Source of the DNA: Clavelina lepadiformis | Lineage: Eukaryota > Chordata > Ascidiacea > Aplousobranchia > Clavelinidae | Direction of reading: 5' to 3' | Assembly (NCBI RefSeq): GCF_947623445.1 | Contig: NC_135242.1 | Span: 24,676,001-24,740,000 of the forward strand | Length of the DNA stretch: 64,000 nucleotides | Shown here: positions 1 to 64,000 of the stretch, piece by piece | How positions within the stretch are numbered: the stretch's first letter is position 1 | Layout of the letters: each line of letters begins with the position of its first letter | Made by a program: the position numbers and the translations under genes | The notes under the pieces: model-generated | Database searches by the model: none | Seen by the model: only the letters and a program-made list of their open reading frames with translations | What the model was told of the DNA's origin: nothing

Positions 1-1716
1 ATTTCGACCTTTGTTGTGTAAGCTCGAGAGCATAGTGCGCTGCGGAAGTTTGCTTTTCTTGGGTATCACATCTCAATACAAAACCGTAGCTGACGTCGTC
101 CCATCAGTTGTATAATGTGACTTTTGTCTTATTGTAAGTGATGAGCGAAAACTTATTGCATGGCTGCAAAACAACCAAGAAATTCCTGAAATCCGCGTCC
201 GCTATAGGACAAGTGTTGTAATGTTTGTAATAAGAACTTGTGGCAGCATTTCTATAAATTGCTTGTGGGTATAATATGTTGGGACAAATAATAGTAGTCC
301 TTCCATATTCCTGCAACTTGGTAATCTTCTGTTGCCTAATTGTCAACATGTCAAAAACATGCAACAAGCTGGCAGTAGGCCGGTTTGTTAAGCCTCACTA
401 ACGTAGACAAATTAATACTGGCCATCTAAATTAGGCCCACGCACTTCACATTTGGAAATATAAAACAGCACTCCCTTATTTCATAGCAATCTTATATTTA
501 GCAATGTGACATGACAATTAGCGACTATGGTGGCTAAGGGCTAAGACAATCGGCTAAATTCCCAGCCCTAGTAAAAACAACGCGAATATAGCCTATACAC
601 AGGGTTGCCATCAGTCTCAACTCAAAAATAAGGACGACTAGAAAATGAACGAGGAATACCACCTTAAACAGTGTACAACAAGAGAAAGCAACCAATGTTC
701 CTAAAAAAAAAAAACCATAGATAGATATCATACAGATAGACGACAGATATCTACCCATAGATAGATATCATACACACAACTCTATAGATATATAACACGT
801 CACTGTTATCGTCTCGTGAAAGCAAAATACAACACGCAAAGATTTGGTAAAGTTTTTAAAACTTCCTCGTGCATTTGCTGATGTTTTATTCTTGAAATGA
901 TAAACGTAGATAGACGTCATCTGCTCTGCTTATTCGACCATGACTAATACATTGGCTTCACGAAAGCAAACGTTTTGCTTCAAAGCTCACACTTTCAATC
1001 TTTTTTTCAATCTTTTGCTTTGTACATGTGGCAGAGAATTTGGAGCAAACTTTTGATAATTCATTAATTCAGAAGAATTTATTACTCTGTTAATCATTTT
1101 AATGCTGGAATACAATCTTTGTGGGCTGGCATAACATAAGTTGCTAATATAACACTTTTTATCACATTTATCAATAATATAGCAGTTTTGCATGCGATTA
1201 ACAACGTGACGTGACAATTAGCGACTATGGTGGCTAACGGTTAAAGACAATCGGTTAAATTCCAGGCTGGAATTTCCAGGCCTAGTAAAAACATGGCGAA
1301 TGTATTCACGTGAAACATATAATTGAATGACGGTGTGGTGCCAAATTTTTACCGGGTATTGTGACGTAAAAATGTCGCATGACTCAGAGTTTGTCTTCCT
1401 ACAAACTTCTTAAGTTTGTTTTGTTATTTGTAAGTTAAATTTGTATCTTTGAGTTTAATACGACGGCAATCTCCAAGGTTTTGAATGAAAATCTTACACA
1501 GAGTCATGCGTCATTAACACGTCACAATGCCGCGAACAAATGTTACACAACAACCGCATAATGACGTGCGGTATAACAGATTGACGGAATGTATATATTA
1601 TGACGTAACAGAGGCGGCAACGTATAGTTACAGTTTGCTGCGTTGCCGGTCTAAATACAGTTCAATGTTTAAAATCAACATTAAATTCAACAATAAAATC
1701 AACTCGTGGATTTCAT
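1..1716. other. Non-coding region with hAT remnants, downstream of ficolin 1
   Basis: No gene is supported here. About 505-570 and 960-1283 are right-hand parts of the same hAT-type MITE seen whole at 25628-25973: shared wording is a block ending in a CAGCCCTA-like end followed by GTAAAAAC. About 600-712 is a reverse-oriented, truncated piece of the element found whole at 11960-12302, starting with its CAGGGTTGCCAT end. About 715-780 is an impure TAGA-rich simple repeat. About 805-900 matches the stretch before 52260 in the second large unit. So this region is probably the tail of an earlier, mostly lost repeat unit. Short frames here are not conserved in the copies and were not called. Confidence 0.6.
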
Positions 1717-4284
1717 TCAGTCGCAACGAAGTTTCATTTTAGTTTCTTTAAGAGGTTCACTGTATCCCTTCCAATGTTGCCAAATAATTCCATGCTTCCA
1801 TCCACTTGATTGACGCATCCAGACTCCATTGAGGTATGAATGGCCGCAGCTGACAAACCACCATCCCTGGGATCCTCCCCAGTTAGTTGCGCAGTTGTAA
1901 CCACTAATATTTTAAAACATGAAAGATTAAAATTACTTTGTTGCATCTATTTATATTCTATCTTATACGTTACTGGCAGGATATAACTGAATATCCTACT
2001 GAGGTTGTGGCGCTTAATGTTTATTGAGTTGAACATATTTGTTCCTGAACATAAGATGACGTACGTCCAGGAATCGTTGTCGCTATCTTCCGTCGAGAAT
2101 GGGCGACCATTGCTTAAGTCCATACTATCCCCGGCATTTCCGCTGTATCCGGAAACACGAAGCCGATATAAATTTTCAGCAGATTCGATCGAAAACGAGC
2201 TGCAAAAACAACAACTTGCTTTAAAAGATTCGAATCCACACAACTAAGTTGTAATTTACTCCACAAAGTTTTGCGTTGATTAATAAATGTAAGATTTTTA
2301 ACATCTTTGTTATTTATGTCACAACAATCGTCTTATGACCTATAATCGGCGTGACGTTGGTTTCCATCGAAATCCCACAGCTCTATCTTGAGTCTGCATC
2401 CTCCTCCACGCGTCATCTCGTGGATGTTGTCGAGTCCTGTAAGTAATGAAGCACGAATAATAAGAACGAAAAACATCAAAATAAAATGCGTTTAAGTTGA
2501 ACAAACTTCCTCTTACCAAGCCAAAATTCTCCATCAATCTGGCCAAAACCGTTCGCGTAGTCGGCCCATCGTCGCTCGAAACTAACACTTCCGTCAATTC
2601 TTCTTTGAAAAATCTGTTGGTAATTTGATTTTACATTTTAGCACAAGTGTAATACGTTTAATTTATATGTTTAAATCATCTTCAGTTTATTACGTCATAA
2701 TACAAGAAGTACGGCAATATTTACACTTAGCTCACAATACGCAAGATATATCTTGTCAAGTTGGATCTCTTATTCCAGTGGCATGTTCATATTGTTTGCT
2801 AACAATTTCAAGTTAAGAAAAGTTTAAACTCATATTATAAGTAGCTGTTTGCTGCAGATGATTTGGGTGAAATTAATCAGGTTTACGTGGCGCTGGTTGA
2901 ATTTCGCTCGTTTTCACTGCAAGCGACTTATGCAGTTCAATGCAATTGTTTCGCATGCTGCATAAACGAAGCGAATTAGACACAACAGTCATGTTGGCAT
3001 GCAACACAGTAATTATTAGCGCACAGTGATTTTTATGCATCGTAGCATGTGACCCAATGTGGGCTTATGATCGTCTCTGCACAACCGCAAACGACTAACA
3101 CTCCCACAGCAATCATTGTTCCATTGTTGCGGATAGTTGCATTAAACTTACAAATACACGGTTATATTAAACAGTTTTCAACCCAATTGTTTGAGTTTGT
3201 CGGTAAGCGTTTTTCGAATCAACCGCAAGTTGGCAAACAACCTTCATTCAACGTTTTGGGAATTAAGTTTCAGAAAAGTGGAAAAAAGCACATTTAAAAA
3301 TGCGCGAATGCGTGTGAAAACAAATTCATTGTCGTTTGTGTTTTCTTACATTCTTGCTACAATGCAAATGAATAGCACACAACGCATTGCCGCCTTGAAA
3401 TCCACACAACTTGATAACTATAGCTTCAATACTACACAGTAAGTGTATATACTTATATGTAAACTTTTATACTTTTCAATACTACTGTAATTTCAATATA
3501 ATTTGTAAGCTATTCCAGTTATAACTGTGGAAAGATTTTCACTCACTGTCCATCCATCCTCGCAGTAAACTTCAACACCACTCGTCAAAGTGTTGCGACC
3601 CTTGCTTGCTGACGGAGAACATGACGTAATAATAGATGGTGTTGTCGTGGTAACAGTGCTGGTTGCAGTAGATGGCGTTGTCGTGGCAACTGTGGTAGTA
3701 GCCATGGTCGTGGTACTGGGAGGTGTAAGAAGCTCCTCGATTTCTGGAAACAATTTTTTGTTGTAAACAAGATTGAATTTTTCCTGCAAGGTTTCAGGTA
3801 AAACTCGCCCATAAACATACAATTAAACAAGACAACAAGCATAGACTATACCGTATGAGCGCTATATAAGTGTTTGCGCGTAGATTGTAAAATGTCTGTA
3901 GTCCACATCTTTTGGTAGGTTTATTGCAGAGTTCTTTATGCTCGCAGGAGAAATGACGATGATTAAAATAATTAATCTATGATCAGAAATCAACTTACTT
4001 GTCAGTCTGGTGACTATGTCGGTCCCTAGCGACCCCAGTGCGCACGATTCTCCTTGCATCCCCTTCTGTCCAGCTCCTCCGGGTTCTCCTTTGGCTCCTG
4101 GATCTCCCTGAGCTCCAGGAATTCCAGATTTTCCAGATCTGCCGACATCACCTTTGTCTCCTTTCTGCATGCTTGATTTGACGACGTCATCATCACAGAC
4201 AGTGGTAAGGACTTGACGACATTGTTGCGAGTAGGTCATCATGACGAAACAAGCCAATGAAAACAGAAGAATCAATCCTCTCAT
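1717..4284 (-). CDS. Ficolin-like lectin 1 (collagen plus fibrinogen-like domain), intact, 332 aa
   Basis: Secreted pattern-recognition lectin of the ficolin type; family members bind acetylated sugars on microbes and can start lectin-pathway complement. Six exons, all with GT-AG borders and matching phases: 4284-3999, 3743-3547, 2613-2517, 2436-2340, 2199-2065, 1903-1717; total 999 nt. Residues 1 to about 20 are a signal peptide, followed by Cys22 and Cys30, which could cross-link subunits. Residues 42-80 are 13 uninterrupted Gly-X-Y triplets. Exon 2 codes a Thr/Ser/Pro-rich, mucin-like linker and then the start of the fibrinogen domain (VYCEDGWT). Exons 3-6 give [32 protein letters not shown], the calcium-loop-like [10 protein letters not shown], a Cys pair around GWW, and the ending KLRCD. 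It lies in a tandem family with 28.9 and 58.9 kb. Seen: all motifs. Inferred: ligand and complement role. Confidence 0.88.
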
Positions 4285-4344
4285 GGTTGACTATGAAGAT
4301 CTTCCGTTGAAGTTGATGATATGAAATCCTACCAAATCGCTGCT

Positions 4345-4354
4345 CTGTATATAG
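4345..4354 (-). promoter_or_regulatory. TATA-box candidate of ficolin 1
   Basis: On the minus strand the sequence reads CTATATACAG, about 60 bases upstream of the ficolin 1 start codon. The same position carries TTATATAAA in ficolin 2 and TTATAAAA in ficolin 3, so a TATA-like box is kept in all three copies although this one is the weakest match. Confidence 0.5.
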
Positions 4355-4429
4355 CCGTCTGTTGAAGCTCGTGGCTTCTAAGATGACGTAAAAAGGTCTC
4401 GGCAATAAGGTCGTCAAATTCGAAGATCA

Positions 4430-7020
4430 CGTCATCATGGCACCTTATCCAGACCAAAACTATGTTGTTCGTGAACACAAAAGCAGTAAAAAGAAAGAAA
4501 GGAAGTGAGAAAGTTTTACGTCAAGAAATGTGGGAAAGTTGCCAAAATTACCTGTTTTATTTTCCTGGTCATGCTCAAAACAGATTCATTGACGTAATAA
4601 CTTGATTGTTTTCCGGGAATATTCACAAAACACATTTCCAACAACTTTGCTTGTGACGCAAGATTGCTTATCCAATCATAGTCTGGCTCTGGTTTTGCAT
4701 CATCACAAGCTGATATGACGCAATCCAACTCATGGTGACGTTATTTTCGAACATTATGGAAAGTTGAATTGCTTCGAAAACGATAGAAATAAGTTTAATT
4801 GTTATTATCAGGTTTCATTATTGGCTTTTCTTAGCTACAAAAACCCACTCGAACGTCAAATAACGAGATGCTTATTGTTTCGTATTACAGTGATATTGGC
4901 AAAGAAAGCATCTTCCGATTTCTTTACGAGATGTTTTTTCAGCAACGTAGCAAATTATTTCCTCAAGTCAACGAATATGTTTCTGCTGGTAATTGTTCTA
5001 TGGCTGTGCTATGATTTGTTTCAGAACATCTTATTGGTTGATTGCTTGCTAAGAACACCAACACCTGTTAAACGATGCAATTTCGATTCAGTCATTTGGA
5101 TTAGAAACACAAAGTGTGGAAACATATCACTTAAATTTACACGACACGCAAATTCCTATTTGAGGCGGCAAGGGTCGGCATGCTTAGTGGGTATTTCACG
5201 GGCACATGAAGCGTGTGTTTAGGTTACATGCTCGGTCGCTTAAAACGAAAAAAAATAATGTATTCCGGCTGATGGTTGTTTCGACTTAGGTAATTCCCCA
5301 TAACAATATAAGCCGGTTTAGTAAATTGAGTTTTATAGCACTTGTTTGTGTGCTGAAAGCTCTGACGACGTCCTAATAAATGGCGTAAAACTTTGCATGG
5401 TTAACGGATATGTCCGTAGTACACTGTCAGGTTCTTATCGAGGTAACGGCTTCCGCAACAACCGGGCTTTCTTCAGTCACTACTGCAATGACTCGCACGG
5501 TCAATCCCACCATTTAGTAAAACGGGAACAACGAGTAGAAAGTTAACTGCGCGCTGGGATGTCAACTAAAATACTCGTTCATGGGCCACGACTAAGAAAA
5601 CGTCTCTACCCAAGCCAGTCACATCTTGAATCCTTCCTATCAAAGTCGGTCACCCTTCCCATCTTAACATGCGGTACCTCGACCTAATCAACCGAAGAGG
5701 GAAAGAATGAAATCAAAGTGTCGACCTTAGGAGTTAGGCCCAAGCAAATGAGACTTGGGTGTGAACAAAACAAACGGTACAGTGCAGGGATGGCGAAACA
5801 CTGACCTGCGTTATCAGTGATCCACTTGTCGTTTCATAAATTATAACAAAATATGAACAAATGTTTCAGTGACAAACATGGTAGTAAATATTTGCATCAA
5901 GGTCCAGCCTAATTTTAATCTCGTACCGGACTGAATTTCCGTACAGCACACTGGCACTACTACTCGGCCCGTCGTAATGCGTTATCATGCCTAGTCTTGG
6001 GGTTTGTGACGTAACAAGGATATTGTGCTGTTCATTGTTAGCAAATGATTTTGCTGATTTCTACCATTTGTAGTGATTGCCTGATGACGTTTAGGATAAC
6101 TCATAAATTGCATAAAATCAAGGGCCGGGAATCGCCTTAGCCCAGATATAAGGCTGCAGGTGTTAAGCTGAAAACTACACATTATCAGTCCAGGAATCCA
6201 CACAAATTGCAGTGAAGATGCAGCAGCAAGTTTCTGATCGATCTCGACATTTAATTCAATCCATGACCTCACTTGTACTTTTTCCAGGTTAAAATTTCAT
6301 TTGTGACTCGTTCAATTAAAAAGGTTCGCCACTCTAACGCCACCCATGGGTCTAACTTCATTTTCAAAACAATGAAAAGTGCAGTAAATTCATACTGTGA
6401 AACTCTCAATTACGTAAATAAATACTAAAACAGTGAACGCAAATTGAAATAAGAAAAATATATCGTTACACATGCAATTAAAATAGGTTTTGGTTAGCTA
6501 CTAATAAAATGGTTAATTGTAACTTTCGCTCTGAATTTGACATCGATGGTCGCACTTACTCCAAAGGGGCCGCATGCTATTTGCAACTTTGACGTGCCTG
6601 GTGAGAACAGAGAAATGAAATTATGCTTAAGTAGAGAGATAACTGAAGGTAGAACAAGGTGCTATCACGGTGTGTTCTGTTGTTTTTTTACTGAGAAAGG
6701 TATAAGTTTAAACTCCCACGAGAATTTTTGAGGAGGAAAATGTAACTTTCAACAACCCACTAAATAGAGAGTTTGCAAAAGCAATGATGAAACACATTTA
6801 GCCAGTTCAAATTACAAGTTATGTGAACTTTCAGAAACATTATGCAGATCTTTGGTTGAAGTCCTGTGCGAAGGTTTATGTCAGGGTAGGAAAAAAATCA
6901 AGTCTTTCAAGATATGTTGTGGCCTGCACACTGTCAAAAGTCGTTTTACATGTACAGTAAATTCCTCCTTGAGACAGATACAGGAGGTAGAGAAAAAATT
7001 ATAATCGGCGATTGAACCCG
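4430..7020. other. Region without recognisable genes
   Basis: Homology to the other ficolin units stops at about 4385, just upstream of the ficolin 1 promoter. Beyond it I see no exon set that I can support. A plus-strand open frame of 152 codons at 4764-5222 has a hydrophobic stretch near its middle but no recognisable domain, no copy elsewhere in the window and no clear splice context. A minus-strand open stretch at 4552-4728 ends in a plausible donor (CAG then GTAATT) but has no good start or acceptor. Both are treated as unproven. Confidence 0.5.
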
Positions 7021-7040
7021 GCCTAAGAACTTGAAACCAG

Positions 7041-8710
7041 GGATTTGGAAGATGCACATTTTGCTGAACTGGTTCTTGAATAAACTGAACGAAAAACTCA
7101 ATCGAAAAAAGTAAGTAATTGAGGAATTTTCCCAACAGAATCAAATTACTAACTTAGTTGGAATAATAAACATTTTAAGAAAATGCAGTAATTTTTAATT
7201 TCAATCCATGACCATGGAATTAACAAGCGTTTGAAATTAACATTCGCTTTGCAGGTGTATGGGTAGTGGCTAATTCAAACAGCAAATGCATTGCAACGTT
7301 GTTTTTAAAAAAATCTCACTATTTGAAGATTTGTTATTATTAGAACGCGCATACACGCTAACAGAGCACAAGGTCAATGAACAAAGCAACAACGTACTTC
7401 GTCATAGCCTGGAACTCACTGACAGGAAACAATCAAACTTTTGAATGAAGCAAACTGTTCCACAAACTTAAACGACGACAATAGTCCCACAGCATTTGAG
7501 GTGACGATAATATGAAGTATCCATTATGCTATAGCAGGAGTGTATAAACTTTATATTAGCGCTTTATTATAAATCGACTCTAACAATCTTAGTTTGTGTT
7601 ATTTCTACAAAACTTACACAAAATCGAATGATTTCATAAACTTTAATTTGTGTACTTTTCAAGAACCGTGCTTAATACTTTGGTGATCACTCATGCGCGA
7701 CGCGATATATTTTTCATGATTTGTCATTGTTGTTGACAAGTGATTATAAAATAAACCTATACTGTATACACTAAGTTGGGTTGTTTGTTGATTTCTCAAA
7801 TTTCAATTGTTATATTCTTTCTATTTCTAACGCATATTGCTTACAGAAAGACGTTTACAACATTAAATTATTATGTTGTAATTCTTAGATACCAGAATGG
7901 TTATGTTCCGCATTTCTTGTCGTGATCCTCTTACTTTCCATGTGACCATAGATGACGGGGGTTCGGCAACCATGGCATGCTGGAGATCATGGAGTTCCTC
8001 AAACCTGATACCCAGACTGACCAGAGTCATGGTCCATTGGCATCCCTATAATGAGGCTTATCAGTCTAGAAACTATAGACGCTTCTCAGAGGTGGGCAGT
8101 CTGAACTTTGAAAGTACCGTCGGTAACGGTACCGGTACTTGGCAAAAAAATATATACCGGCGGTGATGGTTTTCCGTACTATTTTAAAAAGTAGTCGGTA
8201 CTTCGTCGGTACTCGGGACCGGTACTTTCTGTGTAAAAAATGCTGCTGCAAATGCAATGTTTGCCGCTATTATGACCCGGTAAAGGTTACTCCAGGCCAA
8301 AACATATGTGACGTTACTCGCTTGCAATTTTACTTGGTATTTCCAGATTAAAAAACATAAATAGGTGCTAAAATTGGCATTAACGGTTAATTAACACGTA
8401 TATTTGAAAACACATTCGTTAAAGTTATGAAATAATCACGTGAAAAGTACCGAGTACCGTGACGGATTGAAATATTTTGTAAAAGGAGTTCGGTACAGAG
8501 ATTTGGCATTTCTTTTTCAAAAATACCGACGGTAACGTTACTGGTACTAACAAAGTACCGTGGTACAGTAAATCGTTACTATTGTACTGCGGTACTGCCC
8601 ACTTATGACGCTTCTCTAGACGCAGAAATGCACCAACTGGACACTTAATAAAGTGATCCAAATGTTTCAGGCAGAAACCGGGTCAGACGTTGAGTACGTA
8701 TTTGGAGTAG
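7041..8710. repeat. Tandem repeat unit U1 (~1.67 kb)
   Basis: First of three direct copies of a block whose copies start at about 7041, 8711 and 10437. Each copy has a short exon-like piece beginning GGATTTGGAAGAT, then the shared words TAACAGAGCACAAG and CTTCGTCATAGCC. Units U1 and U2 also share an open stretch starting at 7897 and 9581 that begins MVMFRISCRDPLTFHV and whose product I do not recognise. The unit carries a hAT MITE at 8087-8607. The function is unknown; it may be a decayed mobile element or a decayed gene amplified locally. Confidence 0.75.
8087..8607. mobile_element. hAT-type MITE rich in GGTACC, copy in U1
   Basis: Starts CAGAGGTGGGCAGT and ends with its near inverted repeat ACTGCCCACTTATG. 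It is flanked on both sides by the same 8-bp word ACGCTTCT (8079-8086 and 8608-8615), the hallmark of hAT-superfamily insertion. It codes no transposase. Its interior is packed with GGTAC/GTACC half-sites that make it strongly self-complementary. Length is 521 bp. Confidence 0.85.
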
Positions 8711-10436
8711 AGATTTGGAAGATACGCATTTTGCTGATCAGATTCTTGGATAAGCTGAAGGAAAAACTCAATCCAAAAAGTAAGTAATGAAGGAATTTAC
8801 TCAACAGAATCAACCTACTAACTCAGTTGAAATAATGCTCGTTTAAAGAAAATGCAGCAAGATTTCATTTCGTTCTATGACTATGACACCTGATAGTTTG
8901 TAAATAATATTCATACATCAGGTGTATTACCTTATGGATGGTGGCTGATTCAAACAGCAAATGCATTGCAACGTTGGTTTTTGATTTTTGATAAATCCCA
9001 ATACTTGACAGATTTGTTATTATTAGGACGTGCATACACGCTAACAGAGCACAAGGTCAATGAGACAAACAACAACGTACTTCGTCATAGCCTGGAACTC
9101 ACCGACAGGAAACAATCAAACGTTCGAATTAAGCGAACCGTTCCAAATTTTTAAACGACAACAGGCCCACAGCATTTGAGGTGATGATAATATACAATAT
9201 CCATTATTCTATAGCAGGAGCGTGTAAACATTATAGGCCTATTAGTGCTTTATTATAAATCGACTCTAACAATCTTAGTTTGTGTTATTTCTACAAAACT
9301 TACACGAAATCGAATGGTTTCATAAACTTTAATTTGTGTAATTTTCAAGAAGCGCGCTTAATACTTTGGTGCTCACTCATGCGCGACGCGTTATATTTAT
9401 CATGATTTGTCATTGTTGTTGACCAGTGATTATAAAATAAACTTACCGTACACACTAAGTTGGGTTGTTTGTTGATTTCTCAAATTTTAATTGTTATATT
9501 CTTTCTATTTCTAACGCATATTGCTTACAGAAAGACGTTTACAACATTAAATTATTATGTTGTAATTCTTAGATAGCAGAATGGTTATGTTCCGCATTTC
9601 TTGTCGTGATCCTCTTACTTTCCATGTGACCAGAGATGACGGGGATTCGGCAACCATGACATGCTGGAGATCATGGAGTTCCTCAAACCTGATACCCAGA
9701 CTGACCAGAGTCATGGTCCATTGGCATTCCTATAATGAGACTTATCAATCTAGAAACTATAGACGCTTCTCAGAGGTGGGCAGTATGTACGTTGAAAGTA
9801 TCGTCGGTAACGGTACCGTTACTTGGCAAAAAATGTACCGACGTTTCCGGTATTTGGTATTTGGTTTTCGGTATTCGGCTGCTATTTAAAAAAGTAGTTC
9901 GGTACTTTTTCGGTACTCGGTACCGGTACATTTTGTTTAAAAGATGCTGCTGCAAATGCAATGTTTGCCGCTATTATGACCCGGTAAAAGTTACTTCAGG
10001 TCAAAACATATGTGACGTTACTCGCTTGCAATTTTACTGGACATTTCTTGACTAAAAAAGACCAACAGATGCTAAAATTGACATTAAAGGTTTAATTAGC
10101 ACGTATTTTTGAAAACATACTTGTTAAAATTAGGAAATAATCACGTGAAAAGTACCCAGTACCGGGACTGATACCAAATACAAATTTTTGAAAAAGGAAT
10201 TCGGTTCAGAGAATCGGTACTTTTTTTAAAAGTACCGACGGTACTGAAAAAGTACCGTGGTACAGTTATTCGTTACTATTCGGTGGTACTACAGTATTCG
10301 GTACTATAGTACTGCGGTACTGCCCACCTATGACGCTTCTCTAGGCGCAGAACTGGACCAACTGGACACTTAATAAAGTTATCCGAATGTTTCAGGCGGA
10401 AACCGTTTCAGACGCTGAGTACGTATTTGGAGTAGG
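8711..10436. repeat. Tandem repeat unit U2 (~1.73 kb)
   Basis: Second copy of the block, head-to-tail with U1. At its right end (about 10395-10503) there is an exon-like piece: TTTCAG acceptor, 36 open codons rich in Leu/Ile/Lys, then an AAA-GTAAGT donor. The same piece, diverged, lies at about 8670-8780. The unit carries the hAT MITE copy at 9771-10332, inserted at exactly the same base as in U1, so the insertion happened before the unit was duplicated. Confidence 0.75.
9771..10332. mobile_element. hAT-type MITE rich in GGTACC, copy in U2
   Basis: Same element as at 8087, 562 bp, with ends CAGAGGTGGGCAGT and ACTGCCCACCTATG and the same flanking 8-bp duplication ACGCTTCT (9763-9770 and 10333-10340). 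It was copied with the host unit rather than inserted twice. Differences from the U1 copy are mostly in the number of GGTAC-type words in the interior. Confidence 0.85.
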
Positions 10437-11110
10437 GATTTGGAAGATACACATTTTGCTGATCAGATTCTTGGATAAGCTGAAGGAAAAACTCAATCCA
10501 AAAAGTAAGTAATTAAAGAATTTTCCCAACAGAATAAAACTACTAACTCAGTTGAAATAATGCTCGTTCAAAGAAAATGCAGAAAATTTTTAATTTAATC
10601 CATAGCTATGACACCTGACAGTTTGGAAATATTCATACATCAGGTGTATTACCTTATGGATGGTGGCTGATTCAAACAGCAAATGCATTGAAACGTTGTT
10701 TTTTAAAAATTCACATACGTACTTGATAGAATTGTTATTACCATAACGCTCATATACACTAACAGAGCACAAGATCAATGAACAAAACAACAACGTACTT
10801 CGTCATAGCCTGGAACTCATCGACAGGAAACAATCAAACTTTTGAATGAAGCAAACTCTTCCACAATCTTTAACGACGACAACAGACCCATACATTTGAG
10901 GTGATGATAATATGAAGTATCGATTATGCAATAGCGGGTCTTGCTATAACTTTACATTAACACTCTATTATAAACCGACTCTAACAATCTTACTTCGCAC
11001 TAATTCTTGTGCATTTATTCATAAAATCAAATGACGTCATAAACAATACTTTATGTACTTTTCCAAAACCGTGCGCGCTCATTACGTGGTGATCACTCAT
11101 GCGTGACGTG
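10437..11110. repeat. Tandem repeat unit U3 (partial)
   Basis: Third, incomplete copy of the same block. It keeps the exon-like piece at its left edge and the conserved words around 10760-10850 but ends near 11110, before the point where the MITE sits in U1 and U2. From about 11110 to 11300 I see only AT-rich sequence with nothing recognisable. Confidence 0.7.
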
Positions 11111-11302
11111 ATATGTTTTCCGTGATTTCATCAATTTAGTTAATTTTCGTGTTATTATTTTATCACTTTAAACATTGTGCAGTAGCTTACTTCAACTTCT
11201 CAGTTCACAAAAATAACCGAACATCTATTAATATGTCATAAATGACAACAAGTAATTTTAACATTGGTCCATTTCATACATTTACTTTGCTTTGCTTTAG
11301 TA

Positions 11303-11347
11303 TAGGTCGTGAGCCTGCTAGGTCGTGAGCCTGCTAGGTCGTGAGCC
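11303..11347. repeat. 16-bp tandem repeat (2.8 copies) at the edge of the large duplication
   Basis: TAGGTCGTGAGCCTGC occurs twice in full and then as 13 bases. The next base, 11348, is where homology to the second large unit (41097 onward) starts, so this small array sits exactly on a duplication breakpoint. Confidence 0.85.
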
Positions 11348-11959
11348 AGTTCGCAAGTATTTTCTAAGCTATTTGCCAGAAATTTTATCGCTTTAGGAAA
11401 TACTCGAAGTAGCATAATTAGTTTATTCTACAGTTTTTGCATGTTCAGTTCGTATGTGTAGACCTCAAAGTGTTTTATCTTTATAGATCAGTATTTTTGA
11501 TATTGACAACACTGGTAATATTTACCTAGTGTAGCTTTTTCTGCTGAGCCTTCTGCGTACTGCTCTGCTCAATCCTGACCCGGTTTCTTGGATACTAAAA
11601 CCGTACAAAGGCATAGGCCGAGGCTACGGCTTGGTTGGGTCGGGGCGGTCGGGCACAGCGTTGGGGTAACGGCAGTAGCTTAATTTTGAGGACTTCGGTA
11701 GCCTATAATGGAAACGTAATAATTTAAAGTCGAGCCACGCCCATGTTTACGTTTGAAAATTTAATATCATACGGTACCGGTCTACCGCGGTATTATTCAT
11801 TTTTCACCTTTGACTGACCAGACGGTATTAGCAATCTGTCAATGCCAGACCTATATAACAAATTTTAGTATAAGAATGACTATTTATTGGTGCTTAAGGT
11901 TAGAAAGTGCGGCAATTTTTGACAAGAAAACGTGACTTTAAGGATCCTAGGCCTATAGG

Positions 11960-12302
11960 CAGGGTTGCCATACCGTCCTTATTTATAAGATTTGTCCTTA
12001 TTTTAAAGGTCCGTGTCTTAGAAAATATGTTTGTCCTTATTTCTAAGAAATGTCCTTATTTTCACTTTCGTCCTTATTTTTAGGGCGGAGGTGGGCACTT
12101 TTGTCCTTATTTTGGGCATTTTGTCACCTTTACGATACCATTTTGTACCAAAGAGATACCAAAATTATGAACATGCAGATAGTGTCTTGTTTTTTTTTTA
12201 GGAACATTGGTTGCTTTCTCTTGTTGTACACTTTTTAAGGTGGTATTCCTTGTTCGTTTTCTAGTCGTCCTTATTTTTGAGTGGAGACTGATGGCAATCC
12301 TG
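11960..12302. mobile_element. hAT-type MITE with CAGGGTTGCCAT ends
   Basis: The left end reads CAGGGTTGCCATACC and the right end is GATGGCAATCCTG, an imperfect inverted repeat. Both flanks carry the 8-bp word CCTATAGG (11952-11959 and 12303-12310). The inside is made of repeated TTGTCCTTATTT-like words. Unit 2 has no matching element at about 41600. A truncated, reverse-oriented relative lies at 600-712. No coding capacity. Confidence 0.8.
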
Positions 12303-12310
12303 CCTATAGG

Positions 12311-13555
12311 CTAGCTTAGGCCTAGTTGTATAGTTTTAGCTTTACGGTCAGACCTTACTGCCGTGCTCGTGTGCACTTAATTCTTCGTTTATTTATTACA
12401 ACTGTGTACTGCCGTTAAATTTTCCTTTATACCGCCGAATTTAACTTGTTTGCTTTTGTGAATTTCTGTAGAACTGCGTGTTTCGATGTGAAAGTCAAAA
12501 ATTCCATGTTTGTGTTTACGAGCTATCGTACACACATTCATGAGTGTCCCCGCCACCTGGTTATAGCCAACCTGGAAAGTGTGACACTTTTTGATGAGCT
12601 CTTAGGGTGGAGATCGGCTAAAATTGAGCTACAGTGACAGACTGAATGCAAATGCAAATGATTTGCTAGGCTAGGTACGGTTCTCAGTTAACACTTTCCC
12701 AAGCTAAACAGAAAACCTGTGTGGGGTCTCTTTTTATTGGCCATAAATATGCAATGTCTCTGAAAATAGAGGAAACAGTGGGGGCCCTATCCACAGTCTT
12801 GAAATGTCTCGAGGATACAGTTGTCATGCTTTCCACCATGGGGATAGAGAGTTAGAGTGTCAGACGGTTTCGCAAACTAAGCTAAGTATGGAGCGACATG
12901 CATCAGAACCGTGATTGTTGAAGAATTAGCTTATTGCATCACAATTGTTTCTCATTCAGACCTTATAAGTCATCTGAATGTTCAGTCCTTAGCTTACAGT
13001 TTGGTTCTTTAAAATAATGAAAAGTTGGCAGAAATCATATTTACAAACACACTTTTCCAGCTCGGCAGTTCGTCACCTGTGACATCAGTGCAAAGTTATA
13101 GTTTCACTGGTCTATTTCTCGCTTGCGCTGGAATTTCTTGACATTAAAAATCTTACAATCAAAAACAACACGACAGACTGTGTGCTTATGAGTGAATGTG
13201 CTTAATGGCCTAATTTGTTGTTTGAAAACCTTTATTAGCTGGTTTAGTTGAAATTATTATCTTACAGCCTGGTCATGATTAAAAAAAGAGTAATTTCTTA
13301 TATTTTGTTGCCTTACTCTAGATTTCCTATATTCTGTAGGTGCAAACATGTTCAGTCAAATTTAAATCGCCTTTTGTCAAATATTTGCCTCAGTGTTACA
13401 TGAAATTTATATAAATTTTTTAACCTGTGATACACAGCTTTATATGTTGAAATTGTTTCTTAGGTTTATCAAACAATCTTCAAACGCAGCGTAACAGGAC
13501 ATTATCTGTCCCTGTTCTGAATTTCTCTACTAGACTGCTTTTGGGATTGTCCAAA
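12311..13555 (+). other. 5' flank of CAB39 head 1
   Basis: Together with 11348-11960 this is the upstream region of the CAB39 piece. It is well kept in unit 2 (41097-42590) apart from mobile elements. A GC-richer patch at about 11615-11665 is shared with 41375-41420 and could mark a promoter or 5' leader, but I see no TATA box or clear upstream exon. Nothing else is recognisable. Confidence 0.4.
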
Positions 13556-16500
13556 ATGTCAATCTTTAAAAAGGCCCACAAGAGTCCTGCTGACATTGTC
13601 AAAAGTCTCAAATCGGTTCTTCATGTTTTGTTCGAACAACAAACGAGTGGGAAAAAAATGGACAAGGTAACGACAATATTTTGGTTCGTTTGCAAGCGCT
13701 GTCATTACGATTCTGTTTTATGTTAAGGCTCATTGTTCTTGAAAACACTTCAGATACGTGGTTTTACACATTTTCATTTTCAATGGTTTTCTTTATCACT
13801 CTACAAGCGTTTCAATGCTTCCTTGCCTAATGCCATGCACAAGATCATGTGCAGATTTTGCTAATTTGTAATTAATTGGAAGAACGAATTACGCAGGGAA
13901 ATTTTTTTATTTTTAACCAATCCCAGTTAAATACAGAACAGCGTCCTTTGATACGTCCTGTTACCTATTTAGTGTTCATTGTCAAATTGTTCCACGACTA
14001 ACAATCATTCTATTTCAGTTGTTTAACTACTTTAAATCTAGACGAAAATAGCCATTAGCGATTGATAATAATTTTTGCTTTCAGGCTTTCGAAGATCCGA
14101 TGAAGAACCTGGCTTCGATGAAGTCAATCATGTGTGGCACCGATCAACACGAGCCGCAATCCGAGCTCGTGGCTCAACTCTCCCAAGAACTATACAAGAG
14201 CGAAATCATCTACATAATTTTGACAAACTTGTCTCGGATTGATTTTGAGGTTGTGAACTATGTGTGCGTGCTGTATATGTACTTGTAATTTTTCCAAGTT
14301 CATCAAAGTTATGAAACCTGTGCAGTTAAATCGTCGTTCCAGCTATTTTAATGATTTTAACATTATCAGGGTAAAAAAGATTTCACACAAATCTTCAATA
14401 CGTTAGCGAGACGACAGATTGGCAGCAGACAACCCACCGTCGAATTTTTATGTAAGAAGAAGAACATATTGGACATCTTAGTTGAAGGGTAGGTTGCATG
14501 TTCGTGCATGTTAGTATCGTTCATTTAAAGTCGAAGAAGAAGATTTTATTTCTCACTAAATCTCACTTAACGTTCATTGTTTTTGTGATTTTTCGGCAGA
14601 GTTTTTCAGCATAAAACCAAACAGAATCATTCATAAAGGTTCCCACTTTTCTTTCTCCAGATACAATGACCCAGACATTGCCTTAAACTGCGGCATTATG
14701 CTGAGGGAGTGCATTCGATATGAATCCCTCGCAAAAATTGTTTTCGAGTCTGAGAACTTTTTTAAGTTCTTCGAATACGTTGAGATGTCCACTTTTGATA
14801 TTGCATCGGATGCCTTTGCCACCTTTAAGGTTAGTTTGCTTTTGCTGGAGTCGTTTGCTCAAAATTAAGATTGTCGATGTTGTTGTAAAATTGGATTAAT
14901 TTTTACACAGGACCTGCTGACACGGCATAAAGTTTTCTGCTCTGAATTTTTGATTAAAAACTACGACAGAGTGTTCCCAGCTTACACCCGCTTGCTTGAG
15001 TCGGAAAATTACGTGACTCATTGTCAATCACTCAAGGTTCGTTGCTTCAAAGTATCTGCCGTTTTATCTTAAAAATTGATGTCTATGTGTTAGCCTAAAT
15101 CACTTCAGAAACTCTAATATATTTCCACCAATACTATACAGTGTTGACCTGTACAAGTGTATGTATATGCATAGGTTGTGCATTCTGAAATTTTGTTGCT
15201 GTTTTATTCACCAATACGATGCGTAAATGAGCTTTTTGCTTGAAAAGTTCTTTCCTTTTAATATTACCTCATACATGTAAACTGAAAATAGTGTGACAAT
15301 AATTGCTGTGGAATCTTGGTGTTTGGTGTTCCAAACACAACCCCCTTTAAGAGTAGGTCCCAAAAAAATGGCCCCATCACCTGGTGTTTGTGGTTCATGG
15401 ATTTGGCCGAAAAGTTGGCCGGTTGCATGTTAGTATCGTTCATTTAAAGTCAAAGAAAAGGATTTGATTTCTCACTAAATTTCACTTAACGGCCATTGTT
15501 TTTATGAGTTTTTCGGCATAAAACCAAACAAAATCATTCATAAAAGTTTCCACTTTTCCTTCGCAGGTACAATGACCCAGACATTGCCTTAAACTGCGGC
15601 ATTATGCTGAGGGAGTGTATTCGATATGAATCCCTCGCAAAAATTGTTTTTGAGTCTGAGAACTTTTTTAAGTTCTTCGAATACGTTGAGATGTCCACCT
15701 TTGATATTGCATCGGATGCCTTTGCCACCTTTAAGGTTAGTTTGCTTTTGCTGGAGTCGTTTTCTCAAAGTTAAATTTGTCGATCTTGTTGTAACATTGG
15801 ATTAATTTTTGCACAGGACCTGCTGACACGGCATAAAGTTTCCTGCTCTGAATTTTTGATTAAAAACTACGACAGAGTGTTCCCAGCTTACACTCGCTTG
15901 CTTGAGTCGGAAAATTACGTGACACGTCGTCAATCACTCAAGGTTCGTTACTTCAAAGTATCTGCCGTTTTACCTTAAAAGTTGATGTCTATATGTTAGC
16001 CTAAATCAGTTCAGAAACTCTAATATATATTTCTATCAATGCTATACAGTGTTGACCTGTACAAGTATATGCATAGGTTGTGCATTCTGAAATTTTGTTA
16101 GTGTTTTATTCACCAATACGATGTGTAAATGAGCTTTTTGCTTGAAAAGTTCTTTCCTTTTAATGTTGCCTCATACATGTAAACTGAAAATAGTGTGACA
16201 ATAATTGCTGTGGAATCTTGGTGTTTGGTGTTGGTTTGGTGTTGTTCCAAACACGACCACCTTTAAGAAGAGGTCCCATCACCTGGTGTTTGTGGTTCAG
16301 GGATTTGGCCGAAAGCAAAGTTGGCCCCATTTTTCTCCAGTTGTCTATCATGATAAAGATTGTCCTAAACCCTCGTTGTACTATTCTCACAAAGACTCAC
16401 CTTATTTGCAATTTGCCATTACTAAGCTCATTTGTCCACCAGCATCATGTGATTGTGAAAGTGACTGGTCACATTAGTGAGATTATCAAACACAGTAATA

Positions 16501-17353
16501 TGCATTGGGAGTGGACAATCGGGTGATTGTGGTTCAAACACTAAGCTGGTTACCGGTCAGCTTGATTACATGTCAAAATACAAGAAAAATTGTGGGAAAA
16601 ATGATCCTATTAATCGGTTGACATTTAGTCAAGTTTCTACTGTGTGTATAAGTTACAGGCTATGCTCTGCATGTGGTGTGACAATTTCTAAGCTATGGTC
16701 GTGTAAATTTGTTATTTGGCTTTGAAAAGTGCTTTCTGGTTAGAAAGTTTGAACACACACAGAAATAGTATTGAAAAATTTGTGAATGAATGCGCTTGTC
16801 TTGTACGAGAAGATTTCCAGCTGATTGTAATCTTTATTTTATCCCGATTTCATTCAAGCTGTCTCGGATTATTGTTACAGTAGAGCACACAGCTTTTTGA
16901 GTAAAATGACCTCATAGATCATGTTAGATGTTGCATAGTTCCATGCTTAGACGCTTTACACATACCAAGCCATATGAGCCAACACATCATGTGATTTCTT
17001 GTAAAATCATATTTTATGTCCGTAGCTTACTTTGCGTTGCAAGAGCAATTACTTTCCATGTGACAATGCAATGCCTAGTTATTATGACATCATAAAGACA
17101 AAGTATGGAAGTTTAAAGACATTTCTATTTGTTTTTTTGCAACAATGTTGCATTGTTCTGTCATAAAAATATAACTGAACATGTTCATTTCTTTATAATT
17201 TATCCCCAGTTACTGGGTGAGCTACTCCTAGATCGTCACAATTACACAATTATGACGCGTTACATCAGCAAGCCCGAGAACCTCAAGATCATGATGAACA
17301 ATCTTCGTGATCAGAGCCGCAACATCCAGTTTGAAGCTTTCCACGTTTTCAAG
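13556..17353 (+). CDS. CAB39: CAB39/MO25 head, copy 1, lacking the final exon
   Basis: MO25 (CAB39) is a cytoplasmic helical-repeat scaffold that activates LKB1-STRAD and Ste20-type kinases. Exons: 13556-13666, 14085-14249, 14370-14488, then either 14661-14829 plus 14911-15036 or the duplicate pair 15567-15735 plus 15817-15942, and 17210-17353. Phases fit, giving 278 residues that follow the family closely: [14 protein letters not shown] at the start, [73 protein letters not shown]. Human MO25 continues about 60 residues beyond this point; that last exon is not found here or anywhere in the window. The next coding sequence is XPO7. Exon 2 ends in an uncommon donor (GAG then GTTGTG). Likely a truncated gene copy; it could still be transcribed. 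Confidence 0.85.
14507..15419 (+). repeat. Exon 4-5 tandem duplication in CAB39 copy 1, left member
   Basis: About 905 bp that include CAB39 exons 4a (14661-14829) and 5a (14911-15036) and their introns. The neighbour at 15420-16325 is a direct copy. Exon 5a carries changes not seen in the other copies: it reads KVFCSEF and VTHCQSLK where 5b and the unit 2 exon read KVSC and VTRRQSLK, so 5a is the diverged one. Confidence 0.85.
15420..16325 (+). repeat. Exon 4-5 tandem duplication in CAB39 copy 1, right member
   Basis: Direct copy of the block to the left, with exons 4b (15567-15735) and 5b (15817-15942). Unit 2 has only one such block, so the duplication happened in unit 1 after the large duplication, or unit 2 lost one. 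Using both pairs in one mRNA would break the frame: exon 5a ends in phase 0 while exon 4b needs two bases before it, which makes a stop after two codons. The pairs can only be used one at a time. Confidence 0.85.
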
Positions 17354-17433
17354 GTAAGACTGATCCCATGCTTACCTGAAGCGTGCCACCATGCTTAATG
17401 TAGCGGTCATGTCATTGGGTTCACCACCTAAGG

Positions 17434-17601
17434 CAGGGATGTCCAACCTGCGGCCCGCCTGAGATTTTTGTGCGGCCCGTTAGTCATTTTCACTCCAAAA
17501 GTATGTACTTTATGTACCCATTTTTCTTGAAATTTAATAGGTACATTGAATTATTTCAAGTGACAATGCGGCCCACTTTAATAAAAGGTTGGAGATCCCT
17601 G
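17434..17601. mobile_element. hAT-type MITE (168 bp) in the chimeric intron of unit 1
   Basis: Ends are CAGGGATGTCCAACC and GGTTGGAGATCCCTG, inverted repeats of each other, with an inside motif GCGGCCCG. The 8-bp duplication ACCTAAGG is present at 17426-17433 and 17602-17609. Unit 2 has the unfilled site at about 45498 with a single copy of the word (GCCTAAGG), so this is a clean presence/absence difference between paralogs. Confidence 0.9.
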
Positions 17602-17853
17602 ACCTAAGGTCAATTACCATTGGTTATGCCGATGTGAGTGACCAATTCTTTTAAAATGTCAAGTTCAATTGCTGCCTTAAAAAATTGCTCCAAATTTAAT
17701 TCAAAACGTGTTTAGTTACGGGAAAAAGAATGGTTTAAAATGGTAACTTATCTAACTTGCACTTGTGTGGTAGATTTTGTGTTGTTTTTTCTAATTTTAC
17801 AATTTCCTTTTCATATTTGCATCTAGTTTCATTCAAACGTTTTCATTTTCAAG

Positions 17854-20800
17854 GCGAAGATGAAGAGAAACTCACTCGATTCATGGTTCCTATGACGACG
17901 ACCTTTCACTCATTGCAGCAGATGTTACAAAACGCGTCAAGTAATGCGTGAGTCATCATAATGTCTACAACGCTTTCCTGAATAGCACTTTTTGTAAAGA
18001 ACCTTACCCCATTTGTACTATCCAACTGAAAACAATCCCAAATGTATATAATTATATGTATTATGATGCGTATGAAATAAAATGTGACCCAAAATGGCGG
18101 AATAAGAAATTTCTTTTGACAATGGCCCCTGGTACTTGTGCTTTTTAGCCCAAAATTATACAAAATTCTCTTTTGCAGTAAGTTGTTGCGGGCTTTTAAA
18201 TTTGATATAATTGGCACTTTAGTTTATTGGGATAATGTTGCGCCAGAAAAGTTCAGGTCTTGTCATTATCATTGCTGTCCACTTGGTGGTGTGGTGGACA
18301 TGGAGGTGGCACCGACATCGAGGTATTTAAATTTGCCGTTGTAGTGATCCCAGGCATTGATATAATGCTTGCTCTTGTCTAGAAGTCCTGGTATATATAT
18401 GATATATACTCATCCAAATTGGTGCAAGACCATATAAAATAATTTGTCAGATTGAAAATTCTACAGATAAGCAACGACTTAAGCTGTGGCTGTGAGAAAT
18501 CATTGCTTAAGTGTTGTGAAGAGTTTCTCCGTAGCGAGGATAAAAATTCCAATGCCATACTAACACATTTTTGTGCAGATTATTCTAAACAACCAAGATT
18601 TGTTAATTCCAGGACAATGTCGTCTCACGCTGTCCGCACACTTCTCGGGGTAACAAGGGACTGTCGGGGGCTCGCTTACGCTTTCAACACGAAAAGCTCG
18701 TACATGATGCTATTTGATATCATGTGAGTGACAGCGGTATGAGATGTCTATGTGATAAGTTAATGGAATGGAATTATATTTAGTGGTTTATTTGGTTTAA
18801 TTTTTTATTCCTAGATATCCGACTTTCACCGACATTCTTCAAAAATCGATTGAACTGTGGTCACATGACCCGGATGTGACAACCCCAGTTTTAAAGGTCG
18901 GTAGAAAATCTGCTGCTCTGCGCCCTCAAGTGATCTTTGTTTCGTGCAAATATTAAAAATGTTTTTGTCATTGTCAAGTGCAATGCATAGCTTTTCATTT
19001 GTGTATCCCATTGTCTGTCTTTAATTGTTTGTGTTATTCCCAACTGCATGTCCAATCTCCATCAATAACTTCATGCCAATGTGCATCTTCATCTTTAAAC
19101 AGCTTTTTGCTGAGTTGGTTTTGAAGCGAGGACAACGTTTGGACTTTGACGTCGCCTCCCCGAATGGAATATTGTTATTCAAGGAAGCCAGCAAGCTTGT
19201 CTGTGGATATGGTAGGTCAAGTATGATCACCATTTGGGAAGTTTAAAATGATTTGATTTCAGGTGTGTAAGTTTGGTATCGCGACAATTCTAAGAATTAC
19301 GGTCAGGTTTCAAATTGTTAAAAATTCCGAGGGGCGAGAGTTGGAATTGATACGTTTCTATCGCCGAGTAACCTGGCAAATTTGTGTGCCATGTGGACTT
19401 GAAGATAAATTTGTTTGCTAATTTCCAAGAATATTTCACAGATAAGTTACAGAATTCAGTGTTAATGCGAACAATGTATATCCGGCAGGTAATCGTATTC
19501 TCGCAATGGGGGAGCCACCAAAAGATCAAGTATTTTCACACCGTTTGAAAGGGATGTCGCTTTGTTTTCGCTTGCTCAAGAACGCGCTTTGTGCCGGTTT
19601 GGTCAACTTTGGTGTTTTTCAACTCTACAACGACCCGACGTTGGAAGACGCTCTCAATGTATTTGTGAAGCTCGCAACGTCAACTGACAGCTCACATTTT
19701 CTAGTAAGCGTACAACAACTGTCTTCTATAAGGTTTTATGACTTGGGTGTGTCTGTATTTATGGGTTGGGGTTAAGTTTGAGTTAAACTCTCTGCAGATT
19801 CTCTGAGTTGTAATGTACATGATCAAACAAACAGGATTAAACACCTGAAAGTTTACGAAGCATTGAAATATTTTTTTCCCTTTTATACCAGGACTACCCA
19901 AATTTGAGTTTGTCGTACTACTCCCTGCTTGAAGTTGCAATGCAGGATCACATGAACTTCGTTAGTGGGCTGCCTCCATCTGTCGTATATCACTTATTGA
20001 AGACTCTCACCGATGGACTTACTGGCCTGGGTAGGTGGCCTGGTTACTTATGTGTTGATGTGTTTGTTATTTCTATGCCAGGGTTTGAAAGAGATCATGA
20101 AACATTTTTTGAAAGATTTTGCTGTTGGTCTTGATCTTGCCGTACTTTTAACGTCTAGCTATTTCTTTTCGGTTCAGCTGGTCATTTAGCTTCGTGATCA
20201 ACTTCACCTTCCATTATTTGTGTTTCCTTGGTTTTGAATTATGACTGGCTCGAATTTCTTCATTAAAACTTTTTTTAGTTATTATGGCTAACGGGATGTG
20301 ACATATTTTTGGGCAATCTCACTGAGATATCCAAAATATTTAAGTAAATACACGAACCATACACTGGGTGAAGAAAATAATTATGTAAAATCTTGTTGTG
20401 GTCGGTCAATTTAACTCCGAACAATTTAACCAACGGTCAGTTAAACCTTCGATAAATCAACCCAAGGACCATTCAACTCGCAGATGCTGGTTGGGGTCGT
20501 CCTGGGTTTAATCGCTCGACAACCAAAGATTTTATTTAAGTGTTACGCGTATGAATTCTACGATAATTGAATTTACAACTTTCTAAAATATGCATTTTTT
20601 CCTTTCACTACTGTAGCCGGCCATTTGAAAACTTGCCAAGTACATTCCTTGTTAAGTAACAGTTCCTTTACAATGACGTAACAATCACTCCATTCACTAC
20701 ATCACTATAAGATAGCGCTGACCCACACAGCAGATAGACCCATACTTCAGCAGTTGACGTAGGTCGGGCTTATAAAATATGATGCTTGTTTCAGACACTG

Positions 20801-21828
20801 TGATATGCACTTGCTGTTGCAATACCTTGGACCACTTGGTCACTTATCTCTTTCGCATCGGCAGCCGGGCTCCAGCGCTCTCTAACGGCGACATCACGTC
20901 TGCCGTATCCCTCAAGCGGCGACATAATGAAGTGGACCGCCAACGCGAGCAGCACTTTCTTCAAATGATGATTGACAGGCCGGACATATTACAAACAGTG
21001 ACGTGGCTTCAACTTTAACAGAATATTTGTCGGTTCCAGAACGTTATTGTAGTTGTTAAAATAATAATTGTCTTATTTTTCAGGCGTTGTCAACCGTGCT
21101 TCACACAATTATGTTTGAAGATTGCCGGAACCAGTGGAGCATGTCCAGGCCTTTGTTGGGTCTTATCCTGCTCAACGAAGAGGTACTGGACGCGTGGTGG
21201 CGCTATGGTGCCCAAAAAACACTTGTTGAGATTGCAACTCTCGGCCAAGTCCATGAAAGTTTTTCTAAAATGGGACAAAAAATCTAATTCGTAGCAAATT
21301 GTTGAGTTATGTTGTTGTTAGTGAAAGAACTGCTAAGCCGTAGCTACATCGATGCATTTCCTGCAGTTTTGGCACAAAAAATTTTTAAACGCTAGACTAC
21401 ATTTAACTACGTGGCTAACCAGGAGCAGCATGATTGCATCTGGTAAAATTTTCACCTTAAACTTACGAGGATAACTTCCTTTCCACAGCACATGCCGACG
21501 CTGCAGAAGACACTCTGCGAGCCCGGGGTCGAACACGGGCGGCTGAATCTCGAGTCGGTGTCGAATTGTTTTAACCAATTGATGTTTTGCGTCGATAAGA
21601 ATCTTCATTCCAAGACACGTGACAGGTGCAATTTGCGTTGCTTCTTTAAGCTTGACATGAGCATGTGGTTGAATTTGCTGGTTGAATACCTTCTGCTTTT
21701 TCAGATTTACGCAAAATCTTTCCATGTTTCGACGAGAGGTGAACGATATAATCAAAGGAGCAGGTTCAGGTCAAAACACTGGAGTCGGACTCGATTTAAC
21801 CGCAAACAGTTCAAATATGATGACGTGA
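17854..21828 (+). CDS. XPO7: Exportin-7 C-terminal part, copy 1 (5' exons missing)
   Basis: XPO7 (RanBP16) is a HEAT-repeat nuclear transport receptor. Ten exons with matching phases: 17854-17947, 18613-18723, 18815-18896, 19103-19211, 19489-19703, 19892-20030, 20795-20997, 21084-21182, 21489-21625, 21705-21828. They code about 437 residues corresponding to the last 40% of the family (usual length near 1090). Recognisable pieces in order: [45 protein letters not shown]-like core [55 protein letters not shown], and the tail [12 protein letters not shown]. No stop or frameshift was found. The first ~640 residues are absent; the sequence upstream is CAB39 intron. Without its own start it is probably not expressed as an exportin. 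The donor after exon 7 is an uncommon GTGACG, also kept in copy 2. Confidence 0.88.
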
Positions 21829-23311
21829 CAAGCGCTTCTGTGACGTAATTCGCTATGCAGTAAACTGTGACTTTCCACTGTTTTGTCGTCGTTTATCGCG
21901 CATATTAACAACGCTTTCATTCGGTTAAAATTTGAGTGTGAAATATCACAAGTGACATCTCACCGCAATTACCTGTCATTATTGAGCAATCATTTTCGCC
22001 GCTAAAAATCGTTTGATTCGTCAGTTTTCCGCTGATTTCCTTTGCAATAATCTGTGCTGAATGGTGCTTGTTCTACAGTGAGTTAAATAATGTGCAAGGG
22101 CTTGAGGACAAGAAACGACCGTGAAAACGCGTTCTTTTCAAATACAACGACATAATTAATGCTTTGTTTGTTCCTTTATACAACTTGCTGTGGTCCGTAC
22201 AGTAGCTTAGGCTGCTTGTTTCACTTCGTCTGATGTTCACGTGAGTGCAGGGCTTGAAATTCGGCGACGTTTTGCATGAATTTTCTTGGTCTTGCCGCAG
22301 AGTGGAAATTTGTTTACTTTGGAACTGTTTGAAAAGAGGTTTAGTTTCATGTAAACACAATCAACCATCTCCAAGTGCAGTACTAATTACTTAAAACTAA
22401 CACGTCAAAAAGTATATGCGTCTGGTTTTGGAATATTTTGCTCAGAATCATATGAAACAAAAATTAAAAAAATAATTATGTTAAAATGTCGAACAAGGCC
22501 AATGCAGTAAGTTATATGAAAACGTTTATTTCACAACTAAGGAATGTGTTTACTTTAATTATTTTGTTTTATATTTACCGTTTATGACTTTATGGCAACA
22601 AATGTCCGCTTCTAAATTTTAATAAACGATTTTGAAACGTCATACCAGAGTTAATCGTCCAGTGCTGTGCTGAGGAAGGGAACGAAACACCGGAAGATTC
22701 GCTTGAATGCAAACTGAACGTTTTAAATTCTGCGTATATGTTTAAAACAAGTCAACGTCTGTCAATCAAACACTGGCGGATATGACGTTTTAACTGGTAA
22801 TAAAAGAGGAGAAATTCGAACCAGATTAGATTAATGCCTTAACAAGTGAAGCGTTTGATAACGTAGCGATGACGTCATATTGTTAAACACTGTGTTTATC
22901 AATGGCGGAAATTTTAGTGGTGGAGTTAGTCTGGGAGACATTAATACTGGAAGGAAAAAATGGGCAAAGTCAACTCATAGAGCATATGTTCACTTCAAAT
23001 CACTTTAAAATTTTTCGTGTTGGTTTATTTTGATTTTTTAATTTTTTGCAACGTTACGAAACTTATTGATCGAGCACCAGTGCAAGCGCATACAGAACAG
23101 CAGCAACTTACTTACTTCCTTGTTATTTGAATATGCTTATCGCTGGTGTGTTACCAACATGTAAAAAAGTGCTATATTTACGATGATATTGTCACCACCT
23201 GCGTCAGCACAATTTTTTCTTTCCCCAAGTTGAAGACGAAAAATAAAATGGATCAAATCTACTTCCTTCTACTTTCTGGTGAATCCCCCAATGTGCTTCT
23301 TTTTTCTGTAG
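21829..23311 (+). other. Conserved stretch between XPO7 tail 1 and gene Z
   Basis: Largely kept in unit 2 (49678-50988). At about 22651-22766 both units keep an open frame after an AG acceptor that contains VQCCAEEGNETPEDSLE and ends WRI-stop; at about 22902 both start an open frame MAEILVVE. Either may be an upstream exon of gene Z, but I could not connect them by phase. Unit 1 has some 70 extra bases near 23005-23075 relative to unit 2. Confidence 0.4.
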
Positions 23312-23653
23312 GCTCCTTGCCTGATCCAGACATCCGAAATAATGTGACATCATTTTTACTGCATGACCTTCTCCATCCTTCTCCGTTCTTAGCTATTTTA
23401 TGGAGTGTTCTTCCGTTTGTAACAAACACAGTAAGTAGTTTCATAGCCTCGAAGCTGAAGGCAGCGTCGATGAATCCGAGTAAAATTGTTTAAAACTTTT
23501 TTGCAGATAAACAATTCCAACCGCAGTAACATTTCTAATGACATGTTTATTAAATTTCTATCGCATAACAGTTCCAATTCCATACTGGAACTAGAAGACA
23601 GTGCGATTAATTACAGAGATAAATATTTCAATCGTAGATCTGTTTTCAGATAA
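23312..23653 (+). CDS. Gene Z copy 1: last two exons of an unrecognised gene
   Basis: I do not recognise this protein. Exon A, 23312-23430, has a strong acceptor (TTTTTTCTGTAG) and donor (ACA then GTAAGT) and codes 39 residues including SFLLHDLLHPSPFLAILW; it starts in phase 1 and ends in phase 0. Exon B, 23507-23653, follows a TTTTTTGCAG acceptor and codes 48 residues rich in Asn and Ser (NNSNRSNIS, HNSSNSILELEDS), ending in TAA. Both are repeated in unit 2 with mostly intact frames. The exon A sequence resembles an open stretch at 30415 (shared S-F-(L/V)...H...F-x-AILW), so a small exon family may exist. It lies between XPO7 and ficolin. A start exon was not identified. Confidence 0.55.
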
Positions 23654-24079
23654 CTGGTTCTGGGCTGATTTATATAGGCCTGTTGTGAATTCAGGATATG
23701 ATTGGATGTGCAATACCACCATAAACATTAAAACGCATTTGTTTGCAAGCGATTTTACTTGCATAAGAATGTAACTCCATGTCAGTTGCAGTAGTAGCTT
23801 TAGGGTTAGGCGAGCAAGGAGGCCGCCTCGGGCCATCCTCCGAGAGACACCCCATGTTTGAGTATACGCGCTCTAAACAAACAAACTTTGAATACGAATA
23901 TTATTGTTAACTATTCGCAGTTTTTCAGGACAGGAGTCATCCATTGGTTCATGCTAATTAGCTGTATGAGCCGTATATAGAAAGTTGTGTAAATCGAAAT
24001 TCTGTGTAAACTTGTCCCCTCCTGTTATAAAATTACTTTCATATAAGTTGATGCTTAAACGGTCACGTGATTTAAAACA

Positions 24080-25619
24080 TCATGCCAAGACGAGAGCAGT
24101 TGTGTCTGAAAAGAAAACTGAGAAGAAAAAAACAAGAAAATGTTGAGCAGTTTGTTTTTTAAAAGAAAGCAAAATTTTACGCGTTCTACGACATGTAAAT
24201 TCAAAATTTCGGAGGATCATGTCGTCAGACTTACTAGGCATAAATTGCTGCGTCTCTCCTAATTTTGAGGCCCCCAAACCTAAGTGGCGCCATAACTCAC
24301 CTCGCCCTCCACAAACCGAGAAATACCACTGGCCAGTTGCTTTGGGGCAAAAAGGTTTTTTACTTTAACGGTTCAAAAGGTTTATTCTTGAAATGATAAA
24401 CGTAGATTTATTTCGAGTGGTTTTGTTAAAACTCTACGTATAATATGAGCAAAGGTTAAGCGTTAAGGCCATTTAATTTTTCATTCGCATCCATGATCTT
24501 TCAACCTCGACGCTGAGTGGTTGCATTTGGGCGCTATCTTATTGATTTTGTGGACGTCACATGTCAATCCTTAGGACTATTATGTTCTTTTCTGCGTGTT
24601 TCTACCTGCGTTGCTGGATATGTAACAAATTTGACTTTACCTATATTTATTCTTGTTACTATATCTAGTCTGTGTTTGAGCACTAGTTTGGATTTTGACA
24701 CCGTTTGGATTATCGTTTGCGCATTTGTGTTATTTAGTTTATTGATTGGTTGGTTTGCTTCTTGATTTTAGTTCTTCTCTGTACTTAAAAGGGTTTGTTT
24801 TGTGAATATAAAATTGCTTTTTTCTGTTTGTATTTGTTGTCTTGGAGCTTTGTGTTATTATGATTGGTTTATTTTGCCGCCGGTAGGTGTCGTGTTTGCT
24901 TTAATTTTTACAGTATTGGGTTTAACAATGTTGAAATGTGTTCTTGTCGCATTTGTTGCGCGCACCAGTGGTGCCGCCGCTTCTCCCGCCAATTACAAAT
25001 TCCCCGTCCAGTTTCTCCCTAAAATGTTCAGAGTACATGGGGCAGTTCGGTTAGTGAGTGTTGGTGACAGGGAGTTGTCTCTACTCCATGCTTTTACAGT
25101 GATTTTTTTCTCTTCTAATTTTAGCGTTAAGTCGATGCCTCTGTTGTGTGCAGTTTTTAAATATAAGTTCTCACCAACACTCAGGTGTGACTCTTTCACT
25201 GGGGTTCGTCGTGAAAGGAGCTACTGACCTGGCTAAACATCTGCGTTTTACGTAACACATGTCTTTTGCGTGCTTGCTTTATGCTGTGTGACTTGCTTTC
25301 AAACTGTAACATACTTTACTTTCCTGTGACGTCAGCGTTGATTGATGAACTTGGCATAAAACAAGCAGTTTATGCGCAAATTACTAAAACAAGTTTGTTG
25401 GTCCTTTGTTGGCTAATCGTGTCGATCCAGGTCTATAGGTACGCGGCTTCAGGTTTAGGACTGAAATAGATTGGTCCCTGTATTAAGCGACTTCTACTTA
25501 CATAGGCTAGTTGGGTTCATATAACTCACTCGTATGTATACTGCTCTGCTGTTTATTACAAAACATCGTTTATATCGTCTGCACGGCTTTGCATGTATCG
25601 GTTTATAAAGAAATGTCTT
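24080..25619 (+). other. Repeated hydrophobic open frames of doubtful coding status
   Basis: Frames at 24517-24765 (82 codons) and 24802-25227 (141 codons) would give very hydrophobic peptides with several possible membrane segments (for example TLPIFILVTISSLCL). The unit 2 counterpart (52371-52625) keeps the first frame over 82 codons, but most base differences change the amino acid, which argues against selection. A piece of the same sequence (about 25255-25390) recurs at 37405-37545. This behaves like a dispersed repeat rather than a gene. The stretch 24080-24330 carries a shared word GAGGCCCCCAAACC, also in unit 2. Confidence 0.4.
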
Positions 25620-25627
25620 GTAAAAAC

Positions 25628-25973
25628 TAGGGCTGGAACAATTTGGTCGGCAAATATTAGCCGCTAGCGACTAAGAGCTCTTGGCGACTAAAGATTTTGT
25701 CCGCCATTAACCGAAAACGTACAAGTAGGAAAGAATTGGGGACAAAATTGTTGATAAATCATTAATTCAAGGAAATGTGTTACTCTGTTAACCATTTTAA
25801 TGTTGAAATACCAACTTTGTGGGCTAGCATAACATGCATAAGTCGCTAATATTACACTTTTCAACACATTTATCAATAATATAGCAGTTTTGCATGCGAT
25901 TGACAATTTGACATGACAATTAGCGACTATGGTGGCTAACGGCAAAAGAAAATCGGATAAATTCCCAGCCCTA
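25628..25973. mobile_element. hAT-type MITE with TAGGGCTGG ends, unit 1
   Basis: Ends are TAGGGCTGGAACAATTT and AAATTCCCAGCCCTA; both flanks carry the 8-bp word GTAAAAAC (25620-25627 and 25974-25981). 346 bp, no transposase. The orthologous element in unit 2 (53481-55849) sits at the same site and is split by another transposon. Right-hand parts also lie near 570 and 1283. Confidence 0.88.
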
Positions 25974-26407
25974 GTAAAAACAACGCGAATATATACACGT
26001 GGAACGTATAATTGAATGACGGTGTGGTGCCAAATTTGTACCGGGCATTGTGACGTAAAAATGTCGCATGACTCAGAGTTTGTCTTCCTACAAACTTTTC
26101 AAGGTTTGTTTCGTTATTTGTAAGTTAAATTTGTATCTTTAAGTTTTACCTGAATACGACGGCAATCTCTAAGATTTTTAAATGAAAAACTTACTCTTAG
26201 TCATGCGAGTTTTTACGCCACAATGCCGCAAACAAACTTGGCAAGACAACCTTATATCATATTATGACGTACAATATAACGGAAGGATAGATTTAATATA
26301 TTATGACATAATACACGTGGCAGCGTATATTTACAGTTTGCTGCGTTGCCGGTCTAAATACAGTTCAATGTTTACTTGGTTGGTTAAAATCAACTCGTGG
26401 ATTTCAT

Positions 26408-28925
26408 TCAGTCGCAACGAAGTTTCATTTTAGTTTCTTTAAGAGGTTCATATTTTCCTTTCCAACCATACCAAATAATTCCATGATAAGCTCCACTTGA
26501 TTGACGCATCCAGACTCCATTGAGGTATGAATGGCCGCAGCTAACAAACCACCATCCTTGAGATCCTCCACGAAGTGTTGCGCAGTTTCCACTACTAATA
26601 TATTAAAACATGAAAGATTACAATTACTTTGTTGCATCTATTTATATTCTATCTTATACGTTACTGGCAGGATATAACTGAAAATCCTACTGAGGTTGTG
26701 GCACTTTATGTTTATTAAGTTGAACATATTTGTTCCTGAACATAAGATGACGTACTAGGAATCGTTATCGCTATCTTCTGTCGAGAATGGGTGACCATTG
26801 TGATGTGTTAAACTGTCCCCTGCATTTCCGCTGTATCGGGAAACACGAAGCCGATATAAATTTTCAGCAGATTCGATCGAAAACGAGCTGCAAAAACAAC
26901 AACTTGCTTTAAAAGATTCGAATCCAGACAACTAAGTTGTAATTTACTCAACAAAGTTTTACGTTCATTAATAAATCTATGAATTTTAACATCTTCGTTA
27001 TTTATGTCACAACAATCGTCTTATGACCTATAATCGGCGTGACGTTGGTTTCCATCGAAATCCCACAGCTCTATCTTGAGTCTGCATCCTCCTCCACGTG
27101 TCATCTCGTGGATGTTGTCGAGTCCTGTAAGTAATGAAGCACGAATAATAAGAACGAAAAACATCAAAATAAAATGCGTTTAAGTTGAACAAACTTCCTC
27201 TTACCAAGCCAAAATTCCCCATCAATCTGGCCAAAACCGTTCGCGTAGTCGTCCCATCGTCGACTAAAGCTAACACTTCCGTCAATTCTTCTTTGAAAAA
27301 TCTGTTGGTAATTTGATTTTACATTTTAGCACAAGTGTAATAACTAATAAGTTTAATTTATATGTTTAAATAATCTTCAGTTTATTACGTCATAATATAA
27401 GAAGTACGGCAATATTTACACTTCGCTTACAATACGCAAGATATATCTTGTTAAGTTGGATCTCTTATTCCAGTGGCATGTTCATATTTTTGCTAAAAAT
27501 TTCAAGTTAAGAAAAATTTAAACTCATATTATAGGTAGCTGTTTGCTGCAGGTGATTTGGGTGAAATAAATCAGGTTTACGTGGCGCTGGTTGAATTTCG
27601 CTCGTTTTCACTGCAAGCGACTTATGCAGTTCAATGCAATTGTTTCGCATGTTGCATAAACGAAGCGAGTTAGGCACAACAGTAATGTTGGCATGCAACA
27701 CAGTAATTATTAGCGTACATTCATTTTATGCATCGTCATATGTGACCCAATGTAGGCTTATGATCGGCTCTGCACAATCGCACACGACTAAAACTCCCAC
27801 AGCAATCATTGTTTCATTGTTGGGGATAGTTGCATTAAACTTACAAATACACGGTTATTTTAAACAGTTTTCAACCCAATTGTTTGAGTTTGTCAGTAAG
27901 CGTTTTCGAATCAACCGCAAGTTGGCAAACAACCTTCATTCAACGTCTTGGGAATTAAGTTTCAGAAAAGTGGAAAAAGGCAAATTTAAAAAAGCGCGAA
28001 TGCGTGTGGAAACAAATTCATTGTAGTTTGTGTTTCCTTAACATTCTTGCTATAATGCAAATGAATAGTACACAAGGCATTGCCACCTCGAAGTCCACAA
28101 AACTTGATAACTATAGCTTTAATATTAAATAGCAAGTGTATATACTTCTATATATACTGTTATATCTTTCAATACTATTGTAAGTTCAATATAATTTGTA
28201 AGCTTTTCCACTTATAACTGTGGTAAGTCTTTCATTCACCGTCCATCCATCCTCGCAGTAAACTTCAACACCACTCGTCAAACGGCGAGTACCGTTGCTT
28301 GATGACTTAGCACAAGACGAAAGTGTAAGAATCTCCTCGATTTCTGGAAACAATTTTTTGTTGTAAACAAGATTGAACTTTTCCAGCAAGGTTAAGCAAT
28401 AAACATACAATTAAACAATACAACAAGCATAGAACATAGTGCATGAGTTCTATATAAGTGGTTGCGCGTAGGTTGTAAATTTTCTGTAGTTTACATCTTT
28501 TGGTTTTCCAGATGCTTTTAAAATAACAAAGTCACAATAATAATCGGTTAAGACATGAGTTTTATTGCGGAGTTCTTTATGCTGGCATGAAAATTGACGA
28601 TGCCTAAAATAATTAATCTATGATCAGAAATCAACTTACTTGCCAGTCTGGTGACTATTTCGGTTCCTAGCGACCCCAGAGCGCACGATTCTCCTTGCAT
28701 CCCCTTCTGTCCAACTCCTCCGGGTTCTCCTTTGGCTCCTAGATCCCCCTGAGCTCCGGGACTACCGGATTTTCCGGGTCTGCCGACATCACCTTTGTCT
28801 CATTTCTGCATGCTTGCATTGACGACGTCATCATCACAGACAGTGGTAAGGACTTGACGACATTGTTGCGAGTAGGTCATCATGACGTAACAAGTCAATG
28901 ATAACAGAAGAGTCACTCCTCTCAT
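26408..28925 (-). pseudogene. Ficolin-like lectin 2, broken by a nonsense codon in the collagen stalk
   Basis: Same six-exon layout as ficolin 1: 28925-28640, 28343-28240, 27301-27205, 27124-27028, 26887-26756, 26591-26408; total 900 nt, phases intact. Codon 42, the first Gly of the collagen run, is TGA at 28802-28800 where the other two copies have GGA, so translation would stop right after the signal peptide and N-terminal segment. Exon 2 is 93 bases (31 codons) shorter than in copies 1 and 3: the Thr-rich linker is gone, in frame. The rest of the fibrinogen domain looks sound ([31 protein letters not shown]). Either a young pseudogene or a sequencing difference; one base decides it. An alternative start inside exon 1 would lack the signal peptide. 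Confidence 0.85.
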
Positions 28926-28986
28926 GGTTGACTATGAAGATCTTCCGTTGAAGTTGATGAAATGAAATCCCATCAAATCGTTGCTC

Positions 28987-28995
28987 TTTATATAA
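28987..28995 (-). promoter_or_regulatory. TATA box of ficolin 2
   Basis: TTATATAAA on the minus strand, about 65 bases upstream of the start codon. Ficolin 3 has TTATAAAA at the matching place. The divergent gene W starts 250 bases further on, so the two genes may share this promoter region. Confidence 0.6.
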
Positions 28996-29244
28996 CCAAC
29001 TTCGCTTCTACATTGACGTCATATAGGCTTGAAAACTTGATACCAAAACTTCAAATGATTTACTACGAAATTTTTTTCTTGACGAAAAACATGTTTTGTA
29101 CAAACACTAGCAATGATGAAATGTCTAAAAAGAAGCGTGCAGTAAGTACTAAGAAAGCTCGTACATTAATAATCGTGAGAAAGTGACGATAAACATCTGA
29201 TTTATGTGCCGGAGAAGTTTTAATAAGATTTTTGACGTCACAAG

Positions 29245-29603
29245 ATGCTTGTTTTTGACAGAAATATTTCCACCACAAACGATGACGATGAAAGATTGAA
29301 TTTTTTACTTGAGGACATGAACCGCATTTACGCTAGTAACAGAACACATGACGATGAATATGAGGTATGCAGTAGTTCAACCCTAACTAACCTTTTCCCA
29401 GAACATTTTCTAAAGTGACAATTAACATGATTTATTATTATCGGCAGTTTAATATTATTTCGACAATGTTTAAAAAGCGTTTTAATTTGATCAAGAAGGT
29501 TTTTACTTGCATACAGGCAACATGGATATACGCAGCATCCTACGTCGAACTCACTCTGTTAATGCACTACTTTGACACAGATTCCATCATGAAATTTTTG
29601 TAG
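29245..29603 (+). CDS. Gene W copy 1: unrecognised two-exon small gene, 68 aa
   Basis: I do not recognise the product. Exon 1, 29245-29364, starts with ATG and codes 40 acidic residues including DDDERLNFLLEDMNRIYA, ending at GAG followed by GTATGC. Exon 2, 29517-29603, follows a pyrimidine-rich acceptor ending ATACAG and codes ATWIYAASYVELTLLMHYFD and a few more residues to TAG. Phases match (0/0). Unit 2 keeps both exons, both splice sites and the start, with about a dozen residue changes and a slightly longer end. It is transcribed away from ficolin 2, whose start codon is 320 bases off. No signal peptide. It may be only the 5' part of a longer gene. Confidence 0.5.
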
Positions 29604-30414
29604 TCCAACTGTGGTAATGTTCATACATGACCTGATATGTATTGGTCGTGTTCGACCCATATTAATCTCTTTATTGGTCTACACAAGTTATGCCAAATGT
29701 CTTCAAGAATGAGCAGTTTCACTGAATTCAAAAGTCACTGTTTTTGGAGCAGTAGCTCAATGCATTGTAATTAGTGTCATTGCATTATTTTATTGTACTC
29801 TGGGGCCTGGGTTATAAAAACGCTCACAAATTCAATGCAAAATCACAGTCAACAATGAAAATGTTTTTAAGCGTGAGGTACGTGAGTCGTCTCTTTAAAG
29901 ATAAGCTTTTAGCGTTGCAGTGCGGTTGCAGTTGCTTGCTTTTATGTTGTTATATAATGTAGTAGTGTTATACAAAGCTTTATATCAAAGCAATTGATGG
30001 AACCGACAGCCAGGTGAGAAAGTTTAACAGCTAGAAACAGTTATGGATCGCTTCTCGGTTTTAACCTGCCATGTAATAGCAACTTTATCGAACACGCGTC
30101 TTCCGAACTGGAGGTTACATAACGTCTACACAAAAACCAGCTACGCATAAGAGAAGTTAATTGCTTGAGGCAACGCATTTTGTCGCTGCTGATAATTTTT
30201 AGATTACCTGATGGTATCATCATCGTATTATTTCACTTTTAATGTATGTTTTCTCGGAGTTCCATGCTGTCATTAAACCATTTAGTCAATTAGCTTTATC
30301 TATTTGTTACCGTAAGTTTGTAATTCGTCAGAGCAACCTTGAACAAAATATATTTGAAAATCAAGTGGTCTCCCATTTAGCTGGCTTTTGAAAATGGCGA
30401 CTCTTTTCTTTCAG
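29604..30414. other. Non-coding stretch shared by both units
   Basis: Kept in unit 2 (59600-60410) with many small changes. I see no exon that survives in both copies. Short frames here are not conserved. Confidence 0.5.
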
Positions 30415-30721
30415 TGATTTTGTAGAAGACATCAACTCTCCGTTTGTAGATCGACTTGTTCATCTTATATTTGGAGACTCAGCATTTTGCGCCATTCTTT
30501 GGCAATTTGTTGCATCGTATCCATTGTGTTACCTCGCAAAACAATTATCAGTTTGTCATCTTACACTTTTTCATTTGCAACCACTTCTGAACGAAGCCTT
30601 TATATACAGTCAACCATTTGACTTTCACATATTCACGAACATTTCACTGGCGCAGGACAAAAGTATATTTGAAACTAGTCATTTTAATAAAATCGTGTTT
30701 TCATTGCAGTTGTGCTTTTAG
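30415..30721 (+). other. Exon-like open stretch resembling gene Z exon A
   Basis: After a TTTCTTTCAG acceptor, about 100 codons stay open to TAG at 30719. The first part reads DFVEDINSPFVDRLVHLIFG and then SAFCAILWQFVAS, which lines up with exon A of gene Z around the AILW core. The first reading phase must be 2, so an upstream exon would be needed; gene W exons end in the wrong phase. In unit 2 (about 60400) the acceptor AG and frame are lost. Possibly a fragment of a Z-like gene. Confidence 0.35.
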
Positions 30722-31544
30722 CAAGCTTGTGGTAAAGTATTAGAAATTGCGACTGTAGATGTTATTATACTAAACTATTTTAGGATATTTGTAAATTTTT
30801 ATTTGATTGTTTTGATTGTCCGACATTTTTAAGATTTTTTTGACGCGACACTATTTTGCAAGCGAATAATATCGTTACCAGTATTGTTGTGATTGCCTAT
30901 CAGGGCCATGTTAATCGCAACTGTCTCGGCGGTTAACTAAGTTCGGTTGATTTAGATTTGTGGAGACTTACTTGCTACTATATCAGCATTGATCACGACT
31001 ACTTGCCTGAGGGTGTTGTTATAAAATCACATGACTTGTACGACCGCATGCTCAGTGATTCATGATTGAAATCATAAAATGTTTCTCGTACAATTTTGTT
31101 GTTGTTTGTACGGTAAATACATTCAATAAGATGTTTTCTTTTTTTCGCCTTTCTTTAAAGTAAGCGTTTGTTTGTTTATCGGTCATTTTATGTGCGTTGT
31201 CGGCTTGTAGTCTGAACTATATTCTGGCTCTGTATAAAGACAATATACCACTTTATATTTGGCATAATTTTAAACATGCTTAAAACATTTATTTTGCTGC
31301 TCATAGATCTGTTGGTCAAAAGTCTGAGTTTTATTTATTTTGCTGGTACTATAATAAGTAAAAATTTTGGAAAGTTTACTGTAGATTCGTAACATATTTC
31401 TACACATTTTACCAAAAAACCTCCCAAACACGATCGCAGAATTATTATCAATTTTTACTTTTTTCTTTTGAAGTAGTTTTCGCTGCAGGTTGTTATTTTA
31501 AACTTAAGTTCTTTTGTATTCTGTGAAATAAACTTCAACCGAAT
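30722..31544. other. Region without recognisable features
   Basis: The large duplication ends near 30640. Past it I see only AT-rich sequence with no exon, RNA gene or repeat edge I can support. Confidence 0.45.
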
Positions 31545-32800
31545 TATACGATCTTTCATATTGATGGTGATTTGCCTAAATCATCTCAGCATCGTGGCTC
31601 ATGAGACTGGCAGCGGCGAAATGGAAATAAATCATTACGAGTGCAAAGATTACATTGGAGACAGCGGCAGCATTACTGTACAGGCGTCTCTGCCACTGGC
31701 ATCGTCATTAGTTTTTCCCAAGATGTTAACAAAGAATTTGACCATGGCATCGACAACAACCACATCTACTTTTCATCAACATTTTACGCCACCCTGGATG
31801 ACAAATGCAAAGTTATTGTCCAAGGTAACCATGACGTCATGCCCCGCGCAATGTCCAACAGCGAATGACGTACCTGACGGTGTTGTTACAAATCGGGCAT
31901 TGGATGGATGCCCAACTTTGGATTTGTTTTTAATAAAACGGCTGGTTTGGAGAACAATTGTCGTTCGGCGTGCGTGTCATTCCAGATTCCACTGGTAGCT
32001 CATCACAAAGAGGTGTTCGGGAATATTCGCATCAACTCCGCACCAAAGCTCAAAGCGAATTTTGCAGCCACAGCGCTTCAGTAAAGCGATGCAGTTCAGT
32101 GCAGAAACAATCACTCGCAGAACAGGATGTCACAAAGGAACGTGACAAAGTTATTGACCAAATTGTTTCTTTGAAAGACCAAGCGGGCACCACAACCTCC
32201 AACGTTTTTCCTAAAGATGGCGCTATTCCTTTTACGTTAAACGTGACATTCCTTTTCTTTCGGTATACTTTTGGTGGAATTGATTCACAAATAAAATTCC
32301 ACAAAGTTTTACAAAAGTGATTGCAGACTAATATATAGTGTTTAGAAGACGACCATTTTTTAATTGACTGAAAAGTCTTACAAGGTCAGTGGAATTATAC
32401 GATCTTTCATATTGATGGTGATTTCCTTGAACCAACTCAGCATCGTGGCTTATGAGACTGACAGCGGTGAAGTAGAACCACCCGATGCGATGACAAGCTT
32501 TGATGATGGTTCGCCTGAACCGATCTCAGCATCGTCTGTTCCCATTGCGATGGCCAGCCTTGCCCTGCCGACAAATATTACGTCATTGGAATTTGAAAAC
32601 ACTGAACGCAAAAGATGTAGCACCTCGATAGCTACATTGGAATGCATCAACGATAAACAACAAGCTTTCAAAGACACTGTACCGGATTCAGCAGCAAGTG
32701 CCAGGTGCGAAAGTTTGGCGAAATATGTCGAGCCTACCTGCATCTGGCCAGTCCGGAAAGGGAAATGACGCATTCCTTCCAATCTTTGTCGAGTGTCATC
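31545..32800 (+). pseudogene. Decayed coding remnant with two related halves, not recognised
   Basis: A 100-bp block at about 31540-31640 recurs at about 32388-32480: both read TATACGATCTTTCATATTGA and on, and in one frame give YTIFHIDGD followed by a Pro-rich QHRG-type motif. Between them is an open frame (31641-31868) containing GIVISFSQDVNKEFDHG and DDKCKVIVQGNHDV that looks like true protein, and a frame (to about 32090) with ENNCRSACVSFQIPLVAHH, but they are separated by stops. I could not assign a family. Best read as a degraded multi-exon gene, perhaps extracellular given the paired Cys. Confidence 0.35.
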
Positions 32801-33224
32801 CTGCCCGGTGTTACGTCCAACAGTTTATAAAGTATTGTATCTGACGGTTCTGTTCACACGGTTGGAATGAAAACCGATCTGATAGTCGAGGTCCAAGTGT
32901 CATCGTCTATCAGCTTCAAATCCCAAATTTATCTAAGTCGTCTTTTGTTGTCATCTTTTTCCCAAGTAACATTTTGTGCTTTGAGTTAGAACCATGGACG
33001 CATGCAGATTCGTGTGATTACAAACATGGCAAAGTGTAAGCAGAAATTCGGCCACAAATTGTTTTCAAACTTAAGCCCAAAACCGACCAGAAGAGCCCGG
33101 TCTGGCTTACAATTTTATTGTTAACAATATGCAGCCCAATCACTCCAATAACTCTTTCTTTTAGTTATGTAAATGTGCTATAAACGGATTTCTACTGTAC
33201 ATAGCATCAGAAATTAACATTCAA

Positions 33225-33640
33225 TCAATCATTTTATTTTTCGTCATTGGCGCGGTGGGGACGAACAAACAATGCAAGATAGTAACATGCGCTAATGCAC
33301 GGGAATAAGCGATATAGCCTAGAAGGCTTAAAATTCTGCAAAAAATAATGATGGTGTCAACTTGCTGATGACAAGTAGCACGGCCAAGAAACACAGAAAC
33401 GAAAATGTTCCACCTAGCCAGGTTAACCAGACTATAGCAGACGAGCAGGTACTGTGTTGAAGCAACAGATTGCTGATGCTTTATAGGTCCAATGCTGTAC
33501 ATCAGTGGATGGGAAAATAAAACCCACCGTAAAAGAAACCCCATCCCAGGCGGAAGCCTGGTTTCTTGTAGCCATATATGGTAATAATATTGGGCGTTGG
33601 TGTCGAACCAAAATTTGAAAAGCACAATTGCGCAACCATG
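33225..33640. repeat. Dispersed repeat R, copy 1
   Basis: Shares long stretches with about 37594-38262: both start TCAATCAAT...TTTTTCGTCATTGGCGC and include AAGCGATATAGC, AATAATGATG and a CATATATGGTAATAAT block. The minus strand has a 170-codon open frame at 33221-33733, partly kept in the second copy (YYHIW, SFSHPLI-like), but without a recognisable domain. Confidence 0.65.
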
Positions 33641-33739
33641 ATGATCTCTGAATAGATGTAATGACGCTGCTACTCGCTGCATGATGGAATCTTCTTTGTC
33701 AGGCACATCGACAATGATGAACCAGAAAGACATGTTATG

Positions 33740-34990
33740 ACGTTGTCGTTATAGGTGGTGGTGTTGAGGAAAAACATTTAATCTGAAACAGAAGGATCGA
33801 ACGGTTTTTCAGTATTATTTTGCAATCGAATGACTGGACCTGCAATGACCGATTCTGCAAAATCTGAACTAGGAAAATGAAAAATGTCATCAGTAATTAT
33901 TGCAATAAATTTATCTTGGAGTTTTAAATTCATTTTTTCATCATATAGCAATTAGTTTCAAAGTGCTTGTCACGCAAAGTAACCATGCACATGCTGGATG
34001 CTTACTGCCTTGTAGTTAAACTTTGACAACTACCATATAGTGGTAGATGGAGAGGCAGCTTGTGCAGATAAACAGCTACTTTCAAATCGTTTACAAAAAT
34101 AAACAAAATGAAATTAAATGGTTGGCTTATAAGCCATATCATATAGTGCGCATATAAATAATATTCTAACTCGCATATGACAGTAATTGACCTTTGTCAC
34201 TAGATGGCTGGAGTGCGTTCCTGAGTGTGTTCCAACATCAGAAGATTGAAATACTGTCTCCGATTCCACTGCAACCATGGTCTGCTGCTTCCTTCATGTT
34301 CAAGACAATAAGAGAGAATTCGGGTCTGTGCAGACTGGCCGGTTTCACTTGCTGTCCACGTCTGGGGCGAAAGTTTGAAAACATTTCTGAGAATTCAACG
34401 AAAGATCATTTAGTAGGAGTTGATATGATATCTGATGAATGAAGATCCAAGAACCAAATCTTAATGCATTGAAATTCACTTTTTCATACTACGATTCGTA
34501 AATCGGGTTTTCCTTCTTACTTAAACGCATTTATTTGAACTCGCAGCCCAAATAATAAGTCGTTGAATTTGACTTCACATCATGAGACCAAGCCTACACG
34601 CGTTGGCATGAACTGTACTAAATCATGCCAATTTGACAATTGTTACGCAATTTAACCGTGAATAATTTTGGGAACTTTTTGTAAAGGCGAAGGAGAAGCG
34701 CTGCACTGCTTCCAATTTGGTAAGTTTCAAACTGTTGTACATCGGAAAGCGAATTGAAATTTCGGTCAACAATAAACTATTCTACTGTAGAATAGTAAAG
34801 CATTTTGGTTTGTACGCTCTAAAATGTATTGGCAAGTAGCAATAAACTAATTTTGATCAATAAACCTTCTAAGAGTAGATGCGTCATTTCATCGGTGTCT
34901 ATGTGGATTGGTAGAGCGACTGAGGAGCGCCAGATTTGCAACGATGCGACACTCAGGGGCGCTGCTGTTGCAGTAGATTTGGGCAAGACA
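33740..34990. other. Region without recognisable genes
   Basis: Nothing supported. A plus-strand open frame of 82 codons at 34194-34442 has no recognisable domain, splice context or second copy in the window. Confidence 0.4.
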
Positions 34991-35700
34991 TCAATGACGC
35001 CTGCTCCTACTCACCGGCCCTGGTGAACAGTTCAAGCAGAACATGAAATGAAAGATGACATGACATGACATCACATGAAAGCATAAAGCGCAGCTAACAG
35101 GTAAGGCATGAAGACTAAATAGTTCAACAATCATACTTGAGTGATGAGGAATCATTGTCGATTGTAGAAATCTTGCAGAAATCTTCCTCAGCTTGTGGAT
35201 ATACTCTGCAGGATGATTCAAAAATAAGGTTCTAATTTTACATACCTGTAAGTTATTAAAGAAACATTGAAAAATTGTACAGACTAATTTAAAATTGGAT
35301 ACGACAATCAGCATTTGCCACAAGTTTTCAAGCTGCCTGGGAACCGAATCAACTGATTTCATGAAAACTTCTCGTGGGATGGAAGACATAACTTCTCGTA
35401 TTCGCCCTTCAAATCTTGCATGAAGAGAGCACAAGTATGAAAGCATAACTTCTTCTATTGATTTGATTTTCATGCAAGATGGCGCTCCTCCACATTGCGC
35501 TAGTGTTGCTCGTGATTGGCTGAATGTCCACTTCCCTGGGAGATTGGTGAGTTGTCGTGGTCCGCATCATTGGTCAGCCACAAAACCTTACCTGGCACCC
35601 TGTGAGCTTGGAAGGGCGAATAGGAGAAGTCAGACCTTCCATTCATCAAGAATTTCTCATGAAATCATTTGATTCGGTTCCCAGGTGTTATATACTAGAG
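34991..35700. pseudogene. Mariner-like transposase remnants in inverted arrangement
   Basis: Plus strand, 35463-35672: MQDGAPPHCASVARDWLNVH followed by FPGR is the classic DDE-type motif region of Tc1/mariner-like transposases (QDGAPPH with the second catalytic Asp). Minus strand, about 35430-35290: GRIREVMSSIPREVFMKSVD matches the C-terminal part of the same protein type. The plus strand has a second trace of that C-terminal part at about 35610-35690 (GEVRPSIHQEFLMKSFDSVP). So two decayed copies lie tail to tail or one was inverted. No intact frame or clear ends. Confidence 0.6.
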
Positions 35701-35915
35701 CATATAACTCTTTCTATTGCTTCTGTTAGTACTGAATTACCTGGATCATCGTCTGTGATGTCATAAAGTGTTTGAGGCGACGATGAAGTCTTTGTTGTAG
35801 CGAGGGAAGGGCCTCTGTGAAGAAAGTCTTTTTGAAATGTTAAAGTGTAAGTTTTTAAATCTTTCTGCAAGTGTTATTGCAAAAAGAAGTTTTTACAACC
35901 ATAAAACTGATCTTT

Positions 35916-36339
35916 TACCAATATTCTTGATTAGTTCTTTAAATTTTTCATCAAATGAACCTTCACCAAAGCTTTAGTAGAGTTTGCCGCCATTGCTTAA
36001 GCCTGTAATGTTCAACACAGCTTTGTGGCAAAAGCGACTTAAATTTCTTCAAAAACAGCCATGAATGAGTTTGTTCAATAAAATTAATTTGGAAATAAAA
36101 TTCATACTCAGCCAATCATCAGGTTCGAAGTCACTTTGAGTCTTAATTAGAACAATTATCTTTTCCAAGAACAAGCGAACTTTCGCGACGACAATTTTCG
36201 CTCTTCTCATAATTTGATGACGGAAACATCAAAATCAAATAAGCATCACTGCTTGTGTCATCTTGGAATAAATGTCTTTTTTCGATTTTTCTTTGTCGAT
36301 CCAAACTGTGTAACCAGCATTATGAAGTCCGTCGTAGAT
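35916..36339 (-). pseudogene. TIR-like domain exon, frameshifted
   Basis: After a TTTTTGCCAG acceptor the minus strand reads IYDGLHNAGYTVWIDKEKS, then in a second frame AYLILMFPSSNYEKSENCRR, then in a third VLIKTQSDFEPDDWLS, and near 35920-35970 GSFDEKFKELIKNIG. In order this is a TIR-type domain of the invertebrate form with the (K/R)-E-N-C-R-R-E box and the FEPDGWL-like motif. At least two frameshifts (near 36240 and 36145) and several stops break it. TIR domains act in immune signalling or NAD cleavage; here it is dead sequence unless the assembly is wrong. It lies downstream of a kinase-like exon on the same strand. Confidence 0.65.
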
Positions 36340-36495
36340 CTGGCAAAAATAGTTAAGCGTGAGATATAGTAGAACTAAAAATACATCTGCTCACTAACTT
36401 ATAACATATCAAGTAACGTTATGTGACTGGCCTAGTAACAAAACTGATATGAACACAGTGGTACAACTAAAAGTTAAGACAACCAACCCTATGAG

Positions 36496-36727
36496 CAATG
36501 TTCCCTCTAATTATTCACGAGTCTGAGCAAACACGCTAAGTCCGTGAGCTGTCCCTTGGACTGCTGTGAGCAAAGCTGAAGTGCGCGTACAGTGGCCATT
36601 ATTATGGGTTTATTTTATTATCAATTCAGGTTGGATTTTTTTCTTACGCGCAGCACAGATTTTCTGTGCGCGGAGAACTGGGCAAAAGTGCGTATTTGCG
36701 CATGCGCGCAGCTTAGAGGCAACATTG
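36496..36727. mobile_element. hAT-type MITE with CAATGTT(C/G)CCTCTAA ends
   Basis: The left end is CAATGTTCCCTCTAATT and the right end is the inverted repeat AGAGGCAACATTG. Flanks both carry the 8-bp word CCTATGAG (36488-36495 and 36728-36735). 232 bp, GC-rich inside with GCGCATGCGCGC. It sits between the TIR-like and kinase-like exons. Confidence 0.88.
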
Positions 36728-36940
36728 CCTATGAGCCGCAGCTTTAGAGTCGGTCCAGTTGTAACTCAGCATGATGTGTTGCTTCAAACGAACATCAGTG
36801 CGTATACTCCACTGACAAGCCAGACAATGCTTAAATATTAACACTAAGTAAAATCAGCTGTTGGTAATTTTACCAAATACGAAGACAACCAGTGTAACAC
36901 ACACTAGACATGCTGGTTTCCATCTGCTTAGACTCATTAC

Positions 36941-37193
36941 CTTGGCAAACATCAGGATGACTTTCGGGGTTGAAATCCCTACTTTGAGTGACAATGCTTT
37001 TCAGAGTATTTCAGATCTTCAGATCTTCAGGATTGCTTTCCAACGATGCTTCTAAGTCTCGAAGATAACTCTCTTCAGGTTTTTGTCCTTTCTCTTTGAT
37101 CGATTGAAGGATTAAATTAAATTAAACTCCGTGAAATGCCGGATGTCTGGTGATGATTTCGTATACAATCATCCCAAGACTGAAAATGGATGC
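36941..37193 (-). pseudogene. Protein-kinase-like exon (subdomains IX-XI), broken
   Basis: The minus strand reads SIFSLGMIVYEIITRHPAFH, matching the D-x-(W/F)-S-x-G-x-x-x-x-E segment of kinase domains, and further on EESYLRDLEASLESNPEDLK and RDFNPESHPDV, the end-of-domain R/H-P motif. The exon ends with GCCAAG followed by GTAATG, a normal donor. Two in-frame stops are present; both lie in small tandem expansions (TTTAA three times, and AGATCTGA twice), so slippage probably made them. With the TIR-like exon downstream on the same strand it may come from one immune-type signalling gene, but the link is inference. Confidence 0.6.
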
Positions 37194-37593
37194 ATTTGTT
37201 ATATTATAAATGTTGCAATGACTGCACAACAACATAAATTTGCAGATTGAACCGTCATACAATGTGCATATACTTAACAGTTGCATTATTCATTATGACA
37301 GACTTTGTATGCATTAAGTTACATTATCTCCTCTGAGATTGGTGGCATTTTTTATAATTTCATGGTCGTTACTTTAAAATCCTTACTTATGTTTATTTCC
37401 GGGTGTTTGCCCGTGTGTTGCATGTCTTTTGCGCGCTTGCTTTGTGCTATGTTACTTGTCGTCAATCTACGTCATAGTTTACTTTCTTGTGATGTCATCG
37501 TTGATTGATGAACTTAGCATAAAACAAGCAGCCTATGTGCAGTGACCAAAACAGAATTTTGCACTACAGAGGGTCAGAAAAGACTCAATCAAT

Positions 37594-38262
37594 CAATTTA
37601 TTTTTCGTCATTGGCGCCAGTGTTTTTTTAAGGTGTTTTGGGGGACCGAAACGGTCCCCCAAATTTCTCCAGCGGTTTCCCAAAATTTCGACTTGCAACT
37701 TACTACTACTATTTTTTGGTATTTAAATGAAACACTTGCGGTCTTTTAAAACTACTTAGCGGTCACCCAAACCAAACCTTAAAAAAAAACCTGATTGGCG
37801 CGGTGGGGACAAACAAACAGTGCTAGTTTCTAATAACATGCGCTAATGCAAGGGAATAAGCGATATAGCGTAGAAGGCTTAAAAATCTGCAAAAAATAAT
37901 GATGTTGTCAACTTGCTGATGACAACTAGCACGACCACTAAGCACAGAAACGAAAAAGGTCCATATTTAAAGTCAGGTTATCCACACAGAAATACAGAAT
38001 ACAGAAGCTAAAGGTTCCACCTAACCTGGTTATCCAGATTACTGCAGACGAGCAGATGTTGTGTTCAAGCAACAGATTGCTCATCCTTTGTATCTCCAAT
38101 ACTGCAAATTAGTGGATGAGAAAATGAAACCCACCTGAAAAGAAACCTCATCCAGGGCAAAATCCCGGTTTCTTGTGACCATATATGGTAATAATGCTGG
38201 GCGTTGGTATCGAGATCTGGATTGTAGCCTATAGCACAATTACTAGCTCGTTGTAGCCGTCG
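37594..38262. repeat. Dispersed repeat R, copy 2, interrupted by a MITE
   Basis: Second copy of the repeat at 33225-33640. It is split after ATTGGCGC by the hAT MITE at 37618-37793 and resumes with ATTGGCGCGGTGGGGAC. Copy 1 shows the undisturbed sequence. Confidence 0.7.
37618..37793. mobile_element. hAT-type MITE (176 bp) inside repeat R
   Basis: Ends CAGTGTTTTTTTAAGG and CCTTAAAAAAAAACCTG are inverted repeats. The 8-bp duplication ATTGGCGC lies at 37610-37617 and 37794-37801; repeat R copy 1 at 33245 gives the empty site. A 3'-truncated relative in reverse orientation lies at 38679-38813. Confidence 0.88.
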
Positions 38263-38344
38263 GGCCGACAACGACGTGCTATCTTGGTTGGAAATTGTCA
38301 GGTTTTGGTACTAGGCCTACCCCGGAACAAACCTGGCACAAAAC

Positions 38345-38411
38345 CGTCGGTACATTTTTTGCCAAATAGTGGTACCCACGGCACTTTCAAAGTAGCGACT
38401 GTCCACCTCTG
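38345..38411 (-). mobile_element. Fragment of the GGTACC hAT MITE
   Basis: On the minus strand it begins CAGAGGTGGACAGTC and continues GTGCCGTGGGTACC, matching the left 70 bases of the elements at 8087 and 9771. The other end is missing. Confidence 0.65.
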
Positions 38412-38678
38412 CATATAATCAATCCTTTTTCCATGTTTTTCCATGTTAGTTATCATACTGGTGGTTGCATATTCGTCGTATAGTTTAAGCTGGGATGTAA
38501 ATTATTGAACTGAGTTAAAAAAACATTGGCTTGCTTTCCTACGTTACCAAAAATATGGTTATGTTGTTAAAGCCTACATACAAGAAATAGGTTTTGGGTT
38601 TGAAGTAAATTTTTTTCAAGTAGCTTAACTTATTTTCTACTTCTGCGACTGTATAGGGCAGATTGGGTTGCCCATAGC

Positions 38679-38813
38679 CAGGTTTTTTTTAACGTTTCGT
38701 TTGGGTGACCGCTAAGTAGTTTTAAGAGACCGCAAGTGTTTCATTTAAATACCAAAAAATAGCCTGTAGTTGCAAGTCCAAATTTTGGGAAACCGCTGGA
38801 GAAATTTTCAATC
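38679..38813 (-). mobile_element. Truncated relative of the 37618 MITE
   Basis: Starts CAGGTTTTTTTTAACG and shares the inner words GGTGACCGCTAAGTAG and GAAACCGCTGG in reverse orientation to the 37618 element. The right end is lost. Confidence 0.65.
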
Positions 38814-41096
38814 GTTAATTATTAGAAAACTATACGTCGTAAACTGATCGGATTTTGACAGGTTAGTAGAAAAATCATCTGGCTTCCTGTATACATCATA
38901 ATTGTAAAACTAAAGAAAGCTAATTTAGTGTAAATTAAGTATTTCTAAAAGTGACACATTTCTAGAAATTCTTCTTGTTACGCCGCGTCCCCGCTGTGCG
39001 GAAAACCAGCTGACCGCGAGAAGAGAACGAAAGAGAATAGTTAGTCGAGTTATTGGTGCGTAAATGAGTAATACGCTTCAATGCGGAGAGCAGAGCAAAG
39101 CAGAGGAAAATTATGAAAATATCGCAATATCTTAAAAATTACAAAATCTAACTTTATCAAACAAACATGGACAGATAGCTGAACATTTTTTAGGAAAAGT
39201 CACCAAATTTCAAGTTTCTACAGCAAACAATGCAACTGTACGCCACGTTTTGCTATGACAGTGTGCGGGAGAAGCCAAGCCTAGTTAGAATAGGGTTAAA
39301 AAAAACACTGCACATGGCTACGCTATCAATCAGATGAAAATCGCCCACGAAGCCATGAGACGGTCTGTGACCATAAGATGGTTGAATAAGCATCTTCCTT
39401 TTGACAATTAACCAGGTGTGCCTTGTTGGGCTTCTTATAATGGAGACTCTGCGGGGCAAGTTTTATATAACTTAGTTTTTGAAGACCTATTTCCAAACGG
39501 TTGCACACAACTGACACAACAACAATAATAATCGGTATTGGCTTACCTGACTATGTTAATTCAATAACAAGTTTCCTAGCAAGAAACCTAAAGAGGGAAT
39601 TCATTGCCCATATAGTTTGCCTACAAGTCTTCCTCCTATATTTTGAAGTTCTAATGGCAAGAAAGACAAAATAAAAATTAAACAGTATAAAAGACAACAA
39701 TCAAAGGCTAACAATGGTGAAAAATTGCTTTCATTGTCGATCACTGCAAAGTAGGGTAGCCTACATGACGGGGTATTGTCACCTGCAGTAAACAAACAAT
39801 GACCCTAAGACTGAGATAAAAAAAACTCGCACAGATAAACAAAAGGCTGTCGCAGTCACACTAACGGCAGACAATAGCTGCTTGAAACAAAAAAGATAGA
39901 TCTCGTACAGCTAGTAGTTTGTAAAAATCTTTTGCTGAAGAATAACTAGCGTTAATTACAGCGTTGAACACTATTAGCGCTAACACAGCTGCCCGGGTAA
40001 AACTTTCCGAAGTTATTTGAGGTTCTTGCTATTTACGAACAAAGCAAATCCCCAATGTAAACAAGTTACGAAATGATAATGTGGCTAAAGACAAAAATAA
40101 AAACAAAAGCTATCTTTAAATTTATGAAAGATAAAGTTTTATGTGAAAAAAATGACGAAATATAAAACACACTGGTTACGGTGCGTTCACATGGAATGCG
40201 TTAAACTTGATTAAGTGTAACCCATTGAAACCACGACAAGGAAAAGGAAGTTCTAAGATGGATTCGAAAACAGGAGGTAAATAGAGATTGCTTGCATTGA
40301 AAATATTTTTGCGCTGTATTTCTAAACTGTTCTTGATAGTAGAAATTTTAAGACTAAGGATTGAAAACGTAACGTCTTAACATTTTCAGAACTTTGCGGT
40401 TGTTTTTATACCGAGTTTTGGGTAAAGTCTTAGAATAGTTTAAAAAATTTAGTTCTATTTTAACACAAAACGTGATAAGTTTTCACATATTAACCATAAG
40501 AGAAAGGCTCATAACAGGAGGTTCGTCATGTTAGGCTTGTAATGGAAAGTGGTATAATGGTACCTTAGCCTGTAAGGTTTGCCCACTTTCTTACAAAGTC
40601 TGTTTCCTTGTGTATATCTTAACAGTGAACTTTGATAGACTTCAGCAGTAATGACACATGAATGACTACTGTATAATCTGATTATATTTGAAGCTTCTTT
40701 GAACGAATACATCAAGATAGAACATTGTGACAGCAACAGCATAAAGACATGTTGCGGCGTTGAACGTAAAAACCAAAAGGGCTAATAACTCAAAATGCAC
40801 GCACAGGGGAAGCAATCCATTACGTCACAAAGTGTTATGCTTCGTTGATTCGATAGACGAGAATTCTATGTCGTACACAATTTTATGTCACATTAATTGA
40901 TATATTTATCACAGGCTATTTACAAAGGAAAACCAATAAATGTTCGGCGATGACAACTTTGTTGAAAAAATGTGGTCACATCAATTTATAACGTGTTCAA
41001 TAAAAAGCACAAGGTTGGAAGCTTTAAAATCTAAAGTTACCCTCACATTACCTTGGGCAAATAATGTTTGATATATGAATGGTAGGAATGGGTTCA
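38814..41096. other. Region without recognisable genes
   Basis: Nothing supported. Frames at 39253-39517, 39601-39795 and 40509-40742 on the minus strand show no domain, splice context or copy elsewhere in the window. Confidence 0.4.
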
Positions 41097-42590
41097 CAGT
41101 TCGCAAGTATTTTCTAAGCTATCTGCCAGAAATTTTATCGCTTTAGGAAATACTCGAAGTAGCATAAATAATTAGTTTATTTAACTTTTGAGTTTTTGCA
41201 TGTTCAGTTCGTATATGTAGACCTCAAAGTGTTTTATCTTTTTTTATAGATCAGCATTTTTGATATTGACAACACTGGTAATATTTACCTAGTGTAGCTT
41301 TTTCTGCTGTGCCTTCTGCGTACTCCTCTGCTCAATCCTGACCCGGTTTCTTGGATACCAAAACCGTACAAAGGCATAGGCCTAGGCTACGGCTTGGTTG
41401 GGCCGGGCACAGCGTTGGGGTAACGGCAGTAGCTTAATTTTGAGGACTTCGGTAGCCTATAATGGAAACGTAATAATTTAAAGTCGAGCCACGCCCATGT
41501 TTCCGTTTGAAAATTTAATATCATACGGTACCGGTCTACCGCGGTATTATTCATTTTTCACCTTTGACTGACCAGATGGTATTGGCAATCTGTCAATGCC
41601 AGACGTATATATTATTTTTGCATTTGTATATCAATACATTTTTTGCTGAGCTCTCAGTGGAGCAGTTTGGCTAAAATTGAGCTACAGTGACAGACTGAGT
41701 GCAAAATGATGTGCTAGGCTAGGTACGTTTTTCAGTTAACACTTGCCTAGGCTGAACAGAAAGCCTGTGGGTCTCCTTTTATTTGTCATAAATATGTGAT
41801 GTCTCTGAAAATAGAGGAAACACTGGGGGCCCTATCGACAGTCTTGAAAAATCTCGCAGGTACAGTTGTCATGCTTTCCACCATTGGCATAGAGAGTTAT
41901 GGTGTCAGACGATTTCGCAAACTAAGCTAAATATGGAGCGACATGCATCAGAACCGTGATTGTTGAAGAATTAACTTATTGCGTCATAATTGTTTCTCAT
42001 TCAGACCTTATAAGTCATCTGAATGTTCAGTCCTTAGCTTACAGTTTGGTTCTTTAAAATAATGAAAAGTTGGCAGAAGTCATATTTACAAACACACTTT
42101 TCCAGCATGGCAGTTGGTCACCGGTGACATCAGTGCAAAGTTATTGTTGCACTGGGCTATTTCTCGCTTGCACTAGAATTTCTTGACATTAAAAATCTTC
42201 CAATCAAAAACAACATGACAGAATGTGTGCTTATGAGTGAATGTGCTTAATGGCCTTATTTGTTGTTTGAAATCCCTTATTTGCTGGTTTAGTTGAAATT
42301 AGTATCTTACAGCTTAGTCATAATTAAAAAAAGAGTAATTTCCTATATTCTGTTGCCTTACTTTAGATATGCAACCAAATTTTAAATCAATTTTTAAATT
42401 GACTTTTGTCATATAGGCCTATTTACCTCTGTGTTACATGAAATTTATATAAAAAAAATTTTTAACATACAGCTTTAAATTTTGAAATTGTTTCTTAGGA
42501 TTATCAAACAATCTTCAACCGCAGCGTAACAGGACGTTATCTGTCCCTGTTCGAAATTTCTCTACTAGACTGCTTTTGAGATTGTCCAAA

Positions 42591-45427
42591 ATGTCAATCT
42601 TTAAAAAGGCTCAAAAGAGTCCTGCTGACATTGTCAAAAGTCTCAAATCAGTTCTTCATGTTTTGTTTGAACAACAAACAAGTGGAAGAAAAATGGACAA
42701 GGTAACGACAACATTTTGGTTCGTTTGCAAGCGCTGTCATTACGATTCTGTTTTATGTTAAGGTTCATTGTGCTTGAAAACACTTCAGATACGTGGTTTT
42801 ACGCATTATCATTTTCAATGGTTTTCTTTCTTTATCACTCTACAAGTGTTTCAGTACTTTCTTGCCTAATGCCATGCACTAGATCATGTGTAAATTTTGC
42901 TAATTTGTAATTAATTGGAAGAAAAAATTACTCAGGAAAATTTTTTTATTTTTGACCAATCTCAGTTAAATGCAGAACAGCGTCCTTTGATACGTCCTGT
43001 TACTTATTTAGTGTTCATTGTCACTTTGTCCCACGACTTACAATCATTCTATTTCAGTTGTGAAACTTCTTTAAATCTAGACGAAAATAGCCGTTAGGGA
43101 TTGATAATTTTTGCTTTCAGGCTTTCGAAGACCTGATGAAGAACCTGGCTTCGATGAAGTCGATCATGTGCGGCACCGACCAACACGAGCCGCAGTCCGA
43201 GCTCGTGGCTCAACTCTCCCAAGAACTATACAAGAGCGAAATCATCGACATAATTTTGAAAAACTTGTCTCGGATTGATTTTGAGGTTGTGAACTATGTG
43301 TGCATGCTGTATATGTACTTGTAAATATTCCAAGTTCATCAAAGTTTTGAAACCTGTGCAGTTAAATCGTCGTTCCAGCTATTTTAATGATCTTAACATT
43401 ATCAGGATAAAAAACATTTCACACAAATATTCAACACGTTAGCGAGACGACAGATTGGCAGCGGGCAACCCACCGTCGAATTCTTGTGCAAGAAGAAGAA
43501 CATATTGGACATCTTAGTTGAAGGTTAGGCTGTTCATTGTTTTGAAAAAGCTTGCTAATGAAGAATTCATGTCGGTATCGTTCATTTAAAGTCGAAGAAA
43601 AGGATTTTATTTTCTCACTAAATCTCACTTAACGGCCATTGTTTTTGTGATTTTTCGGCATAAAACCAAACAGAATCATTCATATTTCTCATTTTTCATC
43701 ATTTCCTCCGCAGGTACAATGACCCTGACATTGCCCTAAACTGCAGCATTATGCTGAGGGAGTGCATCCGATACGAATTCCTCGCAAAAATTGTTTTCGA
43801 GTCTGAGAATTTTTTTAAGTTCTTCGAATACGTTGAGATGTCCACTTTCGATATTGCATCGGATGCCTTTGCCACCTTTAAGGTTAGTTTGCTTTTGCTG
43901 GAGTCGTTTTCTCAAAGTTAAATTTGTCGATGTTGTTGTAACATTGAATTAATTTTTGCACAGGACCTGCTGACCCGGCACAAAGTTTCCTGCTTTGAAT
44001 TTTTGATTAAAAACTACGACAGAGTGTTCCCAGCTTATACTCGCTTGCTTGAGTCGGAAAATTACGTGACACGTCGTCAATCACTTAAGGTTCGTTGCTT
44101 CAAAGTATCTGCCGTTTTATTTTAAAAATTGATGTCTATGTGTTAGCCTAAAAGACTTCAGAAATTCTAGCTCTAACATATATTTCTATCAATGCTATAC
44201 AGTGTTGACCTGTACAAGTGTATGTATACGTACAGGTTGTGCATTCTGGAATTTTGTTGGTCTTTTGTTCACGTATACCAGGGGTTCCCAACCTTTTTAT
44301 GTTCTCGTACCACTTAGCCACCACAGATTGTCAACAGGTACCACTATTATCAAAACAACTAATTTGATCCAATATTCGCACAGCAGCATTGTATCAATAA
44401 CAATGACAGCAGGGAGCAAGATCGACAAAAGTAGCTTACTGAGTGCAGAGAATTTAGTACGCAAAGAAATAAAAGTGTTGTTCGCATATTTTATCAACTT
44501 AAAATTAAATTGTTAACTACTATACTGTATATCGCATGCAACGGAGAGCTGCTCGCGTACCACCGGTTGGGAACCCCTAACCTATACGTTGTGTAAATGA
44601 GCTTTTTGCTTGAAAAGTTCTTTCCTTTTAATATTACCTCATACAGGTAAACTGAAAATAGTGTGACAAGAAAAATAGTGGTATTAATCAATTGAAATTT
44701 AGTCAAGTTTCTACTGTGTGTATTAGTTACAAGCTATGCTCTGCATGGGGTGTGACAATTTCTAAGCTATGGTCGTGTAAATTTGTTATTTAGCTTGGAA
44801 AAGTGCTTTCAAGTCAGTAAGTTTGAACACACACAGCAATCATGTTGAAATATTTGTGAATGAATGTGCTTGACTTGTACGAGAAGATTTTCGGTTGATT
44901 GTAGTATTTATTTTATCCCGATTTCATTCAAGCTATCTCGGATTATTGTTACAGTAGAGCACACAGCTTTTTGAGTAAAATGACCTCATAGATCATGTTA
45001 TACATTGCATTGTTGCATGCTTAACGCTTTACACATACAAAGCCATATGAGCCAACACATCATATGATTTCTTGCAAAATTATATTTTATGTCCGTAGCT
45101 TGCTTTGCGTTGCAAGAGCAATTAATTTCCATGTGATAATGCAATGCCTAGTTATTATGACATCATAAAGACAGAGTATGAAAGTTGAAAGACATTTCTA
45201 TTTGTTTTTCTGTAACAATGGTGCATTGTTGTGTCATAAAAAATATAACTGAACATGTTTATTTCATTATAATTTATCCCCAGTTACTGGGTGAGCTACT
45301 CCTAGATCGTCACAATTACACAATTATGACGCGTTACATCAGCAAGCCGGAGAACCTGAAGATCATGATGAACAATCTTCGTGATCAGAGCCGCAACATC
45401 CAGTTTGAAGCTTTCCACGTTTTCAAG
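42591..45427 (+). pseudogene. CAB39: CAB39/MO25 head, copy 2, with a lost splice donor and no final exon
   Basis: Exons 42591-42701, 43121-43285, 43406-43524, 43714-43882, 43964-44089 and 45284-45427, co-linear with copy 1 but with a single exon 4-5 pair. After exon 3 the donor is TT (43525-43526) where copy 1 has GT; the nearby GT one base earlier would shift the frame and hit a stop soon in exon 4. Some residues that are steady in the family have changed: NCSIMLREC for [19 protein letters not shown] for [10 protein letters not shown]. As in copy 1 the last exon of the family is missing and XPO7 follows. Together this suggests a decaying copy. If the donor change is an assembly error, it would match copy 1 in being truncated at the same place. 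Confidence 0.8.
44279..44579. mobile_element. hAT-type MITE (301 bp) in CAB39 copy 2 intron
   Basis: Ends CAGGGGTTCCCAACC and GGTTGGGAACCCCTA are inverted repeats. Flanking words are ACGTATAC (44271-44278) and ACCTATAC (44580-44587), an 8-bp duplication with one mismatch. Unit 1 has no element at the matching intron site. Confidence 0.85.
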
Positions 45428-45751
45428 GTAAGGCTGATCCCATGCTTACCTGAAGCATGCCACCATGCTTAATGCAGTGGTCATGTCATTGGGTTCACCG
45501 CCTAAGGTCAATGATCATTGGTTATGCCGATATGAGTGACCACTTCTTTTAAAATGTCAAGTTAAGTTGCTGCCTTTAAAACTTGCTCCAAATTTAATTC
45601 AAAACGTGTTTAGATACGGGAAAAAGAATGGTTTAAAATGGTAACTTATCTAACTTGCACTCGTGTGGTAGATTTTGTGTTTTTTTTTCTAATTTTATAA
45701 CTTCCTTTTAATATTTGCATCTAGTTTCATTCAAACATTTTCATTTTCAAG

Positions 45752-48700
45752 GCGAAGATAAAGAGAAACTCACTCGATTCATGGTTCCCATGACGACGAC
45801 CTTTCACTCATTGCAGCAGTTGTTACAAAACGCGTCAAGTAATGCGTGAGTCATCATAATGTCTACAACCCTTTCCGGAATAGCACTTTCTGTAAAGAAC
45901 CTTACCACATTTGTACTATCCAACTGAAAACAATCCCAAATGTATATAATACGTATTAAATAAAATGTGACACAAAATGGCGGAATTAGAAATTTTTTTG
46001 ACAATAGCCCCTGGTACTTGTGCTTTTTAGCTGCACAAAATTATACAGAATTCTCTTTTACAGTAAGTTGTTGCATCATTGCTGTCCACTTGGTGGTGTG
46101 GTGGACAACGAGGTGGTACCGTTATATTTAAAATTGCCGTTGTAATGTTCTCAGGCATTAATATGCCTGCTCTTGTCTAATGATCCTGGTATATATGTAA
46201 TATATACTCCTCCAAATTGGTGCAAGACCATGTAAAATAATTTGTCAGATTGAAGATTCTACAGATAAGCGACGACTTAAGCTGTGACTGCGATAAATCA
46301 TTGCTGAAGTGTTGTGAAGAGTTTCTCCTTTGCTAGGATAAAAATTCTAACATCATAATAACACAATTTTGTGCAGATTATTCTAAACAACCAAGATTTG
46401 TTAATTCCAGGACAATGTCGTCTCACGCTGTCCGCACACTTCTCGGGGTAACAAGAGACTGTCGGGGGCTCGCTTACGCTTTCAACACGAAAAGCTCGTA
46501 CATGATGCTATTTGATATCATGTGAGTGACAGCGGTATGAGATGTCTATGTGATCAGTTAATTGAATGGAATTATATTTACTGGTTTATTTGGTTTAATT
46601 TTTTATTTCTAGATATCCGACTTTCACCGATATTCTTCAAAAATCGATTGAACTGTGGTCACATGACCCGGATGTGACAACCCCAGTTTTGAAGGTCGGT
46701 AGTAAATTCGCTGCTTTGCGCCCTCAAGTGATCTTTGTTTCGTGCAAATATTAAAAATGTTTTTGTTATTGTCAAGTGCAATGCACAGCTTTCCAGTTGT
46801 GTATCCCATTGTCCGTTTTTAATTGTTTTTGTTATTCCCAACTGCATGTCCAATCTCCATCAATAAATTAATGCCAATGTGCTTGACATCTTCATCTTTA
46901 AACAGCTTTTTGCTGAGCTGGTTTTGAAGCGAGGACAACGCTTGGACTTTGACGTCGCCTCCCCGAATGGGATATTGTTATTCAAGGAAGCCAGCAAGCT
47001 TGTCTGTGGATATGGTAGGTCGAGTGTGATCAGCATTTGGGAAGTTTAAAATGATTTGATTTCAGGTGTAAGTTTGGTATCGTGACAATTCTAAGAATTA
47101 CGGTCAGGTTTCAAATTGTTAAAAATTCAGAAGGGTGGGAGTTGGAATTGATGCGTTTCTATCGCCGAGTAACGTTGCAAATTTGTGTGCCAAGCATGTG
47201 GACTTGAAGATAAATTTGTTTGCTAATTTCAAAGAATTTTTCACAGGTAAGTTACAGAATTCAGTGTTAATGCGACCAACTTACACCCGGCAGGTAATCG
47301 TATTCTCGCAATGGGGGAGCCACCAAAAGATCAAGTATTTTCACACCGTTTGAAAGGGATGTCGCTTTGTTTCCGCTTGCTCAAGAACGCGCTTTGTGCC
47401 GGTTTGGTCAACTTTGGTGTGTTTCAACTCTACAACGACCCTACATTGGAAGATGCTCTCAATGTATTTGTGAAGCTCGCGATGTCAACCGACAGCTCAC
47501 ATTTTCTAGTAAGCGTACAACAACTGTTTTCTTTAAGGATTTATGACCTGGATGTGTCTGTATTTATGGGTTGGGGTTAAGTTTGAGTTAAACTTTTTGC
47601 CATCCCCTGAGCTGTAATGTTCATAATCAAACAAACAGGTATAAACACCTGAAAGTTTACAATGCATTGAAATATTTTTACCTTTTTATACCAGGACTAC
47701 CCTAAGTTAAGTTCGTCGTACTACTCCCTGCTTGAAGTTGCAATGCAGGATCACATGAACTTCGTTAGTGGGCTACCTCCATCTGTCGTATATCACTTAT
47801 TGAAGACTCTCACTGATGGACTTACTGGCCTGGGTAGGTGGCCTGGTTACTTATGTGTTGATGTGTTTGTTTATTTATATGCCAGGGTTTGAAAGAGATC
47901 ATGGAAACATTGTTTGAAAGATTTTGCTGTTTGTCTTAATCTTGCCGTATTTTTAACGTGTAGCTATTTCTTTTGGGTTCAGCTGGTCATTTAGCTTCGT
48001 GATCAACTTCAACTTCCATTATTTGTTTTTCCTTGGTTTTGAATTATGACTGGTTCGATTTTCTTGATTAAAACTTTTTTAGTTATTATGGCTAACGGGA
48101 CGTGACATATTTTTGGGCAATCTGACTGAGATATCCAAAATAATTAAGTAAATGCACGAGCCATACACTGGGTGAAGAACATAATTATGTGAAATCTTGT
48201 TGTGGTCGGTCAATTTAACTCCGAACAATTTAATCATCGGTCAGTTAAACCTTCAATAAATCAACCCAAGGACTATTCAACTCACAGATGCTTGTTGGGG
48301 TCGTCCTGGGTTTAATCGATCGACAACCAAACTTTTTATATTAAGTGTTACGCGAACGAAGTTTACAACATTTGAGTTTACAACTTTCTAAAAATGCCGG
48401 AAACTGTTTTTTTTTAAATCATGCATTTTTCCATGTCACTACTGTAGCCGACCATTTGAAAACTTGCAAAGTGCATTCTTTGTTAAGTAACACTTCCTTT
48501 ACAATGACGTAACAATCACTCCATTCACTACATCACTATAAGATAGCACTGACCCACACGGCAGATAGACCCATACTTCAGCAGTTGACGTAGGTCGGGC
48601 TTATAAAATATGACGCTTGCTTTCAGACACTGTGATATGCACTTGCTGTTGCAATACCTTGGATCACTTGGTCACTTATCTCTTTCGCATCGGCAGCCGT

Positions 48701-49677
48701 GCTCCAGCGCTCTCTAACGGCGACATCACGTCTGCCGTATCCCTCAAGCGGCGACATAATGAAGTGGACCGCCAACGCGAGCAACACTTTCTTCAAATGA
48801 TGATCGACAGGCCGGACATATTACAAACGGTGACGTGGCTTCCACTTTAACAGAATATTTGTCGGTTCTAGAACGTTATTGTAGTTGTTAAAATAATAAC
48901 TGTCTTCTTTTTCAGGCCTTGTCGACCGTGCTTCACACAATTATGTTTGAAGATTGCCGGAACCAGTGGAGCATGTCCAGGCCTTTGTTGGGTCTTATCC
49001 TGCTCAACGAAGAGGTACTGGTCGCGTGGTGGCGCTCTGGTGCCCACAAGCCACTTGTCGAGATTGCAACTCTCAGCCAAGTCCATAAAAGTTTTTCTAA
49101 AATGGGACAAAAAAATCTAATTCGTAGCAAAATGTTGAACTATGTTGTTGTTAGTGACAGAACTACTAAGCCGTAGCTACATCGAGGCATTTCCTGCAGT
49201 TCTGGCGCAAAACATTTTTAAATGCTAGACTACATTTAACTACGTGGTTAACCAGGAGCGTACTTGGCATGTTTGCCTCTGGTGAACTTTCCACCTTAAA
49301 CTTACGAGGATACCTTTCTTCCCACAGCACATGCCGACGCTGCAGAAGACACTCTGCGAGCCCGGGGTCGAACACGGGCGACTGAACCTGGAATCGGTCT
49401 CGAATTGTTTTAACCAATTGATGTTTTGCGTCGATAAGAATCTTCATTCCAAGACACGTGACAGGTTCCATCTGCGTTGCTTCTTTAAGCTTGACATGAG
49501 CATGTGGTTGCATTTGCTGGTAGAATAATTGTCGGTTTAACCTGGTTTTTCAGATTTACGCAAAATCTTTCCATGTTTCGACGAGAGGTGAACGATATGA
49601 TCAAAGCAGCAAGTTCAGGTCAAAACACTGGAGCTGGACTCGATTTAACCGCGAACAGTTCAAATATGATGACGTGA
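45752..49677 (+). CDS. XPO7: Exportin-7 C-terminal part, copy 2 (5' exons missing)
   Basis: Ten exons co-linear with copy 1, same phases: 45752-45845, 46411-46521, 46613-46694, 46906-47014, 47294-47508, 47695-47833, 48627-48829, 48916-49014, 49328-49464, 49554-49677. Every frame is open. Changes from copy 1 are few and mostly mild (for example [10 protein letters not shown] for [16 protein letters not shown] for [17 protein letters not shown] for [16 protein letters not shown]-side intron differences). The copy lacks the first ~640 residues and follows a CAB39 exon whose splice phase does not fit. It is therefore probably an untranslated exon series, although absence of stops suggests that it is young or that it is still used in some transcript. 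Confidence 0.85.
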
Positions 49678-50988
49678 CAAGCGCTTCTGTGACGTAATTC
49701 GCTATGCAGTAAACTATGACTTTCCACTGTTTTGTCGTCGTTTATTACACATATTAACAACGCTTTCATTCGGTTAAAATTTGAGTGAAATATCACAAGT
49801 GACATCTCACCGCAATTACCTGTCATTATTGAGCAATCATTTTCGCGGCTAAAAATCGTTTGTTTCGTCAGTTTTCCGCTGATTTCCTTTGCAATAATCT
49901 GTGCTGAATGGTGCTTGTTCTACAGCGAGTTAAATAATGTGCCGGACAACAAACGACCGTGAAAACGCGTTCTTTTCAAATACAACGACATAATTAATGC
50001 TTTTGTTTGTTGCTTTATACAACTTGCTGTGATCTTGCCGCAGAATGGAAATTTGTTTACTTTGGAACTGCTTGAAAAGAGGTTTAGTTTCATGTAAACA
50101 CAATCAGCCATCTCCAAGTGCAGTACAAATTGCTTAAAACTAACAAGTCAAAAAGTATATGCGTCTGGTTTTGGTATATTTTGCTCAGAATCATATGAAA
50201 CAAAAATTAAAAAAAATAATTAAGTTAAAAAGTCGAACAAGGCCAATGCAGTAAGTTACGGTATATGAAAACGTTTATTTCACAACTAAAGAATGTGCTT
50301 ACTTTAATTATCTCGTTTTAGATTTACCGTTTATGGCCACAAATCTCCACTTCTAAACTTTAATAAATGATTTTCAAACGTCATGCCAGATTTATTCGTC
50401 CAGTGCTGTGCTGCGGAAGGGAACGAAACACCGGAAGATTCGCTTGAATCCAAACTGAACGTTTTAAACTCTTCGTATATGTTTAAAACAAGTCAACGTC
50501 TGTCAATCAAACACTGGCGGATATGACGTTTTAACTGGTAATAAAAGAGGAGAAATTTGGACCAGATTAGGTTAATGCCTTAACAAGATAAACGTTTGAT
50601 AACATAGCGATGACGTCATATTGTTAAACACTGTGTTTATCAATGGCGGAAATTTTAGTGGTGGAAGTAGTCTGGAAGACATTAATACTGGAAGGAAAAA
50701 CTGGACAAATTCAACTCATAGAGCATATGTTCACTTCAAATCGCCAGTGTTTACCAGTGCAAGCGCATACAGAACAGCAGCAATTTACTTACTTCCTTGT
50801 TATTTGAATACGCTTATCGCTGGTGTGTTATCAACATGTAAAAAAGTCCTATATTTACGATGATATTGTCACCACCTGCGTCAGCACAAGTTTTTCTTTC
50901 CCCACATGGAAGACGAAAAATAAAATGAATGAAATCCATTTTCTTCTACTTTCTGGTGAATCCCCCAATGTGTTTTTTTTTTCTGTGA

Positions 50989-51330
50989 GCTCCTTGCCTG
51001 ATCCAGGCTTCCGAAATAATGTGACATCCTTTTCACTGCATGACCTTCTCCATCCTTCTCTGTTCTTAGCTATTTTATGCAGTGTTCTTGCGTTTGTAAC
51101 AAACACAGTAAGTAGTTTCATGGCCTCGAAGCTGAAGGCAGCGTCGATGAATCCGGATTGAATTGTTTAAAACTTTTTTGCAGATAAACAATTCCAACTG
51201 CAGTAACATTTCTATTGACATGTTTATTAAATTTCTATGGCATAACAGTTCCAATTCCATACTGGAACTAGAAGACAGTGCGATTTATTACAGAGATAGA
51301 TTTTTCAATCGTGGATCTGTTGTCAGATAG
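50989..51330 (+). pseudogene. Gene Z copy 2, acceptor altered
   Basis: Exon A (to 51107) and exon B (51184-51330) match copy 1 at 23312-23653. The acceptor before exon A reads CTGTGAG then CTCC, where copy 1 reads CTGTAG then GCTCC: the AG has moved by one base, so splicing there would drop one base and shift the frame. The rest stays open (SFSLHDLLHPSLFLAIL; NNSNCSNIS; HNSSNSILELEDS), ending TAG. Residue changes are frequent. The product is not recognised. Confidence 0.5.
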
Positions 51331-51339
51331 CTGGTTCTA

Positions 51340-53480
51340 GGCTGATTTATATAGGCCTGTTGTGAGTTCCGGATATGATTGGATATGCAATACCATCATA
51401 AACATTAAAACGCATTTGTTTGCAAGCAATTTTACTTGCATAAGAATGTAACTCCATGTCAGTTGCAGTAGTAGCTTTAGGGTTAGGCGAGCAAGGAGGC
51501 CGCCTCGGGCCCTCCTCGGAGAGACACTCCATGTTTGAGTATACGCGCTCTAAACGAACAAACATTGAATACGAATATTATTGTTAACTATTTGCAGTTT
51601 TTCAGGACAGGAGTCATTCATTAGTTCATGCTAATTAGTTGTATGAACTGTAAATAGGAAGTTGTGTGAATCGAAACTCTGTGTTAATTTGTCCCTTCCT
51701 GTTATAAAATTACTTTCACATAAGTTGATGTTTAAACGGTCACGTGATTTAAGAAATCATGCCAAGACGAAAACAGTTGTGTTCTCTGCTGATATTAGCG
51801 TTCCATAGCAATAAAGAAATGAAGGGTGTAAGATCTTGAGCGCCATAGAGCAATTTTACGCAGCGAAAAACTGAGAAGAAATAAACAAGAAATGTTGAGC
51901 AGTTTTGTTTTTTAAAAGAAAGCAAACTTTTACGCGTTCTACAAAATGAAAATTCAAAATGTCGGAGGATCATGTCCTCAGACTTACTAGGCACAAACTA
52001 GGCATAAATTGCTGCGTCTCTCCTAATTTTGAGGCCCCCAAACCTAAGTGGCGCCATACTTCACCTTGCCCTCCACAAACTGAGAGATACCACTGGCTAG
52101 TTGCTTTGTTCATTTAACCTTAATTTGGGCAAAAAGGGTTTTTACCCCTTCATTGTTATTGTTTCGTGAAAGCAAAATACAACACGCAAAGACTTTGTAA
52201 ATTTTTTAAAACTTCCTCGTGCATTTGCTGATCTTTTATTCTTGAAATGATAAACGTAGCTTTATTTCGGGTGGTTTTTTCAAAACTCTACGTTTAATAT
52301 GAGCAAAGGTTAAACGTTAAGGCCATTTAATTTTTCCTTCGCATCCATGATCTTTCAACCTCGACGCTGAGTGGTTGCATTAGGGCGCTGTCTTGTTGAC
52401 TTCGTGGCCGTCACATGTCAGTCCTTAGGACTATTATGTTCTTTTCTGCGTGTTTCTACCTGCGTTGCTGCATGTGTAACAAATGTGGCTTTAACTATAT
52501 TTATTCTTGTTACTATATTTAGTCTGTATTTGAGCACTAGTTTAGATTTTGGCATCGTTTGGATTATGGTTTGCGCATTTTTATTATTTGGTTTATTGAT
52601 TGATTGGTTTGTTTGCTTGTTTTAGTTCTTCTCTGAACTTAAAGGGTTTGTTTTGTGAATATAATTTGCTTTTTTGTGTTTGTATTTGTTGTCTTGGAGC
52701 TTTGCGTTATTATGATTGGTTTATTTTGTCGCCGGTAGGTGTCGTGTTTGCTTCAATTTTTACGCTATTGGGGTTTAACACTGTTGAAAGTTGTTCTTGT
52801 CGCATTTGTTGCGCGCACCAGTGATGCCGCCCGCTCCTCCCGCTAATTACAAAATTCCCCGCCCAGTTTCTTCCTAAAATGTTCAGAGTACATGGAGCAG
52901 TTCGGTTAGTGAGTGTTGGTGACAGGGCGTTGTCTCTACTCCATGCTTTTACAGCGATCTTTTCTCTTCTAATTTTAGCGTTAAGTCGATGCCTCTGTTG
53001 TGTGCAGTTTTTAAATATAAGTTCTCACCAACACTCAGGTGTGACTCTTTCACTGGGGTTCGTCGTGAAAGGAGCTACAGACCTTGCTAAACATCTGCGT
53101 TTTACGTAACAAATGTTTTTTGCGTGCTTGCTTTATGCTGTGTGACTTGCTTTCAATTTGTAACACACTTTACTTTCCTGTGACGTCAGCGTTGATTGAT
53201 GAACTTGGCATAAAACAAGCAGTTTATTCGCAAATTACTAAAACAAGTTTGTTGGTCCTTTGTTGACTAATCGTGTCGATCCAGGTCTATGGGTACGTGG
53301 CTTCAGGTTAGGAGCGAAATAGAATGGTCCCTGTATTAAGCGTGTCCTTCAATATTTGCATAGTTGGGTTCATATAACTCACTCATATGCATGCTGGTCT
53401 GCTGTTTATTACAAAACATCGCTTATATTGTCTGCACGGCTTTGTATTTATTGGTTCATAAACAAATGTCTTGTAAAAAC
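51340..53480 (+). other. Unit 2 counterpart of the hydrophobic-frame repeat region
   Basis: Matches 23660-25627. The frame at 52371-52625 (84 codons) parallels 24517-24765, while the second hydrophobic frame of unit 1 is split here (52600-52824 and 52879-53109). This loss supports the view that these are not genes. About 52140-52260 also matches 790-905. Confidence 0.45.
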
Positions 53481-53728
53481 TAGGGCTGGAACAATTTGGC
53501 CAGCTAATATTAGCCGCTAGCGACTAAGAGCTCTTGGCGACTAAAGATTTTGTCCGCCATTAACCGAAAACGTACAAGTAGGAAAGAATTGGGGACAAAA
53601 CTGTTGATAATTCATTAATTCAAGTAAATGTGTTACTCTGTTAATCATTTTATTGCTGGAATACCAACTTTGTGGGCTAGCATAACATAAGTTGCTAATA
53701 TAACACTTTTCATCACATCTATCAATAA

Positions 53729-55751
53729 CACAGGCCAACAAAAAAAATTTTTTTTCAAAAGGCATGATATGTTAGATCGATTTAGGGGTATATCAGGGGC
53801 GCTGAGTCCGAAAATGCCATTACTTTTGCTGAATTGGCTCTAGTTTTTGAGATATTGCTTTTTCCTAAATACGTAATGAAAAGTTACAAATGTATGCTAG
53901 TGAGTAACGTAGGTTAACAAAAACTGAAGCCATGTGAAGCAGCTATTTAGTTTTGCCCAAATGTTGAGTTGTCTGGCACAAATTTCTTGCTTGAGAGGTA
54001 AATAAGACCTTTGATTAGTTTATATCATCTCCCATCAAGCACTAACATAAGCCTTAACATCAACACTTAGCATAACATTCTTGATTCGGCAACAAAAATA
54101 ATGTTTTACCGGGACAGAGAAGAAATGTTAATGCAATTTTTCTCTCAAGAAGAAAATTTTGTGTACTGTAAAAACAACGAAGGACTTCTTTCATCTATGG
54201 GTCTACTTGAGTATAAACCAGAAGAATGGAGGTCATTCATTGACAACCCCAAGAAAGGCTTGAAATGTGCTACTTCACAACGAAAATAAGTTTGCCTGTG
54301 GTCTAATTGGCCACTCAGTCGTTTTAAAGGAACACTACCAAAGTGTAAAGATGATCTTGAAGAAACTTTCTTATACTGAGCATAACTGGGAGATATGCGT
54401 TGATTTGAAAATGTTTAACTTTCTCTTAGGACAACAAGGCGGCTACACCAAGTATCCCTGCTTTATTTGTTACTGGGATAGTCGGGCCACTGATCAACGC
54501 TGGATTAAAAAGGAATGGCCCATACGTGAACAGCTTGTGCACGAAGATAAAAACATTGTAAATGAACCTTTGGTCATTTGTGATCGCATCATTTTACCCA
54601 CATTGCACATCAAACTGGGTTTGATAAAACAATTTGTCAAGGCCTTAGATTAGATAAAGATGGTGCTTGTTTTGATCACCTGTGCAAAGTATTTCCTGGT
54701 GTTAGTATTGAAACGCTGAAAGCAGGAATTTTTGATGGGCCACAAATACGAAAATTAATTTAATATTAAGTTTTTCCATCACATATGACTGAAGTTGAGA
54801 AGGCAGCTTGGCACTCTTTCGTTGCAGTTGCAAAAGGATTTCTCGGAAACATAAAAGCAAGCAACTATGTGGATCTCATAGAAGTAAAGCTTACAAACTT
54901 TCAAGCTCTTGGACCAAGGATGAGCATAAAAGTTCACTATATCTATTCAGTTACTTGGATCGCTTCCCTGAAAACCTTGGAAATATGAGTGAGGAACAAG
55001 GTGAAAGGTTTCACCAAGATATCAAATCAATAGATGAGGATATCAAGGTAGATGTGAAACTCACATGATGGCAGATTACTGCTGGTGCCTAATGCGAAGC
55101 TGTCCACAACCAGACTACAGGCGAAAGTCGTACAAGAGAACTTTCCTGCAGATGACTTTAAGCTAATATGAGTAATTAACTAGAGTGCATCTAAAAACTT
55201 CACTAATGCACATCCTGAGATGGGTATATTTTTTCGTATAGTGTTTTGTTTTGAATACTCCGTGGCAAATAAAAAAATTGATTGCTTGTTTATTTCGTAC
55301 TTGGTTTGTTATTACCAAATTACTGCTATTTATTGTTCACTTCAAGCAAGTTTTAATGTGGTATTGGAAGCTTAGTCTCACACATTGCAATATGTTAAGA
55401 GAATCTGTTGAAAAGACGAATAAATGGGGCATTTTTTGTGTTGAATATACGGAAAAGAATAGACTTATGCAGCACTTCTTCATTTAGCTAATCTCATTGC
55501 GTCTTTAGCTTTTGCTCATTCTTGTGGATTTAGTGCAGGTTGACTCACAACAACATTTAATATAGGCTGTTCCTTAAGATAAAATGCAACCTACGTTCAA
55601 AATTAAAAGGTACCAAAAATATCAAAATTCGCAAATATCTTAAAAACTAGAGCCAATTTGCAAAAACTAATGGCATTTTCGAGCTCAGCGCCCCTGATAT
55701 ACCCTAAAATCGTTCTTACCTTCCACGCCAAAATTTTTTTGTTGGCCAGTG
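53729..55751 (+). mobile_element. DNA transposon (2.0 kb) with CAC(A/T)GGCCAACAAA ends and TAA duplication
   Basis: The left end is CACAGGCCAACAAAAAAA and the right end is the inverted repeat TTTTTTTGTTGGCCAGTG; inverted similarity continues inward for roughly 140 bases, including a GGGGCGCTGAG...CTCAGCGCCCC pair. The flanking trinucleotide TAA (53726-53728 and 55752-55754) occurs once in unit 1 (about 25878-25880), which shows the exact empty site. It encodes a degraded protein of a type I know from many arthropod and cnidarian genomes but cannot place in a named superfamily with certainty. Confidence 0.85.
54101..55070 (+). pseudogene. Degraded protein of the nested transposon
   Basis: Pieces in order: MFYRDREEMLMQFF to KKGLKC (54101-54268); LLHNENKFACGLIGHS, NWEICVDLKMFNFLLGQQGG, YPCFICYWDSRA, LPTLHIKLGLIKQFVKALD (54267-54652); FDGPQIRKL (54740 area); EKAAWHSFVAVAKGFLGN (54790-54900); NMSEEQGERFHQDIKS (54985-55035). 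They follow one known repeat-encoded protein family with the FHQDI hallmark. At least four frame changes break it; one is a 5-base tandem duplication (TAGAT) at about 54650. The paired Cys in PCFICYWD suggests a metal- or structure-related site. It is not functional. Confidence 0.75.
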
Positions 55752-56284
55752 TAATATAGCAGTTTTGTACGCGATTGACAATGTGACATGACAATTAGCG
55801 ACTATGATGGCTAACGGTAAAAGAAAATCAGCTAAAATTCCCAGCCCTAGTAAAAACATGGCGAATATATTCACGTGGAAAGTATAATTGAATGACGGTG
55901 TGGTGCCAAATTTGTACTGGGTATTGTGACGTAAAAATGTCGCATGACTCAGAGTTTGTCTTCCTGCAAACTTCTTAAGGTTTGTTTTGTTATTTGTAAG
56001 TTAAATTTGTATCTTTAAGTTTTACCTGAATACGACGGCAAACTGTAAGATTTTTAATTGAAAAAATTACTCTGAGTCATGCGACATTTTTACGTCACAA
56101 TGCCCGGAACAAATTTAGCAAGACAACTTTACATTAGATTATGACGTGCAGTATAACAGAATGACAAAATGAATATATTATGACGTAATACACGTGGCAA
56201 CTTATAGTTACAGTTTGCTGCGTTGCCGGTCTAAATACAGTTCAATGTTTACTTGGTTGGTTAAAATCAACTCGTGGATTTCAT

Positions 56285-58911
56285 TCAGTCGCAACGAAGT
56301 TTCATTTTAGTTTCTTTAAGAGGTTCACGCGCTCCCTTCCAAAGAACCCAAAGAATTCCATTATAACTTCCACTTGATTGACGTATCCAGACTCCATTGA
56401 GGTATGATAAGCCGCAGCCACCAAACCACCATCCCTGAGATCCTCCACGGCTAGTTGCGCAGTTCGTATAACTAATATATTAAAACATGAAAGATTAAAA
56501 TTACTTTGTTGCATGTATTTATATTCTATCTTATACGTTACTGGCAGGATATAACTGAAAATTCTACTGAGGTTGTGGCATTTAATGTATATTTATTTAA
56601 ACATATTTGTTCCTGAACATAAGATGACGTACCTGGAATCGTTATCTCTATCTTCTGTCGAGAAAGAGCGACCATTATGATATGCTAAACTGTCCCCTGC
56701 ATTTCCGCTGTATCCGGAAACACGAAGCCGATATAAATTTTCAGCGGATTCGATCGAAAACGAGCTGCAGAAACAACAACTTGCTTTAAAAGGTTCGAAT
56801 CCAGACAACTAAGCTGTAATTTACTCAACAGAGTTTTACGTTGATTAATAAATGTAAGATTTATAAAATCTTCGTTATTTATGTCACAACGATCGTGTTA
56901 TGACCTATAATCGGCGTGAGCTTGGTTTCCATCGAAATCCCACAGCTCTATCTTGAGTCTGCATCTCCCTCCACGCGTCATCTCGTGGATGTTGTCGAGT
57001 CCTGTAAGTAATGAAGCACGAATAATAAGAACAAAAAACATCAAAATAAAATGCGTTTAAGTTGAACAAACTTCCTCTTACCAAGCCAAAATTCCCCATC
57101 AATCTGGCCAAAACCGTTCGCGTAGTCGTCCCATGGTCGCCCGAAATTAACACTTCCGTCAATTCTTCTTTGAAAAATCTGTTAGTAGTTTAATTTTACA
57201 TTTTAGCACAAGTGTAATACGTTTAATTTATATGTTTAAATAATCTTCAGTCTATTACGTCATAATACAAGAAGTACGGCAATATTTACAATACGCAAGA
57301 TATATCTTGATAAGTTAGATCTCTTATTCCAGTGGCATGTTCATATTTTTGCTAAAATTTTAAGTTAAAAAAAGTTAAAACTCATATTATAAGTAGCTGT
57401 TTGCTGCAGGTAATTTGGGTGAAATAAATCAGGTTTACGTGGCGCTCGTTGAATTTCGCTCGTTTTCACTACAAGCGACTTATGCAGTTCAATGCAATTG
57501 TATCGCATGCTGAATAAACAAAGCGAATTAGACACAACAGTAATATTGGCATGTAACTGAGTAATTATTAGCGTACAGTGATTTTTATGCATCGTGGCAC
57601 GTGATCCAATGTGGGCTTATGATCCTCTCTGCACAACCGCACACAACTAACACTCCCACAGCAATCATTGTTCCATTGTTGCGGATAGTTGCATTAAACT
57701 TACAAATACACGGTTATATTAAACAGTTTTCAATCCATTTGTTTGAGTTTGTCGATAAGCGTTTTCGAATTAACCACAAGTTGGCAAACAACCTTCATTC
57801 AACGTTTTGAAAATTAAGTTTCAGAAAAGAGGAAAAAGGCAGATTTAAAAAAGCGCGAATGCGTGTGGAACCAAATTCATTGTCGTTTGTGTTTTCTTAC
57901 ATTCTTGCTACAATGCAAATGAATAGCATACAACGCATTGCCACCTTGAAGTTCACACAACTTGATAACTATCGCTTCAATACTACACAGTAAGTGTGTA
58001 TACTTCTATACCTTATAGCTTATACCTTATACTTTTATACCTTTCAATATTACTGTAAGTTCAATATAATTAGTAATCTATTCCACATATAGCTGTGGAA
58101 AGTCTTTCACTCACCGTCCATCCATCCTCGCAGTAAACTTCAACCCCACTCGTCAAAGTGTTCCGACCCTTGCTTGCTGACGGAGAACATGACGTAATAC
58201 TAGATGGTGTTGTCGTGGTAACAGTGCTGGTTGCAGTAGATGGCGTTGTCGTGGCAACTGTGGTAGTAGCCATGGTCGTGGTACTGGGAGGTGTAAGAAG
58301 CTCCTCGATTTCTGGAAACAATTTTTTGTTGTAAACAAGATTGTACTTTTCCAGCAAGGTCCAAGGCAAAACTCGGTGGTATTAAGCAATAAACAAACAA
58401 TAGACAACAAGCATAGACCATAGCATATAAGTTCTTTATAAGTGGTTGCACGTAGATTGTAAAGTTTCTGTAGTTTACATCGTTTGGTTGGTTGCCAGAT
58501 GCTTTTAAAATAACAAAGTCACAATAATAATCGATTAACACATGACTTTTATTGCGGAGTTCTTATGCTCGCATGAAAATTGACGATGATTAAAATAATT
58601 AGTCTATGATCAGAAATCAACTTACTTGCCAGTCTGGTGACTATGTCGGTTCCTAGCGACCCCAGAGCGCACGATTCTCCTTGCATCCCCTTCTGTCCAA
58701 CTCCTCCGGGTTCTCCTTTGGCTCCTGGATCCCCCTGAGCTCCCGGAATTCCGGAGTTTCCAGATCTACCGACATCACCTTTGTCTCCTTTCTGCATGGT
58801 GGAGTTGACCACGTCATTGTTACAGTCAGTGGTAAGGACTTGACGACGTTCTTCCGAGTAGGTCATCATGACGTAACAAGCCAATGATAACAGAAGAACC
58901 GCTCCTCTCAT
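56285..58911 (-). CDS. Ficolin-like lectin 3 (collagen plus fibrinogen-like domain), intact, 331 aa
   Basis: Six exons with matching phases: 58911-58626, 58311-58115, 57178-57082, 57001-56905, 56764-56633, 56471-56285; total 996 nt. Signal peptide in residues 1-20, N-terminal segment with a single Cys30 (Cys22 of copy 1 is Arg here: [11 protein letters not shown]), 13 Gly-X-Y triplets at residues 42-80, the full Thr-rich linker as in copy 1, and a fibrinogen-like domain with [28 protein letters not shown], the GWW segment and the KLRCD end. The last exon differs most from the other copies ([31 protein letters not shown]). Role as for ficolin 1: secreted recognition lectin; the changed loop suggests different ligands. 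Gene W lies 320 bases upstream on the other strand. Confidence 0.88.
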
Positions 58912-58973
58912 GGTTGACTATGAAGATCTTCTGTTGAAGTTGATGATATGAAATCCCACCAAATCACTGCTCG

Positions 58974-58981
58974 TTTTATAA
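58974..58981 (-). promoter_or_regulatory. TATA box of ficolin 3
   Basis: TTATAAAA on the minus strand about 65 bases upstream of the start codon, at the same place as in ficolin 2. Confidence 0.6.
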
Positions 58982-59233
58982 CCAATTTCGCTTCTACGTT
59001 GACGTCATATAGGCTTGGAAACTTGGTACCAAAACTTCAAAATATTTTCTACGAAATATCGAAATTCCTTTCTTGACGAAAAACATGTTTTGCACAAACA
59101 CAATCAAAGCTCAAATGTTTAAAAAAAGCATAAGTATTAAGAAAGCTTGTACGTCAAGAAGCGTGAGAAAGTGACGATAAACATCTAATTTATGTGCCGG
59201 AGAACATTTTAATAAGATCATTGACGTCACAAG

Positions 59234-59599
59234 ATGCTTATTTTTGACAGAAATATTTTCAACGCAAGCGATGACGAAGAAAGATTAAATTTTTTACTTA
59301 AGGACATGAACTGCATTTGCGTCAGTAACAGAAAACATGACGCTGAATATGAGGTATGCAGTAGTACAACCAAAATTAATATTTCCCAGAACAATTTCTA
59401 AAGTGACAATTAGCATCATTTATTATTATCGGCATTTTATTATTATTTCCTCAATGTTTGAAAAGTGTCTTTGATCAAGAAAGTTTTTACTTGCATATAG
59501 GCAACATGCATATATGCAGCATCCTACGTCGAACTCACTTTGTCAATGCACTACTTTGATACAGATTCCATCATGAATTTTGTAATCCAACTGTGGTAA
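59234..59599 (+). CDS. Gene W copy 2: unrecognised two-exon small gene
   Basis: Exon 1, 59234-59353 (40 codons from ATG, ending GAG followed by GTATGC), and exon 2, 59501-59599, after a TTGCATATAG acceptor. The product parallels copy 1: FDRNIFNASDDEERLNFLLK, then IYAASYVELTLSMHYFDTDS, with a C-terminus four residues longer because two bases are missing near the end. Start, both splice sites and frame are kept despite residue changes. The function is unknown; the gene is divergent to ficolin 3. Confidence 0.5.
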
Positions 59600-61094
59600 T
59601 GTGCATGCATGACCTGATATGTATTGATCGTCGTCGACACATATTCATCTTTTTATTGGTCCGCACAAGTTAAGCCAAATACCTACATTCTGCAAGATTG
59701 AGCCAATTCACTGAACTCAAATGCCTTTTTTTGACGCAGTTGCCCAGTGCATTGTAGTTATCGTCGTATTTCTTTTCTGTTGTCATTGTATTATTTTATT
59801 GTACTGTGGGGCCTTGGTTATAAAAAAGCTCACAAATTCCGTTCAAAATCTCAGTCAACAATTAAAGTTTTAAGCATGGAGGTACATGAGTCGTTTCACA
59901 AAAGATAAGCTGTTTGCTCATGTTGTAATATTCTGTAAAGTCGTTATAAATAACTTAAAATCATAGCAATTGATGAAATCGACAGCAAGGTAAGAAAGTT
60001 CACAGCTAGAAACAGTTATGGATCGCTTCTCGGTTTGAACCGCCCATGTAATAGCAACTTTATCGAACACGCACCTTCCGATCTGGAGTTCACATAAAGT
60101 TTACACAACAACCACCTACGCATAAGAGAAATTAATTGCTTGAGGCAACGCAATTTTTCTCTGCTGATAATTCTCAGATTACCTGATGATATCATCATAG
60201 TGGTATCACTTAGTTTCCTGGTATTGTTTTATTTTTAATGTATTTTTACTTGGAGTTCCATGTTATCATTGAACCATTTAGCCATTTAGCTTTATCTTTA
60301 TGTTACCGTACTTTTGTAATTCGTCAGAGCAATGTTGAAGTATATATATTTGAAAATCACGTTGTCTCCCTTTTAGCTGGCTTCTGAAAATGGCGCTTTT
60401 TTTCTTTCAAACATTTTCAAGAATATGTCATCCCGCTTTTTTTAGATCGACTTGTTCATGTTTTTTTTGGAGATTTTATCATTTTGCACCATTATTTGGC
60501 ACTTTGTTGCATCGTATCCATTGTGTTACCTCGCAAAACAATTATCAATTTTTCAAAAAAACTTTATCATTAGCAACCACATCTGAACGAAGCCTTTATA
60601 TAAATTTCCTCATTTGATTTTCGAAAGATTTATGCCGGTGTCCAGGTGCAAAAAACGTCAAAGGTAAAAGTTCTCAAAATATTGCAGGAACTAAGTTTAA
60701 GGTTTCACGTTATTCCGCCTTGAATAACCAATCAGATGAAAAATTACGTATTTCATGTTGTAGAACATGTGTTTTGTGCCCAAATGTTTTCACAGCATAC
60801 GACACATTTACAACAACAGCATGTTGCTTTGTATTGTTGTTTACCAAATCGACATTCTACATATCATATTGTAAAAACATTAACTCCAATTTTTTCTTCC
60901 AATTAAAAAAATTCTACTAACACAGATCTCACGTTTAAAATCAAAGAAAAATCTGATATTACCTAAGTGTATTCAAATTTTAAAAAATCAGATTCTGTCA
61001 AATCAATGTCTTCTGACAAAGCTGATATAATTTAATCAATCTGTTAGCTTATTTCAAATATATTTGATCTCTATTTTTTGTTATATCTGTAAAG
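59600..61094. other. End of unit 2 and junction to XPO7 copy 3
   Basis: Up to about 60640 this matches 29604-30640, including a decayed form of the 30415 open stretch (acceptor AG lost). From 60640 to 61094 I see no exon; the XPO7 exons expected upstream of 61095 are not here, so XPO7 copy 3 is also cut on its 5' side. Confidence 0.5.
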
Positions 61095-64000
61095 GTATAC
61101 AAAAGGCTAGGCGAAGTGTTGAACCTTACAGATGAATCGGCCATTTTAGGTATCTTTGTTTCAAAAATGTGAGTATAAGTCGTCCTCGTATTGCCTAGCC
61201 ATGCTTGTGTAATGCGTTGTCTATGCTTTTTGTATGCATTCACCAACTATCTGTTGCAGTATAACCAACTTGAAATATTGGAGCAACAATGAGCAGATTT
61301 TGACGGGAACGCTTCGTCTTCTCGGTGATTTATCAATTGGCTTCAGTTCTGTGAGAAAACTCGTGAAATTAGGAACAATTCGCTTCCTGTTGGAAAATGA
61401 CCCGGTAAATCGAATACCTTGATAAAATTTGGGTTCCTTCATTTACAGCTTTGGCTTATATTTGCTTACTCACTTACAAGCCAAAGGGTAACAAAATGAA
61501 GATTGGTGCTGTTCTAAGCATGTTAATGTACTTGGGACCACTTTACTAATGGCACATATCCACACTTGCTTTGGTGACTTGTAGTGTTTATTTCAACTGA
61601 GCACAAGATTTTTAACTTGCAGAGCTCTCATTTTCCTTTCTTGAATGTCGATTCAAAAATCTCTGATCTTCGATGTCGGACAACTTTCTACACTTCCCTT
61701 GGGAGGTTGCTTCTTGTTGATTTGGGTAGGTTATGAAAATAATCATATAATCATCCATTTTTATCCAAATTTAGTCCAAAACGTGGTTAGATACTGGAAA
61801 AAGAATGGTTTAAAATGGTAACTTATCTAACTTGCATTTGTGTGGTAGATTTTGTGTTGTTTTTTCTAATTTTACAATTTCCTTTTCATATTTGCATCTA
61901 GTTTCACTCAAACATTTTCATTTTCAAGGTGAAGATGAAGAGAAACTCACTCGATTCATGGTTCCCATGACGACGACCTTTCACTCATTGCAGCAGATGT
62001 TACAAAACGCGTCGAGTAATGCGTGAGTCATCATAATGTCTACAACACTTTTCTGAATCGCACTTTCTGCAAAGAACATTACCCCATTTGTACTATCCAA
62101 CTGAAAACAATCCCAAATGTGTATAATTATATACATATGAAATAAAATGTGACAAAAGGGCGTAATAAAAATTTTTTTGACAATGACCCTGGTACTTGTG
62201 CTTTTTAGCCCAAAATTATACAGACTTCTCTTTTAAGTTGTTGCGTGCTTTTAAATTTTCACCATTTGATATAATTGGAACTTTAGTTTATTGGGATAAT
62301 GTTGCACCAGAAAGGTTCGGGTCTCGTCATTATCATTGCTGTCCACTTGGTGGTGTGGTGGACATCGAGGTGGCACAGTTAATATTTAAAATTGCCGTTG
62401 TAGTGATCCCAGGCGTTGATATAATGCTTGCTCTTGTCTAGAAGTCCTGGTACAGTATATATATAATATATACTCCTCCCAATTGGTGCAAGACCATATA
62501 AAATAATTTGTCAGATTGAAGATTCTACAGATAAGCGACGACTTAAGCTGTAGCTGCGAGAAATCATTGCTGAAGTGTTGTGAAGAGTTTCTCCGTCGCG
62601 AGGATAAAAATTCCAATATCATACTAACACATTTTTGTGCAGATTATTCTAAACAACCAACATTTGTTAATTCCAGGACAATGTCGTCTCACGCTGTCCG
62701 CACACTTCTTGGGGTAACAAGGGACTGTCGGGGGCTCGCTTACGCTTTCAACACGAAAAGCTCGTACATGATGCTATTTGATATCATGTGAGTGACAGCG
62801 GTATGAGATGTCTATGTGATAAGTTAATGGGATGGAATTATATTTAGTGGTTTATTTGGTTAAATTTTTTATTTCTAGATATCCGACTTTCACCGACATT
62901 CTTCAAAAATCGATTGAACTGTGGTCACATGACCCGGATGTGACAACCCCAGTTTTAAAGGTCGGTAGAAAATCCGCTGCTTAGCGCCCTCAAGTGATCT
63001 TTGCTTCGTGCAAATTTTAAAGTAAAAAATGTTTTTGTCATTGTCAAGTGCAATGCATAGCTTTCCAGTTGTGTATCCCATCGTCCATCTTTATTTGTTT
63101 TTGTTATCCCCAACTGCATGTCCAATCCCCCATCAATATATTCGTGCCAATGTGCTTGACATCTTCATCTTTAAACAGCTTTTTGCTGAGATGGTTTTGA
63201 AGCGAGGACAACGTTTGGACTTTGACGTCGCCTCCCCGAATGGAATATTGTTGTTCAAGGAAGCCAGCAAGCTTGTCTGTGGATATGGTAGGTCAAGTGT
63301 GATCATCATCTGGGAAGTTTAAAATGATTTGATTTCAGGTGTGTAAGTTTGGTATCTCGACAATTCTAAGAATTACGGTCAGGTTTCAAATTGTTAAAAA
63401 TTCCGAGGGGCGAGAGTTGGAATTGATAAGTTTCTATTGCCGGGTAACCTGGCAAATTTGTGTGCCATGTAGACTTGAAGATAAATTTGTTTGCTAATTT
63501 CCAAGAATATTTCACAGATAAGTTACAGAATTCAGAGTTAATGCGACCAACTTATATCCGGCAGGTAATCGTATTCTCGCAATGGGGGAGCCACCAAAAG
63601 ATCAAGTATTTTCTGACCGTTTGAAGGGGATGTCGCTTTGTTTCCGCTTGCTCAAGAACGCGCTTTGTGCCGGCTTGGTCAACTTTGGTGTTTTTCAACT
63701 CTACAACGACCCGACGTTGGAAGATGCTCTCAATGTATTTGTGAAGCTCGCGACATCAACCGACAGCTCACATTTTCTAGTAAGCGTACAACAACTGTTT
63801 TCTATAAGGTTTAATAACTTGGGTGTGTCTGTATTTATGGGTTGGGGTTAAGTTTGAGTTAAACTCTCTGCACATTCCCTGAGCTGTAATGTACATAATC
63901 AAACAAACAGGATTAAACACCTGAAAGTTTACAATGCATTGATATATTTTTACACTTCTATACCAGGACTATCCTAAGTTAAGTTCGTCGTACTACTCCC
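61095..64000 (+). CDS. XPO7: Exportin-7 C-terminal half, copy 3, longer 5' side, runs off the window
   Basis: Exons 61095-61168, 61260-61404 and 61623-61725 are absent from copies 1 and 2: they code [16 protein letters not shown], then [20 protein letters not shown] to [14 protein letters not shown], and [20 protein letters not shown] to LLLVDLG, all matching the middle of XPO7 in order. Then follow the exons shared with the other copies: 61929-62022, 62677-62787, 62879-62960, 63179-63287, 63565-63779, and 63967 to the window end. Phases fit throughout and no stop was found. Exons for roughly the first 560 residues are not present upstream, where ficolin and gene W lie instead. The acceptor before 61095 (TCTGTAAAG) is weak. 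This copy shows what the XPO7 intron looked like before the CAB39 join. Confidence 0.85.

Follow-up and report, generated by a model that had tools for sequence, protein, structure and literature searches.

Organisation of the locus

The window, i.e. the whole stretch of 64,000 nucleotides that was analysed, corresponds to C3:24676001-24740000 on chromosome 3 (C3) of Clavelina lepadiformis. It contains two chimeric loci, copies A and B, in which exons 1-6 of CAB39 (E1-E6; the gene of the MO25 protein) are followed by exons of exportin-7 (XPO7; X1-X10), and a 5'-truncated XPO7 without CAB39, copy C. These features are as follows.

13556..13666, plus strand: CAB39 exon 1 of copy A, starts MSIFKK (alignment to the complete CAB39; ATG and GT donor present)
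14085..14249, plus strand: CAB39 exon 2 of copy A (alignment to the complete CAB39)
14370..14488, plus strand: CAB39 exon 3 of copy A, ends in phase 2 (alignment to the complete CAB39)
14661..15036, plus strand: CAB39 exons 4a (14661-14829) and 5a (14911-15036) of copy A, first of a duplicated pair (alignment, self-alignment)
15567..15942, plus strand: CAB39 exons 4b (15567-15735) and 5b (15817-15942) of copy A, second of the pair (alignment to the complete CAB39)
17210..17353, plus strand: CAB39 exon 6 of copy A, ends FHVFK in phase 0 (alignment to the complete CAB39)
17434..17601, plus strand: dispersed element of 168 bp in intron 6 of copy A (sequence and places in the genome)
17689..17689: the join, CAB39 intron 6 on the left and XPO7 intron on the right (local alignments)
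17854..17947, plus strand: XPO7 exon X1 of copy A, starts in phase 1; after CAB39 it reads as a 13-residue tail
18613..21828, plus strand: XPO7 exons X2-X5 (18613-18723, 18815-18896, 19103-19211, 19489-19703) and X6-X10 (19892-20030, 20795-20997 with its last base differing, 21084-21182, 21489-21625, 21705-21828) of copy A, open in the XPO7 frame
42591..45427, plus strand: CAB39 exons 1-6 of copy B, exon 3 donor changed from GT to TT (alignment to the complete CAB39)
45587..45845, plus strand: copy B, the same join at 45587 and X1 at 45752-45845 (alignment)
60619..64000 and beyond the window, plus strand: copy C, human XPO7 residues from about 557 on (alignment)

Local alignments against the complete CAB39 locus, copy C and the complete XPO7 gene place the switch from CAB39 intron 6 to the XPO7 intron at position 17689, with an overlap of 1 base. 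An earlier note, made from the letters of the window, had put the join near 17690 and had matched the intron to the right of it with 61765 onward; the homology to the right is indeed with copy C, from 61764 on, and with the complete XPO7 gene. A sharp switch between two genes inside their introns, as found here, is what a chimeric fragment from a segmental duplication should look like. The last CAB39 exon, which the same note had reported missing, is not seen in the window either, as a tblastn search with human CAB39 gave no match past residue 280 at E<1. The observation of a chimeric CAB39-XPO7 locus without the last CAB39 exon is thus confirmed, even though the interpretation attached to it is only partly supported.

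The two halves of the locus are out of frame with each other. E6 ends in phase 0 and X1 requires one base, so that a direct splice in copy A gives FHVFK, then exactly 13 residues (about 13 foreign residues and a stop had been predicted) and then a stop. Since X1 starts in phase 1 and the CAB39 exons E1-E6 end in phases 0,0,2,0,0,0, the XPO7 frame at X1 cannot be recovered by skipping any CAB39 exon. The frame would be kept by a splice from E3 (phase 2) to X2 (phase 2), or from a phase-0 exon to X4, X6, X8 or X9, but each of these needs several skips; we judged them unlikely. The XPO7 part itself, X1-X10, is free of stops in its own frame in copy A, and none of its splice sites is flagged. It forms a continuous C-terminal part resembling the human protein, and the fused copies differ from exportin-7 in having no N-terminal part and in being out of frame with CAB39.

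Near 60605-60619 the left edge of copy C adjoins the region upstream of a ficolin-like gene, and three other unfused XPO7 copies (the complete gene and those at 24.916 and 24.963 Mb) match copy C from about there on. Intron 6 of copy A carries, in addition, an element of 168 bp that is missing from intron 6 of the other aligned copies. Its ends are 16-bp inverted sequences (15/16 matching), it is flanked by an 8-bp target duplication, ACCTAAGG, at 17426-17433 and 17602-17609, and at least 26 places outside the array are 91-94% identical to it, with 40 of 423 candidates scored. Inverted ends together with an 8-bp target duplication are the marks of a short hAT-like element, which we take this one to be.

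Copies of the join and the complete genes

The same join occurs at seven chromosome 3 loci, between 24.51 and 24.95 Mb, as would be expected of a chimeric fragment spread by segmental duplication. In a profile search (27 of 27 candidates scored) all Mo25 matches lie on C3 between 24.38 and 25.01 Mb, three loci having the last exon and seven not having it, and all seven truncated copies pass into XPO7 at one and the same point; the 24.598-Mb copy has an insert of about 3 kb 42 bases to the left of the join. Intact CAB39 and XPO7 loci, for which the earlier note had proposed a genome search, are both present in the same region of the chromosome. The complete CAB39 (C3:25010078-25013336, plus strand) has seven exons and encodes 337 residues; its E7, which is absent from the fused copies, has 59 codons. 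The complete XPO7 (C3:24441405-24450046, i.e. 24.441-24.450 Mb) covers human residues 6-680, except for short gaps, followed by X1-X10.

The two further CAB39 copies with the last exon, at 24.396 and 24.383 Mb, are on the minus strand and more diverged. Only their E4-E7 are alignable by DNA, and exon 1 of neither was found in the surrounding DNA examined. The copy at C3:24396207-24398907 is a mosaic with respect to the 25.010-Mb copy, as E6-E7 are 92% identical and E4-E5 only 74-78%. The C-terminal exons of XPO7 lie within the same C3 region (104 of 121 candidates scored). Its N-terminal exons, in a search that scored 42 of 114 candidates, were found at 24.441-24.445 Mb and otherwise only as single exons (human residues about 489-539) at 24.915 and 24.962 Mb; two more XPO7 pieces lie at 24.607 and 24.788 Mb. 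At a coverage of 27/27 candidates for CAB39 and of 104/121 and 42/114 for XPO7, beyond which further diverged XPO7 copies may exist, all CAB39 and XPO7 genes found in the assembly are in the C3 array region.

The ficolin-like array

The repeat units of the window lie about 25-29 kb apart and have 84-93% DNA identity. The unit includes the following gene.

1720..4290, minus strand: ficolin-like gene of the repeat unit (Pfam PF01391 and PF00147)

Its collagen exon (in 3862-4290) and its three fibrinogen C exons (in 1720-2637) probably form one gene. The array is large, with window members at 1720-4290 and 55752-58972. The collagen exon was found at 37 places on C3 between 22.49 and 25.10 Mb with 79-100% protein identity, and weaker ones are present on other contigs. 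The CAB39 and XPO7 pieces look like passengers carried within this lectin array, and we infer that the amplification of the pieces is driven by the lectin genes.

Coding capacity of the fused copies

The exon 4-5 duplication of copy A, where 14505-15330 self-aligns with 15424-16232, determines what this copy can encode. If every exon is used, the junction of E5a with E4b is out of frame and leads to a stop ('SLKVQ*') before E6 and the join. If one E4-E5 pair is skipped, the product has 278 MO25 residues and the 13-residue tail. In likeness to the MO25/CAB39 family (PF08569), this product matches the Pfam Mo25 profile over positions 2-277 of 332 (E 5.4e-109) and the solved MO25 structure 1upk over 277 residues, while the fused copies differ from the family by the missing last exon, i.e. 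59 residues, which should hold the final helical repeat. A functional MO25/CAB39 would need all repeats including the C-terminal exon, with a profile match to about position 330, which is not reached in the window, and one open frame with its splice sites, which copies A and B do not have.

The CAB39 part is broken in five of the seven fused copies, as listed here.

f506: deletion of E3-E5, 8-bp gap in E6
f598: 26-bp and 17-bp gaps
f666: no E1 found, E2 broken, loss of the E3 donor, gap of 1 bp in E6
B721 (copy B) and f891 (24.889 Mb): E3 donor changed from GT to TT

The only fused copy that gives a 291-residue product under ordinary splicing is the one at 24.944 Mb (f946). The proposal of an MO25 in which a short tail takes the place of the last ~60 residues therefore holds for f946 only, and fails for the window copy, which under all-exon splicing stops before the join.

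It is conceivable that at least one fused copy, namely f946, makes a functional short MO25 of 291 residues (residues to 278 and a 13-residue tail), which may bind STRAD or STE20 kinases and act as a competitor or as an altered scaffold. This copy has all its splice sites and one open frame. The interface residues of human MO25 described in PMC2686265 (F92, E93, K96, R107, I145, F178, S182, Y223, R227, R240 and M260) point in the same direction, since all 11 that we checked precede the join and occur in the complete CAB39 model. Moreover, copy A retains about 960 bases of sequence in front of the CAB39 start, and copies A and f946 have an AATAAA/ATTAAA signal at a distance of 222 bases from the X1 start; a short but stable transcript would therefore be possible. 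On the other hand, only one of the seven copies qualifies, and the place corresponding to human R227 is altered in f891 (R226L) and in exon 5a of copy A, which has HC there. The sequence of the 13-residue tail also varies among the fused copies. Finally, a stop in X1 would be followed by as many as nine XPO7 introns. A stop codon upstream of several introns normally marks a transcript for decay, and fused transcripts that stop in X1 would be the expected target. That copy A and f946 differ by few replacement changes (4, as against 24 silent ones) would also speak for a short MO25, but a similarly low replacement rate is found in broken copies (see below). All in all we consider a functional short MO25 improbable.

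Selection or sequence exchange

At first sight the substitution pattern suggests selection. Pairwise dN/dS values (Nei-Gojobori) are 0.02-0.20 for X1-X10 of 12 XPO7 copies and 0.04-0.30 for the CAB39 part of the seven fused copies, with the exception of a single pair that has no silent changes. None of the 12 XPO7 copies has an in-frame stop in X1-X10. As a sign of selection on the fused copies, however, the ratios lose their weight once the variants are split into shared and private ones and once the broken copies, which show a similar pattern, are considered. Among two-state sites present in at least five sequences, the shared variants are mostly silent (silent:replacement 29:8 in CAB39 and 35:7 in XPO7), as opposed to the private variants counted with the complete gene left aside (14:18 and 41:27, respectively; Fisher p 0.006 for CAB39 and 0.012 for XPO7). 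Four private replacement changes of f666 fall within the broken exon 2 of this copy, perhaps through misalignment; without this exon the CAB39 counts are 28:8 and 14:14 (p 0.033). Note that the CAB39 parts of B721 and f891 are almost the same (0 silent and 2 replacement changes), so both have low private counts.

A comparison with the introns adds a second aspect. Private replacements number 20 as against about 82 expected from the intron rate in XPO7 (8 copies), and 13 as against about 36 in CAB39 (5 copies), in a comparison that comprised 9 of the 12 XPO7 copies (without f506, f598 and x814) and 6 of the 8 CAB39 copies (without f506 and f666). Copy A has 1 private CAB39 replacement in the shared/private count and 4 in the comparison with introns, because the duplicated exon pair was aligned differently. 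Given this deficit, some copies could be constrained. However, a similar deficit is seen in the broken copies x964 (4 replacement versus 34 intron changes) and f598 (4 versus 43), two copies whose damage may be recent, and the XPO7 part of f666 (4 replacement versus 13 intron changes) is near the neutral expectation. As low dN/dS values are also found in broken copies, the ratio alone is no proof of function in an array whose members exchange sequence.

Traces of such exchange are seen along the copies. Among the same two-state sites, four-gamete incompatible pairs amount to 147 of 611 in CAB39 and 395 of 861 in XPO7. In the nine XPO7 copies used for both the nearest-relative and the AU analyses (again without f506, f598 and x814), the nearest relative switches along the length, and a single clade of fused copies is rejected (AU p 4.6e-5, in a test applied once the intermixing of copies had already been noticed). 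The XPO7 part of f666, for example, is 98.6-99.8% like that of the unfused x917 in four of seven stretches. Mosaic relationships of this kind are those of concerted evolution, by conversion or by unequal exchange, and exchange among copies explains how one join can have mixed flanks. We conclude that sequence exchange with the complete genes, in either of these forms, is probably the main source of the conserved frames.

The same data bear on the XPO7 side. The C-terminal XPO7 pieces, fused or unfused, might be expressed from internal promoters as short exportin-7 fragments, which would keep their frames open; the open frames, the low dN/dS and the nearly always intact splice sites of the 12 copies are consistent with this. 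Damage is nevertheless present, as x964 has a 1-bp deletion in X5, f506 ends in X5, f598 has no X10, and x814 has neither X1 nor an X4 acceptor, and the frames are accounted for by exchange among XPO7 copies. We consider this explanation improbable, too. Just as improbable is the broader notion that the array makes short MO25 (and short C-terminal exportin-7) proteins in many copies under selection, in which case kinase-scaffold dosage or STRAD/STE20 signalling would track the copy number of the array.

Origin of the fused copies and comparison with known systems

An assembly chimera, i.e. two real genes misjoined in a repetitive region, is hardly believable: the array is highly repetitive and the complete CAB39 and XPO7 are nearby, but the join is shared by seven loci, most of which are several per cent diverged and which are damaged differently, and the assembly was made from HiFi reads at 117-fold coverage with a QV of 67.4, according to the assembly data in PMC10884593. 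Of the refutation suggested in the earlier note, an intact CAB39 locus that exposes the join as an assembly chimera, only the first part applies: the intact locus is present, but the recurrent join is real.

Starting from the observed join, its copy number, the complete genes, the damage to the reading frames and the mosaic relationships, the explanation that we favour, with a probability of roughly 0.84, is a family of incomplete, recombined gene copies that arose via tandem segmental duplication, with frames preserved by exchange and most copies dead for MO25. A break in CAB39 intron 6 would have been joined to an XPO7 intron with a 1-base overlap, presumably by end-joining and very probably in a single event. 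The resulting fusion of CAB39 exons 1-6 with XPO7 X1-X10 would then have spread to seven copies within the ficolin-like array of chromosome 3, the fused pieces probably being carried along by the lectin genes. The copies appear to exchange sequence among themselves and with the complete genes, and as a result of this exchange the reading frames would look conserved even though most copies are dead for MO25. The fused transcripts would presumably decay, and the fused copies would have no protein function. The CAB39-XPO7 chimera is thus real, shared, out of frame and amplified inside the lectin array, and most likely represents a set of mostly dead fragments.

It is worth comparing this family to known systems. 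The human RCCX module (RP, C4, CYP21, TNX) is, like the present array, a duplicated module of an immune region, with a pseudogene copy and with gene conversion of CYP21 (PMC3161346). In RCCX, too, truncated pieces of two genes, TNX and RP, are joined to each other. The differences are that the genes are other ones, and that in Clavelina the seven joined copies lie in a ficolin-like array in which lectin copies are far more numerous. Partial or chimeric gene duplicates, in which an intronic breakpoint joins the 5' exons of one gene to the 3' exons of another (a class discussed in PMC3449122), represent a second parallel, from which the Clavelina join differs in being out of frame, and the chimera in being amplified afterwards. 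The fused family is thus ordinary in kind. No account of the locus was found among the papers listed on CAB39-XPO7 fusion, on the Clavelina genome or tandem duplication in it, on ascidian ficolin clusters and on chimeric genes. The locus would offer a clear example of a duplicating immune gene array that carries and fuses pieces of neighbouring housekeeping genes, and in which exchange blurs the distinction between dead and living copies. In terms of annotation, short or fused CAB39 and XPO7 models in this region should not be counted as new proteins.

Three other features of the window are mentioned for completeness. An open frame at 54264-54653 contains 'GGYTKYPCFICYWDSRA', which resembles part of a transposon protein, and has no Pfam match. 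Two open frames at 31477-32768, also without a Pfam match, have a signal-like stretch in common, IIRSFILMVI.LN.LSIVA.ET.SGE. At 7039-11128, inside the repeat unit, some 2.4 kb are directly repeated with 81-84% identity.
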